Under the pieces are notes generated by a model. That model saw nothing but the letters and a program-made list of their open reading frames with translations, did no database searches and was not told the DNA's origin. Of a stretch of DNA of 64,000 nucleotides, positions 1 through 64,000 are shown in pieces; positions within the stretch are counted from its first letter, which is position 1, and each line of letters begins with the position of its first letter. The translations under genes were made by a program, and so were the position numbers. This stretch comes from Roseitranquillus sediminis (GTDB lineage Bacteria > Pseudomonadota > Alphaproteobacteria > Rhodobacterales > Rhodobacteraceae): the NCBI RefSeq assembly GCF_016918935.1, contig NZ_JAFFOB010000016.1, positions 1 to 64,000 of the forward strand, in the 5' to 3' direction.

Positions 1-109
1 TGTGGCCGATCTCCCAGACCAGATGTGCGACGGCCGAGAACAGCACGTATCTCCGGAGAACCAGGAGCCAGTCTGGTGGGGATGCTCCATGAACGGCCGC
101 GCTCGTCAT
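1..109 (-). CDS. Membrane protein, N-terminal fragment (runs off the window)
   Basis: Reading the minus strand, an ATG overlaps the stop codon of the upstream thioredoxin-fold gene (ATGA), which is the coupling used throughout this operon. The first 36 codons stay open to the window edge. They encode a short polar leader (MTSAAVHGASPPDW) and then a hydrophobic stretch ending in HLVWEIGH, which looks like the first membrane helix of a polytopic protein. No family can be assigned from so short a piece. It is probably the next, membrane-bound member of the copper operon. Confidence 0.55.
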   Translation of the reverse strand, partial: MTSAAVHGASPPDWLLVLRRYVLFSAVAHLVWEIGH

Positions 110-717
110 CTGATCAGCCCCAGGACACGATCCAGAAGACCTGGCTCCGGCCGGCGGGCGTTGCTCAAGCCGTTGATGTAGAGAACCATGTTGAAATAGC
201 CGAACTCCTCACCATGGAAGATGCCGGCGTGACGTCCGCCGCGGTCGAGCACATGGGCCTGCGGGCTGATCCCTTCGCGGGAGGAAAGGTCGGCAAAGCG
301 TGCCGCCAAGGAAGCGGCCGTGGAGTCGTTGGACGCTTCGACGGTGATGAGGTTTGACGCGGCCGGCTTCTCGCCGCCGTCGCCGGCCTCGGCAACCGCA
401 ACAAACGTAACCATGTCGCGCATCGGTGTGACGTTCACCGCCTCCCGGACCCGAGCGAGCAGCGCCTGCTGCGCGGCGCAGGGCGCCCCACAGCCTTCGG
501 GTGCGAAGCTCAGGACGACTATCTGACCCGAGAGACGGCCAAGATCGAACGGTTCGCCGGAACCATCGACAACGTCGAGTTCCGGCGGACGCCGGACATC
601 CGTGGCCTCGAAAGCGCGCTCCTTCGCCGCCACGACCTCGTCGAGCCGGTCTTCTGGATGGTCAGCGAGGGACGGGCCGGCAAGAAGCAGCGCCGTGAGG
701 AAGATTACTGATCTCAT
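106..717 (-). CDS. Exported thioredoxin-fold (redoxin/SCO-like) protein
   Basis: This 203-residue protein has a cleavable signal peptide (hydrophobic residues 4-15, then SLADH). It continues with a redoxin-type core: a beta strand (IVVLSFAP) followed by GCGAPCAAQ, a CxxxC-like site where peroxiredoxin, SCO and TlpA proteins carry their redox cysteines. It probably works in the periplasm in thiol redox or copper delivery. Its start overlaps the stop of the PCu(A)C gene (ATGA), and its own stop overlaps the next ORF. The cysteine spacing is neither the CxxC of thioredoxins nor the CxxxCP of SCO proteins, so the exact reaction is unknown. Confidence 0.75.
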   Translation of the reverse strand: MRSVIFLTALLLAGPSLADHPEDRLDEVVAAKERAFEATDVRRPPELDVVDGSGEPFDLGRLSGQIVVLSFAPEGCGAPCAAQQALLARVREAVNVTPMRDMVTFVAVAEAGDGGEKPAASNLITVEASNDSTAASLAARFADLSSREGISPQAHVLDRGGRHAGIFHGEEFGYFNMVLYINGLSNARRPEPGLLDRVLGLIR

Positions 718-1157
718 GGCCGTTCCTCCATGGGGGCCATCGCGCCGGGGCCGAGGACTGGGACCTCCACCGTCAGCTTGCCCGCGGCCTCGAAGACCAG
801 CGTCATGGGGAAGCTCTCGCCCTCCTCGAGTTTCCGCGAGAGGTCCATCAGCATCAGATGCGAGCTGCCTGGGGCGAGCGTCACTGGTGTGCCGGGGGAA
901 ACGTCCAGTCCTTCGATTTGCACCATACGGCTCACGCCCGCAGCATCGGTCTCGACCCCGTGGAGCATGACGTGTCCGGCTACCGGACTCGTCACTTCGA
1001 GCAACCGATCGGGCTCATCGCTGGTCAGGGTCAGGTAGGCGGCGCCTGGCCGCGAGACGAGAACGCTGGCGCGGGCCCAAGGATCGGTGACAATGATCTC
1101 GGCCTGTGCGACCATCGGGATGGCTAAGGCGAATAGGGAGGCGACGAGCAACTTCAT
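714..1157 (-). CDS. PCu(A)C-type periplasmic copper chaperone
   Basis: The 147-residue protein has a signal peptide (about residues 1-19, ending AQAE) and a PCu(A)C domain. The copper-binding pattern of the family (H, then M about 10 residues later, then HxM about 20 residues on) is seen as HVMLHG, SRMVQ and HLMLM. Family members bind Cu(I) in the periplasm and pass it to the CuA centre of cytochrome oxidase, often together with a SCO protein, which is encoded immediately upstream here. Starts and stops overlap on both sides (ATGA), so it is translationally coupled in the copper operon. Confidence 0.9.
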   Translation of the reverse strand: MKLLVASLFALAIPMVAQAEIIVTDPWARASVLVSRPGAAYLTLTSDEPDRLLEVTSPVAGHVMLHGVETDAAGVSRMVQIEGLDVSPGTPVTLAPGSSHLMLMDLSRKLEEGESFPMTLVFEAAGKLTVEVPVLGPGAMAPMEERP

Positions 1158-1810
1158 CCCTGCCGTTCTTCCTTTTCGATCTGCATGAGGATTTCCTCGG
1201 CGACGACCTCGGGCGGCTGGTCACGTTCCTGGAAGACAGCCTCGAACCGCCCGTCAGGATCCATCAGATAGATGTGGCCGGCATGCGCCATCATGTAACC
1301 GCCGGGCGCAGTCTCCTCCTCGACCCGCTCGTACCAGGTGCGGAAAGCTTGCGCTGCGTCGGCCACCTGCGCCTCGGTGCCGGTCAGACCGACGAGGCGG
1401 GGATGGAACGCGGAGACATATTCGGCCATCACCGGGACGGTGTCGCGCGCCGGATCGACCGTGATGAAGAGCGGCGCCACCCGTTCTGCTTCAGGACCAA
1501 GTAGATCGAGAACGCTCCCCATGTACGCCAATGTCGTCGGACAGATGTCCGGACAGTGCGTGAAGCCGAAGAAGACGAGCTGCCAGCGCCCGGCGAAATC
1601 AGCCTCGGTCACGGCGCGGCCTGTGTGGTCGATCAGCGAGAACTCGGAGCGAATATCCGCCTCTCCGACGGACGTCGCCTGGGGTGCTTGTGGCGCCAAG
1701 TACGCGCGCAACGTCAGCGCGCCACCTGCCGAGAGCAGGAGAGCTGCCGCGCCGGCCCAGATCACGAGCCGGGCGCGCCGTAGACGGTGCGCTCTGGTGT
1801 TCTCGATCAT
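1154..1810 (-). CDS. SCO1/SenC family copper chaperone
   Basis: This 218-residue protein has one N-terminal membrane anchor (about residues 15-35) and a periplasmic SCO domain. The signature CPDICP motif lies in FFGFTHCPDICPT, and a downstream histidine (in MMAHAGHIYL) completes the Cu ligand set expected for SCO proteins. SCO proteins deliver copper to, or reduce the cysteines of, the CuA site of cytochrome c oxidase. It overlaps the PCu(A)C gene by four bases. It is the start of the last tightly coupled block of the operon, about 50 bp after the Met-rich gene. Confidence 0.92.
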   Translation of the reverse strand: MIENTRAHRLRRARLVIWAGAAALLLSAGGALTLRAYLAPQAPQATSVGEADIRSEFSLIDHTGRAVTEADFAGRWQLVFFGFTHCPDICPTTLAYMGSVLDLLGPEAERVAPLFITVDPARDTVPVMAEYVSAFHPRLVGLTGTEAQVADAAQAFRTWYERVEEETAPGGYMMAHAGHIYLMDPDGRFEAVFQERDQPPEVVAEEILMQIEKEERQG

Positions 1811-1863
1811 CGTTCCAACTCAGGCAGTGGCCCGCCCGGGCCGGGGCCCGGGCGGGTGATGGG

Positions 1864-2157
1864 TCAGCCGTCCTGCGGCTCGGCTTCGGGCGCCTGCATC
1901 TGGTCCGTCATGGCCTGCATCATCTCCGTGCAGGCCTCCATCATCGGTCCCATCTGCTGCATCATCTGCATCATCGGCATCCTGCCCTGCATCCCTGACA
2001 TGTCCCCGCCCATCATGTTGCCGGGCAGGGCGTCCTGGTTCTGCATCATCTGATCGGACGTCTGGTCCCCGGCCTCCTGCGCGAGGGCGGCCGTGGTCAG
2101 GAGTGCTGCCAGAGCGGTCGCGGCGAAGCAGAGCTTACGTGTGGTATTCATCATCAT
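1864..2157 (-). CDS. Exported methionine-rich small protein
   Basis: The 97-residue product has a signal peptide (cleavage likely after ALAQ, about residue 27). Its mature region is very rich in methionine, with MMQN, NMMGG and repeated MMQMM and MMEACTEMM clusters plus one cysteine. Methionine clusters of this type bind Cu(I) in exported copper proteins such as CopC and CusF-like chaperones. No known domain is evident. A periplasmic copper-binding or storage role is inferred from composition and from its place among copper genes. Confidence 0.7.
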   Translation of the reverse strand: MMMNTTRKLCFAATALAALLTTAALAQEAGDQTSDQMMQNQDALPGNMMGGDMSGMQGRMPMMQMMQQMGPMMEACTEMMQAMTDQMQAPEAEPQDG

Positions 2158-2173
2158 CTCCTTCAGGTTTCGG

Positions 2174-2449
2174 TCATTCCCTCGTCAGGTCCGGCTCTCC
2201 GGCCGGATTGGTCTTGCTCGCGCAAGATTTCGAGCCGCGCATCATGCAGAGCCCCAGCCCGCACATGACGGCGCAAGGCGCGAGGCTCAGGATCAGTGGC
2301 GCCGCGCCCACGGCGGTGAGCCAGCCCCAGTTGAGGGCGAGACCTGCGCCGATCAGCGCCATCGCGGCGAGCATCAGGCCTCGACGGCCCAGCGGCAGTC
2401 GCAGCGGGACCGCACGTCGTGTTGCGGGCATGATCGTCGTCTCGGGCAT
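2174..2449 (-). CDS. Small two-helix membrane protein
   Basis: This 91-residue protein has a basic N-terminus and two hydrophobic stretches (about residues 25-42 and 46-66) separated by a short turn. The second stretch contains CAVMCGLGLCMM, with three cysteines and methionines in the membrane, which suggests metal contact. The C-terminal tail is short and charged with one further cysteine pair region (SKSCASK). The family is not recognised. It lies between the TlpA-like and Met-rich genes on the same strand, so a role in copper handling is likely but unproven. Confidence 0.6.
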   Translation of the reverse strand: MPETTIMPATRRAVPLRLPLGRRGLMLAAMALIGAGLALNWGWLTAVGAAPLILSLAPCAVMCGLGLCMMRGSKSCASKTNPAGEPDLTRE

Positions 2450-2452
2450 GGT

Positions 2453-2974
2453 CTAATGGCTCCTTTCGTTGATGAGGGATTGGATTTGGGCGACGGCTTC
2501 AGGGCTGTCCCATTCGGCCGGGCCGGCAAGGCGACCGCGCTCGAGCCCCGCGCGGTCGATCAGGATCGTCGTCGGCAGCCCCACCACGGCGAAGGCGAGC
2601 ATCGCGCGAAGGTCGTCGGCGAGGTACATGTCGAGGTGGCGAATGCCGATCTCCTCGTAGAAGCGGCGCACGGGCTCGAGCCCCGCCCGATCGATCGACA
2701 GCGGCAAGACGTGGAAGTCCGGCCCGCCGAGGCGCGCCTGAAGCGCGTCGAGCGTCGGCATCTCCTCGCGGCAAGGCGCACACCAGGTGGCCCAGATGTT
2801 CAGGAGCACGACCCGTCCGCGGAAATCGTCCAGTTTCAAGTTGCGCCCGGCGCCATCGACGAAGGGCGGCGCAGGCATCGGCCGCGGTTCGTCATGGAGC
2901 CGCATCACCGGCCGCGCGAAGGCCGGCCCGGCCGCCAGCGCCATCGCGCCGGTCAGGAAATGTCGACGTCTCAC
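2453..2974 (-). CDS. TlpA-like periplasmic thioredoxin
   Basis: The 173-residue protein starts with a twin-arginine-like signal (RRRHFLTGAMALAAGPAFA) and has a TlpA/ResA-type thioredoxin domain. The active site is WCAPC, followed by REEMP, and the cis-proline is in VGLPTTILID. TlpA proteins reduce apo-cytochrome or CuA/SCO cysteines in the periplasm. Its start overlaps the stop of the next thioredoxin gene by four bases. Two thioredoxins side by side, with SCO and PCu(A)C downstream, suggest a thiol-redox and copper-loading module. Confidence 0.88.
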   Translation of the reverse strand: MRRRHFLTGAMALAAGPAFARPVMRLHDEPRPMPAPPFVDGAGRNLKLDDFRGRVVLLNIWATWCAPCREEMPTLDALQARLGGPDFHVLPLSIDRAGLEPVRRFYEEIGIRHLDMYLADDLRAMLAFAVVGLPTTILIDRAGLERGRLAGPAEWDSPEAVAQIQSLINERSH

Positions 2975-3549
2975 TGCCCGGCCTCCTGTTGCAGTCTTCG
3001 CACCACGGGCAGGATGTCTTCTTCCAGCATTTGCCGGTTGAACGCGCCGACATGCTTGTGGGCGATCCGGCCCTCGGCATCGATCACGTAGGTTTCCGGG
3101 ATGCCGTAGACGCCCCAGTCAATGGAAACGCGCCCGTTCCGGTCGGCCCCAATCCGGGTGAAGGGGTCGCCAAGCTCTTCAAGGAAAGCCAGCGCCTCTT
3201 CGGGATCGTCCTTGTAGTTGATCCCGTAGATCGGGACGGCGCCTGCTTCGGCTAATTCCACGAGAAGCGGGTTCTCCGTGCGGCAGGGGACGCACCACGA
3301 TGCCCACAGATTGACGAGGGAAACCTGGCCCTGCAGGTCCGCCGAGGACAGGCCGTCCTGCCGCCCTTCGATGGGCGGGAGCGCGAACTCCGGGACCGGT
3401 TTTCCGATCAGCGTCGAGGGCAACCGGTCGTTGTTGTTCCAGAGGCCCCAGTAGAACGCCGCGCCCAACAGGCCGAACACCGCTACCGGCAAAAGCAGGA
3501 GCAGCCGACTCCCCCGGCGCCGAGGCTCTTGCTCGACATCCGCGCTCAT
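2971..3549 (-). CDS. CcmG/DsbE-like membrane-anchored thioredoxin
   Basis: This 192-residue protein has one N-terminal membrane helix (about residues 17-35) and a DsbE/CcmG-type thioredoxin domain with active site WCVPC in WASWCVPCRTENP and a cis-proline in GIPETYVID. CcmG proteins keep cytochrome c haem-binding cysteines reduced, so the role may be linked to the c-type cytochrome encoded directly upstream, whose stop overlaps this start (ATGA). It could equally serve copper-site assembly. The other ccm genes are not in this window. Confidence 0.88.
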   Translation of the reverse strand: MSADVEQEPRRRGSRLLLLLPVAVFGLLGAAFYWGLWNNNDRLPSTLIGKPVPEFALPPIEGRQDGLSSADLQGQVSLVNLWASWCVPCRTENPLLVELAEAGAVPIYGINYKDDPEEALAFLEELGDPFTRIGADRNGRVSIDWGVYGIPETYVIDAEGRIAHKHVGAFNRQMLEEDILPVVRRLQQEAGQ

Positions 3550-4031
3550 GTCCCGCCCTCGTCATTCGCCGTGATTTCGGCCTGGAAGGCGCGCTGACGC
3601 GCGGGCCAGGTGCTCTTGATGTAGGCGAGCACCGCCCGGATCTCTTCGTCCGTCAACACGCCTTCGAACGCGGGCATATCGCTTTCGTAGCCGGGCACGA
3701 CGCCGCCGACCCCGAGCTTGGTGATCGTGAACAGGTCCTGGTCCGAATGATGCCAGGTGTGGCCACTCTCGTCATGCGGCGGCGCGGGCATCCTCCCGGT
3801 GTCGAGCCGGCGCTTCCAGTCCGGTTGTCCCTCGAGATTGGCACCGTGGCACGACGCGCAGTTCGCCGCATAGAGTTCCTGCCCAAGGGCGATTTCGTCC
3901 GCCGTCACGGGCTCCCCGAGGAAGGTCAGGCCTTCCGCGCGCGCCTCGCTACCCTGTTGTTGCGCAAGCGCGGCGATGGCCACCAGGCCCGCAACAGCGG
4001 CGCCGAAGAGGACGGTCGCTTTGCGCTTCAT
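3546..4031 (-). CDS. Exported mono-haem cytochrome c
   Basis: The chosen ATG at 4031 gives a 161-residue protein with a good signal peptide (KRKATVLFGAAVAGLVAIAALAQ). The longer upstream reading has no signal and overlaps another small gene. The single haem site is CASCH in YAANCASCHGANLEG, and DMPAFEG probably contains the axial methionine. A C-terminal helix (DEEIRAVLAYIKSTWP) is typical of cytochrome c-555/CoxB-like c domains. It probably carries electrons in the periplasm, perhaps to or from the multicopper oxidase of the same operon (inference). Confidence 0.88.
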   Translation of the reverse strand: MKRKATVLFGAAVAGLVAIAALAQQQGSEARAEGLTFLGEPVTADEIALGQELYAANCASCHGANLEGQPDWKRRLDTGRMPAPPHDESGHTWHHSDQDLFTITKLGVGGVVPGYESDMPAFEGVLTDEEIRAVLAYIKSTWPARQRAFQAEITANDEGGT

Positions 4032-4171
4032 CTCGGCCCCCGCAGGTATTTCACCAGCGCCACGAGGCTGAGGACCAGGACTGCGAGGACAAGCAGTAGA
4101 ATAAGACCGCCGCCTGCCATCATGAGACCCATCATGGGCCCTTCCATCATTCCCATCATGCACTCACTCAT
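4028..4171 (-). CDS. Small Met-rich single-helix membrane protein (47 aa)
   Basis: This short ORF lies exactly between the DUF411 gene and the cytochrome gene. Its ATG sits just before the DUF411 stop, and its TGA overlaps the cytochrome ATG (ATGA), as in the neighbouring gene pairs. The peptide begins with a Met-rich segment (MSECMMGMMEGPMMGLMM), continues with one hydrophobic helix (LILLLVLAVLVLSLVALV) and ends with KYLRGPR. Coupling on both sides, a clean membrane helix and a metal-ligand-rich N-terminus argue for a real gene. It resembles small copper-related membrane peptides found in such operons; the function is inferred. Confidence 0.65.
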   Translation of the reverse strand: MSECMMGMMEGPMMGLMMAGGGLILLLVLAVLVLSLVALVKYLRGPR

Positions 4172-4667
4172 TGGAATAGACGGTGACCCCGCCCTCGCCG
4201 AAGGCGTAGGTCTTCAACGTGCCGGTCTTTTCGGGCGCCATGCCGGGGGCGTTCGGCGGCATGCCGGGAAGTGTAATCCCGGCAACTTCCGGACGCTCGG
4301 TCACCAGCCGCTCGATGATCTCCGCTGGCACGAGCCCGCTGACGTAGTAGCCGTCGATCTCGGCGAGGTGGCAGCCGAGTCCCTGCTCCGGCACGCCGGC
4401 CTCGACGGAGCGCCGGTCGAAATTCGGGTCGTCAATGCGGGTCACGTGATAGCCGTTCTCCTCAAGGTACTCGGCATAGGCGTCACAGCATCCGCAGCTC
4501 GGGTCGCGCCAGATCGTGATCTGTTTCGAGGGCACCGCCTGTTCCACGGCGGCGGCATCAGCAGTGGTCGGCCGACCCGAATCCTGTGCCGATGACAAGG
4601 TGGCGAAGGCGATGCCCCCAGCGACCGCGACGGCTGCCATCGAGGTGAATGCAAGAGCGTTCTTCAT
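4164..4667 (-). CDS. DUF411 metal-binding protein
   Basis: The 167-residue protein has a signal peptide (residues about 1-27, ending LSSAQD) and a DUF411 domain. The hallmark WRDPSCGCCDAYAEYL carries a CxCC metal site, and a conserved histidine lies in GLGCHLAEIDGYYVSG. DUF411 proteins are found with copper and silver resistance genes and are taken to be periplasmic metal binders. It is located between the BNR-repeat gene and the Met-rich micro-ORF in the same transcript. Confidence 0.9.
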   Translation of the reverse strand: MKNALAFTSMAAVAVAGGIAFATLSSAQDSGRPTTADAAAVEQAVPSKQITIWRDPSCGCCDAYAEYLEENGYHVTRIDDPNFDRRSVEAGVPEQGLGCHLAEIDGYYVSGLVPAEIIERLVTERPEVAGITLPGMPPNAPGMAPEKTGTLKTYAFGEGGVTVYSNE

Positions 4668-4678
4668 GGTGAACTCCT

Positions 4679-5605
4679 TCAGATGGTCGCGAGCGCGGAC
4701 CAGGTGATGCCGCCGTCGCGGCTCTGCTTCAGGCCGCCATCCAGCGCAGCGATGATGTGGTCAGGATTGGCCGGGTGCACCGCCACTGCGGAGGCGAACC
4801 CGTCCGCGAGGTGCGACCAGACGACGCCGCCGTCGCGGGAGGTCCACACGCCTGACGGCAGGGCGGCGTAGAGCGTTTCGGGCGCGGAAGGCGCGCTGGC
4901 CAGCGCATGGATTGGCTCGCCTGTCGGGAGCGGAGCCTCGGAAGGTGGCGCGGCACCGGAAGCCAACGCGTCCATCGCACCTCCGGGCTGGACGTCCTGC
5001 CAGCGGCAGAAGCAGTCCGGCACGCGCGTCAGGCCTACCTCGGTCCCGGCATAGATCCAGATGCCCCCCATGCCCGTGGCGAGATCGACCGAGGCGAGTG
5101 CCATCGGATCGCGTTCGGCATCCGCCAGCCACGGCCGATCCATCACAAACCTCCATGACCGTCCGGCGTCCTCGCTCTGCCAGAGCCCGTCGCCGCGGAC
5201 CGTGGCGTAGACCATGTCCGGTCGGACGGCGGCCACGGCGATCGCGATTACTGCCTTGTCGGGAAGTCCTCCACTCACCCTTTCCCAGTTGCGACCGCCA
5301 TCGTCCGAGACGGCGACGCCTCCTCTGGCAAGGCCGGCAATGACCCTTCCGGGTCGGTCGGGATGGGTAGCCAACGCGAGGATTTGTCCGGCGTCCGACG
5401 CGGGTTCAGACGCCCAGGAGGCGCCGCCATCGTTGCTGCGCAAAAGAGTTTCGCCCGCGACGAGCAGCGCGTCGCCGTCAAAAGCGAGCGCCGTCACGTT
5501 CTTGCGTAGCCCCACAGCGCGCAGGGGCTGCGGCATCGCGAGGAAGCCCACACCTGCAAGGGAGGCCTGCAAAAAGGCACGCCGAGAATGATGTGATCGT
5601 CTCAT
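4679..5605 (-). CDS. TAT-exported BNR/WD-like beta-propeller protein
   Basis: The ATG at 5605 gives 308 residues and a twin-arginine signal (HHSRRAFLQASLAGVGFLAM). A longer frame upstream has no signal and would overlap the oxidase gene. The body repeats the sialidase Asp-box pattern S-x-D-x-G-x-x-W five times (SNDGGASW, SDDGGRNW, SEDAGRSW, SRDGGVVW, SRDGGITW), which indicates a beta-propeller like YCF48 or sortilin-type glycosylhydrolase-like proteins. Such genes occur beside copper oxidase genes. A scaffolding or assembly role is plausible, while enzyme activity is not evident. Confidence 0.8.
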   Translation of the reverse strand: MRRSHHSRRAFLQASLAGVGFLAMPQPLRAVGLRKNVTALAFDGDALLVAGETLLRSNDGGASWASEPASDAGQILALATHPDRPGRVIAGLARGGVAVSDDGGRNWERVSGGLPDKAVIAIAVAAVRPDMVYATVRGDGLWQSEDAGRSWRFVMDRPWLADAERDPMALASVDLATGMGGIWIYAGTEVGLTRVPDCFCRWQDVQPGGAMDALASGAAPPSEAPLPTGEPIHALASAPSAPETLYAALPSGVWTSRDGGVVWSHLADGFASAVAVHPANPDHIIAALDGGLKQSRDGGITWSALATI

Positions 5606-5628
5606 GTTGTGTCCTGTCTTCAAGTGCG

Positions 5629-7080
5629 TCAGGCGACGCGGACCACGCCCATCATCCCCGCGGCCTGGTGCTCGAGGATGTGGCAGTGGAACATCCAGTC
5701 GCCGGGATTGTCGGCAACGAACGCGATCTCCACCCGTTCGCGCGGAGCCATCAGGACGGTATCCTGCCATTCTCGATGCACAGTGGGCGCACCGTTGCGG
5801 CGGATCACCCGGAAGGAGTGGCCGTGCAGGTGCATCGGGTGGGGAAACGCAGTGGCATTCGTCATCGCGAGGATGTGGCTCGCGCCGCGTTCCAGCGTCA
5901 GGAACGGATCGAGCAGGTGCCCCTCGGCGGCCTTGCCGTTTATGAGCCAGATGCCGCTTCCGTCGTGCATCATGCCCATCATGCCGCCGCCCATCATCCC
6001 GCCGGTCGCAGCGAGCCCCATCTCGCGTTCGACCATCGCGCCCATCATGCCTCCGCTGAACGTCACCTCGTGCCGCCGCGCCTTGGCGATGTCGGGTTCG
6101 GCGAGGGGATTGGGTGCAAGCGCCACCGGCCAGTCGGGCGGTGCATAACGAAGCCGCCCCTCGCCGTAGGCGAGGTCGACGACCCGATATTCATCGCCGC
6201 GATAGGCACGGTCGACCACGGTCGCGCGCGTCCCCGGCCCGCCGTGGCAGTCGAGGATGATGTCGGCCCGCATGGCGGGACCCAGAACGACGAGCCCGCC
6301 CTCAGGTGAATGGGATGCAACCGGCTGGCCATCGAGGGCGATGATACTCGGCTCATGGCCCTCGAAATCGAGTGCGAAGATGCGTGCGTTGGCGGCGTTG
6401 ATGATCCTCAACCGCATCCGCTCGCCGCTCCTCACGGGAAACACGTCCGGCACGCGACCGTTGATCGTGACGGTGTTGCCGAGCCGCCCGGCATGGCTCA
6501 TGTCGTGGAAGTTCTGGAAATCGTCCGATATCTCGGCTGCGGACGTGAGACGCCAATCGTCGAGCACCCAGACGATATCGCGGTCCACGCGAGGCGGGTT
6601 CGGCTCCTCCACGACGAGCGCACCCTGAAGCCCGCGGTCGACCTGCTCGAAGCTGCGCTGGTGCGGGTGATACCAGAACGTTCCGGCGTCATCGGCGTCG
6701 AACTCGTAGGTGAAGCTGTCGCCGGGCGCGATCGGTGACTGCGTCAGGTGCGGCACGCCGTCCATCGCGTTCGGAACCCGAACCCCGTGCCAGTGGACCG
6801 TCGTCTCCTCGTCGAGCGCGTTCTCCACGATCACGCGAAGACGTTCGCCCTGCTTCATCCGGATCTCCGGGCCCGGCACCGCTCCGTTGTAGCACCAGGA
6901 AGGTGTTTCCGGATGAGGTTCGGGAACAAGGCGGGCGCGGCCAGGAGCGGCGCGGAGGGTGATCTCGCGCAGCGCGGTGCCGCTCTGCCCTGCTGCCGGC
7001 AGTCCGACAAGGGCAGCGCCCGCAGCCGCGCCGGTAACGAACGCGCGGCGCGAGAGCATCGGTATGTGAAGCCGGGTCAT
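5629..7080 (-). CDS. Periplasmic multicopper oxidase (CopA/CueO type)
   Basis: This 483-residue protein has a TAT signal (LSRRAFVTGAAAGAALVGLP) and three cupredoxin domains. The copper ligands are all visible: HWHG near residue 96, HPHQ near 138, HPMHLHGH near 420-430 and HCHILEHQAAGMM near the C-terminus, the last containing the type-1 cysteine and the axial Met. A Met/Gly-rich insertion (MMGGGMMGMMHDG) precedes the third domain, as in copper-tolerance oxidases. It probably oxidises Cu(I) to Cu(II) in the periplasm. It is the promoter-proximal large gene of the minus-strand copper operon. Confidence 0.93.
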   Translation of the reverse strand: MTRLHIPMLSRRAFVTGAAAGAALVGLPAAGQSGTALREITLRAAPGRARLVPEPHPETPSWCYNGAVPGPEIRMKQGERLRVIVENALDEETTVHWHGVRVPNAMDGVPHLTQSPIAPGDSFTYEFDADDAGTFWYHPHQRSFEQVDRGLQGALVVEEPNPPRVDRDIVWVLDDWRLTSAAEISDDFQNFHDMSHAGRLGNTVTINGRVPDVFPVRSGERMRLRIINAANARIFALDFEGHEPSIIALDGQPVASHSPEGGLVVLGPAMRADIILDCHGGPGTRATVVDRAYRGDEYRVVDLAYGEGRLRYAPPDWPVALAPNPLAEPDIAKARRHEVTFSGGMMGAMVEREMGLAATGGMMGGGMMGMMHDGSGIWLINGKAAEGHLLDPFLTLERGASHILAMTNATAFPHPMHLHGHSFRVIRRNGAPTVHREWQDTVLMAPRERVEIAFVADNPGDWMFHCHILEHQAAGMMGVVRVA

Positions 7081-7150
7081 GACTAACCCTCACTGAATCT
7101 GCTGGTCGTCCGCCGGATCGCCAACAAGACTGGCGCCGGTGCGAGCCGCA

Positions 7151-7214
7151 CGTCGGGGCAAACGACCCGACGGGGCAGCAAGACGCCCCGGACGCGCTGG
7201 TGCGCCCGGGCGTC
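7151..7214 (-). promoter_or_regulatory. Two perfect hairpins between copper genes
   Basis: Two perfect inverted repeats lie in the 137-bp gap between the small exported protein gene and the multicopper oxidase gene. CGTCGGG pairs with CCCGACG (7151-7157 with 7166-7172), and GACGCCC pairs with GGGCGTC (7182-7188 with 7208-7214). There is no strong T-run on either strand. They could be an attenuator, a processing site or an mRNA-stabilising structure that sets the expression ratio of the flanking genes. Confidence 0.35.
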
Positions 7215-7217
7215 AGA

Positions 7218-7562
7218 TCAGGTGAGGATTCGCGGAGGTTCTTTGGCTGGCGGGCTGCTGAGACCGCAGAAGTCGCGTGTCACCGAAGACATCGGGGCCG
7301 CTCCCGGCCTCAAGGCGACGGCGTCACATTGCTGCGCAAGCACGGCCGCGAAACCGCCCGCTCCGCAGACGAAGTCGCAGGAGATGCCCATGGCGCCGGA
7401 CTCAGGATCGGCGCAAGCGTCGCAATCCGCCATGTCCATGGCCGCGGTGTCAGAGGCAACCATGTCGGCGGCCATCGCCGCCGAGCCCGCCGCATGCGCA
7501 ACCGAGCTCACCGCGAACGCGGCGAGTACGGCGACAAGAATCAAGCGGGCGATCAACTGCAT
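7218..7562 (-). CDS. Exported Cys/Met/Asp-rich hypothetical protein
   Basis: The 114-residue protein has a signal peptide (residues 1-24, ending VAHAAG). The mature part is rich in methionine, aspartate and cysteine (MDMADCDACADPESGAM, ISCDFVCGAGG), the composition of a metal-binding protein. A proline-rich tail follows. It lies between the CueR-type regulator gene and the multicopper oxidase gene on the same strand. No named family is recognised. Copper binding in the periplasm is a reasonable guess. Confidence 0.65.
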   Translation of the reverse strand: MQLIARLILVAVLAAFAVSSVAHAAGSAAMAADMVASDTAAMDMADCDACADPESGAMGISCDFVCGAGGFAAVLAQQCDAVALRPGAAPMSSVTRDFCGLSSPPAKEPPRILT

Positions 7563-7636
7563 GGTCTCAGACTATCCTACGGTCGACCGAATCTCCAGCG
7601 CGGCGCATGCGCGATTTGTTGAACTGCCCGGCGCAC

Positions 7637-8032
7637 TCAGGCCGTTCCGGCGCGCGCCAGATCGTCCATGATCGGGCAATCAGGCCGGTCGTCGCCATGA
7701 CAGTTCACGACAAGGTCGTGAAGTGTGGCGCTGAGCGCCTGAAGCTCCGATATCTTCCGGTCGATCCGGGCGAGATGTTTCTGCGCGATCGCCTTGACAT
7801 CTGAACTCGAGCGCTCCCGGTCGTCGTAGAGCGACAAGAGCGTTCGGCACTCGTCGATGCTGAAGCCGAGCGATCGGGCGCGGCCGAGGAATGCCAGCTT
7901 GTGCAGGTCTTCTATCGCAAAATCACGATAGCCGTTCCCGCTCCGCAGGGGCCGGACGAGACCGATGTCTTCATAATAGCGGATGGTCTTCGCCGGGACC
8001 CCGCTGCGTTCCGCCACGTCTCCGATGTTCAT
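7637..8032 (-). CDS. cueR: MerR-family copper-responsive regulator (CueR type)
   Basis: This 131-residue protein has an N-terminal MerR winged helix-turn-helix (IGDVAERSGVPAKTIRYYEDIGL), a dimerisation coiled coil (about residues 75-110) and a C-terminal metal loop NCHGDDRPDC. The two cysteines eight residues apart match the monovalent-metal site of CueR/HmrR. It is transcribed divergently from the Cu+ ATPase, and two CueR-like dyads lie in the 149-bp gap. It should activate the pump, and probably its own operon, when Cu(I) rises in the cytoplasm. Confidence 0.9.
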   Translation of the reverse strand: MNIGDVAERSGVPAKTIRYYEDIGLVRPLRSGNGYRDFAIEDLHKLAFLGRARSLGFSIDECRTLLSLYDDRERSSSDVKAIAQKHLARIDRKISELQALSATLHDLVVNCHGDDRPDCPIMDDLARAGTA

Positions 8033-8070
8033 GGCCGATACCTCACCACGCCTGCTTGCCTCCAGATGGG

Positions 8071-8094
8071 CCTTCCACTGGCTGGAAGGTCAAG
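8071..8094 (-). promoter_or_regulatory. CueR-type operator/promoter facing the regulator gene
   Basis: On the minus strand TTGACC (8094-8089) is followed by the dyad CCTTCCAG-CCA-GTGGAAGG, overlapping the long spacer expected in MerR-type promoters. The -10 is weak (around CATCTG). The arms match those of the plus-strand site, so the regulator probably controls its own transcription as well as that of the pump. Confidence 0.6.
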
Positions 8095-8120
8095 CGCTAT
8101 TCCGAATGATTTTTTACCTC

Positions 8121-8151
8121 TTGACCTTCCAGTGACTGGAAGACGTAGGTC
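8121..8151 (+). promoter_or_regulatory. CueR-type promoter of the Cu+ ATPase gene
   Basis: TTGACC (8121-8126) and TAGGTC (8146-8151) are separated by 19 bp, the over-long spacer typical of MerR-family activated promoters. The spacer contains the perfect dyad CTTCCAG-TGA-CTGGAAG (8126-8142), close to the known CueR/HmrR box. The ATPase start codon follows 30 bp downstream. Confidence 0.8.
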
Positions 8152-8181
8152 TCCCGCAATCAGCCAGTCGGAGGACGGAAG

Positions 8182-10632
8182 ATGGACGCCGAAGTGACCA
8201 CGAATGTTGTCAGGGATCCGGTCTGCGGCATGACGGTGGACCCGGCCGGAGGCGCCCCCAGCCACGAGCATGACGGTCATCTCTACCACTTCTGCTCGGA
8301 GCGCTGCCGTTCGAAGTTTGCCGCTTCGCCCGGCGACTTTGTCGAAGCCGTCGATCCGGTTTGCGGGATGTCCGTCGATCGCGCGACGGCCAGGCATCTG
8401 TCCTCGCATGCGGGCGACAAGTTCTACTTCTGCTCGGGACGCTGCAAGGAGAAGTTCGACGCGGCGCCCGAGACTTACCTGAAGGGCAAGCCGACGCCGG
8501 AGCCGATGCCGGCGGGCACGATCTACACCTGCCCGATGCATCCCGAGATCGAGCAGGTCGGTCCCGGCGATTGCCCGATCTGCGGCATGGCGCTGGAGCC
8601 GAAGGGCGTGCCCACAGGTGACGAGGGCCCGAATCCCGAGCTGGTCGACTTCTCCCGCAGGTTTGCGGTCGGCGCCGTGCTGACGGCGCCGCTGGTCATC
8701 ATCGCGATGGCGCCGATGGTGGGGTTCGAGGTCGGCAGCTGGCTTGGCGAACGCGTGACCCGCTGGCTTGAGCTCATCCTGGCCACGCCGGTGATCCTCT
8801 GGTCCGGCTGGCCATTCCTGGTGCGCGGATGGAAGTCCTTCCGCAGCAGGAACCTCAACATGTTCAGCCTGATCGCAATGGGCGTCGCCGCGGCCTATGC
8901 CTTCAGCGTGGTCGCCGTCATCGCCCCCGGTCTGTTCCCCGCCGGCTTCCGCGACCATGCGGGCCAGGTCGGTGTCTATTTCGAGGCCGGCGCGGTCATC
9001 GTGGTTCTCGTGCTCCTGGGGCAGATCCTCGAGCTGCGGGCGCGCGAGCGGACGGGGTCCGCTATTCGGGCTTTGCTCGACCTCGCGGCCAAGAGCGCCC
9101 GCGTGCTCCGCGACGACGGTCGCGAGGAGGAGGTGCCGCTCGAGGAGGTGCAGATCGGCGACCGCCTTCGGGTCCGCCCCGGCGAGAAGGTGCCGGTGGA
9201 CGGCGAGGTGGTCGAGGGGCGATCGTCCGTGGACGAGTCGATGCTGACGGGCGAACCTGTCCCGGTCGAGAAGGTCGCGGGTGACCCGGTCACCGGCGCA
9301 ACGATCAACGGCACAGGCAGTTTGGTCATCGAGGCTAGGCGCGTCGGCAAGGACACGATGCTCGCGCAGATCGTGGAGATGGTCGCGGCTGCCCAGAGGT
9401 CGCGCGCCCCGATCCAGAAGCTTGCAGACGCGGTGGCGGGCTACTTCGTGCCGGCCGTCATCGCCGTTGCGGCTCTCGCGTTCATTGCCTGGTCGATCTG
9501 GGGGCCGGCGCCGGCGCTGGCCTATGCCCTGGTCTCTGCGATCGCGGTCCTCATCATCGCATGCCCCTGCGCGCTCGGCCTCGCCACGCCGATGTCGATC
9601 ATGACGGCGACGGGGCGCGGTGCGCAGGCAGGCGTGCTCATCAAGAACGCGGAAGCGCTCGAAGCCTTCGCCAGGGTTGACACGCTGATCGTCGACAAGA
9701 CTGGAACCCTGACCTTGGGTAAGCCGGAGCTGTCGGTCGTACTGCCCGAGAGCGGGCACGACGAGGCCGAGATCCTGTACCTGGCGGCAAGCCTCGAGCG
9801 GGGCTCCGAGCACCCCCTGGCGGAGGCCATCGTCCGGGGTGCCGAGGCGCGCGGCCTGACGCTCGCCAAGGCCGACGATTTCGAGGCGGTGACCGGGATG
9901 GGCGTGAAAGGCGTGGTCGACGGGAAGGCGGTCGCCTTGGGCAATGCCAAGATGCTAGCGGAGCTCGGGGTCGAGGCGCCGTCCGCGGCCGAGACCGCAA
10001 ACGCCCGGCGCGACGAGGGGGAGACCGTCATGTTCGTCGTCGTCGACGGGTTGATCGCGGGTCTCGTGAGCGTTGCGGACCCGGTCAAGGAAACGACGCC
10101 GGCCGCGCTCAAGGCGCTTCATGAGCTCGGCTTCCGGATCGTCATGGCGACGGGCGACAACGAGCGGACGGCTCGCGCGGTCGCCGGCCGTCTCGGCATC
10201 GACGAGGTCCGCGCCGACGTGCTGCCCGAGGACAAGGCGCGGATCATTCGAGACCTGCAAGCGGAAGGGCGCAAAGTGGCGATGGCCGGGGATGGCGTGA
10301 ACGATGCGCCAGCGCTGGCTCAGGCTGATGTCGGCATCGCCATGGGCACCGGCGCCGACGTCGCGATCGAGAGCGCTGGCTTCACCCTGGTCAAGGGCGA
10401 TCTCGGCGGGATCGTCAGGGCGCGCCGCCTGTCGCTCGCCACGATGCGAAACATCCGGCAGAACCTCTTCTTCGCGATGATCTACAACACGGCCGGCGTG
10501 CCGATCGCAGCAGGGCTGCTCTATCCGTTCTTCGGGCTCCTGATCTCGCCGATGTTCGCTGCCGCGGCGATGAGCCTCTCGTCCGTCTCGGTCATCGGCA
10601 ATGCGCTCAGGCTGAGGGCCGTGCGACTCTGA
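8182..10632 (+). CDS. Cu+-translocating P1B-type ATPase with two YHS domains
   Basis: The 816-residue protein begins with two YHS metal-binding modules ([10 protein letters not shown] and [10 protein letters not shown]) and a heavy-metal-binding domain ([10 protein letters not shown] ... [10 protein letters not shown]). The P1B ATPase core follows: TGEP, the membrane CPC motif in [10 protein letters not shown] near residue 461, DKTGTLT near 504, HP in SEHPLAEA and [10 protein letters not shown] near 703. The CPC motif identifies monovalent copper (or silver) export. There is no N-terminal HMA (CxxC) domain; YHS domains take its place. It is driven by the CueR-type promoter upstream and converges with the permease gene 15 bp away. 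Confidence 0.95.
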
Positions 10633-10647
10633 TCGAAAGCTTCTCGT

Positions 10648-11805
10648 TCAAGAGCGGGCGCGGGATGCCTCGTGCTCTTGCTGGTTGCGGCGTTCCCGGC
10701 TCTCGCCGCCGCCGCGGAAATGCAGCCAAAGAAGCGCGGCGGCCGCGGCCAGGAAGGCGAGGTTCAGGAAGAAGGTGTAGTCGATCGCGAAGCGGACCAT
10801 CTCCTGCAGCGACGGCCGCTCGGTCGGGATCATGCCGAGAAGCGCGAAGAGGTAGTGCACCGTGATGCCCGCCGCGACCATGCAGACGTAAAGCAGCCCA
10901 GAAAGGTAGAGAGCGTAGCGCCAGCCATAGTACTTGGCGTGGACCCAGATCACGGTCGCCGCCACGAGGTCGGCTCCGAGGAACGCCACCACGCCGCCAA
11001 AGGACGCATCGCGCGACCACAGCATCGCCGCCAGCGGCACGTTGCCCATCGACCCGATAAAGGTGAAGAACGCGACCACAGGGGCGACGAGTGCGTTCTC
11101 AAGCACGATGAGAAACCCGGGGCTCTGCTGCGCGCCGCCGTCGCCGATGAGGAAGATCGCGTTCCAGAAGCTCTGCGGCACGAAGACCGAGATGAAGCCG
11201 GCGATGGTGAAGCCGAGGAGGATCTCCTTCCAGACCATCTTCCATTCCATGAAGAACGCCTGGGCGATCCGTTGCCAACCCTTGCGGGAGACGAGCTTGT
11301 CGCGGAACGAGCCCTTCATCCCGTGGTCCATGTCCATTCCCTCGCTTTGCTGGGCGTTCTCGCCGTGCTCCTTCGCCTGGTCGACGAGGCCCGAGGGGAA
11401 CCAGAGCTGCGTGAGGATGTAGGCGTAGACGATCATCAGCACGCCGAGCAGAAAGTTCGCGAGGGTGAACTTCCAGCCGAGCAGCACCCAGAGGACGATG
11501 CCGAGCTCGATCACCAGATTGGTCGACGCGATCAGGAACGCGATCGAGTTCATCGGATGCGCGCCCTTGACCAGGACCGAGCGCGACGCGGCGAGCGCGG
11601 CGAAGGAACAGGACGAAGAGATGAAGCCAAAGAATCCGGCGATACCAGCCACTTTCGGCCCGCGCTCGCCGAGGATCTTGGCCATCTGCTCGCGAGTGAC
11701 GAGAACCTGGATGCCGGCGGAGATGATGTAGCCGAAGATCAGCGCCCACAGCGCTTTCCACAGCATTCCGGCGCCAGTGGTGAAGGCCTGAAGAACTTGA
11801 TCCAT
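10648..11805 (-). CDS. COG0701/ArsP-like permease
   Basis: The 385-residue protein has about eight to ten membrane helices and the family feature GFFGFISSSCSFAALAASRSVL, with paired serine-cysteine residues in a helix, repeated less strictly in GSMGNVPLAAMLW. A Met/His-rich cytoplasmic loop (EGMDMDHGMKG) could contact metal. Family PF03773 includes ArsP exporters of organoarsenicals and many permeases of unknown substrate. It follows arsH on the same strand, but the IS66 element now separates them. It may export arsenicals or another metal(loid). Confidence 0.8.
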   Translation of the reverse strand: MDQVLQAFTTGAGMLWKALWALIFGYIISAGIQVLVTREQMAKILGERGPKVAGIAGFFGFISSSCSFAALAASRSVLVKGAHPMNSIAFLIASTNLVIELGIVLWVLLGWKFTLANFLLGVLMIVYAYILTQLWFPSGLVDQAKEHGENAQQSEGMDMDHGMKGSFRDKLVSRKGWQRIAQAFFMEWKMVWKEILLGFTIAGFISVFVPQSFWNAIFLIGDGGAQQSPGFLIVLENALVAPVVAFFTFIGSMGNVPLAAMLWSRDASFGGVVAFLGADLVAATVIWVHAKYYGWRYALYLSGLLYVCMVAAGITVHYLFALLGMIPTERPSLQEMVRFAIDYTFFLNLAFLAAAAALLWLHFRGGGESRERRNQQEHEASRARS

Positions 11806-12029
11806 GAAGCTTGCTTGTCGGCTGCCCGTTCCGTCCCGATCCAGAAAAACTACCGGATTTGCTCGAGGTTCCTTCTGGCGCCTGGGGAGGTGCGTCGAAG
11901 TCCAGCTTCGCTTACGGTGGAGGGTAAGCGCGCCGCTTGCGGCATAGCGGTGTCGGGTTGACGGGCTTACGGCGCGGGTTTCCAGGCCAGACTGCAAACT
12001 TCTTTGGAAACCACCTCCACGGTTGGCGG

Positions 12030-13630
12030 TCAGGCGGCGGCGTTTGCGGCGGGTTTGGCAAAGGTCCAGGGGAGCAGCTCGTCGATGCGCGCCATGGGGT
12101 GGCCGGCGGCGATCGCCTCGAGCACCGACTTCATGTAGCCGTAGGGCTCCACCGCGTTCACGCGGCAGGTCCCGATCAGCGAAGCGATGCGGGCCCAGGC
12201 CTCGGCGCCTTCGTCGTGGCCTGCGAAGAGCGCATTCTTGCGCGTGAGGGCGTGGGGCCTGATCAGGTTCTCGACCCTGTTCGAGTCCAGCTCGACACGG
12301 CCGTCGTCGAGGAAGACGCAGAGCGGCTCCCAGCTCTTGAGGATGTAGCGGACGGCCTCGCCCATCTTGCTGGAGCCGGAGAGACGCTCCTTCTGTGCGC
12401 GCAGCCAGGCGCCGAGCGCATCGACCAGCGGCTTCGAGCGGGCCTGGCGGACGGCGCGACGCTCCTCGGGACCACGGCCGCGGATTTCCGCCTCGACGGC
12501 GTAGAGCGCGGCGATGCGCCGGAGCGCCTCCTCGGCCACGGGCGAGCCGGCCTTCGGCGTGGCGTCGATCAGCTTGCGCCGCGCGTGCGACCAGCATTGG
12601 GCGAGCACGAGCGGTCGGCCGCCCTCGCGGTCGTCCTTCGTAAGGCGCCGGCGTAGCCGTCCACTTGCAGGACGCCGTCGAAGCCTGTCAGCAGCCGCTC
12701 GGCATGCGCGCCGGCGCGGCCAGGGGCGTAGGTGAACACGACGCCGGGCGGGTCGCCGCCGCCCCAAGGTCGGTCGTCTCGCGCCATAGCCCAGAGATAG
12801 CCCGTCTTGGTCTTGCCGCGGCCGGGGTCGAGCACCGGGATCGTGGTCTCGTCGATGTAGAGCTTGCCCGAGCGCTTCAGGAGTTCGGCCATCCGGTCGA
12901 CGATCGGGCGCAGATGCCAGGCGGCGACGCCCACCCAGTCCGCCAGCGTCGAGCGGTCCACCGTCACGCCGTGACGGGCGAGGACCTGGCTCTGGCGATA
13001 CAAGGGCATGTGCTCGGAGAACTTGGCGACCATGACATGCGCGATCAGCGCCTCCGTCGGCAGACCGCCTTCGATCAGGTGCGCCGGCGCGGGCGCCTGA
13101 GCCACCCCCGCGCGGCCCTTCGGGCAGGCGTAGCGGGGGCGGATGGTGACCAGCACGCGGTACTGCGCCGGCACGACGTCGAGCCGATGTGCCCGGTCCT
13201 CGCCGATCCTGACCATCTCTCCGCAGCCGCAGGGGCAGCGCCGGTTCTCGGGCTCGATCACGCGCTCGATGCGCGGCAGGTCGGCCGGCAGCGCCCGATT
13301 GGGCTTCGGCCGCTTGGACGAGTCCGCCGTCGCCGCCTTGTCGGCCGAGGGACGCTTCTCGTGAGCGGTCTTCGCCTCGGCGATGGCGGTCTCGATTTCC
13401 TCGAGCGCCAGCGCGAGCTGGTCGGGGTGGAGCTTCTCCGAGCGCGGTCCGAACCGGGCGCGGCGCATCTCGCGCAGGAGCGTCTCCAGCCGCGCCGCAT
13501 AGGCCTTCTGGTCGGCCATCTCCGCCTCGAGGTGGAGCCGCGCCGCGCGCTCGGCGGCGAGTGCGCCGCGCTCCGCCACGAGCGCTGCGTGCAACGCGGC
13601 GATCTCGGTGATGTCCTCGGCGGCAGGCAT
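12030..13630 (-). pseudogene. tnpC: IS66 transposase TnpC, frameshifted
   Basis: The N-terminal frame (from ATG 13630) carries the leucine-rich coiled region, the zinc-finger-like CPCGCGEM and the start of the DDE domain (YIDETTIPVLDPG, LQVDGYAG). Homology then moves to another frame (RLTKDDREGG ... CWSHARRKL ... SNRVENLIRPHALTRKN) and runs to the stop at 12030. The break is near 12,645, where one or two residues between GYAG and RLT are missing or shifted. In intact IS66 copies this is one protein of about 530 residues. It is inactive unless the frameshift is a sequence error. Confidence 0.88.
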
Positions 13631-13696
13631 GGCGGCAGACTACCAGAGCCAAGGACACGGACAACTGAAATGCTCAGCAGAGTCAGTGGCTTGGCG

Positions 13697-14050
13697 CTAC
13701 GCCGCCGTCTCCGGCGCCCGCACCCGCCGCGGCGTCACGCGCCGCCAGTCGAGCCCTTCGAGTAGCGCCTCAAACTGCGCCCGCGACAGGCGCATGACGC
13801 CGTCCTTCACCGCGGGCCAGGCGAACCGCCCCTCGTCGAGACGCTTGTAGATCATCACGAGCCCAGTCCCGTCCCACACCAGGATCTTCAACCTGTCGCC
13901 GCGCTTGGACCTGAAGATCACGGTCAGCCCGGAATGCGGGTCGAGCCCGAGCTCGCGCTGCACCGTCGCCGCCAGCCCGTCGTGACCGCGCCGGAAGTCC
14001 ACCGGCTTCGTCGCGATCACGATCGGCATCCGCTGCCCGGGCGTGATCAT
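13697..14050 (-). CDS. tnpB: IS66 accessory protein TnpB
   Basis: The 117-residue protein matches IS66 Orf2 (PF05717) from end to end: PVDFRRGHDGLAATVQ near the start, then FRSKRGDRLKILVWDGTGLVMIYKRL, then the C-terminal region RLSRAQFEALLEGLDW. TnpB is required for IS66 transposition, but its biochemical role is not settled. It overlaps the tnpA stop by four bases and is intact. Confidence 0.93.
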   Translation of the reverse strand: MITPGQRMPIVIATKPVDFRRGHDGLAATVQRELGLDPHSGLTVIFRSKRGDRLKILVWDGTGLVMIYKRLDEGRFAWPAVKDGVMRLSRAQFEALLEGLDWRRVTPRRVRAPETAA

Positions 14051-14492
14051 CGCCGCGCCCCGAGCGCCGCGGCGATCTCCGCGATCCGCACCGCCGGCGT
14101 CGCCCCGTCGAGACGGACCGTTATCTCGCCCGCGACGATCTCCACGGCCTGCGCCGGCGCGGTGCTCTCGATCCTCGGCGTTGGCGTTGGCGTCGGCTCC
14201 TCCGCGACCACCAATGCCGCAAAGCCGAAGCCGTCCTCCGCGACCGGTCCTCCGGCAGCGCCAGCCGACCTTGCCGCGCGGCCCGCCGCCATGTCGTCAG
14301 CTGCTGCGGCGCGATTCCGTGTCGGTGCGCGACATCCTTCACCGAAGCTCCCGGCTCCAGGCTCTCGCGGACAATCCGCCCCTTCACCGCCTCCGGCCAC
14401 TCCCGTCGACCGGTCGCGCTCTCCCGAACCTCGATCCGCCCCACGAACCCAGATCGCCAGCCGTCGCCCCCGCCCGCGCCGTGTTTGCCCAT
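14047..14492 (-). pseudogene. tnpA: IS66 TnpA, frameshifted
   Basis: The N-terminal half contains the helix-turn-helix region of IS66 TnpA (RIVRESLEPGASVKDVAHRHGI, QQLTTWRRAARQGRLALP). The C-terminal half (FGFAALVVAEEP ... VEIVAGEITVRLDG ... IAEIAAALGARR) continues in another frame after about 14,240. A full-length protein would be about 145 residues. Together with the tnpC frameshift this leaves only tnpB intact. Confidence 0.85.
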
Positions 14493-14678
14493 GCCAAACC
14501 CTCCGGAAAACTCAGCGGAACGTCAGGCAAACGGCGCATCTGCTGAAGGTCGAAAGGCTATGGGGCGTCCGGCGCGCTTACGGTGGAGGAGGCCTCGCGG
14601 ATCGCGCAGGCGATGACCGCCGCGATCATTTTCTCTTTCGAGAGGTCGTCGGCCGGCGGCCTTCCGTGAGCCACGCGG

Positions 14679-15410
14679 TCAGGTCGAGCGCTGGTTGACG
14701 CGCTGTGACAGCTGCTCAGCGCTTTCCACCCGCTCCGAATAGCGGTCGGTCAGACAGGCCGAGCGGTCGCGCGTGAGATGGGTGAACTTCACGAGCTCCT
14801 CCATCACGTCGACGATGCGGTTGTAGTAGGGCGACGGGCGCATCCGCCCGGCGTCGTCGAACTCGGCCCAGGCCTTCGCAACCGAGGACTGATTGGGGAT
14901 CGTCACCATGCGCATCCAGCGGCCGAGGATGCGCATCTGGTTGACGGCGTTGAAGCTCTGCGATCCGCCCGAGACCTGCATCACCGCGAGCGTCTTGCCC
15001 TGCGTGGGCCGGATGCCGCCGAGCGACAGCGGCAGCCAATCGATCTGCGCCTTCATGACCCCCGTCATCGCGCCATGGCGCTCGGGCGAGCACCACACCA
15101 TGCCCTCAGCCCAGGTCGCGAGCTCACGCAGCTCCTTGACCTTCGGGTGGTCGGGGCCTTCCGCGTCCGGCAGCGGCAGACCGGAAGGATTGAAGGTGCG
15201 GGTTTCGGCGCCGAACCAGCGGAGCAGGCGCGCCGCCTCCTCCGAGGCGAAGCGCGAGTAGGAGCGTTCCCGCAGCGAGCCATAGAGCATCAGGATGCGC
15301 GGCGGGTGCGTGGGCGCACCCGGCCCGGCGAGCGCGGCTACGTCGATCGGCTGGAGCGACGCCGGGTCGATGTTCAGCAGGTCTTCGATCGGGATGGAAC
15401 GATCAGCCAT
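14679..15410 (-). CDS. arsH: ArsH NADPH-dependent FMN reductase / organoarsenical oxidase
   Basis: The ATG at 15410 overlaps the acr3 stop by eight bases and gives 243 residues; an upstream in-frame start at 15428 is less likely. The flavodoxin-like fold is seen in [26 protein letters not shown], with [12 protein letters not shown] and the conserved [23 protein letters not shown]. ArsH uses NADPH and FMN to oxidise trivalent methylarsenicals and gives general thiol-redox protection. It is the last gene of the arsRC-acr3-arsH operon before the IS66 insertion. Confidence 0.93.
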
Positions 15411-16515
15411 GCCGCGCGCCTCCGGCATCCGCGGGGAAATGATGCCGCGTCCGGTTGGCGAAGGCGACGAGGGACAGCATCACCGGCACCTCGACGAGAA
15501 CGCCGACCACGGTCGCGAGCGCAGCGCCGGACTGGAGGCCGAACAGGCTGATCGCGACCGCGACCGCGAGCTCGAAGAAGTTGGAGGTTCCGATGAGCGC
15601 GCACGGGGCCGCGACGTTGAAGGGCACGCGCCATGCCCATGCGGCCGCATAGGCGAGCGCGAAGATCCCGTAGGACTGGATGAGCAGCGGGATGGCGATC
15701 AGCACGATCAGCAGCGGCTGCTCCAGGATGATCTGCCCCTGAAAGCCGAAGAGGAGCACGACCGTCGCGAGAAGGCCGATCACCGAAGCAGGCTTGACCG
15801 TCGCCGTGAAGCGCGCGACCGCCGCCTCGGCGTCCTCGCCCCGGCTTCCGCGTGCGAGCCACTGGCGCGTGGCGGCGCCGGCCGCCAGCGGGATCAGGAT
15901 GTAGAGCCCCACCGAGAGGATCAGCGTCTCCCACGGCACCGCGATGTCGGTGACGCCGAGCAGCAGCGCCACGATCGGCGCGAAGGCGAAGATCATGATG
16001 ATGTCGTTCACCGACACCTGCACCAGCGTGTAGGTCGGGTCGCCTCGCGTCAGCTGCGACCAGACGAATACCATGGCCGTGCAAGGTGCAGCCCCGAGCA
16101 GGATCAGACCGGCAATGTACTGCTGCGCATCGGCCGGTGCGATCAGGTCCGCGAACAGGACCTCGAAGAACAGGACGGCAAGACCTGCCATGGTGAAGGG
16201 CTTGATCAGCCAGTTCACCACGATCGTCAGCAGCAGCCCCTTCGGCCGGTCGCCGATGTGCGACAGGCTGGCGAAATCGACCGCCACCATCATTGGGTAG
16301 ACCATCGCCCAGATCAGGACGGCGACGACGAGATTGACGGACGCGATGTCGAGGCCCGCGAGTGTCTCGAACAGTCCTGGAAACGTATTGCCGATCAGCA
16401 GGCCCGCGCCGATGCACAGGGCGACCCAGACGGAGAGCCACTTCTCGAAGAAGCCAATACCGGCGGGCGGCGACGCGATTGCCTCGGCCGTGGGAGCGTA
16501 GGTGTCGTCGCTCAT
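15403..16515 (-). CDS. arsB: Acr3 arsenite efflux permease
   Basis: The 370-residue protein has ten predicted membrane helices. The Acr3 landmarks are present: an N-terminal soluble leader, [13 protein letters not shown], the helix-4 cysteine motif in [13 protein letters not shown] (arsenite-binding Cys of the family) and a helix-9 region [21 protein letters not shown]. It exports arsenite as a thiolate-bound oxyanion using the membrane potential. Its start overlaps the arsC stop (ATGA). In Acr3 nomenclature it is not related to E. coli ArsB, although annotators often use that symbol. Confidence 0.94.
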
Positions 16516-16955
16516 CGGGCGGCGCTATCATTCGTCTTTACAGGTCGTCCCTGCGCATCCACGACGAGCTCGCCATCCTCCTTGCGGAATTCGCCCTGCT
16601 GCGGATCGGGCAGGATCTCCAGCACGGCTTCGGACGGACGGCAGAGCCGGGTCCCGAGCGGTGTCTCCACGATCGGCCGATTGATCAGGATGGGATGCTG
16701 CAGCATCAGGTCGATCAGCTCGTCGTCGGTGAACTTCGGATCGTCGAGCCCGAGCTCGTCGTAGGGCGTGCCTTTCCGGCGCAGGAGGTCGCGGACCGGA
16801 ATGCCCATCGCGGCGATCAGCGCCAGGAGCCGCTCGCGGCTGGGCGGGGTCTTCAGATATTCGATGACCTCCGGCTCCTCGCCGGAGTTGCGGATCAGCG
16901 CCAGCACGTTGCGCGACGTGCCGCAGTTCGGGTTGTGATAGATCGTGGTGGTCAT
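16512..16955 (-). CDS. arsC: Glutaredoxin-coupled arsenate reductase ArsC
   Basis: The 147-residue protein is full length for the Spx/ArsC glutaredoxin family. The catalytic cysteine is in [10 protein letters not shown] (Cys near residue 11). The conserved [11 protein letters not shown] and the arginine triad region [23 protein letters not shown] are present. It reduces arsenate to arsenite, which Acr3 then exports. It overlaps arsR upstream and acr3 downstream by four bases each. Confidence 0.95.
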
Positions 16956-17293
16956 GCGGTCTCTTTCCGCGAGGCGGCCGTCGGAGGAGCGATCCCGCAG
17001 GCTGCCGGATCGCCAGCGCAGCAGTGGCGGGTCAGGTAGTCGATCAGGCCTGTCATGGTGTCGAAGCTGGCCGCGTAGATGAGCGAGCGTCCCTCACGCC
17101 GGACTGTCACCAGCCCGGCGTGCTTCAGCTCCTTGAGGTGGAACGACAAGGTCGCCGAGGGAAGATCGAGAGCCTCGCCGATCCGACCTACTGCGCGCCC
17201 CTCCGGACCGGCCTCCACCAGAAGACGGAAGATGTCGAGACGCGTCTCCTGTGAGAGTGCGGCGAGCGCGGCCAAGGTGTCCTGTTTCTCCAT
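16952..17293 (-). CDS. arsR: ArsR-family arsenic-responsive repressor
   Basis: The start is placed at ATG 17293 (113 residues); the longer upstream frame would run through the promoter. It has the ArsR winged helix (LSQETRLDIFRLLVEAGPEGRAVGRI ... LPSATLSFHLKELKHAGLV). It lacks the classic ELCVCDL box and instead has a C-terminal cysteine set (HCCAGDPAACG), as in the alphaproteobacterial or thiol-C-terminal ArsR types that bind As(III). It is the first gene of the ars operon and probably binds the dyad just upstream. Confidence 0.92.
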   Translation of the reverse strand: MEKQDTLAALAALSQETRLDIFRLLVEAGPEGRAVGRIGEALDLPSATLSFHLKELKHAGLVTVRREGRSLIYAASFDTMTGLIDYLTRHCCAGDPAACGIAPPTAASRKETA

Positions 17294-17295
17294 AA

Positions 17296-17328
17296 CTCCA
17301 CGATATTGGAGATTTAGTAGACAATCAA
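17296..17328 (-). promoter_or_regulatory. ars promoter with overlapping dyad operator
   Basis: On the minus strand TTGATT (17328-17323) and TATCGT (17305-17300) are 17 bp apart. The inverted repeat CTCCA-N6-TGGAG (17296-17311) covers the -10 box and ends just before the arsR ATG at 17293. A repressor bound there would block RNA polymerase, the expected ArsR arrangement. Confidence 0.7.
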
Positions 17329-17583
17329 TCCCCGAAGTTCGGCAGCGCGTCCGGCGCGAGCGGCCGGACAATGATGCCGAAGGCGCAGTCCATGAAGGGG
17401 CGAAAACGGTCCGTTCTGGCCGCTCTGAACAGCGCTCGTGAGATCAAGCTCTTACGGTAGGTCAGAACCCCCGCCCAGAACTCCCGACGTTCTGGGAGGT
17501 TTGTGGCCAGGTGATGGAAGACTCGCTGGTCGGGCGACCTGTCCTGAGGTATGACATCGCCCTACCGCAGAAGGAGGCCACTG

Positions 17584-17883
17584 ATGACGGCCAAGCGCAC
17601 CGTCAGTCTGCCTGACGATCAAACCGCCTACATCGACAGTCTCGTCGCCTCCGGCGCGTTTGCCTCCACCTCGGAAGTGGTGCGCGCCGGGTTGCGCGCG
17701 CTGCGTGAACGCGAGGCGGCGGTGGACCGGTGGCTCGAGCGTGACGTCGTCCCTGTCTACGACGCCATGCGCGACGACCCCGGCCGCGCCGTACCGCTGG
17801 AGTCGGCGATGGACGTACTGCGAACGCGCCATGCGGCGCGGCTCGAGGAAGAGCAGGACGGTCGCGGCACAGGGCGCGCGTGA
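17584..17883 (+). CDS. parD: ParD/CopG-type antitoxin
   Basis: The 99-residue ribbon-helix-helix protein starts at ATG 17584 after a strong AAGGAGG. The N-terminal RHH region is KRTVSLPDDQTAYIDSLVASGAFAS followed by TSEVVRAGLRALRERE, typical of ParD. The acidic C-terminus would wrap the partner toxin. Its stop overlaps the GTG start of the toxin frame (GTGA). The antitoxin is intact, while the toxin is not. Confidence 0.9.
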   Translation: MTAKRTVSLPDDQTAYIDSLVASGAFASTSEVVRAGLRALREREAAVDRWLERDVVPVYDAMRDDPGRAVPLESAMDVLRTRHAARLEEEQDGRGTGRA

Positions 17884-18161
17884 GGATCTACGAGGTCGTT
17901 CTCTCCCCGGAAGCGCAGGCGGACCTCGAAGAACTCTATGACTGGATTTCCGAACGGGCCTTGCCGGCCGTAGCGCCTCGGGGACCACCTGCGCGGCTAC
18001 GCCCACGCCCCCGAGCGCGGCCACCGACGCGACGATCTGCGCCCGGGCCTACGCATCGCGGGCTTCGAGCGACGTGTAACGATCACCTTCACGGTGGACG
18101 AGGGCCGCGTGACATCCTGCGTCTCGCCTATGGCGGCCAGGACTTGGAGGGGCTCGTGTGA
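17880..18161 (+). pseudogene. parE: ParE toxin with two compensating frameshifts
   Basis: The first 30 residues are good ParE sequence (RIYEVVLSPEAQADLEELYDWI). The last 15 (ILRLAYGGQDLEGLV) are also ParE and in the same frame. The middle is ParE only in another frame (RRDDLRPGLRIAGFERRVTITF, then VDEGRVT), roughly 17,975-18,113. A one-base gain near 17,975 and a one-base loss near 18,113 would explain this. The ORF therefore stays open but encodes a scrambled core. The toxin should be inactive, unless the shifts are sequence errors. Confidence 0.8.
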
Positions 18162-18197
18162 TCCTTGGAGTCTTCGACGCCGCGGTGGGCGGCGTGC

Positions 18198-18413
18198 CTA
18201 TTCGTACCCGCGCTTGGCCTTCGTCATGTGCAGCGCGAAGCGGGCATCCCTGGCCTCGGCTTCGCTGCCGAACCAGTCGGTCCTGACCTGCCCCGGGCTT
18301 CCGATCCGCCCCCACTCGCGCACCCGGCCCCAGTCGCCGAAGAGTCCGGGCACGATCTCCATCCGGTAGAACCGCGCGAGATTGGCATCCAAAATCGTTT
18401 TCGTCAGATGCAT
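18198..18413 (-). CDS. WGR-domain small protein
   Basis: The 71-residue protein is one WGR domain. YRMEIVPGLFGDWGRVREWGRIGSPGQ contains the WGR core, and WFGSEAEARDARFALHMTKAKRGY gives the closing helix and strand. WGR domains bind nucleic acid and occur in PARP and in many small proteins on alphaproteobacterial plasmids. Its ATG lies four bases beyond the end of the recombinase remnant. The specific function is unknown. Confidence 0.85.
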   Translation of the reverse strand: MHLTKTILDANLARFYRMEIVPGLFGDWGRVREWGRIGSPGQVRTDWFGSEAEARDARFALHMTKAKRGYE

Positions 18414-18416
18414 GAC

Positions 18417-19007
18417 CTACCTCCACATCCTGGCGGCGATGTCCTGCTCCTCTTTGCCGATCGCGTCGGCGTAGATCGCCGTCCTCCCATCCATTTCTGC
18501 AGCATGTTGAGGGGCACGCCGGTCACGGACGCGTTGATCCCGAAGCCGTGCCGCAGGCCCTTCGGGCTGCGCTGCGGGGCGTCAAGGATCCCTGCCTCGA
18601 TCATGATCCGCTTCACGATCTGCCAGACCCGCACGCGGCCGATCGGCCAGAGCGGCTCGTTCGCCCGCTTGCGCGAAACTTTGTACCTTGCGGAGGTCAT
18701 GCGCGGTGTCGAGCGTGTCGAGACAATCTGGCGGCACTGGCACGCTCCGGTAGACGATCCGCGCGGTACCGGTGGCGTCGCGCCGCTTCTTCAGGCTGCG
18801 GATCGCGATCGTGCCGCCGGAAAGGTCGACCCGGGCCGGCGTGATCTCGAGAAGCTCCGACCGCCGGCAGCCGGTATAGTGCAGCGTCTCGCAGAGCGTG
18901 CGGTCCCGGCCGCCATGGCGTCGGGCGGCGGCCAGGAAGGCGGCGCGTTCCTCGGCGTTCAGATAGAGCCGGTTGCCGGCGGCATCGTGGAGGCGCATCT
19001 CGCTCAC
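18417..19007 (-). pseudogene. Tyrosine recombinase (integrase), frameshifted
   Basis: The N-terminal frame from 19007 contains the first catalytic arginine region (CETLHYTGCRRSELLEI). A second frame carries RVRVWQIVKRIMIEAGI and the H/R box SPKGLRHGFGINASVTGVPLNMLQKWMG. A third carries the tyrosine region (IYADAIGKEEQDIAARMW) and the stop at 18417. Breaks lie near 18,690 and 18,495. The intact protein would be a short integrase of about 200 residues or more. It may be the relic of an integrated element or of a multimer resolution system. Confidence 0.8.
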
Positions 19008-19246
19008 GGTGAACAGTTTGCGCGAATTCTGTTCCGTGCGGAAGCGAAAAGCGGTCCCCTGCCCTGTCGACGCGTGGCGGCCGGACAGCGGTCAGTGCTC
19101 CGATATCGCTGCAGAACCTGATCGAATAGCGATCAGGTTTGCGCTTCGCTCGACGTCCGGTCTACCGGTCTCGGCCGTCGAGCGCTGAACAGAATGGCCA
19201 ATATTGTTACAACGAACGCCAAGCTGGTGAACGCTGTCGAGCATTG
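19008..19246. other. Intergenic region without a recognised gene
   Basis: About 240 bp between the recombinase remnant and the hydrolase gene. No convincing ORF, terminator hairpin with a T-run or repeat was found here. Confidence 0.4.
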
Positions 19247-20275
19247 CTATGAGCAGGTGGAAACGGCTCTATGGCCGCGGCTTAGAAACCGCTGCAAGCT
19301 CCAACCGGCCCAAATAATATATGGGGGTAGCGAAAGAGAGTAATGCCCGCAGTTCAGCTCCAGGACCCACAGCTCCGCCCCGGCATTTTCTAGCTTCGCT
19401 ATCAGCTGCTTTGTTAGTGCCGGGGCCACCACCGTATCTCTCTTGGCATACACCACCTGAAGATCTAGACCACGCCGCGCCAGTCTGTCGGCGTAGTTCT
19501 CCAGGTTGAGCGGAGCCCAGGCCCTCCGAAGGTCGGCCAGATCGATTTTATCTTCGAGGCTGGCGCGTATATGTTGTGTGGCACGGCCGGTCCAGACCAT
19601 GTCAGCGAGGCTTCCGGCCGTGAGAAACAGGGAAGCCTTTTGCACAGCAGGCTCATGTGCAACTACCAGACCCGCAACCCAGGACCCCAGGCTCATACCG
19701 AGAACCGAAATCTCACCATAGCCGTCATTCCTCAGTCCACGAATAAGCTTTCGGCCATCCAGGACAGCCTGCCGCAGGGACTGGATGGTTCGGCCGAGGT
19801 TCGGACCGAGCATGTAGTCGGCGTGCGAAGAGCCGGGGCGGCTACGCTCGAAATGATAGGGCATGGCGATCTCGACCACTGTGATGCCACGGCGCGAGAG
19901 GAATTTCGCCATCTGAGGGTTGCGAGAGGTTGCGTTCCAATGGTGGAAGACCACGAGTGCGTGGTCGGACGGTCGCCTTTCTGTCACCCGCGCCCAAACA
20001 AGATTATTCTCTTCCACATCGGTCGCAACACTCGACGGGAAGCTGATCCATCCGCCGTCCCGTCCAAGCTCCAGATCGGACGCATCCTCGTCTTCGAAAA
20101 AGATCGGATCCCTGAGGGCCCTGTCCGCACGCGCGCAAAGCTCGCCGAGTCCCGCTTCCTTTGTCGCCTCTGGAAACGCGAGGTGCGCATCGATGGCGAA
20201 CCCGGTCACTTCCTTCACCGCATCGCCGAGCTGCGCCCGTCGCTCGTCCCACCGATCAAGCCATTTATGATACAT
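19247..20275 (-). CDS. rcgR: Alpha/beta hydrolase, RcgR-like (putative lactone hydrolase, conjugation-linked)
   Basis: The start is set at ATG 20275 because an AGGAGA lies eight bases upstream; a GTG seven codons earlier is possible. The 342-residue protein has an alpha/beta-hydrolase fold with nucleophile elbow GMSLGSW, an oxyanion region VVFHHWNATSRN and a C-terminal histidine in NCGHYSL. It overlaps rcgA by 11 bases. From memory, this hydrolase/membrane-protein pair matches the RcgR/RcgA families described in rhizobia as affecting plasmid conjugation. The catalytic activity is unproven. Confidence 0.7.
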   Translation of the reverse strand: MYHKWLDRWDERRAQLGDAVKEVTGFAIDAHLAFPEATKEAGLGELCARADRALRDPIFFEDEDASDLELGRDGGWISFPSSVATDVEENNLVWARVTERRPSDHALVVFHHWNATSRNPQMAKFLSRRGITVVEIAMPYHFERSRPGSSHADYMLGPNLGRTIQSLRQAVLDGRKLIRGLRNDGYGEISVLGMSLGSWVAGLVVAHEPAVQKASLFLTAGSLADMVWTGRATQHIRASLEDKIDLADLRRAWAPLNLENYADRLARRGLDLQVVYAKRDTVVAPALTKQLIAKLENAGAELWVLELNCGHYSLSLPPYIIWAGWSLQRFLSRGHRAVSTCS

Positions 20276-21980
20276 TTCGATCGTCTCCTGGCTCACTGGC
20301 TGACCGCGCCGAAAACGCCGGATCGAATAGTCCGTAAGTCCCTATCAGGACGGCGACGCCCAGAAAAATCGCGAAGCCCGGAAACGCGCCGATGAGGAGA
20401 TAGCCGGCGACAAGTAATGCCACGGCGAGCGTCATCCTTCTATGAGATGAGGAAAACCGGCCTCCGCGGCGTATCCGGACGGAGCCATAGAGAAAGGGAA
20501 TACAGCTCGCCAGTGCGGTTAGGAGGCTCGTGTAGTGCGTCGGCATACTGTAGTTGGCCCGATCGGTCTCATGATCCGCTCCCGCCAGGACGGTCAGCGC
20601 ATCGCTGACCAGCCAGTGCAGAATGGTCTTGTCGTCGGTCGTCACGTAGAAGGCCTGGAGCTTCATGCATATCGCGATCAGAATTCCGGACAAAGTGCAT
20701 CGAAAGATGCCGCGCATGATCCGGTGGCCGACTTCAGCGGCGTGAGCTTGAGAATCTACACTGCGGTGGTCCGAGAGTCGCTCGATGTCATAGAGGTCGT
20801 GCACTACCGTGAAGAGCAAGATGAGCCCTGCAAAGAAAAGATAAAAGCACAGGCACATGTACAAATAGGCAACGCCGGTAAACGCGATTGATTGTGGTAT
20901 GGAAATGGCGTCAGGCTGGACGAGCGTCAGCGAGCCCCAGTCGACCGCATAGTCGTTGTTGCCGCTCAGCAAGGGGATCAACCTGACGCTGATCCACTGG
21001 AAGAGACCAGCGAAACCGACGCAGATCAGGAAGACCGCCCAGTAGGTGTACGACGAAGCTTCTACTTTGCGGGCCCAACCATCGGCCGTCTCGACGCTGC
21101 CGACGGCGGTCAGCAGCCTGGGGCGACCCTCATCTCTCCAGAACGCCAGGAGCTCAACCGCGAAGGCCAGAAAGAGGGGCATGAAGATCATGAACAGAAG
21201 GGTCCAGTTGGGAGCCCAGAGGAACCCCACCTGCTTGATGGCGCCGTCCTCGCGCACGTACGTGACGCTGTGGATGCCGAGGAAGTAGGACAAGAACTGA
21301 AGTGCGACGGCGCCCGCAAAGACGGAGGCGGGCAGGTCCAAAAGAGACCCGCGGCTGAAGAAAGCCTCGGACCTCTGCGCGATGCTGAATCCTCTCCCGG
21401 ACTCCTCTGTGTCCTGCTGTTGTGGAGTCTCGGCCGGGGGTGCCATCCCCTCATCGGAAGGCGCCGGCCGTTCGGCTTGAGGCGGTCCCCCGGCGACGCC
21501 GTCCGAAGTTCGGCGTCTCTGCCGTCGCTTGGCCGTCAACCGTGACTGCGACGCACTCAGCTCCGCCTGCCATTCGCCTGTCGCTTCCGGGTCATCGCAT
21601 CCGAATATTCTCGCCAGCCAGCGAATGTTGTCGGAGCTGATGCCCTTCTCGTTGTCCTGAAACCAAAGCTGGACTGTCCGCAACTCGATCCCGGACCGGT
21701 TGGCATCGATCTGGGAGATAGCCTCCGCCAGGCGCTCAGGCGTCCACGGGCCCGAAGGAAAACCGGACTTGTCGACAGGCCGACCCACGCCTGCTGCCGC
21801 TGCCCGCTTGAACAGGTCCTTGAAATCGCGCTCGTCGGCTGGCGGCGGTGCATAGAATTTGCCGTTCTTGATCAGGGCGTTACAGACCTCCGCTTCGTTC
21901 TGTTTCGCGCAACTTCGTAATCTACCGTGATTTCGCCCGCCATCAACGGGCAGGCGTGGGACAGGGGATGCGTTGCTCAT
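20265..21980 (-). CDS. rcgA: RcgA-like protein: N-terminal DNA-binding-like region plus membrane domain
   Basis: From ATG 21980 the protein has 571 residues. The N-terminal ~145 residues look regulatory, with ELRTVQLWFQDNEKGISSDNIRWLARIFGC resembling a homeodomain/HTH-like helix set. A Pro/Glu/Gln-rich linker follows, then about eight to ten membrane helices from about residue 225 onward. RcgA family proteins are annotated as putative transporters and pair with RcgR. The pair could sense or process a signal that sets conjugation frequency. The exact mechanism is not known. Confidence 0.72.
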   Translation of the reverse strand: MSNASPVPRLPVDGGRNHGRLRSCAKQNEAEVCNALIKNGKFYAPPPADERDFKDLFKRAAAAGVGRPVDKSGFPSGPWTPERLAEAISQIDANRSGIELRTVQLWFQDNEKGISSDNIRWLARIFGCDDPEATGEWQAELSASQSRLTAKRRQRRRTSDGVAGGPPQAERPAPSDEGMAPPAETPQQQDTEESGRGFSIAQRSEAFFSRGSLLDLPASVFAGAVALQFLSYFLGIHSVTYVREDGAIKQVGFLWAPNWTLLFMIFMPLFLAFAVELLAFWRDEGRPRLLTAVGSVETADGWARKVEASSYTYWAVFLICVGFAGLFQWISVRLIPLLSGNNDYAVDWGSLTLVQPDAISIPQSIAFTGVAYLYMCLCFYLFFAGLILLFTVVHDLYDIERLSDHRSVDSQAHAAEVGHRIMRGIFRCTLSGILIAICMKLQAFYVTTDDKTILHWLVSDALTVLAGADHETDRANYSMPTHYTSLLTALASCIPFLYGSVRIRRGGRFSSSHRRMTLAVALLVAGYLLIGAFPGFAIFLGVAVLIGTYGLFDPAFSARSASEPGDDRNVS

Positions 21981-22068
21981 CAGACGCTCGCGGCCCTCGG
22001 AAGAAGAGCGATGCAATCGAGGTGGTATCGGTGCCTGCCGACATCGGCCTCGCAGAGGAGTCGGCCAG

Positions 22069-22254
22069 ATGACAGGACCACGTTCATGGTGCTTCGCGCG
22101 ACCCATCGGACATCTTGTCCGGGAGGGTCGCGTTGTCGGTACGCGGTACCGGATCGACGACGCCGATCAGTCGATCGATGTCTACGACCTCTGGCTTTGG
22201 CCATGGCAGCGGCGGAGCGTCCGCTATCGCTGCATGGACGAGCTTGCATCGTAA
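22069..22254 (+). CDS. Small hypothetical protein
   Basis: The ATG at 22069 is preceded by GAGGAG. It opens a 61-residue frame rich in charged and aromatic residues (RPIGHLVREGRVVGTRYRIDD, DVYDLWLWPWQRRSVRYRC). It lies divergent to rcgA, and its 3' end overlaps the end of the second repC by 31 bases on the other strand. No family is recognised. Composition and RBS support it, but it could be spurious. Confidence 0.4.
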   Translation: MTGPRSWCFARPIGHLVREGRVVGTRYRIDDADQSIDVYDLWLWPWQRRSVRYRCMDELAS

Positions 22255-23462
22255 TGCCCAGTTTCCCTTGAACTGCCGCTTTGTATGGGCCTGCGCCCAG
22301 GTCTTCTGCCGAAGATCGCGTGGACGCTCGCGGCAAGATCGAGGGCTCCGTGCCGGCAGCGATCGGTCATCGCGTGCAGAACGCGACCGGGATATCGGAC
22401 CGGTGTCTTTGGATGGGACCTGTTGCGGTCGATGACTGCGATCGCGAGCACGGCGGCAGCGGCGCCCAGTTCGCGGCGTGCGGCCTCGTAGGTGGAGGTA
22501 CTGATTTCCAGCTCGCGAAGGCGGAACATGGTGGCGCGTTCGGCGTCTGCGATACTGCGGCAGTCCAAGCCCTCGAGATAGAAGTCGAGCTCCGGTGTCG
22601 CGATTTGCCGAAGTAGGCCGACCGTAACGGCGAGCGCTGCCGTGGAGCGCTTCGCAGGCCCGCCCTCGTCGCGCCGCGCCGATGAATTCGGAGCAGCGGG
22701 AGCGAAGGTGAAGCGCGGCTCGGCGGGGCAATCCACCATTGGCGGTGAAGTGCTTGCGCTACAAGATACTCTTTCGAGCTTGTTTGTATTTCTTGTATGG
22801 CACCGGAAGTCCGTTTCCGGCGCATCGGAAATCGCATCCGCATCCGCGGTCGGCATCGTTTCCGCCAGCGCCGCCTGCAGGTCCGTGAGCCTGCGATCGA
22901 GCGCGTCGCGGGTCCAGGTGGCGAGCGCCTCGGTTCTGGGCGGCGCCAGCATTTCACTCGCCCGCGCGAGCGCTCGCGGATCGCTGACGAGATGGCGCGC
23001 CAGCCGACCCCAGGTGACACGGATTTCGACACGGATCGCCGCGCATGCTTCGCGCTCGGCTGCACGTTTCGCGACGCGGGCGGCGAATTCACCGGCACTC
23101 CGGATCAGCGGGGCAAGCGACAGGCCTGAGATCCCGGCGTGCGCCCTTCCGCCGGCGATGCCGCGCCAGCCGTTCCGCGTCAGCCGCCGCTCGATGAGGC
23201 CAGCGCGCTCAAGCTGGCGCTCAATGTTATGGAACTGGCGCGGAGACACGCCGAGCTCCTCGGCCATGGCGCGCTGGCGCCGGTAGCAGATCGGGCTTCG
23301 GCCCGGGCTCGACCAATCCTGGTCCCGGGTCGGCATGGCGATGATCTCGAGGGCGCGGCAGGCGCGCTCGGACAGGCCGAGCTCGCGGTGAAGCGCACGC
23401 ACACTGCGCAGCGCCTGCCATTTCCCGAGGGCTTCGGGTACGTGCTGTTGTTGGGCTTCCAT
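22224..23462 (-). CDS. repC: RepC-family replication initiator (stand-alone second copy)
   Basis: The 412-residue protein starts at ATG 23462 after GAGGAGAC. Its N-terminal winged-helix region (CYRRQRAMAEELGVSPRQFHNIERQLERAGLIERR) has the layout of the RepC initiator DNA-binding domain, as in the other repC of this window. A variable linker and the C-terminal helical domain (AGRRELGAA-like segment, YPGRVLHAMTDRCRHGALDLAASV) follow. No repA or repB lies beside it. A candidate antisense RNA in its leader has the same geometry as in repABC loci. It may be a second replicon or a relic. Confidence 0.75.
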   Translation of the reverse strand: MEAQQQHVPEALGKWQALRSVRALHRELGLSERACRALEIIAMPTRDQDWSSPGRSPICYRRQRAMAEELGVSPRQFHNIERQLERAGLIERRLTRNGWRGIAGGRAHAGISGLSLAPLIRSAGEFAARVAKRAAEREACAAIRVEIRVTWGRLARHLVSDPRALARASEMLAPPRTEALATWTRDALDRRLTDLQAALAETMPTADADAISDAPETDFRCHTRNTNKLERVSCSASTSPPMVDCPAEPRFTFAPAAPNSSARRDEGGPAKRSTAALAVTVGLLRQIATPELDFYLEGLDCRSIADAERATMFRLRELEISTSTYEAARRELGAAAAVLAIAVIDRNRSHPKTPVRYPGRVLHAMTDRCRHGALDLAASVHAIFGRRPGRRPIQSGSSRETGHYDASSSMQR

Positions 23463-23540
23463 GACGTCTCCTCACTTCCTGACGGACGCGAGGCGGCGAT
23501 GAGGCCGAGCGATATCATTCGCAGACAGCTGCGTTTTCGC

Positions 23541-23632
23541 TTGATTGCGCTCATCGGAAGGCCTAGAAACCAAAGTGCTAGAGAGGTTTCTCGAGACCCC
23601 CCGTGTTGGCCGCCGCCACGCGGGGGTTCTTG
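23541..23632 (+). ncRNA. Candidate antisense RNA of the stand-alone repC, with promoter
   Basis: On the plus strand TTGATT (23541-23546) and TAGAAA (23564-23569) are 17 bp apart. A transcript from about 23576 would first form GAGA/TCTC and then a strong hairpin, ACCCCC-CGTG paired with CACG-C-GGGGGT (23596-23627), followed by TCTTGTTT. The product of about 55 nt would be antisense to the repC leader, as expected for an incompatibility RNA. This rests on sequence geometry only. Confidence 0.55.
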
Positions 23633-23696
23633 TTTCCGGGGGTTCTGCCTCCTCTTCTGCTTGCGGTCGGGCGTCGCTGCCTGCGCTTGTCCCGCT

Positions 23697-24155
23697 CTAG
23701 TATTGGATGACCTCGTGGCCGGTGGTGCCGTCGTGGGCCTGCCATCTCACTGCGACCACGCGTACGAGACGATTGCCGCTCGCTGCGCAGCCGCGCCGCT
23801 GCGGTGCCCAATCGGGTAGAACCGTGCTGTCAGTGTCGCGCCAGCCGAACGGTCCGCTGTCGTCACAGGAATCGACATGCGTCGCATCCCTGCTGCGGGT
23901 CTCGCCGCTCCGGTCTGTTTGCCGCTCTCTCATGCGGCGGCGCCAGAGCTGCAGCGGCGGCTCGATCCGCCAGGGGGTGATCCGTCGGATGACCTCGGCC
24001 TCCGCCGCGATGCATTCGGCGACGGGCGGCCAGCCTTCGGCGAGACAGAGCAGGATGGCGCAGTCACTGGGAGAAGCGCGTACCGCGGCAGGGCGACTGT
24101 CGTCGCTACCGAGGCGGCAAGGCGGGTTCTGCGGAGGGACACTGGCAGTCTCCAT
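23697..24155 (-). CDS. Hypothetical protein
   Basis: From ATG 24155 the frame encodes 152 residues with GC-rich third positions, unlike the opposite-strand frames. It contains CAILLCLAEGWPPVAECIAAEAEVI followed by a basic segment (RIEPPLQLWRRRMRERQ) and ends in GTTGHEVIQY. No known domain is recognised. It lies upstream of repC on the same strand, and the antisense RNA candidate is between them. Confidence 0.55.
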   Translation of the reverse strand: METASVPPQNPPCRLGSDDSRPAAVRASPSDCAILLCLAEGWPPVAECIAAEAEVIRRITPWRIEPPLQLWRRRMRERQTDRSGETRSRDATHVDSCDDSGPFGWRDTDSTVLPDWAPQRRGCAASGNRLVRVVAVRWQAHDGTTGHEVIQY

Positions 24156-24322
24156 GAGGCACAACCGATGCGCGACAGAATACAGATGCCATCATGCGCG
24201 TCCAGTCTGCGACTCATTTTGCGCGGATAGTTGCAGCGTGTAAAATAGTATATTGACAGCAACGTGCTTGAGGCGCGATGAACTTCGCGGGAAGTCTCCT
24301 TCCATTGGCGGAGGAGACATTC

Positions 24323-24739
24323 GTGCCGAAACGGAAGAAGGCGCTGTCCTTGATCACGGTGGAAGGCGTCAAGGACCTTCGAGCCAAGGGCGTCGACTTC
24401 CGGGTGCGGTACGAGCTCATGGAGCGCGCCAGCTATGGCCGCAGGCCGCCTCGATATCGCTGCATCTATGTCCTGCCGGACGGCGAGGAATGCGTGCTGG
24501 TGGCGAGCCGGGTCAGCAGCTTCAAGGGGGCGGAGCCGCGCTACTTCCTGCTCTGGCCGGGGCTCGTCGCGCATCACCACGAATTCGGCGACGGTCGCGC
24601 GCTGTGCCTGTTTGACGACTTTTCCATCGAGACCCGCGACGTCCGACGCGATGGTGTTCCGAGCGGACGGGACGATCCGGACCTCGGCGGCGTGGACAGT
24701 CCACCGCCAGGAGGCGACGGGAAGCTCGCAAAGAAGTAG
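24323..24739 (+). CDS. Hypothetical protein
   Basis: The GTG at 24323 is preceded by GGAGGAG at a good distance and is preferred to ATG 24278. The 138-residue product starts with a basic segment (PKRKKALSLITVEG) and continues with mixed alpha/beta sequence (RPPRYRCIYVLPDGEECVLVAS, EPRYFLLWPGLVAHHHEFG). The C-terminal tail is rich in Gly, Pro and Asp. The family is not recognised. It precedes the virB genes on the same strand. Confidence 0.6.
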   Translation: MPKRKKALSLITVEGVKDLRAKGVDFRVRYELMERASYGRRPPRYRCIYVLPDGEECVLVASRVSSFKGAEPRYFLLWPGLVAHHHEFGDGRALCLFDDFSIETRDVRRDGVPSGRDDPDLGGVDSPPPGGDGKLAKK

Positions 24740-24969
24740 CCGCCGGCCCCTTCCGGGCGCCGAATTTCTCGCCGTCATCGGCGCCGCCGCGGCGCGCCAT
24801 GCGGGTCATCACGCCCTCGCCCGGCCCGGCATCAGCGATGCAGACTGGGCGCGGTCTTTCAGGCGATGAGCAAGGCCAAGAGCGCCTATCGCATCGATGC
24901 GATGAGCCCGAAGGATGGCGAACGCGATTTGTACGTTCCACTGCCTCGCTACCGGCAAATCTGCGCCGG

Positions 24970-25230
24970 ATGCCGAATTTGGGGCAGGTCGGCAGCGCCG
25001 ATCTGCTCTACAAGCCGATCGACGTCGGCGGAAAGCTCGAGTGGACCGTCTACGTCCGCCGGCCGGATTGGACCGCAATGCAGGTCTACATCGCAAGGAC
25101 CGGCGAGCCGAAGCGGCTCAAGGTGGCGAACGCCCTCATCAGTGACCACCAGGGCCATTACCCGGACGCGACCGAGGTCGTGGTTCCCGTCCTTTCGCTC
25201 GGTGCTGACGCCGCAGTCGACCAGGAATAG
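24970..25230 (+). CDS. Hypothetical protein, start uncertain
   Basis: This frame encodes convincing protein sequence (GSADLLYKPIDVGGKLEWTVY, VYIARTGEPKRLKVANALIS), but its start is unclear. The ATG at 24970 gives 86 residues. The frame upstream of it is poor, while other frames there carry protein-like pieces (SKAKSAYRIDAMSPKDGERD). A frameshift near 24,930 may have split a longer gene. No family was recognised. Confidence 0.4.
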   Translation: MPNLGQVGSADLLYKPIDVGGKLEWTVYVRRPDWTAMQVYIARTGEPKRLKVANALISDHQGHYPDATEVVVPVLSLGADAAVDQE

Positions 25231-25639
25231 CGACGCGAGCGCCGCGACGCGCTCGAACGTCGTCTCGATCGCGGAGCACCGTCGACGCTGGAGCGGCGGC
25301 GGCACGACAGGAGCACCGGACCGCCAAAGCTCGCCCGAGGTGCGCGCCGCCCACGTCGCACTCGTCCCCTACTTCGGGGCGACCATCGCCTTCAGCCATC
25401 TCCACGCGGTTCCGTGGGGATCCTGGACGCTCGGTTGGGCGCTTCTCTGGCTGAGTTTCCTGCCATTGACGTTTCTGCTCGGAGGATACCTCGTCCGGCG
25501 GGTGCCGCTCACGTTCATCGGGACGATCCTGACGATCCTCCTCGCGGCCTTCGTCACGCCGCTCGCTGTACCCCCGGCGCTGACGCTCCTGGCGGTCTTC
25601 GTCCTGACGCCGGCGATGGCGCGCGTGATACCGTGGTGA
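25202..25639 (+). CDS. Small membrane protein preceding virB1
   Basis: The GTG at 25202 gives 145 residues, with three hydrophobic helices in the second half (about residues 70-140: ALLWLSFLPLTFLLGGYLV, FIGTILTILLAAFV, LTLLAVFVLTPAMA). Its stop overlaps the virB1 start (TGATG), which indicates translational coupling and supports the frame. The start codon is uncertain. A role in assembly of the transfer apparatus is possible, from position alone. Confidence 0.5.
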   Translation: MLTPQSTRNSDASAATRSNVVSIAEHRRRWSGGGTTGAPDRQSSPEVRAAHVALVPYFGATIAFSHLHAVPWGSWTLGWALLWLSFLPLTFLLGGYLVRRVPLTFIGTILTILLAAFVTPLAVPPALTLLAVFVLTPAMARVIPW

Positions 25640-26319
25640 TGCGTTTCTCTGCCATGATCCTGACGCTGGGCCTTGCCGGCGCGCTGGCGTCCGCATCCGT
25701 TCAGGCGACCGTCTACGAGTATGGGCCGGGAGGCCGGGTCTCCGTCAACGGGGCGCCCACGACGACCGCCGCAGAGCGGCCGGCTACCACAGCGGCGCCC
25801 GCGCCGGTGACTGCATCGAGGAAGCGCTATCGCGACCTCGCCGAACAGGTCGCCCTGCGCCACGCCGGCGGCGACGGCCCGCGCCGCGCCGGCCTCGACG
25901 CGCTGACCTTCGCCCGGCTTTTCGTCGAGCTGATCCGTGCCGAGAGCGCCTTCGATCCGCGCGCCGTCTCTCCGAAGGGCGCACAAGGGCTGGGGCAGCT
26001 GATGCCGGACACCGCCCGCGCGCTCGGCGTCACCGATGCCTTCGACCCGGCGCAGAACCTCGATGGCGCCGCGCGCTATCTCACGACGCAGCTCGCCCGC
26101 TTCGGCGACGTCCATCTCGCGCTCGCCGCCTACAACGCCGGCCCGCACCGGGTGGTGGAGTACGGCGGTGTGCCCCCCTTCCGCGAGACGCAAGCCTACG
26201 TCGCTAAAATCGCGTCCGCCGTTGGCGTCAGGCCCGCCCCTGAGGCCGCGGGCGTCGTCCCGGTCGCAGTCCCCTTCCCTGCCCTCAAGCAAAGGACCTC
26301 CTCGGTATGGCAATACTGA
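25639..26319 (+). CDS. virB1: VirB1-like lytic transglycosylase
   Basis: The 226-residue protein has a signal peptide (residues 1-23, SVQATV) and an SLT domain. The catalytic glutamate lies in ELIRAESAFDPRAVSPKGAQGLGQLMPDTARALGV, with the conserved AAYNAGPHRVVEYGGVPPFRETQAYV. It opens the peptidoglycan for type IV secretion assembly. The start overlaps the stop of the small membrane protein gene, and the stop overlaps virB2. Upstream starts in this frame lack a signal peptide. Confidence 0.92.
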   Translation: MRFSAMILTLGLAGALASASVQATVYEYGPGGRVSVNGAPTTTAAERPATTAAPAPVTASRKRYRDLAEQVALRHAGGDGPRRAGLDALTFARLFVELIRAESAFDPRAVSPKGAQGLGQLMPDTARALGVTDAFDPAQNLDGAARYLTTQLARFGDVHLALAAYNAGPHRVVEYGGVPPFRETQAYVAKIASAVGVRPAPEAAGVVPVAVPFPALKQRTSSVWQY

Positions 26320-26594
26320 CCTATCCCGCACGGCGCACCGCCCTGATGGCGCTGGCGCTCGCCGTCCTTGCGACCCCGGCGCTCGCGCAGGACCTCTCGC
26401 CGGTCAACACCTTCTTCACGACGCTCGGCACCGCGCTCACCGGCACCACCGGCCGCGCCATCGGTCTGGTCGCGCTGGCTGGGGTGGGCCTGATGTTCCT
26501 CACCGGGCGGATGAACTGGGGCTTCGCCCTCTCGATCTGCCTCGGACTCGTCATCCTCTACGGCGCCGGCACCATCCTGGGCGGCATCGCCTGA
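26307..26594 (+). CDS. virB2: VirB2/TrbC-like pilin
   Basis: The 95-residue prepilin has a long signal peptide (cleavage near ALAQ, residue 28) and two hydrophobic helices around TGRAIGLVALAGVGLMF and WGFALSICLGLVILYGAG. The helices are separated by a short polar loop (LTGRMN), the standard layout of VirB2 pilins. Its stop overlaps the virB3 start (TGATG). Confidence 0.9.
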   Translation: MAILTYPARRTALMALALAVLATPALAQDLSPVNTFFTTLGTALTGTTGRAIGLVALAGVGLMFLTGRMNWGFALSICLGLVILYGAGTILGGIA

Positions 26595-26869
26595 TGCGCA
26601 ATCCGTGCTTCCTGGCCCTCACGAGGCCCGTCTCCATCGCGGGCCTTCCCATGACCTACGTTGTGGTGCTGTTCGGGCTGGTCGTCGGCGGCTTCATCGC
26701 AACGCTATCGGCGCTCTGGTTCGTGGCGAGCGCCATCATCGGCTACGCCGCCCTGCGAGCGCTCGCGGCCCACGATGCGCGGCTGATCGACGTGATCTTC
26801 GTTGCGCTCTCCAGAACCCCGCCACCGCCGAGCTGGTTCAGGGGTCACGGGATCGTCTACCGTGCTTGA
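26594..26869 (+). CDS. virB3: VirB3/TrbD-like inner-membrane protein
   Basis: The 91-residue protein has a short N-terminal segment (CFLALTRPVSIAGLP) typical of VirB3, then one long hydrophobic hairpin region (about residues 22-55) and a C-terminal arginine-containing tail ending WFRGHGIVYRA. It overlaps virB2 and virB4. VirB3 anchors the VirB4 ATPase at the inner membrane. Confidence 0.88.
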   Translation: MRNPCFLALTRPVSIAGLPMTYVVVLFGLVVGGFIATLSALWFVASAIIGYAALRALAAHDARLIDVIFVALSRTPPPPSWFRGHGIVYRA

Positions 26870-29213
26870 GACGAAGCGAGGTCTCGGCCGCAGGGCGGTC
26901 GAGCCCGCGGGACTCACCCGCGAGCACATGCTCGCCGCCCATCTCCCGTACCTTTCGGCCGTCAGCGACCACGTGCTGATGCTCCGCGACGGCGACGTGA
27001 TGGCTTCGTTCATCGTCCGCGGCGTCGAGGCGCAGACAGCCGACCGGGTGCTGGTCGATGACGTCGCCCGCGCCATGTCCGCCACGATTGCCCAGGCCGC
27101 GGCGGATGTCGCGTTCTACGTCCATCGCCTCTCCCACGGAACCGAGCCCGCCATGCTGCCGGTCGAGGGCACCGGCTTCGCGGCGCAGATCGACCGGACG
27201 TGGCAGGCCACGTTGCGCGAGAGCGGCCTGCGCGACCGGGCCTCGATGGTCACCGTGATCATTCGCCCGCCGCGCCTCACCGGGCTCTGGACGAAGCTCA
27301 CGGGCGGCTCAAAGCGGGACCTCCACCGCGAGCGCGACCGCCGTGTAGCGCGGCTGAACGAGGTCATGGACAACCTCATGCAGGCGCTCGCGGCGACGCG
27401 GCCGGAGCGCCTGACCCTTACCGACGGCCGCTGGCTCGGGATGCTGCGCATGGCTCTCTCGGGCAAGTACGCGCCGCTGACGCCAGGCGCATTCTTCACG
27501 CCCCTCTCCAACCTCCTCGCCGACAGCCGGGTGGATTTCCGCGGCGAGACCTTCATCGTCTTCGGCCTCGACTCCGCCGACATGCGCTTCGGCGCTCTGT
27601 TCTCGCTCAAGAAGTACCCGACGGAGACCGCACCCGGCTTCCTCGACCGGCTCGACCTGCCGGCCGACATGGTCGTGACGCACTCCTTCACCCCGATCGA
27701 GCTCGTGCCGGCACTCGCCCGCGTGCAGCGGACGAGCCGGCAGATGAGCGCCGCCGACGACGCGGCGCGCTCGGCGCAAGCCGATCTCGTCCAGGCCGCC
27801 GACGACCTCGCCTCCGGACGGATCAGCTTCGGTCACCACCAGGCGACGGCCATGGTGGTGGCGAAGAGCGAGGCCGAGCTCGACGCGCTCGCGGCGGAGA
27901 TCCGAACGCAGGTGCAGCGGTCGGGCGGCGTCGCGGTCCGCGAGGACATCGGTGCGCGCACGGCGTATTTCGCGCAGCATCCAGGGAACTTCGCCTACCG
28001 GGCCCGTGCGGCGATGATCTCGTCGGCCTGCTTTGCCGACTTCGCTGCACTGCATGCGAGCGACCGGGGCCTCGAGCCGGGCACCGAGCCCTGGGACGCG
28101 CCGATCACCACGCTGCCCACGGTCTCGGGCGAACCCTATCGCTTCAACTTCCACCTGCCCGGCGCTCCGGGAGAACGCACGGTCGGCCACACGCTTGTCA
28201 TCGGCCGCACCGGCTCGGGCAAGACGATCGGCACGGCCTTCCTGCTCGCCCAGGCGCAGCGGGTCGAGCCACGGATCATCGCTTTCGACAAGGATCGCGG
28301 ACTCGAGCCGGCGATCCGGGCATTCGGCGGCAGCTATTCCGCCGTCCACATGGGTGAGCGGACGGGCTTCAACCCGTTTCGCGCCGAGGCCGACGCCCGC
28401 GGAACGGCCTGGCTCACCGATTGGCTCGGCGCGCTCCTTGGCGGCGATGCCGGCGCTCTCTCCGCCGTCCAGGCCGAGGCGCTGGCCCATGCGGCGCAGG
28501 CCAATGCCGATGCCGCACCCAGCCTGCAGACGCTTGCGCACTTCCGGGCGCAGCTCGTTGCCCTCGACGACGACAGCGATCTCTACACGCGGATGGCGCA
28601 GTGGGATGCGGAGGGTCAGTACGGCTGGCTGTTCTCGGGGGCTGGCGAGGACCCGCTGCGCTTCGCCAATGCGATCACGGCCTTCGACCTGACCGAAATC
28701 TTCGACAGCCCGGCGGTGCGGACGGCGTGGCTCTCCTACGTCTTTCGCCGTGTCGAGCGCACCGTCGAGGACGGCCGGCCGACGCTCCTCGTCCTCGACG
28801 AGGCGTGGAAGCTCCTCGACGACCCGTACTTCGAGGCCCGCCTCAAGGACTGGATGCTGACGATGCGCAAGAAGAACGTCGCGGTCGTCATGCTGACCCA
28901 GCGCGTGAGCCATATCACCGAGAGCCGCGCCGGGGGCTCGATCCTCGAAAGCGTCGCCACGCAGATCCTGTTTCCGAATGCGCGGAACTCGGATGCCGAG
29001 CTGGCGCCGCTTGGGCTCACCGACGCCGAGGCCGCGTTCGCGTCCATGTCGCCCGCCGGCAGCCGCCTGGCGCTCGTCCGGAGTGGCGACGCAAGCGCGA
29101 TCGTCGATCTCGACCTCAGCGCGCTCGGCCCGCTGCTCGGCGTCCTGGCCGGCGACGACCGCGCGAAGGCGGAGTGGCGTGGCGACGCGCCCGAATGGAA
29201 GGAGGCTGGATGA
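26862..29213 (+). CDS. virB4: VirB4/TrbE secretion ATPase
   Basis: The GTG at 26862 overlaps the virB3 stop and gives 783 residues, the normal VirB4 length. The CagE_TrbE_VirB N-terminal domain is followed by Walker A GRTGSGKTIGTAFLL near residue 448, Walker B LLVLDEAWKLL near 645 and the RKKNVAVVMLTQRVSHI box. It powers pilus assembly and substrate transfer at the inner membrane. The stop overlaps the ATG of the lipoprotein gene (ATGA). Confidence 0.94.
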   Translation: MLETKRGLGRRAVEPAGLTREHMLAAHLPYLSAVSDHVLMLRDGDVMASFIVRGVEAQTADRVLVDDVARAMSATIAQAAADVAFYVHRLSHGTEPAMLPVEGTGFAAQIDRTWQATLRESGLRDRASMVTVIIRPPRLTGLWTKLTGGSKRDLHRERDRRVARLNEVMDNLMQALAATRPERLTLTDGRWLGMLRMALSGKYAPLTPGAFFTPLSNLLADSRVDFRGETFIVFGLDSADMRFGALFSLKKYPTETAPGFLDRLDLPADMVVTHSFTPIELVPALARVQRTSRQMSAADDAARSAQADLVQAADDLASGRISFGHHQATAMVVAKSEAELDALAAEIRTQVQRSGGVAVREDIGARTAYFAQHPGNFAYRARAAMISSACFADFAALHASDRGLEPGTEPWDAPITTLPTVSGEPYRFNFHLPGAPGERTVGHTLVIGRTGSGKTIGTAFLLAQAQRVEPRIIAFDKDRGLEPAIRAFGGSYSAVHMGERTGFNPFRAEADARGTAWLTDWLGALLGGDAGALSAVQAEALAHAAQANADAAPSLQTLAHFRAQLVALDDDSDLYTRMAQWDAEGQYGWLFSGAGEDPLRFANAITAFDLTEIFDSPAVRTAWLSYVFRRVERTVEDGRPTLLVLDEAWKLLDDPYFEARLKDWMLTMRKKNVAVVMLTQRVSHITESRAGGSILESVATQILFPNARNSDAELAPLGLTDAEAAFASMSPAGSRLALVRSGDASAIVDLDLSALGPLLGVLAGDDRAKAEWRGDAPEWKEAG

Positions 29214-29338
29214 ACCGCAGGCTCGGACTGGCGCTGGCGCTTGTCGCTCTTCTCGGCGGCTGCGCCACGTACACCGACCGCACGTCGCCCTGCGCGTGCG
29301 ACTGGCAACCCATCAACACCGAGGAGGCGGTGGTATGA
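29210..29338 (+). CDS. virB7: VirB7-like small lipoprotein
   Basis: This 42-residue ORF overlaps virB4 upstream (ATGA) and virB5 downstream (ATGA). It has a lipoprotein signal with lipobox LLGGC and a short mature peptide (ATYTDRTSPCACDWQP) with two further cysteines, as in VirB7-type lipoproteins that stabilise VirB9 in the outer-membrane ring. The order (between virB4 and virB5) differs from Agrobacterium. The assignment rests on size, lipobox and position. Confidence 0.75.
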   Translation: MNRRLGLALALVALLGGCATYTDRTSPCACDWQPINTEEAVV

Positions 29339-30051
29339 TCCGCATGCCCAGCCGGACGGCGCTCGCGTTGTCCCTGACCCTAGGGCTTGCCCCCGCCGCG
29401 TTCGCCCAGGGCGTGCCGGTGATCGATACGACCGCGATCGCGCAGTATATCCAGCAGCTCGAGCAGATGCGGCGGGACTACGAGAACCAGATCGCGCAGC
29501 TCGACAACCTGCGCAGCCAGCTCGAGAGCATCACCGGGCCGAAGGGGATCGGCGGCATCCTGAATGGTCCTGCCGAGCAGGCGGAGCGCCGGGCGGCCGA
29601 TAGCCTCTCCGCGATCATGGACGGCGCGATGACGGGTGTCGCCATTCCCGGCAACGCCGGCGCGATTACCGGCCGCATAGACGAGCTGAAGACCACCTTC
29701 GGCCTTGCCGACGTCAACACCTTCCTGTCCTCGTCCTTGCCGCAGGACCGGGCGCTCGCCACCCAGGCCGGATCGGGCATGGCGGCGGTGGCAACGGCCG
29801 AGGACACCTATGCCCGGGCGAACGCCTCAATGGAGCGGGTCAACACGCTGATCGGGAAAATCGACGACAACGTCGATCTCAAGGCGAGCGTCGACTACAA
29901 CACGCGGATGTTGGCCGAGGTCGCTGTGCTCCTCAATGAGAGCCTGCGCATCCAGGCGGCGACGGCCAACGTCGTCGGCACCGACGCGCTCTCGGACGCC
30001 CGCGACCGGGCGGCGCAGCGCACATTTATGCGAGCAGGAGATGACGGATGA
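29335..30051 (+). CDS. virB5: VirB5/TrbJ-like minor pilin
   Basis: The 238-residue exported protein (signal peptide ending AAFAQG, about residue 24) is mostly alpha-helical. It has a long coiled region (IAQYIQQLEQMRRDYENQ ... LDNLRSQLESI) and a C-terminal helix set, as in VirB5/TrbJ. It should sit at the pilus tip and help contact recipients. It overlaps the lipoprotein gene and the next gene by four bases. Confidence 0.87.
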   Translation: MIRMPSRTALALSLTLGLAPAAFAQGVPVIDTTAIAQYIQQLEQMRRDYENQIAQLDNLRSQLESITGPKGIGGILNGPAEQAERRAADSLSAIMDGAMTGVAIPGNAGAITGRIDELKTTFGLADVNTFLSSSLPQDRALATQAGSGMAAVATAEDTYARANASMERVNTLIGKIDDNVDLKASVDYNTRMLAEVAVLLNESLRIQAATANVVGTDALSDARDRAAQRTFMRAGDDG

Positions 30052-30455
30052 GACGAGTGACGATCTTAGCGACTGTGCTGGCTGTGACCCCCGGCGCGGG
30101 TGCCCTGGCAGCTGAGCGGTCTTGGCACTGCGAAGATCAGATGGATCTCGATCAGGACGAGATCGCTGCTCGGGCACCGAACCTTGGCATCCAACGCATC
30201 CTGGAAGAGTACCGCGATCGATGGGACGCCACACATATCCGGCAGCAATGCGAAGCGTTCGCCACCGGCGAGCCCTACGAAATCAGTTGCCTCGACGACC
30301 GGCGCGACTGGGACGCGATCGAGGCCATGGTCCCCGACGAGTTCTTCGGCATGTCGAACACCGAGCTGCGACCCCACTACCTCGAGCTACAGACTGCCGA
30401 CGATGGATACGGGGCAGCACTAAACTACTGCCGCAGCGTCGGCGCTGTCGAGTAG
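30048..30455 (+). CDS. Exported hypothetical protein in virB operon
   Basis: The 135-residue protein has a signal peptide (residues 1-21, GALAAE) and a mature region with four cysteines (WHCEDQ, QQCEAF, ISCLDD, NYCRSV), likely paired as disulphides in the periplasm. Its start overlaps virB5 and it lies 16 bp before virB6. In other systems this place is used by an entry-exclusion (Eex) lipoprotein or a small periplasmic protein. No lipobox is seen, so the role is open. Confidence 0.75.
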   Translation: MRRVTILATVLAVTPGAGALAAERSWHCEDQMDLDQDEIAARAPNLGIQRILEEYRDRWDATHIRQQCEAFATGEPYEISCLDDRRDWDAIEAMVPDEFFGMSNTELRPHYLELQTADDGYGAALNYCRSVGAVE

Positions 30456-30471
30456 ACCGGAGCTCAATCGC

Positions 30472-31662
30472 GTGGCTACTTTCGTTCAAGATACACTCGC
30501 AAAGCTAGACGCTGCCATAGCCGGATACGCGGAGTCTGTTTTCGCGACCGTCGCTGGGCCGATCGCCACCACGCTGCAGCTCATGGGTCTTGTGGGGCTA
30601 ATCTTCATCGCCCTTAACACCCTGCTGCAATGGGTGCCGATCCGGGTGAGCGAGTACATGCGCTGGGGCGTGCGCTACGTGATCGTCACCGCTGTTGCGA
30701 CGAGCTGGGCACAGTTCCAGCCGATCTACGACATCCTCACCAACACGCCGGGCGCGATCGGCGCGGAACTCATGGGTGCGACCATGGCTCCGAACCTCAA
30801 CGTCGCCTTCGACCTGATGATCAGCGAGCTCTTCGCCTTCTCCGACAAGCTCGCGGACGAATCTGGCTTCTTCACGATCAGCATGACCTCTGTCGTTGTC
30901 TGGATCATCGGCGGCCTGATGGCGGTGGCGGCCATCATCATCTCCTCGCTCGCCAAGGTCGGCCTCGCCATGGCGGTCTCGCTCGCGCCGGTCTTCATCC
31001 CGACGCTGATGTTCAAGGCGACCGGCAACCTCTTCGAAAGCTGGGTCCGTTTCACGCTCGGCTTCGCCCTGATCCCGCTCGTCCTCGCCGGGGTGATGGG
31101 CGCCATCATCGGCATCGGCTCGAACATGACCTCACAGGCTGCCAACGCGACTGAGCTCTCCGGTGCCGCTGGCTTCATCATCGTCGGGGCCGCAGCCATC
31201 TTTCTGATGATCCAGGTGCCGACGCTCGTGAATGGCCTTGCCGGCACCATCGTCGCTACGGCGAACGGGGTCGCGATGGCGCGGGGCGGCGCAGGCGCCG
31301 GCGCCTCGGTGGCGGGCGGCGTCAGTAAGCTCGCAGCGCCGCATGTCGCGGCGGCGATCTCCGCGGTCGGCGCCGCCCGCGCCGCGAGCGGCACGGGTCA
31401 GTCCGCGAGCCACGCGATGATTGCCGACCTCCAGGCCTCCTACGGGGCGCGAAAGCGCTTCGCGATGAAGCACGCCCGCCACTCGGCGGAGCGCGGCGAG
31501 CAGGCAGGCGCGTTCGACCGCTTCGCCGCCGCCAATGCCGGACAGCGGGTGCAGGCGCGCGAGAATGCCACCACCCGCGCCACGCGACGTACGACAACTT
31601 CGCCCGCCGCCGCCGAGACGCCGACTGCCGCACCGACGATGCGACCGCGCAAAGCCGACTAG
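30472..31662 (+). CDS. virB6: VirB6/TrbL polytopic membrane protein
   Basis: The GTG at 30472 gives 396 residues with about six membrane helices (for example LQLMGLVGLIFIALNTLLQ, VVWIIGGLMAVAAIIIS, FTLGFALIPLVLAGVMGAIIGI). The conserved central tryptophan region lies in LFESWVRFTLG. A long low-complexity Ala/Thr/Arg tail follows (residues 320-396). VirB6 forms part of the inner-membrane channel and contacts the substrate DNA. Confidence 0.9.
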   Translation: MATFVQDTLAKLDAAIAGYAESVFATVAGPIATTLQLMGLVGLIFIALNTLLQWVPIRVSEYMRWGVRYVIVTAVATSWAQFQPIYDILTNTPGAIGAELMGATMAPNLNVAFDLMISELFAFSDKLADESGFFTISMTSVVVWIIGGLMAVAAIIISSLAKVGLAMAVSLAPVFIPTLMFKATGNLFESWVRFTLGFALIPLVLAGVMGAIIGIGSNMTSQAANATELSGAAGFIIVGAAAIFLMIQVPTLVNGLAGTIVATANGVAMARGGAGAGASVAGGVSKLAAPHVAAAISAVGAARAASGTGQSASHAMIADLQASYGARKRFAMKHARHSAERGEQAGAFDRFAAANAGQRVQARENATTRATRRTTTSPAAAETPTAAPTMRPRKAD

Positions 31663-31727
31663 AGCCAGAGCCACCGACCATGTGCGCCGCGATCCCACGA
31701 CCGCGGAAGAAGAAGGAGTCCGCCTGA

Positions 31728-32402
31728 ATGGCCCAGCATCGTCCAACCGCGGCCGCCGCTTTCGAGGACGAGGTGTTCTTCTCGCTGCGCCGCCAGCGCA
31801 CGCTCTTCGGCTGGCTCGCCGGCTCGAGCCTCGTCGTCGCCCTCGGCGCGATCGGAACCCTCGCCGCGATCCTGCCGCTCAAGGAGGTCAGGCCCTACGT
31901 GGTCATGGTCGACCGCACCACCGGCGAGGCCGAGCAGGTCGTGGCCGTGCGCCCGACCAACCTCACCGATCAGGAGGCCGTGCGTGAGGCGGAGCTCGTG
32001 CGCTACATCACCGACCGCGAAACCTACGACGCGACCGACAATGCCGAGCGCATCCCACGCGTCAACGCCATGTCCGAAGGCCAGGCGCAGGACTCGTTGC
32101 GCACCCTCTGGACCTCGGGCGCGGAGACCTACCCGCCCGACCTCTACGGCCGCGACACGCTGATCACCGTCCGGGTGCGGTCGGTCTCGGTGCTCGACGC
32201 GGACACCGCCCAGGTGCGCTTCACCCGCCGCATGGAGCGCCCCGGCCTCGAGCCCGTCGAGCGCGACTTCGTGGCGACCGTCGGCTTCGAGTTCCGGCCC
32301 CGCATCGAGCGCAACCTCGAGCAGGTCTGGCACAACCCTCTGGGTTTCACCGTGACCGGCTACCGCGTCGACGCCGAAACCCTGGCACCGAGGGAGAACT
32401 GA
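31728..32402 (+). CDS. virB8: VirB8/TrbF inner-membrane assembly factor
   Basis: The 224-residue protein has a cytoplasmic N-terminus, one membrane helix (about residues 28-50) and a periplasmic NTF2-like domain: VVMVDRTTGEAEQV, REAELVRYITDRETYDATD, VQVRFTRRM-type strands and NPLGFTVTGYRVD. VirB8 nucleates the inner-membrane complex. It starts 65 bp after virB6 and ends two bases before virB9. Confidence 0.92.
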   Translation: MAQHRPTAAAAFEDEVFFSLRRQRTLFGWLAGSSLVVALGAIGTLAAILPLKEVRPYVVMVDRTTGEAEQVVAVRPTNLTDQEAVREAELVRYITDRETYDATDNAERIPRVNAMSEGQAQDSLRTLWTSGAETYPPDLYGRDTLITVRVRSVSVLDADTAQVRFTRRMERPGLEPVERDFVATVGFEFRPRIERNLEQVWHNPLGFTVTGYRVDAETLAPREN

Positions 32403-32403
32403 G

Positions 32404-33174
32404 ATGCGTCCCGCCCCTGCCGTCTTCGCCCTGGCGCTGCTCGCCTCCGTCACGACCGCCGCGGCCGAGACGAAGCCCCGGCCCTTCCCCGAGGACCCGC
32501 GCATCCGCAGCTACGTCTACGACGAGCACGAGGTCTACCGTCTCGACACCTACCTCCGCTTCATCACCGCGATCGAGTTCGCCGCGGGCGAGAACATCGA
32601 GTCGGTGCAGGTCGGCGACAGCGAGAGCTGGCAGATCGTCCGCCTCAACCGCGGCGATGTGCTCTCGATCAAGCCGCTGATCGACGGCGCCTACACCAAC
32701 ATGACGGTCTACACCGACCGCCGCGCCTACACCTTCGAACTCCGCGCGCGGCAGGGCCAGGTCGGCTCGCCGAACCTGAACTACCGGGTGAGCTTCACCT
32801 ATCCCGAGGAGGAGGCCGCGCGCCGGCGCAAGGCGGCGGAGCGCGCGCTCCGTCCGCGGGACTACGACTACCATGCGGCCGGCAAGGCCGCCTCGATCCG
32901 GCCGATCCAGGTCTACGACGACGGGCGGCAGACCTTCTTCGTGTTCCCCGAAGGCGCGCGCCGGCCGGCGATCTTTGCCGCCGACGCCAGCGGTCGGGAG
33001 AGCGTCGTCAACGTCACGCATGACGAGAACGCGAGTGTGGTCGACAGGGTCTCTGAGCGCTGGACGCTCAGGATCGGCGACGAGGAGCTCTGCATCGCGC
33101 ATGGGCGCGTGGTGCGCGCAGTCCGCGGGGGCCGGAGCGCCACACCGCTCCAAGGGGGAGGTGTGTTCAAATGA
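32404..33174 (+). CDS. virB9: VirB9/TrbG outer-membrane ring protein
   Basis: The 256-residue exported protein (signal peptide ending AAAETK) contains the VirB9 N-terminal beta domain (RIRSYVYDEHEVYRLDTYLR) and the C-terminal domain (ASIRPIQVYDDGRQTFFVFP ... SERWTLRIGDEELCIAH). It forms the core channel with VirB7 and VirB10. The stop overlaps the virB10 ATG (ATGA). Confidence 0.93.
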   Translation: MRPAPAVFALALLASVTTAAAETKPRPFPEDPRIRSYVYDEHEVYRLDTYLRFITAIEFAAGENIESVQVGDSESWQIVRLNRGDVLSIKPLIDGAYTNMTVYTDRRAYTFELRARQGQVGSPNLNYRVSFTYPEEEAARRRKAAERALRPRDYDYHAAGKAASIRPIQVYDDGRQTFFVFPEGARRPAIFAADASGRESVVNVTHDENASVVDRVSERWTLRIGDEELCIAHGRVVRAVRGGRSATPLQGGGVFK

Positions 33175-34496
33175 GCGATCAGACCGACACGGGATCCCGC
33201 CACATCGATCCGGTCAGCCAGCGCCGGGCGCGTCTCGAAGGCCGCTCGGCCAACCCGGTCGTGCGGATGCTGACGGGCGCCCTTCTCCTCGTTGCCTTCG
33301 CCGCCGTCGCCGTTCTGATCCTTGCGCCTGGCGAGGTGAAGCGCCTCTTCACCGCGGGCGCCTCGGAGTCGGAGGACATGCAGGAGCCGTCCACGCCTGC
33401 TTCCGACCTCATGTTCGAACCGACGACCGAGCCGGTGGAGGTGGTGACGACCGACCCGACGATCGTGCTGCCGCCCGCGGAGGACGATGCCGATCCGGAC
33501 CGCATTGCCGCGCTCGAGCGCGAGATCGAGGCGCTGCGCGCCGCGAAGGGGCAGAGCGCCGAGGAGCTGCGGGCGCTTCTCGCCGAGCAGGCGGCGACGC
33601 TGCAGGAGCAGTTCGACCGCGAGCGCGCGAGCCTCGAGGAACGCCACCAGCGCGAGCTGCAGGACGCCCTCGCGGCGCGTCCGGTCACCGCGGGCATCGC
33701 GGACCTGGGCGAGAGCGAGGCGGAGGCCGAAGCGCGGCGGCGGCTCGAGGAGGAACGCGCCCGACGCGCGGAGATCCGCGAGGCGCAGATCATGTCCGAC
33801 GGCATCGTGCTCGACGCCGGGGGCTCCATCACCGGCGAGCCGCAAGGCGCTGGCGGCAGCGGTGCGCGCCGCCAGCTGACGGGCAACGAGGCATTCATCG
33901 CCTCGGCCAGCACGCAAAGCTACGATAGGGTGCGGGCCACCGCGATCGCCGCGCCGGACCGGACGGTCGTGCAAGGCACGGTGCTTCGGGCAACGCTTGA
34001 GACTGCGATCTCGACCGAGCTTCCCGGCGTGATACGGGCCGTCATCAGCGACGACGTCTGGTCCTATGACGGCTCGACCGTGCTCCTGCCGCGCGGCACC
34101 AGACTGCTCGGCAGCTACAACTCGGACGTCTCGGTGGTGCAGGGCCGGGTGCAGCTTGCCTGGAGCCGCGCGGTCACGCCCGATGGCGTCAGCGTCGAGA
34201 TCGGCGGCTACGGCGCCGACACGCTCGGCCGGTCCGGTCAGGAAGGCTTCGTCGACGGCCGCTTCCGCCAGCGCTTCGGCTCAGCCGCGCTGATTTCGCT
34301 GATCGGCACAGCGCCGGAGGTCGTAGTGCCCTCGGAGACCGGCGCGACCGGCCAGGATGTTGCCGAGGACCTCGGAGGCGATCTGGAGACTTCGGCGCAG
34401 GGCGTCATGGGCGACTATCTCTCCGCCCCGCCGGTGATCTACGTCGAGCAGGGCACCGCAATCACGGTCTTCGTAAACCGGGACCTGGTGTTTTGA
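33171..34496 (+). CDS. virB10: VirB10/TrbI channel protein
   Basis: The 441-residue protein has one inner-membrane helix (about residues 36-55), a Pro/Glu-rich periplasmic stretch and a long coiled coil (residues about 105-205). The C-terminal beta-barrel region contains TVVQGTVLRATLETAISTELPG, LLPRGTRLLGSYNSDV and GTAITVFVNRDLVF. It spans both membranes and couples ATP energy to channel opening. It overlaps virB9 and virB11. Confidence 0.94.
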   Translation: MSDQTDTGSRHIDPVSQRRARLEGRSANPVVRMLTGALLLVAFAAVAVLILAPGEVKRLFTAGASESEDMQEPSTPASDLMFEPTTEPVEVVTTDPTIVLPPAEDDADPDRIAALEREIEALRAAKGQSAEELRALLAEQAATLQEQFDRERASLEERHQRELQDALAARPVTAGIADLGESEAEAEARRRLEEERARRAEIREAQIMSDGIVLDAGGSITGEPQGAGGSGARRQLTGNEAFIASASTQSYDRVRATAIAAPDRTVVQGTVLRATLETAISTELPGVIRAVISDDVWSYDGSTVLLPRGTRLLGSYNSDVSVVQGRVQLAWSRAVTPDGVSVEIGGYGADTLGRSGQEGFVDGRFRQRFGSAALISLIGTAPEVVVPSETGATGQDVAEDLGGDLETSAQGVMGDYLSAPPVIYVEQGTAITVFVNRDLVF

Positions 34497-35485
34497 GCGT
34501 CATCGACGTTCCCGCGAGCCATGCCGAGCAGGGACTCGGCCCGCTCCGCCAGCTCCTCGCGTCGGACGACGTGAACGAGGTCGCGATCAACCCCGACGGC
34601 CAGGTGTGGGTGGAGCATGCCACCGCACTGCACATGACCCGCTGGGACGGCGCCATGCCGGCTGCCCGGCTCAGGATGCTCGGCACGCACCTGGCCGGCG
34701 AGTCGGGCAACCAGCTCGGGCCGAAGCACCCCATCGTCTCCGGGCGCGTACGCGTCTTCGGGCAGTCGATGCGGGTTCAGGTCATCGTGCCGCCGGCTAT
34801 CGAAGCCGGCGTCTCTGTCTCGATCCGCAAGTACGTCTCGCGCATCCTCGACGTGGACGAGATCGGCTTTGTCGCGGGCCGGGAAATCAACATCGAGGGC
34901 GAGCGTCGCGCGCGCCTCACCACGCTCGCCGGGCTGGCGAAGGCGGGGAAACTTCCCGAGCTGTTCCGGCAGGCCGTGGACGCCCGGCTCAACCTGCTGA
35001 TCTCGGGCGGCACGTCTTCGGGCAAGACGACGCTCGCGCGCGCGGTCCTCTCGCTCACCCATCCTGAAGAACGGATGGTGACGATCGAGGACGCGCCGGA
35101 GCTGCATCTGCCACACGCGAACAGCGTGGCGCTCGTCGCGGATCGCCGCACCGATTCCGAACGCACACCGGCGCGGCTCCTGGAGAGTGCGCTCAGGATG
35201 CGGCCCGACCGGCTGATCCTGGGCGAGATACGGGGCTCGGAGGCGTTCAACTTCCTCGAGGCGATCAACACCGGCCATCCGGGCTCGATCAGCACGATCC
35301 ACGCCGATAGCCCCGTCCTCGCCCTCGAGCGTATGGCGATGATGGTCCTGCGGGCCGGCCTGAACCAGACCCGCGCGGACGTGATCGACTACGCCCGGGC
35401 GACGGTCGACCTCGTCGTGCAGGTCGGACGACGCGAGGGACGGCGCGGCGTGCTGGAGGTCTGGATGCCGGCTTTGGCGGGATGA
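34493..35485 (+). CDS. virB11: VirB11/TrbB secretion ATPase
   Basis: The TTG at 34493 overlaps the virB10 stop. The 330-residue protein carries Walker A GGTSSGKTTLARAVL near residue 172, the Asp box IEDAPELHL, Walker B-like RPDRLILGEIRGSEAF and the His box GHPGSISTIHADSP. It is a hexameric ATPase on the cytoplasmic side. Its stop overlaps another ATG (35482) whose frame soon enters the ABC-3C cassette. Confidence 0.94.
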   Translation: MSVIDVPASHAEQGLGPLRQLLASDDVNEVAINPDGQVWVEHATALHMTRWDGAMPAARLRMLGTHLAGESGNQLGPKHPIVSGRVRVFGQSMRVQVIVPPAIEAGVSVSIRKYVSRILDVDEIGFVAGREINIEGERRARLTTLAGLAKAGKLPELFRQAVDARLNLLISGGTSSGKTTLARAVLSLTHPEERMVTIEDAPELHLPHANSVALVADRRTDSERTPARLLESALRMRPDRLILGEIRGSEAFNFLEAINTGHPGSISTIHADSPVLALERMAMMVLRAGLNQTRADVIDYARATVDLVVQVGRREGRRGVLEVWMPALAG

Positions 35486-35538
35486 ACCGACCGTATGACG
35501 CCGGCGATCATGCTGCGCTTGCATTGCGCCAGCAGCGG
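35482..35538 (+). other. Possible start of a truncated gene after virB11
   Basis: An ATG overlaps the virB11 stop (ATGA), as in all other joints of this operon. The first about 19 codons (NRPYDAGDHAALALRQQRL) precede the 3' end of the opposite-strand ABC-3C gene. A further virB-operon gene may once have followed and been cut by insertion of the cassette. Confidence 0.3.
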
Positions 35539-37308
35539 CTAACCGAACCTGAAGCCGAACAGCCCGCTGTCTTCTTTATCATCAGAGAGTCTTGTCGGCA
35601 GAACGATGTTCGCAGTCTCGAAGTCTTTCGGAAACGGAAGAGTCTCGTAAATATCAGAATTCATGGTGACGATGTACTGGCCTTCTGTTCCGACGGATCT
35701 CCGGCCGATCTGCAGAGCGGCGGAGATCTGCCGGGCATCAACGCCGTCGAAAAGATGACTATCGTGGATCAGAAACTGAGGACCGCCGAACCTATCGCGC
35801 ACACTCTCATATAGCGCGATATCCATGCAGAAGATTTCCATGCTGCGGATGCCAGTCCCGCGGTCGCCCTCTATACGGATCGAGAATTCAGGGCCGTTAT
35901 CGGTGGCGCTGACCTCAAAGTATCCCTCCCTGTTGATGTACAGCTCTCCGATAAGTTCGGCGATGCGCACGATAAGATCATCAAGCCGTGCGCGGTGCGT
36001 GGCATAGTCGGCCTGAAGCCGTCTCTGTATCTCGATACGACCCACCTTCAGCTCCGCCTTGCTGCTCTCGAGCGCTTCCGCCGCCTCGTATTTCTGTCTG
36101 AGAACAGCGAGTTCCGCCTCAAGAGCCGCTGATTCCCTCTGCAACGCAACCAGGTCCTCGAAGGCACCCTTGCCCTCAAGCGATGTGAGGAGCTCACGAC
36201 GCTGCCTGCTTGCCTCCTGCAGATCATCTTCTGATATGCTGATCTCGCGCTGTGTCTGCTCGATCTCGGACTGCAGATGAATGCGCCTATTGGCGGTCAC
36301 CGAACGCTGGAAAGCCTCAACATCCTCGAACCTGCGCAGCGCCACATCCGGCAGCTCTACCCCGCTGGCGTGGTACATGGCGGCGACATCGACCATATAG
36401 GCGGGTCGCTCCGCCTCAAGCGCCTGCTGCAGAAATCCCAGTGTTTCCCTCAGCGTCACCTGTTGACGGGTGATGTCCTGCAATCTGACGCGAAGCCGGG
36501 AGGCCTGTTCGGCGGTATCCCGATACGTCTCCATGACCTCGAAATTGTTTATCTCTTCACGCTTGGCGCGCGCTCTGCGTTCCGCCAGCGCGAGCTGTGG
36601 CCGCAGCTGTGCGACGGTTCCCACTACCTCTGAAACGGTTGAGGTGCTCGCTGCTCTCCGCAGGGCCTCCAACGTCTTCTCCTTGTCGCGCACATCCTGC
36701 AGCTCGCGCGCGATCCGCCACTCGAGGCCGAACATGTATGACAGGCAGACCTGATAGGACGATCTCTGCTGAGTCTCGGAGTTCCTCTCCGGGTGATTGA
36801 AGCCGCCGTCACTGTCGAGACGCAGAAAGTACTTCATCATCGGGCGGAAGGTCGGCGCGTTTTTCCTGCCGAAGTCCCCGGCCTTTTTCTCCGCGGGCAG
36901 GCCGAACCACGCATGGCCCAGATATCTGCACCAGTCGCTGTTGGACAAATACGGCCGCTCCGTCTCCTTATCTGTTTTCACCAGATCGTCCGGCAGCCCA
37001 TGCTCTCCCTGCAGGAAAAGCTTCCCGTGCTCTTTGCCGGACCGGGTGACAGTCACCCGCCGATCGCGGACCTGAAAAACGCCTGTGAATTCGACCTCCA
37101 CCAACTCCGCCGAGCGAAACAGCGAGTCAGTTCCCGCCGACGATCCCAACAGGAAGTCAACGATCTGCACAAAGCTCGTTTTGCCGGCGCTGTTGCGTGT
37201 GTTGCCAGCGGCTGCCGCATCTGTGGTGTCGGCCAGCAAGATATTCAGCCCCTCGTGAAAGGTGAGGCTTTTGAACTTCGGCAACGAGCTCGTGACCGAA
37301 AGTATCAC
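35539..37308 (-). CDS. ABC-3C system ATPase (DUF2326, SMC-like)
   Basis: The 589-residue protein has an SMC/RecN-type split ABC ATPase. Walker A is in GNTRNSAGKTSFVQIVDFLLG near residue 40. A long coiled-coil arm spans residues 200-440. The C-terminal half has a signature-like GDRGTGIRSMEIF and Walker B PQFLIHDSHLFDGVDARQ. The Ser/His after the Walker B aspartate matches DUF2326 members of ABC-three-component systems. The start overlaps the middle-component stop (GTGA/ATGA type). Such ATPases are thought to sense invading DNA and switch on the linked effector. Confidence 0.85.
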   Translation of the reverse strand: MILSVTSSLPKFKSLTFHEGLNILLADTTDAAAAGNTRNSAGKTSFVQIVDFLLGSSAGTDSLFRSAELVEVEFTGVFQVRDRRVTVTRSGKEHGKLFLQGEHGLPDDLVKTDKETERPYLSNSDWCRYLGHAWFGLPAEKKAGDFGRKNAPTFRPMMKYFLRLDSDGGFNHPERNSETQQRSSYQVCLSYMFGLEWRIARELQDVRDKEKTLEALRRAASTSTVSEVVGTVAQLRPQLALAERRARAKREEINNFEVMETYRDTAEQASRLRVRLQDITRQQVTLRETLGFLQQALEAERPAYMVDVAAMYHASGVELPDVALRRFEDVEAFQRSVTANRRIHLQSEIEQTQREISISEDDLQEASRQRRELLTSLEGKGAFEDLVALQRESAALEAELAVLRQKYEAAEALESSKAELKVGRIEIQRRLQADYATHRARLDDLIVRIAELIGELYINREGYFEVSATDNGPEFSIRIEGDRGTGIRSMEIFCMDIALYESVRDRFGGPQFLIHDSHLFDGVDARQISAALQIGRRSVGTEGQYIVTMNSDIYETLPFPKDFETANIVLPTRLSDDKEDSGLFGFRFG

Positions 37309-37544
37309 GGCCGGGCTTCCCGAGTGAGCAAGCCCCTGTTGTCATAGTCGATGGCCTTGGCCGCATAGAGCCACGACAACGCCAGAACAAACCAGTCAAA
37401 GGTGATGGGTTGCCCGCCGAAAGCCCGAGACGTCCGCACCCAGGTTTCCGAGACGCTTTGGGCCTCATCCAGCTGCGCAATGATGACCGCCCCGATCCCG
37501 GAGATGCACCGCTCGGGGGGCAGATGTTTGGCGGGCAGGATCAT
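37305..37544 (-). CDS. ABC-3C middle component
   Basis: The 79-residue protein (PAKHLPPERCISGIGAVIIAQL ... FDWFVLALSWLYAAKAIDYDN) is the size and pattern of the middle components of ABC-3C systems: small winged-helix-like adaptors that link ATPase and effector. It overlaps the effector gene by four bases upstream and the ATPase gene by four bases downstream. The assignment combines sequence pattern, length and fixed gene order. Confidence 0.75.
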   Translation of the reverse strand: MILPAKHLPPERCISGIGAVIIAQLDEAQSVSETWVRTSRAFGGQPITFDWFVLALSWLYAAKAIDYDNRGLLTREARP

Positions 37545-38467
37545 TCCGCGGCCTCCGCGGCGGCAGCGTTCTCGAAGATGTCGCAGCTCTCGAACAGGTA
37601 GGAAAGAAGGCTAGTAGCCGCCACATGGCGCGGAATAGGAACGTCACCCGGTCCCGCGATAAAGCGGTACAGCTCCGACAGGATGGTGTCGGGCGCAAGC
37701 GCCTGCGCTCTGAGTTCGGCGTAGCGGTTTCTGAACACGCCGGCGACGGTTTCGCCGCGCATTGGGTCGGGATGCGCGTTGAAGTAGGTCCCGATATGCG
37801 AAGCGTTGATCCGTCCAGCACGCAGGAGCTGCCGGGAAGAGCCGGATAAATTATTGAAGTCGAGCTTCTCCGGTGAGACCGGCACGATATCACCGGGCGG
37901 AAGATCCGTAGAATCGACGGCAACGATGAGGGCGGTGACCAGGTCCCGCACCTCGCCGAGTTGAAGGTGCTGATAGTCGCTGTTTCGGGCGACCGGTCCG
38001 ATGAATCTCGTCCGGTCCGCTTCGGAGAGTTGGCCCATAAGTTCTCTGATCTTCGGTGGACCGAAAAGAAACACCGGAAGCTCAGGATTGGCGTCGGAAA
38101 TACTCTTGTGCTTCATGACCGCCTCAACCGGCAGGCCCTCGACGACGTTGTGGGTCATGTGCCAGCTCTTCATGAGCGTGCCCAGGTGCTCTTTGGCCTT
38201 GGAGAGATCGTCGTCCATCTTGCCCAGAAGCTGAGAGACAGAGCCGGCTGCTCCGTTCTGTGCGCCGTAGCAGGCAAAGACGGCACCGTCCGACTGCCGG
38301 TAGCCGTCGCAACCCTTGTCGCCAAGCGATCCGTAGGGCTTCACACGGACAAAGTCGTCGCCAAAGCGGGCTTCCATCAGATCGCCGATGAAGGTCTGAA
38401 AGGCATTCCCCTGACAGGTCCGCAGCTTTAGGTCGAGCTGCCAATGCCAGCTGGTGTCTTCGCTCAT
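37541..38467 (-). CDS. ABC-3C effector-type protein with nuclease-like N-terminus
   Basis: The 308-residue protein begins with a segment resembling restriction-endonuclease-like folds (NAFQTFIGDLMEARFGDDFVRV, then GSLGDKGCDGYRQSDGAVFACYG). Here D-x-G-x-D-G and the following strand could form a PD-(D/E)xK-type site, but the usual lysine is replaced by a Gln/Asn region. The C-terminal half has the helical ABC-3C carboxy-terminal domain (FRNRYAELRAQALAPDTILSELY). It probably acts as the toxic or nucleic-acid-targeting arm. It lies 12 bp after higA. Confidence 0.75.
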   Translation of the reverse strand: MSEDTSWHWQLDLKLRTCQGNAFQTFIGDLMEARFGDDFVRVKPYGSLGDKGCDGYRQSDGAVFACYGAQNGAAGSVSQLLGKMDDDLSKAKEHLGTLMKSWHMTHNVVEGLPVEAVMKHKSISDANPELPVFLFGPPKIRELMGQLSEADRTRFIGPVARNSDYQHLQLGEVRDLVTALIVAVDSTDLPPGDIVPVSPEKLDFNNLSGSSRQLLRAGRINASHIGTYFNAHPDPMRGETVAGVFRNRYAELRAQALAPDTILSELYRFIAGPGDVPIPRHVAATSLLSYLFESCDIFENAAAAEAAE

Positions 38468-38479
38468 GACGGGCGGCGG

Positions 38480-38776
38480 TCAGCGCAGCTCGACGTTCAG
38501 AGAACGCCCGACAACCTGCGCGGCGCGGGAGAGGGTGCCGAGCGTCACGCTGTCGTTGCGTGGGTCGAGCAGCCGGTCGAGCTGCGAGCGGCTGGTATGC
38601 AGCCGCCGTGCCATCTCCACCTTGCTAATCTTCTGCTCCTTCATGGCGACCACGAGCTGATGCGCCAATACGCGCTTGACCGCCTGCGTGGTGGTCTCCT
38701 CGAGCGTGCCCTGCGCAGCCAGGTAGTCCTCGAAAGAGGAGCCTGCGGTCCCCAGTTCTTTCTCGTCGCTCATCAC
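38480..38776 (-). CDS. higA: HigA-type XRE antitoxin
   Basis: The 98-residue protein has an XRE helix-turn-helix (KEQKISKVEMARRLHTSRSQLDRLLDP) followed by a short helix (LSRAAQVVGRSLNVELR). It overlaps the toxin gene by four bases (toxin first, as in higBA). It should bind the dyad upstream of higB and neutralise the toxin. Only 12 bp separate it from the ABC-3C effector gene, so it may also control that system. Confidence 0.87.
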   Translation of the reverse strand: MMSDEKELGTAGSSFEDYLAAQGTLEETTTQAVKRVLAHQLVVAMKEQKISKVEMARRLHTSRSQLDRLLDPRNDSVTLGTLSRAAQVVGRSLNVELR

Positions 38777-39126
38777 CTTAGTCCTTTCATGCGCCGCGCG
38801 GCCGTCTCGAGTTCGTTTGGCGGGGTCTTCTGCGTTTTCTTCATGAAGCCATGCAGAAGCACCATGCTGCCTTCATGGGCGCAGAAGAACACCCGTGCGA
38901 TCCGTCCGTCCTGAAGGTTCGTCCTGATCTCCCACAGTCCCTTCCGGCCGGCGATCTTCCGGCAGAGCGGCATCCCGACCGGCCAACCGAATTCCGCCGT
39001 CCGGATGTCATCACCGACTGCCTTGCGGTCGGGGGCCGAAAGCGAAAGCAGCCAGTCCCGGACTGGCTCGCTTCCCGCTTCTGACCGGAAGAACCGGGCA
39101 GGCAGACGCTTCAGATCACCTGCCAT
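38773..39126 (-). CDS. higB: HigB/Gp49-type RelE-superfamily toxin
   Basis: From ATG 39126 the protein has 117 residues and the Gp49/HigB pattern: VRDWLLSLSAPDRKAVGDDI, LWEIRTNLQDGRIARVFFCAHEGSMVLLHGFMKKTQKTP. The Arg/Phe/His residues of this stretch correspond to the RNA-cleaving surface of the family. The long upstream frame is non-coding. The toxin appears intact, unlike the parE of this window. Confidence 0.88.
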   Translation of the reverse strand: MAGDLKRLPARFFRSEAGSEPVRDWLLSLSAPDRKAVGDDIRTAEFGWPVGMPLCRKIAGRKGLWEIRTNLQDGRIARVFFCAHEGSMVLLHGFMKKTQKTPPNELETAARRMKGLR

Positions 39127-39130
39127 GGAT

Positions 39131-39146
39131 GTACCATTACTGGTGC
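39131..39146 (-). promoter_or_regulatory. Dyad operator upstream of higBA-ABC-3C
   Basis: GTACCA-TTAC-TGGTGC is an inverted repeat (ACCA/TGGT perfect, outer pairs 5 of 6) five bases upstream of the higB ATG. On the minus strand TTGCAA at about 39,150 and TGGTACAT form a likely promoter overlapping it, so HigA or HigBA could repress the whole five-gene unit. Confidence 0.55.
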
Positions 39147-39253
39147 ATTTTGCAAGCGGTGATCGCCCGCCTCTAGGCGGGCCCAGTTCCCCTGCTCGGT
39201 ATCTTCGCTCTTGGCCCTGGCGCCTGGCATCGCAGCATCCGCCGCGCTGAAGC

Positions 39254-41365
39254 TCATACTTCCGACCGAACCCGGTTCGCCCGCTGAGCATCGCGGAGCA
39301 CCTCGGAGAGATCGAGTTCGTGGTCGGCGGGCGGCTCCGTGGGGAGTGCGGCCTCGTCATGGCTCTTCTTCCTGGCGCCGGCCCCTTCCGCCGAGCAGGT
39401 TTCACTCTCCACTGGTCGTTCGTCGGCCTCCTGCGATCTGACGGCGAACCGCTCTCGGTTTCTCCTCGCGGCCTCGGCAAGCTCCTTCGCAATCTCGCCG
39501 AGGACGACGGCCTGGTCCGCCGCCACCTCCCCGAGACCCGAATAAACCTCGCGTTCCGTTGCGTCGTCCATGTCGTCTGTCGACCTGGATGAAGGCGAGG
39601 CTGACTCCTTCTGGCCCCTCCTCGCACTCTCGACGGCTTCTGCGCCTTTATCGGGAAGGCTCTGCGGGTCGGGACTGGCTTCGTCCTGCTCCGGAGAACT
39701 TTCGTCGAAGTGCGACGGCGGCTCCGGCAGATCCCCTATTTGAGCCTCGAAGATGCGCTTCAGCTCGCGGTCCTCGTAGTACGTCACCCGATGCGCGAGG
39801 ATGGGGTACATGTTCTGCAGCAGCGCGACAATGCGGGCCCCGCCGAGCATCCTCACCTGCTCGGGCCGCATCAGGCGGGCGGCATCGACCCGCTCCTGGA
39901 TGCTGGTGGCGAACTCGCTACTCTTCCAGGACTTCGAGCGCAGCGTGCGGGTGTAGTCGCCGACGGCGTTGCTGATGTAGGTCGGCGTCTCCTCGTCCGC
40001 CGGGGCCATGAAGAGCTGCATCCGGCAGTTGGCGAGGAAGGTTGCCGCCCCCTCCTTGCCGTAGAGGTCGCGCAGGGAGGCGATGGTCTGCACCACGATC
40101 ATCACGCGCCCGCCGTAGCTCCGGAGCGTCGTGATCGCTGAAGAGAGGACGTCCATGCGGCCGAGCGACACGAACTCGTCGAGGAGGAACAGGACTGGGA
40201 ACGTCTCGCCCTTCTCCTGCTTCGGCTCGGCACGCTGCAGGATGGCGATGGTCTGCTGGAACATCAGCCGGATCAGCGGCGCCAGGGGGACGAGATCATT
40301 CGGCGCGACGACGATGAAGATCGAAGCAGGCGTGCTGCGCAAGGTGTGGATGGAGAAATCCGACATCGCCGTCGCGTCTCTCACGGCCGGATCAGCCCAT
40401 AGGCTCAGGCCACCATCGGCAAGGACGGAGAGGTATGAGCTGAGGATGCGGGATTCCATGCCCGACATCTTGTAGAAGATCTTCCTGGCTTCCTCGGACT
40501 TCGCCTCGTCCCCAAGCTCCCTCAGAACCTTGAACGCCTCCCCGGGCTGCGAGAGGGCGTCGAAGATCGCCCCGATGGTGGGCGTACCCCGCTCGATCGC
40601 CAGCAGCGCCGTCGCCGCGAAGAGCTCGCGGGCGCCATCGAGGAATCCCTGCCCGTTGCCGTGGGCGACGATCAGGGAGGCGGCGAGACGCCGGGCCTCG
40701 GTGAAGCGGCGCCGAGGGTGCGCGGCCGCCACGTCGTCGAGGGGGTTGTAGCGATGCGTCCGGCCCTCCGGGTCATAGGGCGCGAACTTGTAGACCTTGT
40801 CCCCGATGGAAGCGCGGCGGCGCGCCGTCTTGGCGAAGTTCTCGCCCTTCACGTCGAGACAAAAGACTGAGCCCGGATAGGTCAGGAGCGTGGGGATAAC
40901 GACGCCCACGCCCTTGCCCGAGCCCGTTGGCGCGGCGATCAGGCTGTGCGGGATCTCTGGCGACGTGATGTAGTCGGCCCGGCTGCGCGGGCCTCCGAGC
41001 TTGCCGTAGATCGGACCAGTGATTCTCCTGAGCGGTGCCCTGAGCCCCGCTTGCCTCATCTCGGTCGTCGTCGCCCAGCGTGCGGAGCCATGACTGGTCA
41101 GCTCTCTGCGAAAGCCGATGGCTGGCGCGGCGACCGTCATCGCCAACGCCACGGCCCCACCCACCATGACGGCGGTGCGGAACGGCTCCGTGTCGGCACC
41201 GAGCGAGGACGGGGCAAACGCAAAGATCGTCCCGAAGCCGATACTCGTGAGGTCGCCGCCGACGGTCCAGGTCGCGTAACCACCCGCAGCGAGGATGCCG
41301 AGCATGATGCCGATGACGAGGCCCATGAGAGCGAGCGTCGCGATATCCCGAGCGGCTTGCGTCAC
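39254..41365 (-). CDS. virD4: VirD4/TraG coupling protein (T4CP)
   Basis: The 703-residue protein has two N-terminal membrane helices (about residues 8-30 and 62-85), Walker A SLIAAPTGSGKGVGVVIPTLL, and Walker B FPVLFLLDEFVSLGRMDVL, followed by the conserved TIASLRDLYGKEGAATFLANC. The charged C-terminal tail (from about residue 545) is family-variable. It recruits the relaxosome to the secretion channel. It starts 12 bp downstream of the relaxase stop on the minus strand. Confidence 0.94.
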   Translation of the reverse strand: MTQAARDIATLALMGLVIGIMLGILAAGGYATWTVGGDLTSIGFGTIFAFAPSSLGADTEPFRTAVMVGGAVALAMTVAAPAIGFRRELTSHGSARWATTTEMRQAGLRAPLRRITGPIYGKLGGPRSRADYITSPEIPHSLIAAPTGSGKGVGVVIPTLLTYPGSVFCLDVKGENFAKTARRRASIGDKVYKFAPYDPEGRTHRYNPLDDVAAAHPRRRFTEARRLAASLIVAHGNGQGFLDGARELFAATALLAIERGTPTIGAIFDALSQPGEAFKVLRELGDEAKSEEARKIFYKMSGMESRILSSYLSVLADGGLSLWADPAVRDATAMSDFSIHTLRSTPASIFIVVAPNDLVPLAPLIRLMFQQTIAILQRAEPKQEKGETFPVLFLLDEFVSLGRMDVLSSAITTLRSYGGRVMIVVQTIASLRDLYGKEGAATFLANCRMQLFMAPADEETPTYISNAVGDYTRTLRSKSWKSSEFATSIQERVDAARLMRPEQVRMLGGARIVALLQNMYPILAHRVTYYEDRELKRIFEAQIGDLPEPPSHFDESSPEQDEASPDPQSLPDKGAEAVESARRGQKESASPSSRSTDDMDDATEREVYSGLGEVAADQAVVLGEIAKELAEAARRNRERFAVRSQEADERPVESETCSAEGAGARKKSHDEAALPTEPPADHELDLSEVLRDAQRANRVRSEV

Positions 41366-41377
41366 GTCATGTCGTCC

Positions 41378-43180
41378 TCAGAGCCCGCGGCCGTTGTCGC
41401 GCTCGCGACGCGCCCGCTCCTCGTCCTCGCGCTCCTGCCGCCGCCGCACGCCCTCCCGGCGCTCGGCCTCAGCGCGCTCGGCGGACCGCTCCGCCTGGAC
41501 CTGGCGCCATGTCTCGGCGTTGCGGGCTTGCTGCCTGGCGGCATCGTTGGCGACAGACGACGGCGCATAATCGGCACGATTCCGTCCGGCATCAGGTAGC
41601 TCCGCTCCTCTCCCATCGTCAGTTCTCTCCGACGTGGAGAACCGGCGGCCGACCTCCCTGCCCTCGCCTCTCGCGGCGTGCTCCCGTGCCTCCTGGTAGA
41701 TCGCTCCGACTTCATCGTGCATCCGGGCCAGAGCCGAGCGACGCTCGTCCGCGCTCTCCGGCCCCTCTCCGCGTTCGACGCGCGTCCGACCGCGCTCGCG
41801 TTCCTCGGCCGCGGCGAACTCCGCCGCCAGTCCTTTCGAGGGCACGCCGCCGGAGTACCGCTCCACCGTCGCCTCTCCATCGACCCCGTAGCGGGCCGCG
41901 ACGGCCACGACCTTCTCGTCCGCCTCCGCCTTGATTCCGGCGCGGCGCGGATCGGAGGCGTCGATGCCTTGATAGCGGCCGCTGTCATCCTTCACGGCGA
42001 AGTCGCGCAGCTGGCCGGGATCGGACATCATCGGCGCGCTGCGGGTCTTCAGCTCGTCGATCTGTCGCAGGACGCGCATCCGGCTCGCGCCGTCCTCCAT
42101 CTGCTCGACACCGCGATCCATCTTCTCGAAGTTCTGCCGAACCTCCTCACGTCTCTCCTCGACGCGCGCGCTGCTCATGTCGTTCTCCTGCTCTGGTGCG
42201 ACGGGGGTGTAGATGCTGTCGGTAAGGGCGCGCCCATGCGCGATCGCCTCGGAGGCCGCGCGCAACAGCGCTGCCTGCTCCGGTGCCTCGCGCTCGATCG
42301 CCCGGGCATCGGAAGCGAAGCGCCGGGCGTAATGGATCAGCGCCGCCGCCGCGCGGATTGCCGTCTCGGGGGAATGCTCCGGCGCCACCGGCGCCCGCTT
42401 CTCCTCCCATGCCCGGCGATACTCGGCGTCGGGCACGGGCCGGTCATGCACCCCGCGCGCCAGGCGCGGCGTCGCCTCGAGCGCGATCCCCTCCCGCCCG
42501 GCCACCTCGACCAGCACGGCGCGCATGGTGTCATAGTTCACGTCGCTGCGCCGGGAGACCTTCAGCCATTCTCCGTTGTCGAGGCCACGGCGGTGTACGA
42601 CGACGTGCATGTGCGGATGCGCCCGGTCGGTGTGGAAGGCGGTGTAGTAGTCGTAAGCATCGCCGCCATAGTCGCCCGAGCCGAACAGCTCCTCGGCCCA
42701 GGCCCGCCCTGCCCTCTCCGCGGCGCCGTGCGGCGTGCTCTCCGGGAAGCTGACGATGAAGTGGCTGGTGCGGTCCGCCGCACCCGATCCGTCCTGTGGC
42801 ATCCGCCACGCCGTCTCGATCGCCGCCGCCTGCTCGGCGTCGACCTCGACGCCCATGTACCTCTCGGACCGCTGCAGGATCTGCTCGCCGCCCCGCGACA
42901 GATACGCCATCTGCGCCCGGAGCCCGCGCAGGTCCGATGCCCCGCCCTTGCGGATCATCTTGATCACCGCCTGCGGCTTCCGCCCCGGCTGCCCGCCGCC
43001 CCCGTAGCGGGCGATGTCCTGCCTGTGAGCGGCCGCGAGCCCCGACCGCACGAGCCGTGCCCTGCCCGCCCGGTCGAACTCGACCTCCGCCCAGTCCTCG
43101 CCCATCACCGCGTCGAGCGGCGAGACATACGGCGCTGCCGCCCTGCCCCGCGCCAGGAGGTCGACAACCGCAACGGTCAT
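41378..43180 (-). CDS. virD2: VirD2-like relaxase
   Basis: The 600-residue protein has an N-terminal relaxase domain. Motif I tyrosine is in RAQMAYLSRGG, and the three-histidine metal site is HPHMHVVVHRRGL near residue 190. The second half is charged and helical and ends in a basic Arg-rich tail (REREDEERARRERDNGRGL-like), as in VirD2, which carries secretion signals. It nicks oriT and pilots the strand through the channel. The start overlaps mobC by four bases. Its predicted nic site is found about 540 bp upstream of its start. Confidence 0.92.
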   Translation of the reverse strand: MTVAVVDLLARGRAAAPYVSPLDAVMGEDWAEVEFDRAGRARLVRSGLAAAHRQDIARYGGGGQPGRKPQAVIKMIRKGGASDLRGLRAQMAYLSRGGEQILQRSERYMGVEVDAEQAAAIETAWRMPQDGSGAADRTSHFIVSFPESTPHGAAERAGRAWAEELFGSGDYGGDAYDYYTAFHTDRAHPHMHVVVHRRGLDNGEWLKVSRRSDVNYDTMRAVLVEVAGREGIALEATPRLARGVHDRPVPDAEYRRAWEEKRAPVAPEHSPETAIRAAAALIHYARRFASDARAIEREAPEQAALLRAASEAIAHGRALTDSIYTPVAPEQENDMSSARVEERREEVRQNFEKMDRGVEQMEDGASRMRVLRQIDELKTRSAPMMSDPGQLRDFAVKDDSGRYQGIDASDPRRAGIKAEADEKVVAVAARYGVDGEATVERYSGGVPSKGLAAEFAAAEERERGRTRVERGEGPESADERRSALARMHDEVGAIYQEAREHAARGEGREVGRRFSTSERTDDGRGAELPDAGRNRADYAPSSVANDAARQQARNAETWRQVQAERSAERAEAERREGVRRRQEREDEERARRERDNGRGL

Positions 43181-43656
43181 TCGGCAGCGGCCTTCTCCAG
43201 CCGTGCCAGCCCGTCCTTCCGCCGCGTGGCAAGATCGAGCAGCACCTGGAGCCGCGCCTCGATCCGCGCAAGCTCGCGCCCGAGCGCGGCGCGCTCCTCC
43301 AGGAAGGCGCGGTAGTCGGGATCGCGCGTCCGGTTCGCCGCCCGGGCGATCTGGTTGATGTTCCGAGCGACGCCGCCGAGCTGCCGCGTGGCGTCCCTGA
43401 GCGCCGCGACCTCGGCCGCATCGGCCTCGACGAACCCAGCGATCCGCCGCGCTGCGATCCGCAAGGCGCGGTTCCGCTTCAGTCCGAGCGGCGCGATCTG
43501 CGCGTCGAACTCGGCGAGCTCGGCCTCGGTCAACCGGACGGAGAGCGTCTTGTCGGCGCGCCTCGGACGGTCTGTCGTCGCCTCTGGACCGCTCCAGTTG
43601 CCGCCCTGCAGGCGGCGGTTCCGCCAGTCGGGAGTCTCGCCGTCGTGCTTGTCCAA
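43177..43656 (-). CDS. mobC: MobC/TraY-like relaxosome accessory protein
   Basis: The 159-residue protein has a ribbon-helix-helix region (DKTLSVRLTEAELAEFDAQIAPLGLKRNRALRIAARRI) and a C-terminal coiled coil (ERAALGRELARIEARLQVLLDL). MobC-like proteins bind oriT and bend it for relaxase access. It ends where the relaxase begins and lies just beside the predicted oriT. Confidence 0.85.
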   Translation of the reverse strand: MDKHDGETPDWRNRRLQGGNWSGPEATTDRPRRADKTLSVRLTEAELAEFDAQIAPLGLKRNRALRIAARRIAGFVEADAAEVAALRDATRQLGGVARNINQIARAANRTRDPDYRAFLEERAALGRELARIEARLQVLLDLATRRKDGLARLEKAAAE

Positions 43657-43686
43657 AGCGGCCCTGCTCCCGCGTCCCTGCTACTC

Positions 43687-43720
43687 ATGCGAATGTTCTA
43701 CATTCGCATATATCCTGCCA
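43687..43720 (+). other. oriT: oriT with T-DNA-border-like nic site
   Basis: A perfect 9-bp inverted repeat, ATGCGAATG-TTCTA-CATTCGCAT (43687-43709), is followed directly by ATATCCTGCCA. On the minus strand 43720-43696 reads TGGCAGGATATAT then GCGAATGTAGA, matching the T-DNA border pattern TGGCAGGATATAT-N5-TGTAAA. The RP4/VirD2 consensus TATCCTG|C places the nick on the plus strand between 43717 and 43718. Hairpin plus nic is the standard oriT plan, and it lies between mobC and virC1. Confidence 0.85.
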
Positions 43721-43794
43721 ACCAAGAGACCCCACCCTTCTCTCCCTTCCTCAACCGCGTCAAGGGCGGCCGCGGCGATTTCTCCAATTCGTCG

Positions 43795-44060
43795 AACGGC
43801 TTGAGTGTCTCATCTGTCCTTTCCGACCTATCCGTCTCGACCGGGTTCTTCGACCTCTCCGTCCTCTTCGTCTCGACCGTCTCACGTGTCTCACCCGTCT
43901 CGATCGGGTCATCCGTCCCGATCGTCCCATGCGTCTCACCCGTCTCGATCGGGTCGTCCGTCCCGATCGTCCCATGCGTCTCGACCGGGCTGATCGTCTC
44001 GACCGTCTCACGTGTCTCGAGTGTCTCGAGTGTCCCGAACGTCTCGAGCGTCTTCTTCGG
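43795..44060. repeat. GTCTCGA-type repeat array with two 45-bp hairpin units
   Basis: Two 45-bp direct repeats (43889-43933 and 43934-43978) differ at one base. Each contains the perfect hairpin CGATCGGG-N8-CCCGATCG (43901-43924 and 43946-43969). Around them run shorter degenerate GTCTCGA(C/G) units, ending in CTCGAG-rich copies at 44016-44050. The array lies between the nic site and virC1. It may be a VirC1/VirC2 binding region, like the overdrive of Ti plasmids, a partition site, or a promoter-operator. No stop codons occur in several frames, an artefact of repetition. Confidence 0.8.
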
Positions 44061-44168
44061 CTCGATTGACCTCCGTGACTCGGCCGGGCTACCTCCGAGG
44101 GGCGGCGGCTTCATCTCGCTCAAGGTTGAGCGGGTCGAGCGCCGCATCTTGTGCGGTCGGGAGACGCC

Positions 44169-44897
44169 ATGAAGCTCGTCACCTTCACTTCCTTCAAGGG
44201 AGGCGCCGGGAAATCCACGGCGCTCATGGCCGCGGTGCCGGGGCTCCTCGCGGCTGGGAAACGCCTGGCGCTCCTTGAAGCCGACGAGAACGACACGCTC
44301 GCGCTCTGGCGGTCGAACGCCCGCGACAGCGGCACCTGGGACGAGGCGGTGACGATCCACGAGGCGACGGACCTCGGGTTGTTCGAGGCGAGCTACGCGG
44401 CTGCGGAGAAAGCGGGCGCGGATATCGCGCTCGTCGACTCCAAGGGTGGCGCGTCGGAGCTCAATACCGCGATCCTCGTCGCCTCCGACCTGATCCTGAT
44501 ACCGACCTCGCTCACCACCATCGACATCGACGGCGCGCTCTCGACCTTCCAGTTTGTGGTGAAGCTCCTGAGCGCGAACCGGCTCGAGATCCCGGTGGCG
44601 ATGATGATGACGCGGTTCCCGACCTACCGGCTCAACGCCTCCGAGCGGGAGAGCGTGGAGATCCTGAAGCGGGTGCCGCAGATGACGGCGCAGCTGCCGC
44701 TGCGCAACGCCTTCGCCGAGATCCAGGCGCTCGGCATGCTGCACCTACACGCGGCACGGCTGCGGGAGGCGGGGAGCATCGCGGCGCGTCATATCGAGAT
44801 CGCGCTGCGAGAGGCGAACGTCGTCTCGCAGGACATTTTCGACACGCTCTACGAGGCCGAGAGCACGGGGGCGCTCCATGCCGATCAGACGGCCTGA
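44169..44897 (+). CDS. virC1: VirC1-like ParA-family ATPase
   Basis: The 242-residue protein has a deviant Walker A FKGGAGKSTALMAAV near residues 8-22, DENDTLALWRSNARDS and the pattern GGASELNTAILVASDLILIPTSLTTIDIDGALST, which closely follows Agrobacterium VirC1 rather than plasmid ParA proteins. VirC1 binds overdrive DNA beside the T-DNA border and stimulates relaxosome assembly and strand release. The nearby border-like oriT supports the same job here. It overlaps virC2 by 20 bases. Confidence 0.85.
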   Translation: MKLVTFTSFKGGAGKSTALMAAVPGLLAAGKRLALLEADENDTLALWRSNARDSGTWDEAVTIHEATDLGLFEASYAAAEKAGADIALVDSKGGASELNTAILVASDLILIPTSLTTIDIDGALSTFQFVVKLLSANRLEIPVAMMMTRFPTYRLNASERESVEILKRVPQMTAQLPLRNAFAEIQALGMLHLHAARLREAGSIAARHIEIALREANVVSQDIFDTLYEAESTGALHADQTA

Positions 44898-45543
44898 AAC
44901 GGGCCACGAGGCGCTGTTCACGGCGCATCGCCGGACGCGGCATCTGAACGCGATCACGCAGGAAGCCCCGACAGCCGAAGCGCCCTCCCGTGGCCTGCCG
45001 GCGGCCGCCGATGGCGCTCCCGCACCCGGGGCGCCACAGAAGGCGTCTGCCGCTCTCGCGCGGTCAGCGGATGCTGGACCCGGGACGCGAGCTGACGCGG
45101 ATGTCACGACAACAGATAGACAGCCGCGGCGGCGGCGCCTTGTTGCCGCGAACACGGCGGCGGCCGCTTCCGATGAGATGATGAGCATCAAGATGGTGGT
45201 GCCCTACCCCGCGCGCGGCACCTCCCCGGCGCTTGACGCCCTCGCTGCCGAGATCGGCGAGGACGCCGCGGTGCGATCTCTGCTGCGCCGCGCGTTCGAC
45301 GACTTCCGCGGCGCCCTCGACGCCGGCGAAGTGCCGGAGGCGCTGCCGGCGTACGACGAGGTCGGGGCGACCGTCACCACGACCCGTCGTATCTCGCGAC
45401 GGGCGCATGGGATTGCAGTGCAGCATCTCGATCCGGCGCGGCTGCTCTCCGACCGCGCCTTCGCACGGCTGCTGGCGCGGCGGGCGCTGGCGTACTTCTT
45501 CGAGGCAGAACAGTGCTGCGCGGCAAAGGTCGACCCCAGCTGA
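44878..45543 (+). CDS. virC2: VirC2-like ribbon-helix-helix protein
   Basis: The 221-residue protein has a disordered, Ala/Pro/Arg-rich first half. The second half (MSIKMVVPYPARGTSPALDAL, EIGEDAAVRSLLRRAFDDF) matches the C-terminal RHH fold of VirC2, including the EEDAVIRS-type helix. VirC2 binds DNA next to the border with VirC1. It begins inside the virC1 3' end. The assignment rests on pattern and position. Confidence 0.65.
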   Translation: MPIRRPETGHEALFTAHRRTRHLNAITQEAPTAEAPSRGLPAAADGAPAPGAPQKASAALARSADAGPGTRADADVTTTDRQPRRRRLVAANTAAAASDEMMSIKMVVPYPARGTSPALDALAAEIGEDAAVRSLLRRAFDDFRGALDAGEVPEALPAYDEVGATVTTTRRISRRAHGIAVQHLDPARLLSDRAFARLLARRALAYFFEAEQCCAAKVDPS

Positions 45544-45566
45544 TTTGGGCCGCCTGCTCAGCTTAG

Positions 45567-46724
45567 GGAACGTCTGATCTACTGATCACCGTCGGCGGAA
45601 GTGGCGGCGGCGAACGGGTGATGTCCTCGACGGCCCAATGCCTGGGCGCCGCGGAGCGCATTTCAGATGATTTCGATAGCTCGGGACGGATTCCGCCTCA
45701 GGCGATCAAGCGTCGTCGGACCAGAAACAGGTTGCCGAGGCCGAACAGCGAGTAGAGCTGTGCCTGGTTCTTCGCCAGCCCCCGGTAGCGGGTCTTGCGG
45801 TAGCCGAACAGGCATTTCAGCACCCGGAACGGATGCTCGACCCTGGCCCGCAGGCTGGCGATGATCCGGTTGATGCGCTCGTCGACGGGATGGAGCCTGC
45901 CGCCCCTGGAGGCCTTGCGCATGACGCCCCAGACCTTGCCCTCGGCGCGGAACGCCGCCTCTCGCTCGCCGCTGACATAGCCCTTGTCGCCGAACACCGC
46001 CTGCTCGTCACCGTGCAGCAGGTCGTCAAACTTCTGGCTGTCGTGCACCTTGGCGGTGCTGGCTTCCATCGAGTCGACCACGCCGCTGTCGAGGTCGACG
46101 CCGACATGCGCCTTCATGCCGAAATACCAGGCGTTGCCCTTCTTCGTGCTGGTCATCTCCGGGTCGCGTGCGCCCTGCTTGTTCTTGGTCGAGCTTGGCG
46201 CGTCGATCAGCGTCGCATCCACCAGCGTGCCCTCGCGCAGCAGGATGCCCTTCTCGCGCAGGTAGTCGTTCACCGCCTCGAAGATCGCACGGGTCAGCTC
46301 GTGGCGCTCCAGCAGGTGGCGGAAGTTCAGGATGGTCGTCTCGTCCGGGATCGCGTCGTCGCCCAGCTCCAGGCCGGCAAACCGGCGCATCGCGTCGCTA
46401 TCGTAGAGCGCCTCCTCGGCCGCCGGGTCGGACAGCGCGTACCGTTGCTGCAGGCAGTAGATCCGGAGCATCACTTCCAGCGGCATCGGCGGCCGCCCGC
46501 CCAGCGGTCCCGCCTTCGGGTAGTGCGGCTCGATCAGCGCCGTCAGCCGCGACCAAGGCACCACCGCCTCCATCTCGGCGAGAAACTTCTCGCGCCGCGT
46601 GCGCTTCTTCTTCCCGGCATAGGCCAGCGAGGCGAAGGTGGTCTGCTTCATCGGGCGGCGCTCGATCGAGGTCGCCGCCAACCTACCAGATCACGGGCCG
46701 ATGCCGAGGTTCTTCAGAGGCTCC
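45567..46724 (-). mobile_element. IS5-family insertion sequence (1158 bp, TTAG duplication)
   Basis: The ends are GGAACGTCTGA (45567-45577) and TCAGAGGCTCC (46714-46724), imperfect inverted repeats. TTAG flanks both sides (45563-45566 and 46725-46728), matching the YTAR target of IS5. One intact transposase gene lies inside. It is inserted just after virC2. Confidence 0.93.
45698..46651 (-). CDS. IS5-family transposase
   Basis: From ATG 46651 the protein has 317 residues: an N-terminal DUF772-type domain (EPHYPKAGPLGGRPPMPLEVMLRIYCLQ) and a DDE domain (GTLVDATLIDAPSS; GDKGYVSGEREA; HPFRVLKCLFGYRKTRYRGLAKN). The D, D and E catalytic residues are present in order. It appears intact and could be active. 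A start ten codons upstream is possible. Confidence 0.95.
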   Translation of the reverse strand: MKQTTFASLAYAGKKKRTRREKFLAEMEAVVPWSRLTALIEPHYPKAGPLGGRPPMPLEVMLRIYCLQQRYALSDPAAEEALYDSDAMRRFAGLELGDDAIPDETTILNFRHLLERHELTRAIFEAVNDYLREKGILLREGTLVDATLIDAPSSTKNKQGARDPEMTSTKKGNAWYFGMKAHVGVDLDSGVVDSMEASTAKVHDSQKFDDLLHGDEQAVFGDKGYVSGEREAAFRAEGKVWGVMRKASRGGRLHPVDERINRIIASLRARVEHPFRVLKCLFGYRKTRYRGLAKNQAQLYSLFGLGNLFLVRRRLIA

Positions 46725-46839
46725 TTAGGTTCGCCTGCCGTGCACTTTGGAGCAACCGATTTCGATGTGCGGGTGGCGTCTACGGTCCGGAATTGCTGGA
46801 CTGGGGTTGGCGAAGCGGTGCCAGCTGCGGCTGTGCCGG

Positions 46840-47253
46840 TCAGGCCAGGAAGGGATTCAAGACCTCGACACCGAGCCCGTCAACATCCGCCGCGTTTCGC
46901 GTCACCAGAGTAAGGTCGTTCGACTTCGCTGTTGCCGCCAGCAGTGCGTCGATGACCGGCACTGGGCGCATCGCGGCCATCCGGCCCCATTCCTCGGCAA
47001 CGGAAGCATCCACAACAAGGATGCGATCTCCGAAGCCGGAGGTCACCTCACCGAGCCAAGCCTCGAGCACACCGGCCCTCCGCGGATCGCGCCGGCGTGC
47101 CAGATCGACACCCTTTCGGATCTCGCCGAGCACTAGGGCACTCAGCCAGAGATCATCCTCGGCGACACTGCTCCACCATGCGGCCACAGCCGGATCGCAG
47201 CGTGGTCCCTTGCGGACTTCCGAGATGATGTTGGTGTCGATCAGGAAGCTCAT
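46840..47253 (-). CDS. vapC: VapC/FitB-type PIN toxin
   Basis: The 137-residue PIN protein has the acidic site residues in LIDTNIISEV (Asp6), LGEIRKGV (Glu) and PVIDALLAATA and NDLTLVTRNAADV (Asp pair). PIN toxins cleave RNA. The antitoxin gene overlaps its start by four bases. Confidence 0.92.
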   Translation of the reverse strand: MSFLIDTNIISEVRKGPRCDPAVAAWWSSVAEDDLWLSALVLGEIRKGVDLARRRDPRRAGVLEAWLGEVTSGFGDRILVVDASVAEEWGRMAAMRPVPVIDALLAATAKSNDLTLVTRNAADVDGLGVEVLNPFLA

Positions 47254-47531
47254 AAAGCGACGTCACGTCCGACATCCGGACTCCGCTCGAGCTCGATGCC
47301 CTCAAGCGGCGCCGACGCCAGCAGCGCCTTAAGCCCGCCTGAATGTGCTGGGACGACCGTCTCACGCAAGACTGCGCGGGTCTCGGCCGCGCGCGCCGGA
47401 TCCCCGAGAGCGGTCGCGACCTCTCGCAGAAGGCCAGCGTCTTCCTTGCGAACCTGAACCTCGACGCGAACGAAGCCCTGCCGTTGCCGGCGCTTGCGCC
47501 AGGCGGTGACGGGAGACTGGGGTTCTGCCAC
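47250..47531 (-). CDS. vapB: Antitoxin of the PIN toxin
   Basis: The 93-residue protein has a basic N-terminus followed by a RHH-like strand and helix (QGFVRVEVQVRKEDAGLLREVATALGD) and a toxin-binding tail (GGLKALLASAPLEGIELER). The order antitoxin-toxin with a four-base overlap is that of vapBC. It is not a standard VapB sequence, so the family is assigned by context. Confidence 0.72.
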   Translation of the reverse strand: MAEPQSPVTAWRKRRQRQGFVRVEVQVRKEDAGLLREVATALGDPARAAETRAVLRETVVPAHSGGLKALLASAPLEGIELERSPDVGRDVAL

Positions 47532-47849
47532 TTCGCCCTCCTTTTTCCGGCAACATTACCGGAAACATAGTGCGCCGGCAATGTCATTCCAGAGACGTGG
47601 TGCGGCGTTCGCGGCGGGCAGCCATGCAAAAGCATGCAGTTCATGTAGGAGTCTGCGGCGGCTGCAGACTTGCTTCGATCATATCGAGGTCCACAGCCTG
47701 ACCTACATTTTAGACCTGCGAGATGCGCCTAGTCAGACAGCCTGTCGTTATGCCCGCCGCAGGAGTTCGCCTTCTCGATGAGGGAGTTGATCCTGGAACT
47801 CAGGCAATGTGACAGGGCTCGCCTGGTCCAAGGCCGGAAGATAGCTCCA
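47532..47849. other. Intergenic region without a recognised gene
   Basis: About 320 bp upstream of vapBC. The promoter of the toxin-antitoxin pair should lie in the first 60 bp (AATGTTGCCGGAAAAAG-type AT-richer sequence near 47,545-47,575). The rest holds no convincing ORF. Confidence 0.4.
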
Positions 47850-48308
47850 GAGCACGGCAGCGCTGCCAAACGTCATATCGGCCTGCCAGACAGCATGACG
47901 CTTGCCAAACATCTCTCCTCGATCTCCGCGCAAAGCCGGCTGACTGGCTCGTGGACAATGCCGACCGCGCCTATGACCTTGATCACATCATCCACCGCTG
48001 GCGTGGAGACGCCGTGGAAGTAGGCTTTCTGAATGACGACCACGAACGTCTTCTCGGCCGTCGGTCGCGGCTCAAGGAAACTCAGGACGTAGCTGCCCTT
48101 GCGCAGCTTCCGGACCTCCAGCGCGATCCGCCCTGCGCGGGCGTCCCAATCGCGGTCGTGGTATCAGTTCCGCCCGACCTCGCGCACGGCGAACGCGCTC
48201 CCTTCGCAGCACCCGTCTGCGCCTCGACTTCCAGATCCATGATCCGCTCGGCCGCGAAGGCTAGTATTTCGCGCACGAGGTCGCGATCGGCCTACTTCTC
48301 AAGCAGCT
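47850..48308 (-). pseudogene. IS256-family transposase remnant
   Basis: On the minus strand the N-terminal IS256 sequence MREILAFAAERIMDLEVEAQTG is followed, after frameshifts, by KLRKGSYVLSFLEPRPTAEKTF and VIQKAYFHGVSTPAVDDVIKV and then by decayed sequence. The catalytic domain is missing. It is a relic. Confidence 0.75.
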
Positions 48309-48453
48309 AGATCAGCGCGATATCTCGCATCGATCCGCTGCGCTATGTCGAAGACTCCGCGCGCGGCGTCCTACACCTTAGTCGCTGCCGCCCCCGCCGC
48401 TCGTCAGAGTTCACGCCGGAGGCCACGCATGGCGTGTCGGCAGTTCATGTCGT

Positions 48454-49170
48454 CGTCCCGAAGGATGACGTGCGTGTTCTTGCTGGGCTGGACGCATCGC
48501 AGGAACAGACCGCCGCATGCATCGTCGACGCCAGCGGCTCAATCGTTGCCGAAGCCAAGGTGGCGACCTGCTCCGACTCGAACATGGGCTGGCTCGCGCG
48601 ATGGTCGGCTGGGAGACGGAGCCTCTCGCGGTATGTCCTTTGAACGCGTCTCCCCCAGGGGAGCGCCGGTGATCTGTCTCGACGCGCGTCATGTGAACTT
48701 GGCTCTGAAGATGATGCCGAACAAATCGGACCTACACGATGCGCGAGTCTGCTCAGATCGGGCGCACCGGCGGGTTTCAAGGAGGTGCAGACCAAGAGCC
48801 ACGGCACCTATATCGTCCGTGCGCTGCTCAAGGCGCACGACGCGCTCGTCGGCATCCGGGTCCGGCTGGAGATCGCAGCCCGGGAACTGCTGAGGACGTT
48901 CGGGGCCTGTTCGGCAAGTGCGTCTGGGGCCTCATGCGCCGAGTGGAAAAGACCATCGCCGGCGGAGTCTCGATCGCCCCCGAGCTGCGTCCGGCCTTTA
49001 AGGCCTAGTCGCGCCGGATCGCGACCGTCGTCGATCAGATGCGGACGCTCGACGTCCAGGTGCGCGGCGGCGCCCCAAAACCGCACGGCCTGCCTTTTAT
49101 GATCATGCCGGGCATCCGTTCGATCACCGCGCTCGCCGTCGTTGCCTCGTTCGTCGACGCTGAGCGCCCG
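48454..49170 (+). pseudogene. IS110-family transposase remnant
   Basis: Pieces of an IS110 transposase follow each other in changing frames: LAGLDASQEQTAACIVDASGSIVAE, then VICLDARHVNLALKMMPNKSD, then FKEVQTKSHGTYIVRALLKAHDAL, then the C-terminal LLMIMPGIRSITALAVV. Several frameshifts and stops separate them. It is clearly dead. Confidence 0.8.
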
Positions 49171-49530
49171 GGAGGCCAGCGGACGGCTGTCGCCGTAGGG
49201 AACGTCGAGCCAAACATGCATCGACTTAGGCCTTCGGTCGCGAGGGCTTCTGCTTCGGCCTGCATGTTCATGTTCCGGGCCAGCCCATGCCGCTTGGGGC
49301 AGGGTGCCTGCGTGTCAAATGCTGGTACTGCCTCGAGACGCTAGCAGCTCCACAGGCGTCGAGCCCCACAGCATTGAAGGATCGGTGACCCGGACTGTCA
49401 TCCCATTCAGTATGCGCCAGATCTGAAAGCGCCTGGTCGTTCGAAGGGATGTTGGGCACTTCCAGCTCACGTAAGAGCGCCACGCCCCGATTGTCCAGAT
49501 AAAGCTGGCAGGCCACACCTACACTTTCGG
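49171..49530. other. Intergenic region without a recognised gene
   Basis: About 360 bp between the IS110 remnant and the parS sites. An 82-codon minus-strand frame (49268-49516) has no recognised features and is treated as unsupported. Confidence 0.4.
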
Positions 49531-49548
49531 ACTTAACAGCTGTTACGT
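49531..49548. promoter_or_regulatory. parS: parS-like palindrome 1
   Basis: ACTTAACAG-CTGTTACGT is palindromic at 17 of 18 positions (one mismatch) and contains GTTAACAGC-type partition-site sequence like that of repABC plasmids. It lies 17 bp from the second, perfect site. Confidence 0.75.
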
Positions 49549-49564
49549 CCGCGCCCTAGAGTGC

Positions 49565-49582
49565 ACTTAACAGCTGTTAAGT
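49565..49582. promoter_or_regulatory. parS: parS palindrome 2, overlapping the repC stop
   Basis: ACTTAACAG-CTGTTAAGT is a perfect 18-bp palindrome. The repC stop codon (49577-49579) lies inside it. RepB probably binds both copies. Its position just beyond repC is common in repABC plasmids. Confidence 0.85.
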
Positions 49583-50803
49583 CGTCCTCCGCCGACTGCT
49601 CAGCGCCATGACCATAGGCCCACAGGAAAACTTACCTACCACACACTTGGCCGACAGCGCACGCAAGTAGCCACCTGGAGACCTGATCTCCGTGAATCGC
49701 TCCAGCATTGCGACAACGACGATCGATGCCTGTTCACGCCCCATACATCGCTGGGCCTCCTCCCAGGCTGAGGCGGTGATGCCCATGGCCGACCGCAAAC
49801 GGCATGCGGCATCGTAGAGCTGATGCCAGTGGCGAATTTCGTTCTGGTGGAAGGTTTTCAGCGATTGGCAGTATGCGGTGACCATGTGAAGCGGGATCTT
49901 TGGCATGCGTCTCGTCCCAAGGTCTTCCATTCTACCCTCACGCACATCAGGTTTGTCGTCTTCAGGCGCGACGGAGGCTGCTTCGGCTTCTTCTAAGCTG
50001 GGTTCAAGATCTGTAGATTCTGTTTTTGAATTATGATGGTGGCGCTCATACTGGGCATCATTGGTGCCCACTTCTTCCACTATCGGCTCAGCAACAACGT
50101 TCCGCGCCTGCTCGATCAGCGCTTCAAGTTCGGCTCGATACTGGCCAAGGTCCTCGATCGACAGTTTTCGGCGAAGCGCACGCGCCGTGACGGCGGCCTT
50201 ATCGCGAAGCTGATCCCATAGGCCACGGCCTGGCTGCATCTCTTCGCCGAACTCTGCCAGTGCAGCGAGGTCACGCCGCATCAGGCTCACAACCTCTCTA
50301 AGCCGCTTCAGACGGTTCTCGGCGTCGCGAACAGCCACTGCTGCCCGTGCGATCTCCTCGGAGCGGCGGAAGAGTGGAGAGAGATCAAAGCCGAACGAAA
50401 CACGCTCATCGCCATGTTTGCGCACGTAGCGCTTCCCATTGGGGCTGTCGCGCCGGCCGACCAGCCCGGCGCCGACAAGCTTGGCGAGGTGACGTCGCAT
50501 CGTGGAGCAGGGCATGCCATTTAGGCGCTCGCAGATCGCTTTGTTGGAGGGAAAGACGATCATCTCAGCATTCTCGCCGAGCTCAGCGTCCGGGAAGAAG
50601 CTCAGCAGACCCTGTAGGACCCTCAGATCTCGCTCCGTAATGTCGAAAGCCGTCTGAGCCTTCGACAGCTCCCGAAGAAGCTCCCACTTGTTGATCAGCT
50701 TGCGGGAGACCTGCGCCTCAGGCTCTTGGATGGTGCGTAGATGGACGCGCGAGATCGGCCGCAGAAACGGCGAAAGCGGTGTGTACTCCATGAAAACGTT
50801 CAC
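49577..50803 (-). CDS. repC: RepC replication initiator of the repABC replicon
   Basis: The 408-residue protein has the RepC N-terminal winged-helix domain (KWELLRELSKAQTAFDITERDLRVLQGLLSFFPD, SNKAICERLNGMPCSTMRRHLAKLVGAGLVGRR) and a C-terminal domain with QARNVVAEPIVEEVGTND and MGREQASIVVVAMLERFTEIRSPGGYLRAL. The origin of replication is expected inside this gene, as in other repABC plasmids. It is controlled by the antisense RNA locus upstream. Confidence 0.95.
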   Translation of the reverse strand: MNVFMEYTPLSPFLRPISRVHLRTIQEPEAQVSRKLINKWELLRELSKAQTAFDITERDLRVLQGLLSFFPDAELGENAEMIVFPSNKAICERLNGMPCSTMRRHLAKLVGAGLVGRRDSPNGKRYVRKHGDERVSFGFDLSPLFRRSEEIARAAVAVRDAENRLKRLREVVSLMRRDLAALAEFGEEMQPGRGLWDQLRDKAAVTARALRRKLSIEDLGQYRAELEALIEQARNVVAEPIVEEVGTNDAQYERHHHNSKTESTDLEPSLEEAEAASVAPEDDKPDVREGRMEDLGTRRMPKIPLHMVTAYCQSLKTFHQNEIRHWHQLYDAACRLRSAMGITASAWEEAQRCMGREQASIVVVAMLERFTEIRSPGGYLRALSAKCVVGKFSCGPMVMALSSRRRTT

Positions 50804-50840
50804 GAAGGCAAAATTTTAGGCCCCGCGAGGCGCATTGCGC

Positions 50841-50963
50841 TTGCGGGATAGGAGCCAGATCGCTACGTTCAGGGTGTCAACACTGAGTTTTGTAGCGGGC
50901 TGGCCCCGACGCGAAACCCAAGAAAGGTCTCGTGAAGCTTGCTTCTCGGGGCCTTTTCTTTTT
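50841..50963 (+). ncRNA. Candidate incA antisense RNA with promoter and terminator
   Basis: On the strand opposite repC, TTGCGG (50841-50846) and TACGTT (50864-50869) are 17 bp apart. The transcript would start near 50,876 and end in a terminator with stem AAGGTCTCG/CGGGGCCTT (50924-50932 and 50947-50955, with G-U pairs) followed by TTCTTTTTC. This is the usual repB-repC antisense RNA that limits RepC synthesis. Confidence 0.75.
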
Positions 50964-51002
50964 CTGCCTGTGTCGTGCCTCCTTGTTGTTGGTCGCCCTG
51001 CC

Positions 51003-51932
51003 TCAGTCTTCTGAGCGCTTCCAGCGCTCATGAAGCTCGGTAATCAGCTGTGGCACGTTGCCTTCGAGCCAGCTGACGAAATCAGTGTCTTCGGCCTTCA
51101 GCTCGAGCTTGAGCTGCTTTCCGCGGCGGCCCGTCGTGACGGTCGCTGCTCCGACGCCCGGTATCAGCAGTGCCCGTTCGCGGTTGCGCGCAGATGGCCC
51201 GGATTGGCCCGATTGTTGCGCAGCTTCGAGCACGGCCAGGAAGGCTCTATCGGATTCATCGTCGACTCCGCCAGGATGATCCGTCTTGGCATCTGTTGCG
51301 GCGGCGAGCAATCGATCGCGATCCACATCGGCGGCACCTAGAGACTTCTTGAGCTCCTCCCATCTGGGCCTGCCAATGCCAGGTGCCGCACCGATTACTA
51401 GGATGAGATCCTCTCCGACTGTCCGGACAACACTTAACAGCTGCGAGACGCCGGCCTCGGTCAAATTCAACACCTCGGCCACGCCCTTGTTCGTGCGTTC
51501 AGCCTCGGTCAGGTGATCACCATCGAGCAGGGCAGCAGCGACCAACGCTCGCTCGATAAAGCTCAGGTCGCGGCGTTCTTGGTTCTCGAGCAACTGATCG
51601 CGGAGCGCTTGATCGCCCTCAACCTCAGTTACGATGGCGCGGACCTTGATCCCCAGCTCACGGCAGGCCGCAAGACGTCGTCGGCCGTAAATCAGGCTAT
51701 AGTTATCGCTATCCAGAGGCCGCACCAGGATCGGTACCCGCTGACCGTTCTTGGAGATCGACGCCTTCAGGCCTTCGATCTCGATCTGCAGTCGATCGTC
51801 AAGGCGACCTGCGGTGTCGATGCGACCCGGGTCGATCTCAAAAACGCCACCGCGGAGCCGGCGACCCTCAAGGGCGTCAGGTGCGTTGCGGAGCGTCTGC
51901 AACGGCAGGCCTAGCTTAGGCTTTCTTGCCAT
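51003..51932 (-). CDS. repB: RepB plasmid partition protein (ParB family)
   Basis: The 309-residue protein has the ParB N-terminal domain (QRVPILVRPLDSDNYSLIYGRRRLAACRELGI, NQERRDLSFIERALVAAALL) and a helix-turn-helix (KGVAEVLNLTEAGVSQLLSV). The C-terminal part is RepB-specific. It should bind the parS palindromes and work with RepA. It overlaps repA by 17 bases. Confidence 0.95.
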   Translation of the reverse strand: MARKPKLGLPLQTLRNAPDALEGRRLRGGVFEIDPGRIDTAGRLDDRLQIEIEGLKASISKNGQRVPILVRPLDSDNYSLIYGRRRLAACRELGIKVRAIVTEVEGDQALRDQLLENQERRDLSFIERALVAAALLDGDHLTEAERTNKGVAEVLNLTEAGVSQLLSVVRTVGEDLILVIGAAPGIGRPRWEELKKSLGAADVDRDRLLAAATDAKTDHPGGVDDESDRAFLAVLEAAQQSGQSGPSARNRERALLIPGVGAATVTTGRRGKQLKLELKAEDTDFVSWLEGNVPQLITELHERWKRSED

Positions 51933-53109
51933 TTCGCCTCCACGTGCTCTGAAGGATCGCGGCGATCTCGTCGTTAACGGCGTTCATGGATTCCATCGCG
52001 CGGTCGAAGGTCTGTCGCGTGAAGTCTCTCCGGTCCGCCTCATAGAGCGTCTGTTTGGTCAGCCCTGCATCAGAGATTGCGGTAGACTCTACCATGTGGT
52101 TGGTCAGAACAGACCGACCGAAGAGGCCTCGGGTGAAGGCAATCACCTCGGTTTGCGGCGCGTCGCCGACCTTATAGCGGGTCGGCAAGAAACGAAGCCA
52201 GTCGAAGCGCAAGTTTGCGCCCGCGTCCCGTATCACGCCGAGAAGGTCGGCTGTCATCCGCAGGAACTGTGACATCGACATGAGGTCGAGCATCTGCGGG
52301 TGAACGGTTACAAGAACGCCGGACGAGGCGGATAACGCCGACATCGTCAGGAACCCGAGCTGCGGGGGGCAGTCGATCACGACGACGTCGTAGTCGGCTT
52401 GGACGCTATCAAGGGCCTCACGAACCCGAGCAAAAAAGGCCCGTGCGCCGCCACGTTGGATAGCGGCAGGGGTCTCGTGCTCGAACTCCATGAGTTCAAG
52501 GTTCCCGGGGATCAAGTCTAGACCACGAATGTAGGTCTTGCGGATCACTTCGGAGATCGGGACCGGGTCATCGTAGCGAACTGCGTCGTAAAGCGTCCCG
52601 CCCTCAATGAGGTCAAGCTCGGGCTGGATGCCGTGAAGGGCAGAGAGGGACGCCTGCGGGTCCAGATCAATCGCCAGTACCCGATACCCCTTGAGGGCAA
52701 GGCGTTGCGCGAGGTGGGCCGAGGTCGTCGTCTTGCCCGACCCGCCCTTGAAGTTCACGACGGACACAACCTGTAGTTCATCACCAGCACGGCGTCCCGG
52801 GACGTAGGTTCCGGGCTTTTTCGCGTTGGCTTCCAAAGCTTGACGGATCTGCCAGATATCATCGAGCGTGTAGCGACGGTGACTACCGGCCGTCGTTTCG
52901 ACATCAGGAATCTTTCCCTCCCGATGAAGCTTGCGGAGGTAGGTATGATCGACGCCAAGTAGCTCAGCCGCTTCGCCGCTGGTCAAGCTTCGCATGACTT
53001 TCCTTGCGTCGGGCGGAAAGTGGGCCGCGCGTTGAGCGTGCAGGTTCGACGCGAGAAGTTCCGCGTAGTGTCCAATGGCGACATCAAGGTCCTGCTCACC
53101 TTCGCTCAC
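51916..53109 (-). CDS. repA: RepA plasmid partition ATPase (ParA family)
   Basis: The 397-residue protein begins with a MerR-like DNA-binding segment (TSGEAAELLGVDHTYLRKLHREGKIPD), followed by the ATPase domain with deviant Walker A NFKGGSGKTTTSAHLAQ near residue 118 and VVIDCPPQLGFL. RepA moves plasmids during partition and represses the operon together with RepB. It is the first gene of the repABC operon. Confidence 0.95.
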   Translation of the reverse strand: MSEGEQDLDVAIGHYAELLASNLHAQRAAHFPPDARKVMRSLTSGEAAELLGVDHTYLRKLHREGKIPDVETTAGSHRRYTLDDIWQIRQALEANAKKPGTYVPGRRAGDELQVVSVVNFKGGSGKTTTSAHLAQRLALKGYRVLAIDLDPQASLSALHGIQPELDLIEGGTLYDAVRYDDPVPISEVIRKTYIRGLDLIPGNLELMEFEHETPAAIQRGGARAFFARVREALDSVQADYDVVVIDCPPQLGFLTMSALSASSGVLVTVHPQMLDLMSMSQFLRMTADLLGVIRDAGANLRFDWLRFLPTRYKVGDAPQTEVIAFTRGLFGRSVLTNHMVESTAISDAGLTKQTLYEADRRDFTRQTFDRAMESMNAVNDEIAAILQSTWRRNGKKA

Positions 53110-53127
53110 GTCTGCCCCGATCCGTAG

Positions 53128-53150
53128 GCGCGTTTTTTATGTGAACGCGC
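53128..53150 (-). promoter_or_regulatory. Inverted repeat in the repA promoter region
   Basis: GCGCGTT-N9-AACGCGC is a perfect 7-bp inverted repeat, about 20 bp upstream of the repA start in an AT-rich stretch (TTTTTTAT, TATTTTTTC). It is a likely RepA/RepB operator for autoregulation. Confidence 0.6.
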
Positions 53151-53242
53151 GTATTTTTTCGAGACTATTGCCCGAGCAACCAGATTCGTGCAAGCGCTTT
53201 CTAGATTTTGTGTGGCACGGATAGGAGACCACCAAGCGGCCT

Positions 53243-54124
53243 CTACAGCAATCCCTGCTTGCCCGCGCGTTCCAGCAACATCCTGACCGACGATGGCTGC
53301 CATCTTGTGCGGCCGCGGGGGGTGCGCTCGCGCATCGCCTCGAGGCGGTCGGCGATGGCCTGCAGGGTGAGCGACGGGTCGGCCCCGGCAATGCCGGCCA
53401 CGATCGCCATCAGGCGGTCGTCGGCGTTGCGGGGCCGGGCGCGGCCGAGGACCGTGGCGTCGAGGAGGCCGTCGGCGACGTAGCGTTTCACGGCACGGGT
53501 CAGGCGCTCGACGGTCCAGGGCGGGCCGTCCGACCTGTGGGCGTTGATCAGGCGAACGAGGTCCTCCCACGCCATGTCGGGGCGGTGGCGGCGAACCAGC
53601 GGCGCCCAGTCGGGCGCGGAACGGGCGAGGGCGTCGTGGTAGCGCTCCTGCCGGGCGCGACGGAGCGTGCGGATGGCGTCGGGGTCGCGGGCGCGCAGGC
53701 CGGGATTGCCGCCGACGCGGCCTGCCGCGCGGGCGGAGCGGAGCCCGGCCAGCGTCCGCTCGCGGATCAGGGCGCGCTCGAGCTCGGCGGCGGCGCCGAG
53801 GACCTGCAGGGTGAACTTGCCCTGCGGGCTGGTGGTGTCGATCGGGTCGTTCAGCGAGCGGAAGTGGGCGCCCTTCGCCTCGAGCCCCTCGATCACCTCC
53901 AGCAGATGGCTGAGCGAGCGGGCGAGGCGATCGATGCGCACGACGAGGAGGACGTCTCCGGGTCGCACGCGCTGCAGCGCGCGGGCGAGGACGGGACGGG
54001 CGCGGCTGGCGCCCGAGGCGTGCTCGAGGTGGGTCTCGTCGCAGCCGGCGGCGCGGAGCTCCTCCTCCTGCGACAGGGTGAGCTGGTCGTCGGTGGAGAC
54101 GCGGGCGTAGCCGATCAGGGCCAC
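53243..54124 (-). CDS. Serine recombinase (resolvase/invertase family)
   Basis: The GTG at 54124 gives 293 residues; the longer frame upstream is non-coding. The N-terminal catalytic domain has ALIGYARVSTDDQ with the active serine near residue 10, then LLVVRIDRLARSLSHLLEVIE and SLNDPIDTTSPQGKFTLQVLGAAAELER. The C-terminal part is longer than in Tn3 resolvases and includes a helical DNA-binding region (LTLQAIADRLEAM). It may resolve plasmid multimers or move DNA. Confidence 0.9.
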   Translation of the reverse strand: MALIGYARVSTDDQLTLSQEEELRAAGCDETHLEHASGASRARPVLARALQRVRPGDVLLVVRIDRLARSLSHLLEVIEGLEAKGAHFRSLNDPIDTTSPQGKFTLQVLGAAAELERALIRERTLAGLRSARAAGRVGGNPGLRARDPDAIRTLRRARQERYHDALARSAPDWAPLVRRHRPDMAWEDLVRLINAHRSDGPPWTVERLTRAVKRYVADGLLDATVLGRARPRNADDRLMAIVAGIAGADPSLTLQAIADRLEAMRERTPRGRTRWQPSSVRMLLERAGKQGLL

Positions 54125-54469
54125 GGCGGTACGGGGCAGGGCCGGCTGGCGGGGGAGTTTGGCAAGTCTGCGCTCTCCGGACGCGCTTCTGCAATTCAAG
54201 CAGGTCCCACTAAACGACCGTTTGCAGGCGCAGGCAAGCCCTGGATGGGGTCCCGCCCGTGCGTCCCTTCTTGCCGCAAGGTCTTGTAGGCTTGGCCGGA
54301 GAGCGCCCTGCGGCCTTTCCCGGCGCGGGACACGACGGCGGAAACGCTGCCGTGCACCGACCTCAATGCCCACGCTCCGGAAGAACTCCAACGCAAGTGA
54401 AGCAATGACGGATGTACTTTCGCTTCCTGCGCTTTTAGCTTCCACGTGAGGAACTTGCGCGGAGGACGC

Positions 54470-55618
54470 ATGGACCAGCCTGGGACGCGCATGCACCTGG
54501 CGCTGCTCCGTGCAGAGGTGGCAGCGGCGCGGATCGAGGCGCTGACGTTGGCCGAGCCTGAGACGGGCCGGCTCTGGCGCACCGAGGCCGCCTTCGCCGA
54601 GGCGGTCCGCTCGGTGGCGCTCGAGGACGTGCGGCTCTCGGAGTCCGAGATCGTCATGCGCCTGGCGATGAACCGGACCGAGGAGATCGACGCGCGCGGC
54701 GCCGAGCTTGCCGGACAGATCCTCGACGTGCTGCGCGCGCCCGGCGACGTGCTCGGCGATCCGGTCGCGGCGATCCGCCGGATCGAGCGGGCGGCCGCGC
54801 CGATCGGCGTGGCGCCGGACACGACCGAGCGGCTGGGCGATGCCGAGCTGCAAGCGTTGGCCACGGGGCTCGGGGACTGGCTCGAGATGCCGGTGGCGGC
54901 GGGGCTCCGGGCGGCGGCGGATTATGCCCGGCGCTCGGGCCGGCGATCGCCCGCGGCGGAGCGGCTCGTCTTCATGGCGGTCGAAAGCGCGGCGCGGGCG
55001 CAGCTGGCGGGACAGGGCAGGGCGCCCCTTCGCGACGGCGATCTGCTGGCGCCGGTCGCGGCGCATTGGGTGGTGACGCCATCGGTGGCACTGACCCGGC
55101 GCGGCTTCCGGCTCTGGTCGCCGCTGCGCGAGGCGGGGGTGGCGGATCTGCTGGCGCTGGCGGCCGAAAGCCTCGCCTGGGACCTGGGCCAGCTCGGCCG
55201 GCTGCGGCGCGACGTGGCCCGGATCAGGGCGGCGGGGCAGGGGCGGCACGGGCGCTCGCGGATGGCAGAGATGGCTCGGTTCGTGCTGGCGCGGCCAATC
55301 TTTACCTCGGCGCTGGTCGCGGACGAGCTTGGCGTCACCCGCCGAACGGCGCTGAACCTGATCGCCGAACTCGAGGGGCAGAGCCTCATCCGCAACCTCC
55401 TGCCGCGCCGGGCCGCGCGGTTCTGGGCCACGACGTCGCTGGCCGACCGGCTGCGGGTTCGGCCGGCCCCGCGCGCGGCGTGTCCCCCTGTTCCGAGCCG
55501 GGACGGTGACGGCCCGGAGGCGGTTGCGGCCGAGAATTTCAGCCCGGAGACGCTGACCGAACTGGACCGCGCGGTCGCCGAGGCGGACCGGATCCTGGCC
55601 GGCCTGAAGGCGCGATGA
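54470..55618 (+). CDS. DUF1612 / helix-turn-helix protein
   Basis: The ATG at 54470 follows GGAGGAC and gives 382 residues. It has an alpha-helical N-terminal two-thirds of the DUF1612 type (RLWRTEAAFAEAVRSVALEDVRLSESEIVMRLA) and a C-terminal helix-turn-helix (FTSALVADELGVTRRTALNLIAELEGQSLI). Such proteins are common on alphaproteobacterial plasmids and resemble Fic/Fido-linked regulators. The function is unknown. It is transcribed divergently from the serine recombinase. Confidence 0.82.
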   Translation: MDQPGTRMHLALLRAEVAAARIEALTLAEPETGRLWRTEAAFAEAVRSVALEDVRLSESEIVMRLAMNRTEEIDARGAELAGQILDVLRAPGDVLGDPVAAIRRIERAAAPIGVAPDTTERLGDAELQALATGLGDWLEMPVAAGLRAAADYARRSGRRSPAAERLVFMAVESAARAQLAGQGRAPLRDGDLLAPVAAHWVVTPSVALTRRGFRLWSPLREAGVADLLALAAESLAWDLGQLGRLRRDVARIRAAGQGRHGRSRMAEMARFVLARPIFTSALVADELGVTRRTALNLIAELEGQSLIRNLLPRRAARFWATTSLADRLRVRPAPRAACPPVPSRDGDGPEAVAAENFSPETLTELDRAVAEADRILAGLKAR

Positions 55619-55726
55619 CATCGGCGTGCAACGCTGAAGCTGTTCCACCCGCCCGTTTCGTCAGCGCCCACCAGAAAGAAACTCCTCAAGTCCCCGCTCG
55701 TCAGTTGCAAGAGGCGCGGTACATCT

Positions 55727-55749
55727 ATAGTGGGTATTGTACCCTCTAT
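55727..55749. promoter_or_regulatory. 23-bp palindrome before the MerR-like gene
   Basis: ATAG-T-GGGTA-TTG-TACCC-T-CTAT pairs over all but one position per arm. It overlaps a TATAGT -10 box (55726-55731; a TTGCAA -35 lies about 15 bp upstream) and ends nine bases before the ATG at 55758. It is a probable autorepressor site for the regulator gene and so for the three-gene cassette. Confidence 0.7.
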
Positions 55750-55757
55750 GGTGTTCG

Positions 55758-56216
55758 ATGAGACTTTTTCAGAACGCAGATGTGATCGAGTTGACGGGCC
55801 TTACGAGGAGTCAACTTCGAGAGTGGACCGGGCGCGGACGCCGCGAGCTGCTACAACCTGACGTCGCACCAGACGGGCCAGGTCGACATGCCTTGTACTC
55901 GTGGCAAACCGTTCTGGTCCTTCGTGTGCTGCTCGCACTGCATCGTGATTTCGCGGCCGAGGTCAGTGCGTGGGCACCCGCAGCGCGGATGTTGAGAGGT
56001 CAGCTCGAAACGACGCCCTTTCTCAGTCTGCGGCATCTCTCAGCCATATTTCCGAACCGTTCGGACGTGATCCTGGCCGAAGCGACCGATTCAAGTGTTC
56101 GATCCGGAGGGATCGTCGTTCCCCTGCGCCCTCACCTGACAGAGCTCGCGGAGCGGCTGCCGTTGCCGCAATCCGATCAGTTGCCGCTCTTTCCGCCTAC
56201 GGCCGTGAAGCGATGA
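55758..56216 (+). CDS. MerR-like helix-turn-helix regulator
   Basis: The 152-residue protein has an N-terminal MerR-like DNA-binding helix set (LFQNADVIELTGLTRSQLREWTGRGRRELLQPD, then GRHALYSWQTVLVLRVLLAL). A helical C-terminus without metal-ligand cysteines follows. The start at ATG 55758 is close to the palindrome. Its stop overlaps the methyltransferase ATG (ATGA). It probably controls the cassette, like a controller protein. Confidence 0.7.
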   Translation: MRLFQNADVIELTGLTRSQLREWTGRGRRELLQPDVAPDGPGRHALYSWQTVLVLRVLLALHRDFAAEVSAWAPAARMLRGQLETTPFLSLRHLSAIFPNRSDVILAEATDSSVRSGGIVVPLRPHLTELAERLPLPQSDQLPLFPPTAVKR

Positions 56217-58630
56217 CCCACGGAGTGGCGACCCATTGGTCGGAGCGCTTCGGGCTAGCGACCTCCCCCTTCTTCGGAGGGGAAGTGTGTTCGGAAGACG
56301 GCACCCATACGGTGATGCTCGATGGCGGCTACGGCAGCTTTGCGCTCTCCGAGACCGAAGAAGCGATCTGGCGGGATAATCGCACGGCGTCGTGGGCGTG
56401 GTCGAGCAACCTGCCGCACCACGTCACCGTAAGCGGCGATGTCGTTGCCGTGCGTCGCTGGGATCGCCACGAAGCGGAGCAGTTCTCCCGCTCGAGCGTG
56501 GAAGGGAAGATTGGCGCATTCTACGAGTACCTCACTCGGGACCGCGTCCGCTCGACACAACGCGTCGTCGAGCACGTCCTGAGCCTGTTTCGCGGGGTGC
56601 GCTCGCTCGTCGCGGATCGCGGAATGCATGACGAGAAGAGTATCGAGGCGTTCCTCGGTCTTCTGGACCACATGATTGCGGGAAGGGGATCTATCGACGG
56701 CGGTGGTGCGCTCGCGGATCTTCCTTCGACCGGCATCTCGGCGTTGCTCGCTGAGTATGACCGCCAGGACCGGTCCCAAGCATTGCAACTGCTGCCATCG
56801 CTCGCCGTGCGCCACGCAAGTAGCGACATCTTTCAGGAGGCCCACTTTGAATTGGTCCGCACTCCGAGCGTCGACCTGTTCGGCTACGCGGGCCAAGCGG
56901 AGGCGCGACCTGCGACTCGGGGCGGCGCGCATTTCACGCCAGCTCCCTTGGCCCGCAGTATTGCGGAGAACACATTGGCCCAAATCACCGACCTGTCCAG
57001 CCGTGAAAGCCTTACTGTGCTGGATCCGGCATGTGGATCGGGAGCGTTCCTGCAGGAAGCACTGCGCTGCCTGAGACGGCAGGGCTATGGGGGACCGCTC
57101 CGCATAGTCGGCCGCGATATCTCGGAAGCTGCGGTCGCGATGGCGCGATTTGTGGTCGGCCACGCGGTCGCGGACTGGTCTGGTCGAGGCGGTATCGAAG
57201 TCGACATTGCGACTGCGGACTCACTCGCCGACCCTCTCCCAACGGCGGACGTGGTCCTCATGAACCCGCCATTCATCGCATGGGGGGCCTTAAGCTCCGA
57301 GAGGCGCGATCAGGTCAAGTCGCTGCTTGGCGCGCGCCTTGAAGGCCGCGGCGATCTGAGCATGGCGTTTGTGACGCTTGCTCTGGACCGGCTGGCCCCC
57401 GGCGGCGCGATCGGAGTCCTCCTCCCCGCAAGCCTCCTCTCCTTGAGTTCCGCCAAGAACTGGCGGGCCGACATCCTTGAACGGGCCGAACTCCGACTTC
57501 TCGCCTCTCTCGGCGAATACGGCCTTTTTGCCCACGCCCTCGTGCAGGTAGCCGCCGCGGTGATCAGCAAACCCATGGCGAGCCGAGATGCGCAGGAGAA
57601 CGCCGCGCCAGATGTGCGCGCGGTTCGAAGCGCCAACACCGCGGACGCGACGGGCGACGTCCTTCGGATGCTACGCAAGACGTCCCGCGAGCGGCAAGCG
57701 GCATCAGTCGATGGGCAGTGGGAGATATACGACGTTCCTGCCCAAGAATTTCATAAGCGGCCGACATGGCGACTGGCCTCACCCCGCTTAGAAGACACCC
57801 TCGCGCGACTTGCAGAAGCTGGCGGGGTCCGCCTCGGCGACCTCTTCGACGTGCGCCAAGGAGTTCGCACGGGCGACAACAAAACATTCGTTCTGAACCG
57901 AGACGAGTACAACGAGCTTCCAAAGCGAGAGCGTCGGTACTTCCGGCAAGCCGTGATGAATGTGTCGATCCGGGACGGAAAAGCCGATAAGGAGTTCTGG
58001 GTCTTCTACCCCTACGGTGAGAATACTACCCTGCCGAATGAAGAGGTCCTGAAGCGGGAGCTTCCCCATTACTTCCGCCATCATCTCAAACCGCGCCGTG
58101 AGGCACTCACGAGCCGACCAAGTCTTCGTGGAAACCTCAATTGGTGGGACTTGTCAGAGCGACGCTTGTCTTGGGCGCTCAATGACGAGCCTCGCATCAT
58201 CTCGAAGTACTTCGGCGGGCCAGGGGGTTTCTTGGGCGACTTGAAGGCCGTCTACATCGCTGTGCAGGGCTTCACCTGGTTTCCTAAGTGGGATGGCGGG
58301 GAAACGGATGACGAGACGGTCATGCCAATCTCAAAGGAGGATCTCGTCTCGGCCTATGTGGCTTTCCTGAACTCGTCTCGCTTCAGTGAGATCTTGGAGT
58401 ATTACGCCCCTCACGTCGCAGGCGGCCAGTTCGATCTCAGCCCCCGCTACGTCAATCACGTCATCGTGCCGAACCTCGCAGAGGTTGCACGGGATCGAGA
58501 CCAAGGGCTCCGTGTATCGCGCCTGGTGCAATACGGACGTGAGCCCGCTGTCAGTGACCCTACCTGGATGCGGAACGTCAACAAGGCCGTCTCGGAGTTC
58601 TACGGTTTTGAAGGGGTCGAAGGCCGCTAG
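56213..58630 (+). CDS. Large N6-adenine DNA methyltransferase
   Basis: The 805-residue protein has an N-terminal region of unknown fold (about 1-220), a methyltransferase domain with motif I LDPACGSGAFLQEAL near residue 269 and motif IV NPPF near 351, and a C-terminal target-recognition-like part with LGDLFDVRQGVRTGDNKTFVL and PHYFRHHLKPRREAL, found in Eco57I/TaqI-type and BREX-type enzymes. No PD-(D/E)xK nuclease motif is evident, so it is likely a methylase rather than a type IIG enzyme. It overlaps the MerR-like gene by four bases. Confidence 0.88.
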   Translation: MTHGVATHWSERFGLATSPFFGGEVCSEDGTHTVMLDGGYGSFALSETEEAIWRDNRTASWAWSSNLPHHVTVSGDVVAVRRWDRHEAEQFSRSSVEGKIGAFYEYLTRDRVRSTQRVVEHVLSLFRGVRSLVADRGMHDEKSIEAFLGLLDHMIAGRGSIDGGGALADLPSTGISALLAEYDRQDRSQALQLLPSLAVRHASSDIFQEAHFELVRTPSVDLFGYAGQAEARPATRGGAHFTPAPLARSIAENTLAQITDLSSRESLTVLDPACGSGAFLQEALRCLRRQGYGGPLRIVGRDISEAAVAMARFVVGHAVADWSGRGGIEVDIATADSLADPLPTADVVLMNPPFIAWGALSSERRDQVKSLLGARLEGRGDLSMAFVTLALDRLAPGGAIGVLLPASLLSLSSAKNWRADILERAELRLLASLGEYGLFAHALVQVAAAVISKPMASRDAQENAAPDVRAVRSANTADATGDVLRMLRKTSRERQAASVDGQWEIYDVPAQEFHKRPTWRLASPRLEDTLARLAEAGGVRLGDLFDVRQGVRTGDNKTFVLNRDEYNELPKRERRYFRQAVMNVSIRDGKADKEFWVFYPYGENTTLPNEEVLKRELPHYFRHHLKPRREALTSRPSLRGNLNWWDLSERRLSWALNDEPRIISKYFGGPGGFLGDLKAVYIAVQGFTWFPKWDGGETDDETVMPISKEDLVSAYVAFLNSSRFSEILEYYAPHVAGGQFDLSPRYVNHVIVPNLAEVARDRDQGLRVSRLVQYGREPAVSDPTWMRNVNKAVSEFYGFEGVEGR

Positions 58631-58635
58631 AGCGA

Positions 58636-59373
58636 ATGTCCAAACCCCTATCGGTTTCTGCATCTCACCTCAATCAGCACTTCTCGTCCGTCGCGCGGGT
58701 CCTCGCGCACGCCCTTCCGGTCCCTGTCACGGTTGAGGTCGATCGCGACACGACGCCGGTCGTCGCAGCTCTTGCAGGAAACGAATGCGAACGGATCGAA
58801 CGCAATAGGGGTGCTGGGAGGACTGTAGCCGTCGCTCCGATGCGAGAGCTGCGCGACGATCTGTGGGTTTGGCTCGGCTACCGCGAGGAATGGGAGCGCG
58901 GAGAGCGCGAAACTCTGAGGTTTCGTACTGTTTCGCTAACAGTTCATTTCGGACTGAAGGCCGACCGCTTCAAACCGCAGATGTTCCGGTTGGAGTGGTC
59001 CGGCTGGGCGGATTGGACAAGGGGGTCGCTCAGCTTTCAAGGCGGGAACGCCGGGCACCCGCATTGGCAGTTCGATGCCCTGGAGAGCCTCGCCGACGAC
59101 GGGAGCGCGGAACGCGCCGACATGCTCCGCGAGCTCCTGCGTAACGATACAGAGGATACGGTTCGTGAGTTCGCCCCACAGTTGCCCGAGAGTGATGTCC
59201 GCGATCTCGTATCTCGTCAGGCCCTGAGCCGCATTCATTTCCCCAGTGCCGCGGCGTGGTGGAATGAACCTCCTCGCGACAGTCATGCCCATAGCCCGGG
59301 AAGGTCCGCAGATGTTAGATCGTGGATTGAGAGGTCGTTGAGTTACCTCGCCGGCGAACTCGCACGGCTCTAG
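58636..59373 (+). CDS. Unknown protein linked to the methyltransferase
   Basis: The 245-residue protein starts five bases after the methyltransferase stop. It is soluble, with mixed alpha/beta sequence (SHLNQHFSSVARVLAHALPV, DDLWVWLGYREEWERGERETL, FRLEWSGWADWTRGSLSFQ, HPHWQFDALESLAD). No known domain or catalytic motif is recognised. Its position suggests a partner, inhibitor or nuclease of the methyltransferase cassette, but this is inference. Confidence 0.75.
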   Translation: MSKPLSVSASHLNQHFSSVARVLAHALPVPVTVEVDRDTTPVVAALAGNECERIERNRGAGRTVAVAPMRELRDDLWVWLGYREEWERGERETLRFRTVSLTVHFGLKADRFKPQMFRLEWSGWADWTRGSLSFQGGNAGHPHWQFDALESLADDGSAERADMLRELLRNDTEDTVREFAPQLPESDVRDLVSRQALSRIHFPSAAAWWNEPPRDSHAHSPGRSADVRSWIERSLSYLAGELARL

Positions 59374-59545
59374 GCGACTTGGGTTCATTGTTCCAATCAG
59401 GTGTTCAGTTTGACCACGCCCGGTTGGCACGGACCCTCGTTCACGCCGCAGCGAAGGCTCGCTTCGTCTCCGCACACCTAACGTCGATTCCCGCCGCAGC
59501 CCTTGTCCGTTTCGGAGTCCGCCGTAGGACGCGCACGGTCTCCGG

Positions 59546-59665
59546 TGGATCGTGCGAGCCGGTTTGAATCGTTTTTCGCGGACCACCCGCCGGGCACATG
59601 GTTCCTTACGAGGTCCATCGATCTCGCCTCAACATGGGCTTCGTTGAGCGCAGGCTGGCGAGCCC
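59546..59665 (+). pseudogene. Remnant of an SNase-like nuclease gene, cut by IS3
   Basis: The frame reads FESFFADHPPGTWFLTRSIDL and ends SAGWRA, which resumes after the IS3 element as PLR and a stop. The intact nuclease gene at 62990-63646 ends in an identical AGWRAPLR and is followed by the same repeated DNA. The 5' part of the gene is missing or diverged. Confidence 0.6.
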
Positions 59666-59738
59666 TGACCTTCTCCCCAAGATCCGGGCCGTTGCGAGCT
59701 GGAATCCTCTGGTCATAGATGACGCAGGAGGACGACCC

Positions 59739-60005
59739 ATGAAGCGCAGTCGGTTCAGTGAGGAGAAGATCATCGGCGTGCTGAAGGAGCACGAGGCCGG
59801 TGCCAAGGGGGACGAGCTCTGCCGGCGGCACGGCATCAGCTCGGCCACGTTCTACACCTGGCGGAAGCGCTACGCCGGGATGGAGGCGAGCGAGGCGAAG
59901 CGGCTGCGCGAGCTCGAGGCGGAGAATGCGAAGCTGAAGCGCATCGTCGCCGACCAGATGCTCGACATGTCGGCAATGAAGGAGCTCCTGGAAAAGCGCT
60001 GGTGA
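59739..60005 (+). CDS. IS3-family OrfA
   Basis: The 88-residue protein has the helix-turn-helix of IS3 OrfA (RFSEEKIIGVLKEHEAG, RRHGISSATFYTWRKRY) and a leucine zipper (EAKRLRELEAENAKLKRIVAD). It starts at ATG 59739 after AGGAGG. At its end an AAAAG sequence (GAAAAGCGC, about 59,993) allows the -1 frameshift that joins it to OrfB. Confidence 0.94.
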   Translation: MKRSRFSEEKIIGVLKEHEAGAKGDELCRRHGISSATFYTWRKRYAGMEASEAKRLRELEAENAKLKRIVADQMLDMSAMKELLEKRW

Positions 60006-60903
60006 GCCCGCGGAGCGGCGACGCGCCGTGGGCTATCTCATAACCGAACTCGGCCTCAGCGAGCGACGCAGCTGCCGGATCGTCGGCCTCTCGCGGTCGG
60101 TGCAGCAGTATCGGCCGACGCCGAAGAACGATGCGGCGGTGGTCGCGCGCCTGAAGCAGCTGGCGTCGGAGAACCGGCGCTACGGCTATCTGCGGCTGCA
60201 CGCCGTGTTGCGGCGAGAGGGACTGGTCGTGAACCGCAAGCGGACCTACAGGCTCTACACCGATCTGGGCCTTCAGGTCCGAACCAGGAAGCGGCGCAAG
60301 CTGCCGCGCCGCGACAGGATTGCGGCGCAGGTGCCGGAACGGCCGATGCAGCGCTGGTCGCTCGACTTCATCGGCGACCAACTCGTCGACTACCGGCGCT
60401 TCCGGGTGCTCAACATCGTCGACGACCACAGCCGGTTCTGTCCCGGCCAGATCGTCGACGTCTCGATCTCCGGCGCCAGGATGGCGCGCTTCCTTGACGA
60501 CCTGGCGCTGCGCCACGGGCTTCCGGAGGAGATCGTCCTCGACAACGGACCTGAAGGCACCAGCCGGGCGATGTTCGACTGGTCCGAGAAGACCGGCGTC
60601 CGGCTCCGCTTCATCGAGCCGGGAAAGCCGGTGCAGAACGCCTTCGTCGAGAGCCTGAACGGCAAGCTCCGCGACGAATGCCTGAACCTGCACTGGTTCC
60701 GATCGCTCGCGCATGCCCGCGAGGAGGTTTCCCGTTGGCGCCACCACTATAACGCCGAACGCCCACATTCTGCGCTCGGCTATCGCAGCCCATTGGAGTT
60801 CCTATCGATCACCACCGCGACAGCGCCCGAGACTCTTGCGGTCTCGTCGCTGCCGCTCAACACTCAATCCCGGCCGGAGGATTCCAGTGAAGCCCGGCCC
60901 TGA
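59994..60903 (+). CDS. IS3-family OrfB transposase (DDE integrase)
   Basis: Read in the -1 frame relative to OrfA (from about 59,994; an independent ATG-like start is at 60028), the protein of about 300 residues has the retroviral-type integrase core: WSLDFIGDQLVDYRRF (D), IVLDNGPEG (D), and AFVESLNGKLRDECLNLHWF (E). It is of the IS407 type and appears intact. A fusion OrfAB made by frameshifting is the active enzyme. Confidence 0.93.
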
Positions 60904-60923
60904 TTGCGGGGAAAGGTCAGCCC

Positions 60924-61284
60924 CTCTCCGGTAATCGGCCGTAGACATCCAGCCGAACAGAAGCCTCGCCGAAGAAGCGCCCTCACGACCCGGCGCGCCG
61001 TCGGTTTCCCACAAGGCGGCTCGCCTCCCGTCGCGCTATGGGGCGCGTCCGGCTCGCCGCCTGCAAGTCCCCGGCCCGTTGGCCCGGGGTGGAAAACCGC
61101 CGCCGCGCCTCGCGCGGCACATTTGCTCGGGCGGGCCGCGCCTGCGGGCCGGGGGCCCGAAGGCCGCCCCGCCCCGCGAAGGGGCGAGGCTCCCGTCCGA
61201 GCCCTACTCCTCGATCGGCGGCTGGTCGTCGCCCTTCGGCCTGGGCTGGAAGGCGACGAGCTCGGTCACCGCGACCGGGAAGTC
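60924..61284. repeat. ~360-bp direct repeat, copy 1
   Basis: From CTCTCCGGTAA to ...GGGAAGTC this block matches 63636-64000 at most positions. Identity is highest over CACGACCCGGCGCGCCGTCGG and onward. It includes the 3' end of the small minus-strand gene and the untranslated DNA between that gene and the nuclease remnant. Confidence 0.9.
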
Positions 61285-61419
61285 GAGCTTGATCGAGAGG
61301 AAGGTCTCGCCGGTGTCGCTCTTGGCGTTCTCGAAGACGGCGCCGACGCGGCGGAAGCTGCGCTCGGTGCGGCCGTTCTTCTTGTACTCGACGGGGACGG
61401 TGAGGACGTAGGTGGTCAT
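61204..61419 (-). CDS. Small conserved hypothetical protein (copy 1)
   Basis: The 71-residue protein (TYVLTVPVEYKKNGRTERSF, GETFLSIKLDFPVAVTELVAF) is a compact beta-rich domain. It has a close paralogue at 62132-62353 and a third copy at the window end. The start at ATG 61419 is supported by alignment with the paralogue (MTHFILTVPV). The family is not recognised. It occurs next to SNase-like genes in this region. Confidence 0.8.
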   Translation of the reverse strand: MTTYVLTVPVEYKKNGRTERSFRRVGAVFENAKSDTGETFLSIKLDFPVAVTELVAFQPRPKGDDQPPIEE

Positions 61420-61486
61420 GTCGGTCTCCTTTGCTCCGATGACCGCCGCCAGGGCGGATCGGAGAAGGGCAGGGGGCCACGGCAAA

Positions 61487-61542
61487 TGCGGAGGGTCCGC
61501 CCGAAGGGTGGAAGCCGTATTTGTCGTTGCCGAGCACATGGG
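61487..61542 (-). promoter_or_regulatory. Conserved upstream element of small gene copy 1
   Basis: On the minus strand TGCTCGGCAACGACAAATAC and then GGCTTCCACCC...GGCGGACCCTCC matches, in the same orientation, the sequence 62-118 bp before copy 2. It lies 68-123 bp before this gene's start. It could be a promoter, leader or a short coding segment. Confidence 0.5.
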
Positions 61543-62013
61543 CGAGGGGACCTCCGGCCCGCGATCCGCCAGGTGTCATCGGGAAGGAGCAAAGGGGACC
61601 GGCCTTGGCCGACCGCCCGCGAACCGGCCGTGGGACGTGCAAGGAGCTGCGCCGAGGGCTATCTCCGCCGCCCGGTCCTTCGAGCTGCACGCCAGGACCT
61701 GCATCACCGGCCCTCGCCGCGCAATCTGTCGTGCTCGCGCTTGCTGCCGTGAACCGACCGCGTCGTCCTCCTGCCGACGCCACGTGGCACGGGCGAGTTC
61801 AGGCCAATAGCTTCAGCCCCGGTGGGGCACGATCACTTCGAGTGGATAGACGCGCCGTCTTTGGAAAGTCCGGCAGCGCGGCCGGTGGATCGCGCGCGGG
61901 AGCGTATCCGGCCGTCGGACGCCGGGACGAGACGTGCGTCCGTGCCATGCGCCGACCCGCCTTGTTTCTCGAGGCGCGGGTGCTTGCGGACCGTGGCCGG
62001 CCCGTGCCCTCGC
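61543..62013. other. Intergenic region without a recognised gene
   Basis: About 470 bp between the two divergent small genes. Long open frames exist only because of high GC. No domain, repeat or terminator was found. Confidence 0.4.
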
Positions 62014-62070
62014 ATCTGCTCGGCAAGCGGAAAGACGGCTTCCACCGAGGCGGACCCTCCGTCTTTCCGC
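62014..62070 (+). promoter_or_regulatory. Conserved upstream element of small gene copy 2
   Basis: TCTGCTCGGCAAGCGGAAAG and then ACGGCTTCCACCGAGGCGGACCCTCCG matches the element before copy 1. It also contains GCGGAAAGACGG and its inverse CCGTCTTTCCGC (62027-62038 and 62059-62070), a perfect 12-bp hairpin around the conserved core. It lies 62-118 bp before ATG 62132. Confidence 0.55.
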
Positions 62071-62131
62071 TTGCGGGCCCGCCTTCCTCGATCCGCCAGC
62101 CGACACCTGTTCGAAACAAGGAGGCTCGAGC

Positions 62132-62353
62132 ATGACACACTTCATCCTCACCGTTCCCGTCACCTTCCGGACGAACGGCGAAACGCGCACCCGCTATCCC
62201 CGCGTGGGAGCGCTGTTCCAGAACTTCCGCCGCGAGACCGGCGAGGTCTACTTCACCGTGAAGCTCGACTTCCCGGTGGGCGCGACGGAGCTCCTCGCCT
62301 TCGCGCCCAACGCGCCGGAGGCGCGCGAGGGCGAGGACGGCGCGGTGGCCTGA
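62132..62353 (+). CDS. Small conserved hypothetical protein (copy 2)
   Basis: The 73-residue protein (THFILTVPVTFRTNGETRTRY, GEVYFTVKLDFPVGATELLAF) is a paralogue of copy 1 and about half identical. The ATG at 62132 is preceded by AAGGAGG. It is on the opposite strand and divergent from copy 1. The function is unknown. Confidence 0.82.
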   Translation: MTHFILTVPVTFRTNGETRTRYPRVGALFQNFRRETGEVYFTVKLDFPVGATELLAFAPNAPEAREGEDGAVA

Positions 62354-62989
62354 CGGTCGCCTCGATCACCGGGGCGGCATGGCCGTCCCGGTTCACCGCG
62401 CTAGGGAGCCGGCGCGGCAGCACCGGTCTTCCCGGAGGAAATTGGGCCAAAGGACCGCGCGGTCGTGCGCGACGACGTTCACGCGGCGGCCGCGTGACTG
62501 TCGGCTGGAGGGGCCGAACCGCTTGGTTGACGCCGTCGCGCCACCCGGGACCGCCGGCGCCGAGGAATTGGCGCAGCACCCGAGAAGCGCTTGGCGGCCA
62601 GCGGCGGTGAGCCAATGCTCGCAGGCAGGGCAGGGGCCGACGCACGAGGCGCCTTCTTGTCCTCGATCAATTCCTTGAGCCCGCCGGGTCGGCCGGCGCG
62701 CATGGAAGTTCGTCCCGCGCCAGCGATCGTGACCCCACCGGGGCCGAGACCCGGCTTGCCGGGGCTCGGGGAGACCTGCGCCGCAGGGCGAGTAGAGCGC
62801 GGTCCCGAAGGGAAGGCGCCCGAGCGTTCTCGGCTCGCGACGACGATTCCGCTCGACATTGGTGTTACCGCACCTCGGCTCCGCGGTTCATTCCACGCCG
62901 CTGGGCCGGTATTCGTGCAGGGCTGGGCCGTTAACCGGCCAACCGTTCGACAGGTTGGCCGGATGCCGTTTCTCTGGGCATGATGCGCC
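62354..62989. other. Intergenic region without a recognised gene
   Basis: About 640 bp between small gene copy 2 and the nuclease gene. Several open frames run through it on both strands, but all have the amino-acid bias of GC-rich noncoding DNA. A short perfect inverted repeat, TTAACCGGCCAACC... with GGTTGGCC nearby (62,931-62,960), precedes the nuclease gene. Confidence 0.4.
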
Positions 62990-63646
62990 ATGGTTCTTCG
63001 TCTGATCGTAGCCGTCGTCATCTGCCTGACGCTCGGTCGTCCCGCCGCCAACGCGGCCGAGCCCGTGCGCCTGATCGACGGCGACACACTCGAAATCGGG
63101 CAGACGATCTACCGAATCCACGCCATCGACGCTCCCGAAGCCGGTCAGAAGTGCCAGCGCACGGCCACGGCGACCTGGCCCTGCGGCGACGAAGCGATCG
63201 ACCACCTTTCGCGGCTCATCGCCGATCGGCCCGTCGCCTGCACGGAACGGGAAGTGGACCGATACGGCCGGACGATCGGGGACTGTCATGCCGGCGACGT
63301 CGATCTCGGCGCCGCCATGGTCGCGGACGGTTTCGCCTGGGCGTACACGCAGTACTCTGAGGACTACCTGCCCGAGCAGCGCGCTGCGGAAGCCGAGGGC
63401 ATCGGAATCTGGCAGCATTCGACGCAGACACCTTGGGACTTTCGGGCCGACCGGTGGGCCCGGGCTACGCTCGAGGCGCCCGACGGATGCCCGATCAAGG
63501 GCAACGTCTCAGGCAACGGGCAGATCTACCATACGCCCTGGAGTCCCTGGTACTCGCGGACGAAGATCGACCCCTCGAAGGGTGAGCGATGGTTTTGCGA
63601 CGAGGCGGAGGCCACTGCCGCAGGCTGGAGAGCCCCTCTCCGGTAA
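62990..63646 (+). CDS. Exported thermonuclease-like (SNase) protein
   Basis: The 218-residue protein has a signal peptide (residues 1-22, ANAAE) and an SNase fold (VRLIDGDTLEIGQTIYRIHAIDAPE; CTEREVDRYGRTIGDCHAGDVDLG; MVADGFAWAY). The active-site Asp/Arg/Glu pattern of staphylococcal nuclease is visible in IDGDT, DRYGR and the RIHAIDAPE segment. A C-terminal ~60-residue domain (CPIKGNVSGNGQIYHTP, ERWFCDEAEATAAGWR) is common in plasmid-borne versions. It probably cuts DNA in the periplasm or aids transfer. It ends where direct repeat copy 2 begins. Confidence 0.9.
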   Translation: MVLRLIVAVVICLTLGRPAANAAEPVRLIDGDTLEIGQTIYRIHAIDAPEAGQKCQRTATATWPCGDEAIDHLSRLIADRPVACTEREVDRYGRTIGDCHAGDVDLGAAMVADGFAWAYTQYSEDYLPEQRAAEAEGIGIWQHSTQTPWDFRADRWARATLEAPDGCPIKGNVSGNGQIYHTPWSPWYSRTKIDPSKGERWFCDEAEATAAGWRAPLR

Positions 63647-64000
63647 GCGGCCGCACGCCTCGAGTCGAACTGACGTTTCGCCGAACAAGCGCCCTCACGA
63701 CCCGGCGCGCCGTCGGTTTCCCACAAGGCGGCTCGCCTCCCGTCGCGCTATGGGGGCGCGTTCGGCTCGCCGCCTGCGAGCCCCCGGCCACGAGGCCGGG
63801 GGTGGAAAACCGCCGCCGCGCCTCGCGCGGCACATCTGCTCGGGCGGGCCGCGCCTGCGGGCCGGGCGGCCCGAAGGTCGCCCCGCCCCCGCAAGGGGGC
63901 GAGGCTCCCGACGAGGACCTTACTCCTCGATCGGCGGCTCGTCGTCGCCCTTGGGCCTGGGCTGGAAGGCGACGAGCTCGGTCACGGCGACCGGGAAGTC
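63636..64000. repeat. ~360-bp direct repeat, copy 2 (reaches window end)
   Basis: It matches 60924-61284 from CTCTCCGGTAA to GGGAAGTC. It may extend beyond the window. It includes the 3' end of a third copy of the small conserved gene. Confidence 0.9.
63920..64000 (-). CDS. Small conserved hypothetical protein (copy 3, C-terminal part)
   Basis: The 26 visible codons (DFPVAVTELVAFQPRPKGDD, then EPPIEE and a TAA stop) differ from copy 1 at a single residue. The start lies beyond the window. The near identity suggests a recent duplication of the repeat block. Confidence 0.82.
   Translation of the reverse strand, partial: DFPVAVTELVAFQPRPKGDDEPPIEE

Follow-up and report, generated by a model that had tools for sequence, protein, structure and literature searches.

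VirD2 is already known to be a MOBP relaxase, and both the ATCCTG rule and the nicking of oriTs and T-DNA borders by relaxases are established. MOBP relaxases, including VirD2 of the Ti plasmid, need 5'-ATCCTG-3', and their oriTs have an inverted repeat beside this motif (PMC3772185); the Ti right border, together with its overdrive, works as a VirD2-dependent oriT (PMC5985610). The closest known counterparts of the site described here include the borders of the Agrobacterium Ti/Ri plasmids (TGGCAGGATATATTGTGGTGTAAAC / TGACAGGATATATTGGCGGGTAAAC; PMC6726164), which resemble it in a 13-bp core and in the distance from this core to a GT. Like the plasmid studied here, Ti/Ri plasmids encode VirD1/VirD2 homologues with VirC1/VirC2 nearby. 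However, Ti/Ri borders are paired, whereas the putative oriT here exists as one copy, between virC and virD, and a perfect hairpin replaces the distal half of the border. Furthermore, the leading side of nic here bears a repeat array, in contrast to the Ti overdrive, which flanks the right border on its other side.

Three further systems bear comparison. With the oriT of RP4/RK2, the core has only the MOBP consensus in common; that system uses other accessory proteins and VirC is absent. The RP4/RK2 oriT (MOBP1, TraI/TraJ) contains the same ATCCTG nick motif and an inverted repeat on the 3'-OH side (layout in PMC3772185). In Helicobacter pylori tfs4/tfs3, a TATCCTGC motif with a 25-bp inverted repeat likewise lies just upstream of virD2, and the VirD2-like relaxase interacts with a VirC1-like protein; this relaxase, however, falls outside the VirD2 clade considered here, and a GCAGGATATAT-N6-GT rule is not reported (PMC3772185). 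The Roseobacter-group plasmids pDSHI01 and pDSHI03 likewise carry virB, virD2 and virD4 and have been shown to conjugate across genera, in a paper that mentions no oriT (PMC4886583). A search of open-licence papers found no report of such an oriT family, its hairpin, its array or its relaxase-less carriers. Thus, the oriT family, its array and the comparison with borders appear to be undescribed.

The border-like site and its plasmid

The window analysed here is a 64-kb stretch of DNA. From 43720 to 43687 its minus strand reads TGGCAGGATATAT-GCGAAT-GT-AGA-AC-ATTCGC-AT, a T-DNA border core joined to a perfect hairpin; the core is spelled TGG then CAGGATATAT, ahead of GCGAAT GT AGA AC ATTCGC AT, and positions 43720-43697 correspond to TGGCAGGATATATGCGAATGTAGA. 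The original prediction had described this site as a near-copy of an Agrobacterium T-DNA border, and its minus-strand letters were confirmed. A search with TGRCAGGATATATNNNNNTGTARA allowing up to three mismatches returned it as the single match in the window, for which dinucleotide shuffles give an expectation of 0.00, and the border consensus has only this one match in the 3.73-Mb assembly. The border core TG[G/A]CAGGATATAT was located by sequence match at 43708-43720 (minus strand). Within it, the nic core GCAGGATATAT (43708-43718, minus strand) is identical in 27 of the 28 distinct sites of the family described below. Compared with the 25-bp border TG[G/A]CAGGATATAT-N6-GTAAAC, the core and the GT agree, and GTAAAC reads GTAGAAC here.

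The hallmarks of a MOBP-type oriT are also present. The plus strand contains the (C/T)ATCCTG(C/T) nick motif as TATATCCTGCC, an inverted repeat lies directly 5' of this motif, and genes for a MOBP relaxase and an accessory protein adjoin the site. Because MOBP cleavage follows 5'-ATCCTG-3' (PMC3772185), the nick is predicted on the plus strand at 43717/43718, between TATATCCTG and CCA. Borders are cut at the equivalent position (between CCTG and CCA here), after 5'-ATCCTG-3'. Every sequence feature tested identifies the site as a MOBP-type oriT.

The hairpin occupies 43687-43709 on the minus strand, with a 3-nt loop at 43697-43699. Its perfect stem comprises 10 bp (43687-43696 paired with 43700-43709), one more than the 9 bp originally given. 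The hairpin takes in the final two core bases, the whole spacer and, of TGTA, the TGT, so that the predicted overlap with the N5-TGTA half of the border stands; this half is a fixed sequence only in part, however, since only its GT (and an AC three bases on) is invariant across the family. The remainder is a covarying hairpin arm, and in the register of the family the hairpin of the window is written N6-GT-NNN-AC-N6'.

The plasmid, called broad-host in the original prediction, is supported here as a RepABC replicon (contig of 120,511 bp), its replication and partition module being recognised at 49577-53109 (minus strand). The site lies between virC1/virC2 on one side and virD1/virD2/virD4 on the other. 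In the original prediction the neighbours were mobC/virD2 and virC1/virC2; this context is sound, but the gene called mobC scores less well as MobC (2.7e-7) than as VirD1 (PF07328, E 7e-15; PRK13858, E 2e-39) and is VirD1-like by profile scores (43177-43656, minus strand). The adjacent gene (41378-43180, minus strand) encodes a VirD2-like MOBP relaxase (PF03432, 1e-11; PRK13863, 2e-50) in which the catalytic motifs are kept, namely Tyr93 in QMxYL and HxDxxxPHxH from residue 183. It is accompanied by a gene for the VirD4 coupling protein (39254-41365, minus strand; PRK13850, 1.6e-227). On the plus strand are virC1, for a ParA-like ATPase (44151-44897; PF07015, 5e-74), and virC2, for a ribbon-helix-helix protein (44878-45543; PF07181, 3.5e-9) that matches the solved structure of A. 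tumefaciens VirC2 (2rh3, E 3e-5). Mating-pair genes of the virB type span 25414-35485 (plus strand), where a lytic transglycosylase, VirB4, VirB5, VirB9, VirB10 and VirB11 were recognised.

Between virB11 and virD4, two CTD10 genes of ABC-three-component systems are found on the minus strand (35539-37308, with DUF2326, and 37541-38467), and a toxin-like ORF with a Gp49 domain (38773-39627) overlaps the end of virD4. These genes are possibly a defence or toxin-antitoxin insert.

Conservation of the site and its hairpin

A first comparison drew on eight plasmid loci, from Jiella, Acuticoccus, Roseobacter, Phaeobacter and Haematobacter, that share this gene order; in each of them the site lies between virC1 and virD1. 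Scanning 84,980 species genomes with a VirD2 alignment yielded 30 loci, and at 26 of these a VirD2 of the clade is present with its upstream DNA. All 26 have the site, on the same strand and 500-800 bp before virD2; of the others, L040 and L045 are truncated, and L043 and L044 come from a remote clade. The full set, window included, comprises 35 loci and 28 distinct sites, one plasmid being represented twice (L002, L036). The pattern GCAGGATATAT-N6-GT-NNN-AC-N6' occurs in the same place and on the same strand in all 35 loci with upstream DNA, across which VirD2 identity falls to 39%. GT and AC are invariant in the 28 distinct sites, and a single base change in the core is seen in one of them (GCAGGAAATAT, L025). 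Alignment of related plasmids, proposed originally as a check, therefore places a conserved site in every clade relative with upstream DNA; rather than lying elsewhere, the nic of these relatives is on the same strand beside virD1, either between virC1 and virD1 or a short way upstream of virD1. Near the relaxase genes of two distant VirD2-like plasmids (L013, L015) the site is absent.

The arms of the hairpin covary. Each of the six variable stem positions shows several different Watson-Crick pairs, and Watson-Crick pairing accounts for 148 of 168 cells, whereas 2000 shuffles of arms among sites gave 94 on average and never more than 117. For these counts identical sites were merged and related sites were treated as independent, which inflates them. 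An outer inverted repeat was also considered. It scores at least 8 in 14 of 29 loci, as opposed to 5% of mismatched pairs, but was rejected as a family feature because it occurs in only about half of the loci and is absent in the window.

A blind pattern search of 395 genomes of the taxonomic family and 385 of the class returned three genomes besides the window, representing two vir loci and one relaxase-less element. Both vir loci have the expected arrangement; one (L048/L073) is the same locus as L037 and the other (L076) is new. In a control with viral contigs, none of 37 pattern matches formed as many as five of the six stem pairs. Thus, the combination of pattern and stem is not a product of chance.

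Three replicons carry the oriT in the absence of a recognisable partner: a relaxase of the oriT family was not found on L072, on pCP157_21 or on a Palleronia plasmid, the last having been searched with the VirD2 of the window only. L072 (G230:C18) is a circular 8.9-kb element (120-bp identical ends) encoding a Rep3 initiator, a phage capsid protein, a Clp-type protease and a D5 helicase; its oriT, at 1291-1320, sits inside a longer inverted repeat, and the element may be a satellite plasmid of a phage that is mobilised in trans. The Paracoccus marcusii plasmid pCP157_21 (L133, 3157 bp) has two head-to-head copies (2334, plus strand; 2270, minus strand), and the 204-kb plasmid of Palleronia sp. 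LCG004 (L134) has one at 4003; both plasmids are typed as non-mobilizable. Since such elements gain only if a helper acts in trans, the oriTs on these three replicons are probably exploited in this way. Among complete plasmids with a VirD1 of this kind, MOB-suite types 14 of 16 as non-mobilizable; those examined carry virD1, virD2 and mostly virD4/virB.

A repeat array between the oriT and virC1

About 28 degenerate 9-bp units (43806-44058; minus-strand consensus about GRTCGAGAC) form the strongest 8/9-bp periodicity in the window. When 540 bp on the virC1 side of the core were analysed at each locus, 34 of the 35 showed an array between the oriT and virC1, with a period of 8, 9, 16, 17 or 18 bp (z 4.7 to 34 relative to dinucleotide shuffles). 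The virD1 side of the core yielded weak multiples of three, as in coding DNA, or nothing. L026 is the exception: it lacks a virC1 within reach and shows only a weak 9-bp signal farther out (z 4). Unit sequences differ from lineage to lineage, and in all loci the array sits on the opposite side of the core from the Ti overdrive. Taken alone, the 9-bp period in the window would also fit coding DNA, a reading that is disfavoured in general because relatives have periods of 8 and 17 bp. A 348-aa ORF across the array and hairpin (43698-44744, minus strand) was accordingly rejected as a gene, given these periods and the lack of a match to any protein family. At rhizobial borders and in rhizobial virC1-virD1 gaps, no array with an 8/9-bp period was found at 300 bp. 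Hansen reportedly described 8-bp repeats in the Ri enhancer in 1992.

Overdrive is bound by VirC1, which delivers the relaxosome to VirD4 (PMC4285021, PMC4949242). Judged from its sequence and position, the array is probably an overdrive-like site for VirC1 (ParA-like) and VirC2 (ribbon-helix-helix). It might instead be a partition site of the plasmid, or a repeat in decay that plays no part in transfer, which we consider possible but rather unlikely. ParA proteins with ribbon-helix-helix partners usually bind such arrays, and the array sequence does change with each lineage. However, the plasmid encodes its own RepAB partition genes, and the array keeps to the virC1-oriT gap (34/35 loci); the distant plasmid L015, which has a ParA gene and no border core, nevertheless also has an 8-bp array.

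Plasmid oriT, T-DNA borders and a proposed transfer model

In the rhizobial vir plasmids pRL7, pBq66S1MBb and p42a the site was not found in the virC-virD gap. Across the whole records, the bare 11-mer GCAGGATATAT is present in five, four and three exact copies, respectively, all lying away from virD on plasmids that encode related VirD1/VirD2. Although the search did not include the GT, this dinucleotide follows at the same distance (GCAGGATATAT-N6-GT) in 12 of 12 copies. In eleven of these, no more than 3 of 8 stem positions pair; the twelfth, at p42a 94409, has 6 of 8 and is perhaps an intermediate, or a chance occurrence. A RolB-family gene among the pRL7 copies suggests that these are borders of the T-DNA type, and published Ti/Ri borders (primers printed in PMC6726164) obey the same core and GT rule. 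The border spans are 44855-54574 in pRL7 (L069), 127981-132587 in pBq66S1MBb (L070) and 82786-94409 in p42a (L071), all plasmids of nodule bacteria, and TTTGTTTG-like overdrive words occur to the right of some of these borders.

The relaxases of oriT and border plasmids form one family. In the VirD2 tree the rhizobial border plasmids form one group (98/90), the border clade is separate (97/99), and the hairpin group amounts to one change in 48% of bootstrap trees. As the 11-mer and GT occur in both the oriT family and the rhizobial borders, one nic rule is shared: at the sequence level, [G/A]CAGGATATAT-N6-GT is common to plasmid oriT and T-DNA border. This strengthens the suggestion that the VirD2-like relaxase and T-DNA processing follow a single recognition rule. 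By the same comparison, what marks the oriT state is that the site is single, adjoins virD1 and has a hairpin next to it.

Convergence offers a different and, in our view, unlikely account, in which the border likeness is simply the general MOBP nic consensus YATCCTGY (RP4, Ti) and the longer match arose independently. ATCCTG is indeed common to RP4, Ti borders and H. pylori tfs4, and oriTs have an adjacent inverted repeat (PMC3772185). Against this, the 11-mer with GT at a fixed 6-nt distance recurs in 27 of 28 distinct sites and in all 12 borders on three rhizobial plasmids with homologous VirD1/VirD2, the relaxases belong to one family, and the more distant VirD2-like plasmids L013 and L015 lack the site near the relaxase.

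It is very improbable that the site is itself a T-DNA border. The core is nearly exact, VirD1/VirD2 homologues are encoded on the plasmid, and VirC1/VirC2/VirD1/VirD2/VirD4 constitute the T-DNA processing set. However, T-DNA borders are paired direct repeats and a second copy is absent from the assembly; moreover, the site is always beside virD1, and its hairpin is missing in 11 of 12 rhizobial borders. Because it is unpaired, we conclude from its sequence that the site is not a T-DNA border. Equally improbable is a terminator or operator of virD1, with an incidental 13-bp match and the oriT elsewhere: the site does lie ~60 bp upstream of virD1, but a free operator would not hold the 11-mer while its arms covary freely, and the site also occurs on replicons where no relaxase of the family was found.

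Borders of another kind were observed in two Rhizobiales isolates with virC/virD genes, AFS054504 and AFS068226, whose T-DNA-like segments have borders that abut eukaryote-type telomere repeats on the inside. These borders are at 33446, 38495, 54105, 58080 and 65686 on contig C61 of G776 (L044; within L090/L091), and at 8897 and 191 (minus) on contig C45 of G775 (L043; within L092). The repeats, (CCCTAA)4-7 after left-type borders and TTAGGG before right-type borders, are oriented as in a linear chromosome, and (CCCTAA)3 occurs in G775/G776 only at such borders and at one other place (G776:C65:3735). One segment encodes a protein with an octopine-dehydrogenase domain. The segments resemble a natural T-DNA laid out as a linear minichromosome, suited to a host whose telomeres consist of TTAGGG; a search of open-licence papers found no report of a natural telomere-bearing T-DNA minichromosome.

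Returning to the window, the site is almost certainly an oriT, the start point of plasmid self-transfer, and to the whole model that follows, for the oriT of a conjugative RepABC plasmid of the VirB/VirD4 type, we assign a probability of about 0.93. From the site, its conservation, the covarying hairpin, the synteny and the array, all read from the DNA, we infer the cleavage, the strand and order of transfer, and the roles of hairpin and array. VirD1 and VirD2 would assemble on the border-like nic region, where VirD2 would cut the plus strand at 43717/43718 and remain attached to the 5' end created at 43718. Transfer would proceed toward higher coordinates, with the array and virC1/virC2 entering first and virD2/virD1 last. 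The hairpin, on the 3'-OH side and folded in single-stranded DNA, would help the relaxase to recognise and rejoin the end. VirC2/VirC1 would probably load on the 8/9-bp array, stimulating nicking and bringing the relaxosome to VirD4, such that the array would do for this plasmid what overdrive does for the Ti plasmid.

A broader and more tentative proposal, which we hold jointly at slightly less than even odds, is that borders arose from such an oriT when the hairpin was lost and the nic region duplicated, that overdrive derives from, or replaces, the 8/9-bp array, that the aquatic plasmids retain the entire T-DNA-processing module in its ancestral, conjugative form, and that VirC loads on the array, which evolves fast and couples a ParA-like partner to relaxosome docking.

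The site provides a link, at the level of sequence, between conjugation and T-DNA transfer, in which one VirD1/VirD2/VirC1/VirC2 set is associated with a hairpin oriT on the one hand and with hairpin-less borders for plants on the other. The origin of borders and overdrive thereby becomes testable on marine plasmids, which are harmless. The family also supplies a usable oriT signature for plasmids typed as non-mobilizable and for relaxase-less replicons that may move in trans.

Follow-up and report, generated by a model that had tools for sequence, protein, structure and literature searches.

Between the virD1-like gene and virC1 lies a tandem array of 9-bp units locked to a single period, beside nic and virC1-virC2, and sequence comparison showed counterparts in almost all related origins as well as at the right borders of Ti and Ri plasmids. 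We propose that, within the plasmid's origin of transfer (oriT), this array is the overdrive-type element, a relaxosome enhancer on which VirC2 and VirC1 would assemble, and put the probability of this reading at about 0.7. Until now overdrive has been regarded as a short sequence peculiar to Ti plasmids. Our comparison suggests that it is one form of an architecture common to conjugative origins across several alphaproteobacterial families, in which the step is conserved and the sequence is free.

Layout of the array and its surroundings

The window, the whole 64,000-nucleotide stretch of Roseitranquillus sediminis DNA that was analysed, carries the following features around nic.

39254-41365, minus strand: gene for a VirD4-type coupling protein (PF02534, E 7e-102)
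41378-43180, minus strand: gene for a MobA/VirD2-like relaxase (PF03432, E 1e-11)
43177-43656, minus strand: gene for a VirD1/MobC-like relaxosome protein (PF07328, E 7e-15; PF05713, E 3e-7)
43692-43704, plus strand: inverted repeat AATGT-TCT-ACATT beside nic, its arms covarying between plasmids
43708-43718, plus strand: nic core, ATATATCCTG followed by C, invariant in 20 aligned loci
43797-44075, plus strand: tandem array of 9-bp period, consensus YGTCTCGAn, ~30 units, defined by autocorrelation, unit layout and relatives; proposed overdrive-type VirC2/VirC1 site
43893-43937, plus strand: first 45-bp repeat, five units, with a hairpin at 43901
43938-43982, plus strand: second 45-bp repeat, one mismatch to the first, with a hairpin at 43946
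44169-44897, plus strand: virC1, ParA-like ATPase (PF07015, E 4.5e-74)
44878-45543, plus strand: virC2 (PF07181, E 3.5e-9; predicted model against VirC2 structure 2rh3, Foldseek E 1e-8)

The relaxosome genes and virC1-virC2 are divergent, and the array fills the space between them, starting 80 bp from the conserved nic on its 3′ (leading) side and ending ~90 bp before virC1. Judging from T-DNA borders and the IncP nic, the cut would fall between 43717 and 43718. All of the roughly 30 units shared one register without slip over ~280 bp. Significance was judged from shuffles and simple scores: the period-9 score of the array was z = 20.3, compared with -1.4 at period 8 and 1.2 at period 3, with no period-6 signal, and the highest period-9 score among 1261 segments elsewhere in the window was 5.8. 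Of the 23 copies of the heptamer GTCTCGA in the window, nine fall within the array. The exact array sequence had no second copy in its own genome or in the plasmid collection, and a sequence search of plasmids for the repeat returned no real match.

The VirC2 protein of the window was assigned to its family by sequence profile and by a predicted tandem ribbon-helix-helix fold. The core of the model was predicted with pLDDT above 90 and superposed on 2rh3, the solved C-terminal domain of VirC2, with a TM score of 0.84 by target length; the same domain was also matched by sequence profile, and weaker Foldseek matches were to chains of the F plasmid relaxosome. Just 3′ of virC2 stands a putative IS5-type transposase gene (45698-46681, named from a reading of the frame), and between virC2 and repC a PIN-domain toxin-like gene (PF01850, 46840-47253). 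The repABC set of the replicon occupies 49577-53109, and its RepA-like partition ATPase (51916-53109) has an N-terminal MerR-type helix-turn-helix (PF00376).

The original prediction had put forward two 45-bp repeats, each with a hairpin, as a possible VirC site. Both repeats were found as described, differing by one mismatch, and the hairpin CGATCGGG-N8-CCCGATCG was exact in each. Their length is five times 9 bp, which makes them part of the 9-bp array. Of 100 shuffles that preserved the 9-bp phase, 3 produced arms of at least 8 bp with short loops, as did 15 of 100 dinucleotide shuffles, and most of the other 43 arrays showed no hairpin excess, their best arms (4-8 bp) being like those of their own shuffles. 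The hairpin was therefore rejected as a functional unit, since its arms are near chance and relatives do not conserve it; it is most plausibly a side effect of the duplication of five units. The 45-bp repeats, too, are a consequence of the 9-bp array and lack conservation among relatives.

Unlike the array hairpins, the inverted repeat beside nic is conserved. Across plasmids 98% of its cells were paired, with 15 double changes, and none of 500 shuffles did as well. It is a likely site of VirD1 or the relaxase. Arm variants included AAAGT/ACTTT, AAGGT/ACCTT and TGTGT/ACACA.

Arrays in related origins and at right borders

VirC1 homologues were gathered from plasmids and from genomes, the genome scan relying on an alignment (a single-VirC1 query had given none); viral contigs searched for VirC1 yielded distant ParA proteins only. 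The nic core ATATCCTGC was then sought upstream of virC1 and was found in 40 analysed loci. A significant period between nic and virC1 was present in 39 of these, 8 bp in 31 and 9 bp in eight including the window, and no other period occurred among the 39. The array lay 3′ of nic in all origin-type loci having one. Many loci are near copies and do not count as independent; with a VirC1 difference above 5% as the dividing line, they form 29 groups. By a second score, z exceeded 6 in 39 of 43 upstream regions and in 2 of 1243 windows taken from other parts of these loci, and those two were not periods because every lag from 6 to 12 scored high there.

The virC1 loci with no nic at this place, mostly those of Ti, Ri and symbiotic plasmids, gave the complementary picture: 45 of 51 were without an array. 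The six with a signal comprised L053, whose contig ends 348 bp upstream, L109 with a diverged nic, L114 and L115, in which nic was not found, and two marginal scores. The four named loci resemble the origin-type class, their contig being truncated or their nic diverged or absent.

Short tandem repeats form readily, and on either strand an open reading frame traverses the array of the window, so that slippage without function, or a by-product of coding, has to be weighed. Against it, an array of 8- or 9-bp step stands at the same position in 29 distinct VirC1 groups and in no off-target window, and the register holds while the units degenerate; arrays of 8 bp, moreover, cannot be codon repeats. 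We regard this explanation as very improbable.

All 16 plasmids with a VirD1 like that of the window fell within the VirC1-bearing set already examined. Typing tools miss such origins, for 14 of the 16 had been typed as non-mobilizable, and the array can serve to locate transfer origins that escape both similarity searches and present typing methods. The original prediction had also held that the repeat in plasmids without virC genes would speak against a VirC site. Across the plasmid collection and the array's own genome the exact sequence occurred nowhere else, and a single virC-less contig of 9 kb (L216, G601:C18) had an exact nic motif at ~1291-1314, no recognisable virC or mobilisation genes and no array. 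Its nic is possibly a borrowed origin of transfer; the contig carries phage-like genes.

In Ti and Ri plasmids nic is the T-DNA border, and there the array was found at the right border instead of at virC1. A search of the border flanks identified exact 8-bp arrays immediately next to right borders, TGCCTTCG repeated ~13 times in pRi1724 and TTCAAAAG repeated 11-17 times in Agrobacterium vitis plasmids; the left-border copies in the Ti and Ri plasmids searched were without arrays. In pAvCG412, which has a single virC1 place, one right border bears an octopine-type overdrive and another the TTCAAAAG repeats. The arrays track nic and not the virC promoter. A border-like site in a Rhizobium rhizogenes genome (L171, ~1501-1560) has CCAG/CAAG repeats of period 4/8 on its 3′ side.

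The classical overdrive itself has a weak 8-bp periodicity. The octopine type reads TATGTTTG TTTGATTG TTTCTGTG, an 8-bp similarity that 8-11 of 500 shuffles attained; for the periodicity of the nopaline-type flank the figure was 0-2 of 500. The same test gave no periodicity of overdrive flanks at 7 or 9 bp. Pairs of TGTTTGTT sought in the Ti and Ri records gave no useful matches.

These distributions bear on two further explanations. An array that fills the intergenic region up to ~90 bp before virC1 could be an operator on which VirC2 or VirD1 controls both divergent operons, and autoregulation is common among relaxosome ribbon-helix-helix proteins. Ti, Ri and symbiotic plasmids, on the other hand, retain virC1-virC2 with no upstream array, the array of Ti and Ri plasmids standing at the border, and a slip-free length of up to ~530 bp is above the usual size of an operator. 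As the sole explanation this is improbable; control of the operons is a possible second function.

The main rival is a partition-like site, on which VirC1 and VirC2 would form a segrosome for positioning or stabilising the plasmid, in the manner of StbA on the stbDRs of R388, any effect on transfer being secondary. A ParA-like ATPase, a ribbon-helix-helix protein and direct repeats are indeed the layout of a small centromere. In small plasmid centromeres (ParG, omega) ribbon-helix-helix proteins that have a ParA partner read short repeats of constant spacing in a cooperative way; these centromeres differ from the window array in having a defined unit sequence of 7-8 bp and in serving partition. 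The R388 stbDRs serve stability and also modulate transfer (PMC3098194). Opposed to a partition role are the repABC set that the replicon already has and the fact that arrays follow nic, including to right borders far from virC1 and not to left-border copies. Because arrays stand at nic and at right borders, and not at left borders, transfer fits better than segregation, and we judge partition an unlikely primary role.

Comparison with known systems and proposed assembly

The overdrive-type reading draws on position and company. Like the octopine and nopaline overdrives, with their 8-bp periodic flanks, the array adjoins a VirD2-type nic on a plasmid that has virC1 and virC2. The Ti overdrive is ~24 bp of TGTTTGTT-like sequence that lies beyond the right border, on the 5′ side of nic in the nicked strand, whereas the window array is ~280 bp of other sequence with a 9-bp step, 3′ of nic. 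The absence of any known overdrive sequence, as first noted, was borne out, no TGTTTGTT-type core being present within 42-46 kb. The opposite side of nic and the period of 9 instead of 8 count against the overdrive model, and as core sequence, step and side all differ, the array is not to be classed as an overdrive; it appears, rather, to work like one. What stood of the suggested overdrive-like site was its position beside a border-like nic and virC1/virC2, strengthened by the arrays that follow nic to Ti and Ri right borders, and what fell was the hairpin-bearing repeat as its unit.

A further comparison is with the T-DNA transfer stimulator sequence (TSS) of pRi8196 (Hansen et al. 1992, cited in PMC5030305). 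The TSS reportedly consists of 8-bp repeats in series next to the right border, and the right-border arrays of pRi1724 and the A. vitis plasmids are of this reported kind. From the window array the TSS differs in its step (8 against 9), its unit and its side of nic.

In its place on the leading side of nic the window array resembles the TraK region of RP4 and the stbDRs of R388, unlike overdrive. In both systems (StbABC in R388), as in the window, direct repeats separate oriT from an operon that encodes a ParA-like ATPase together with a DNA-binding partner and is oriented divergently to the relaxosome genes. The repeats beside the R388 oriT are bound by StbA and adjoin the gene for the ParA-like StbB (PMC3098194). 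They differ from the window array in an 11-bp spacing, which our period test recovered, in a conserved TTGCATCAT unit, in StbA as partner and in a MOBF relaxase; with its period of 9 and another unit, the window array is not of the stbDR type.

According to reviews, overdrive is bound by VirC1, which enhances nicking, and VirC2 interacts with VirC1, VirD1 and VirD2 (PMC4285021). In the proposed mechanism VirC2 would dock once per unit, its C-terminal ribbon-helix-helix domain acting as a built-in dimer, and would build a regular filament along the array, which the ParA-like VirC1 would join. The resulting complex would aid VirD1 and the relaxase in nicking at nic, and would deliver the relaxosome to the VirD4 coupling protein.

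Step and sequence of the units

Unit sequences varied among plasmids and were no more alike than random. At low VirC2 identity the mean unit similarity over the 29 groups was 0.44, against 0.42 for base-permuted units, and it rose among close relatives only. Among 23 units of 8 bp, a hidden common code was slight in four letters (z 2.6) and absent in purine/pyrimidine or strong/weak classes. Degenerate units nevertheless stayed in phase: 856 of 1059 short gaps were exact multiples of the step, and slip-free runs extended up to 531 bp. That related plasmids share a step of 8 or 9 bases with different letters suggests that spacing matters more than sequence. A fixed step would suit protein-protein packing along the DNA, and the unit sequence could drift or be replaced as tandem duplication homogenises the array.

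The idea that unit sequence tracks VirC2 specifically was not supported. Its similarity followed VirC2 and VirC1 equally (r = 0.23 for each), so that neither is singled out as the partner. Moreover, VirC2 from pRi1724 and VirC2 from pAvCG412, an A. vitis plasmid, have a common first ribbon strand, KVQVFLSARPP, and the array units of the two plasmids are unrelated, which makes VirC2 doubtful as a reader of sequence; if it is the reader, these comparisons suggest that it reads the step more than the letters. Recognition by spacing, in which the enhancer would be set by a step of 8 or 9 bp and one VirC2 would serve unrelated units, as in pAvCG412, is a tentative extension that we hold with less than even confidence. 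Were it true, overdrive would represent an eroded example of a broad class of DNA sites encoded by their period. How VirC1 and VirC2 recognise overdrive is an old question, and it becomes testable by separating step from sequence.

On the VirC1 tree the 9-bp step is found at two or more unconnected positions, unless it arose a single time and was lost again in later lineages. Upstream of virC1 in an Acuticoccus plasmid (L041) the array has a lag of 17, with steps of 8 and 9 apparently alternating, and this array could represent a transitional form linking the two periods.
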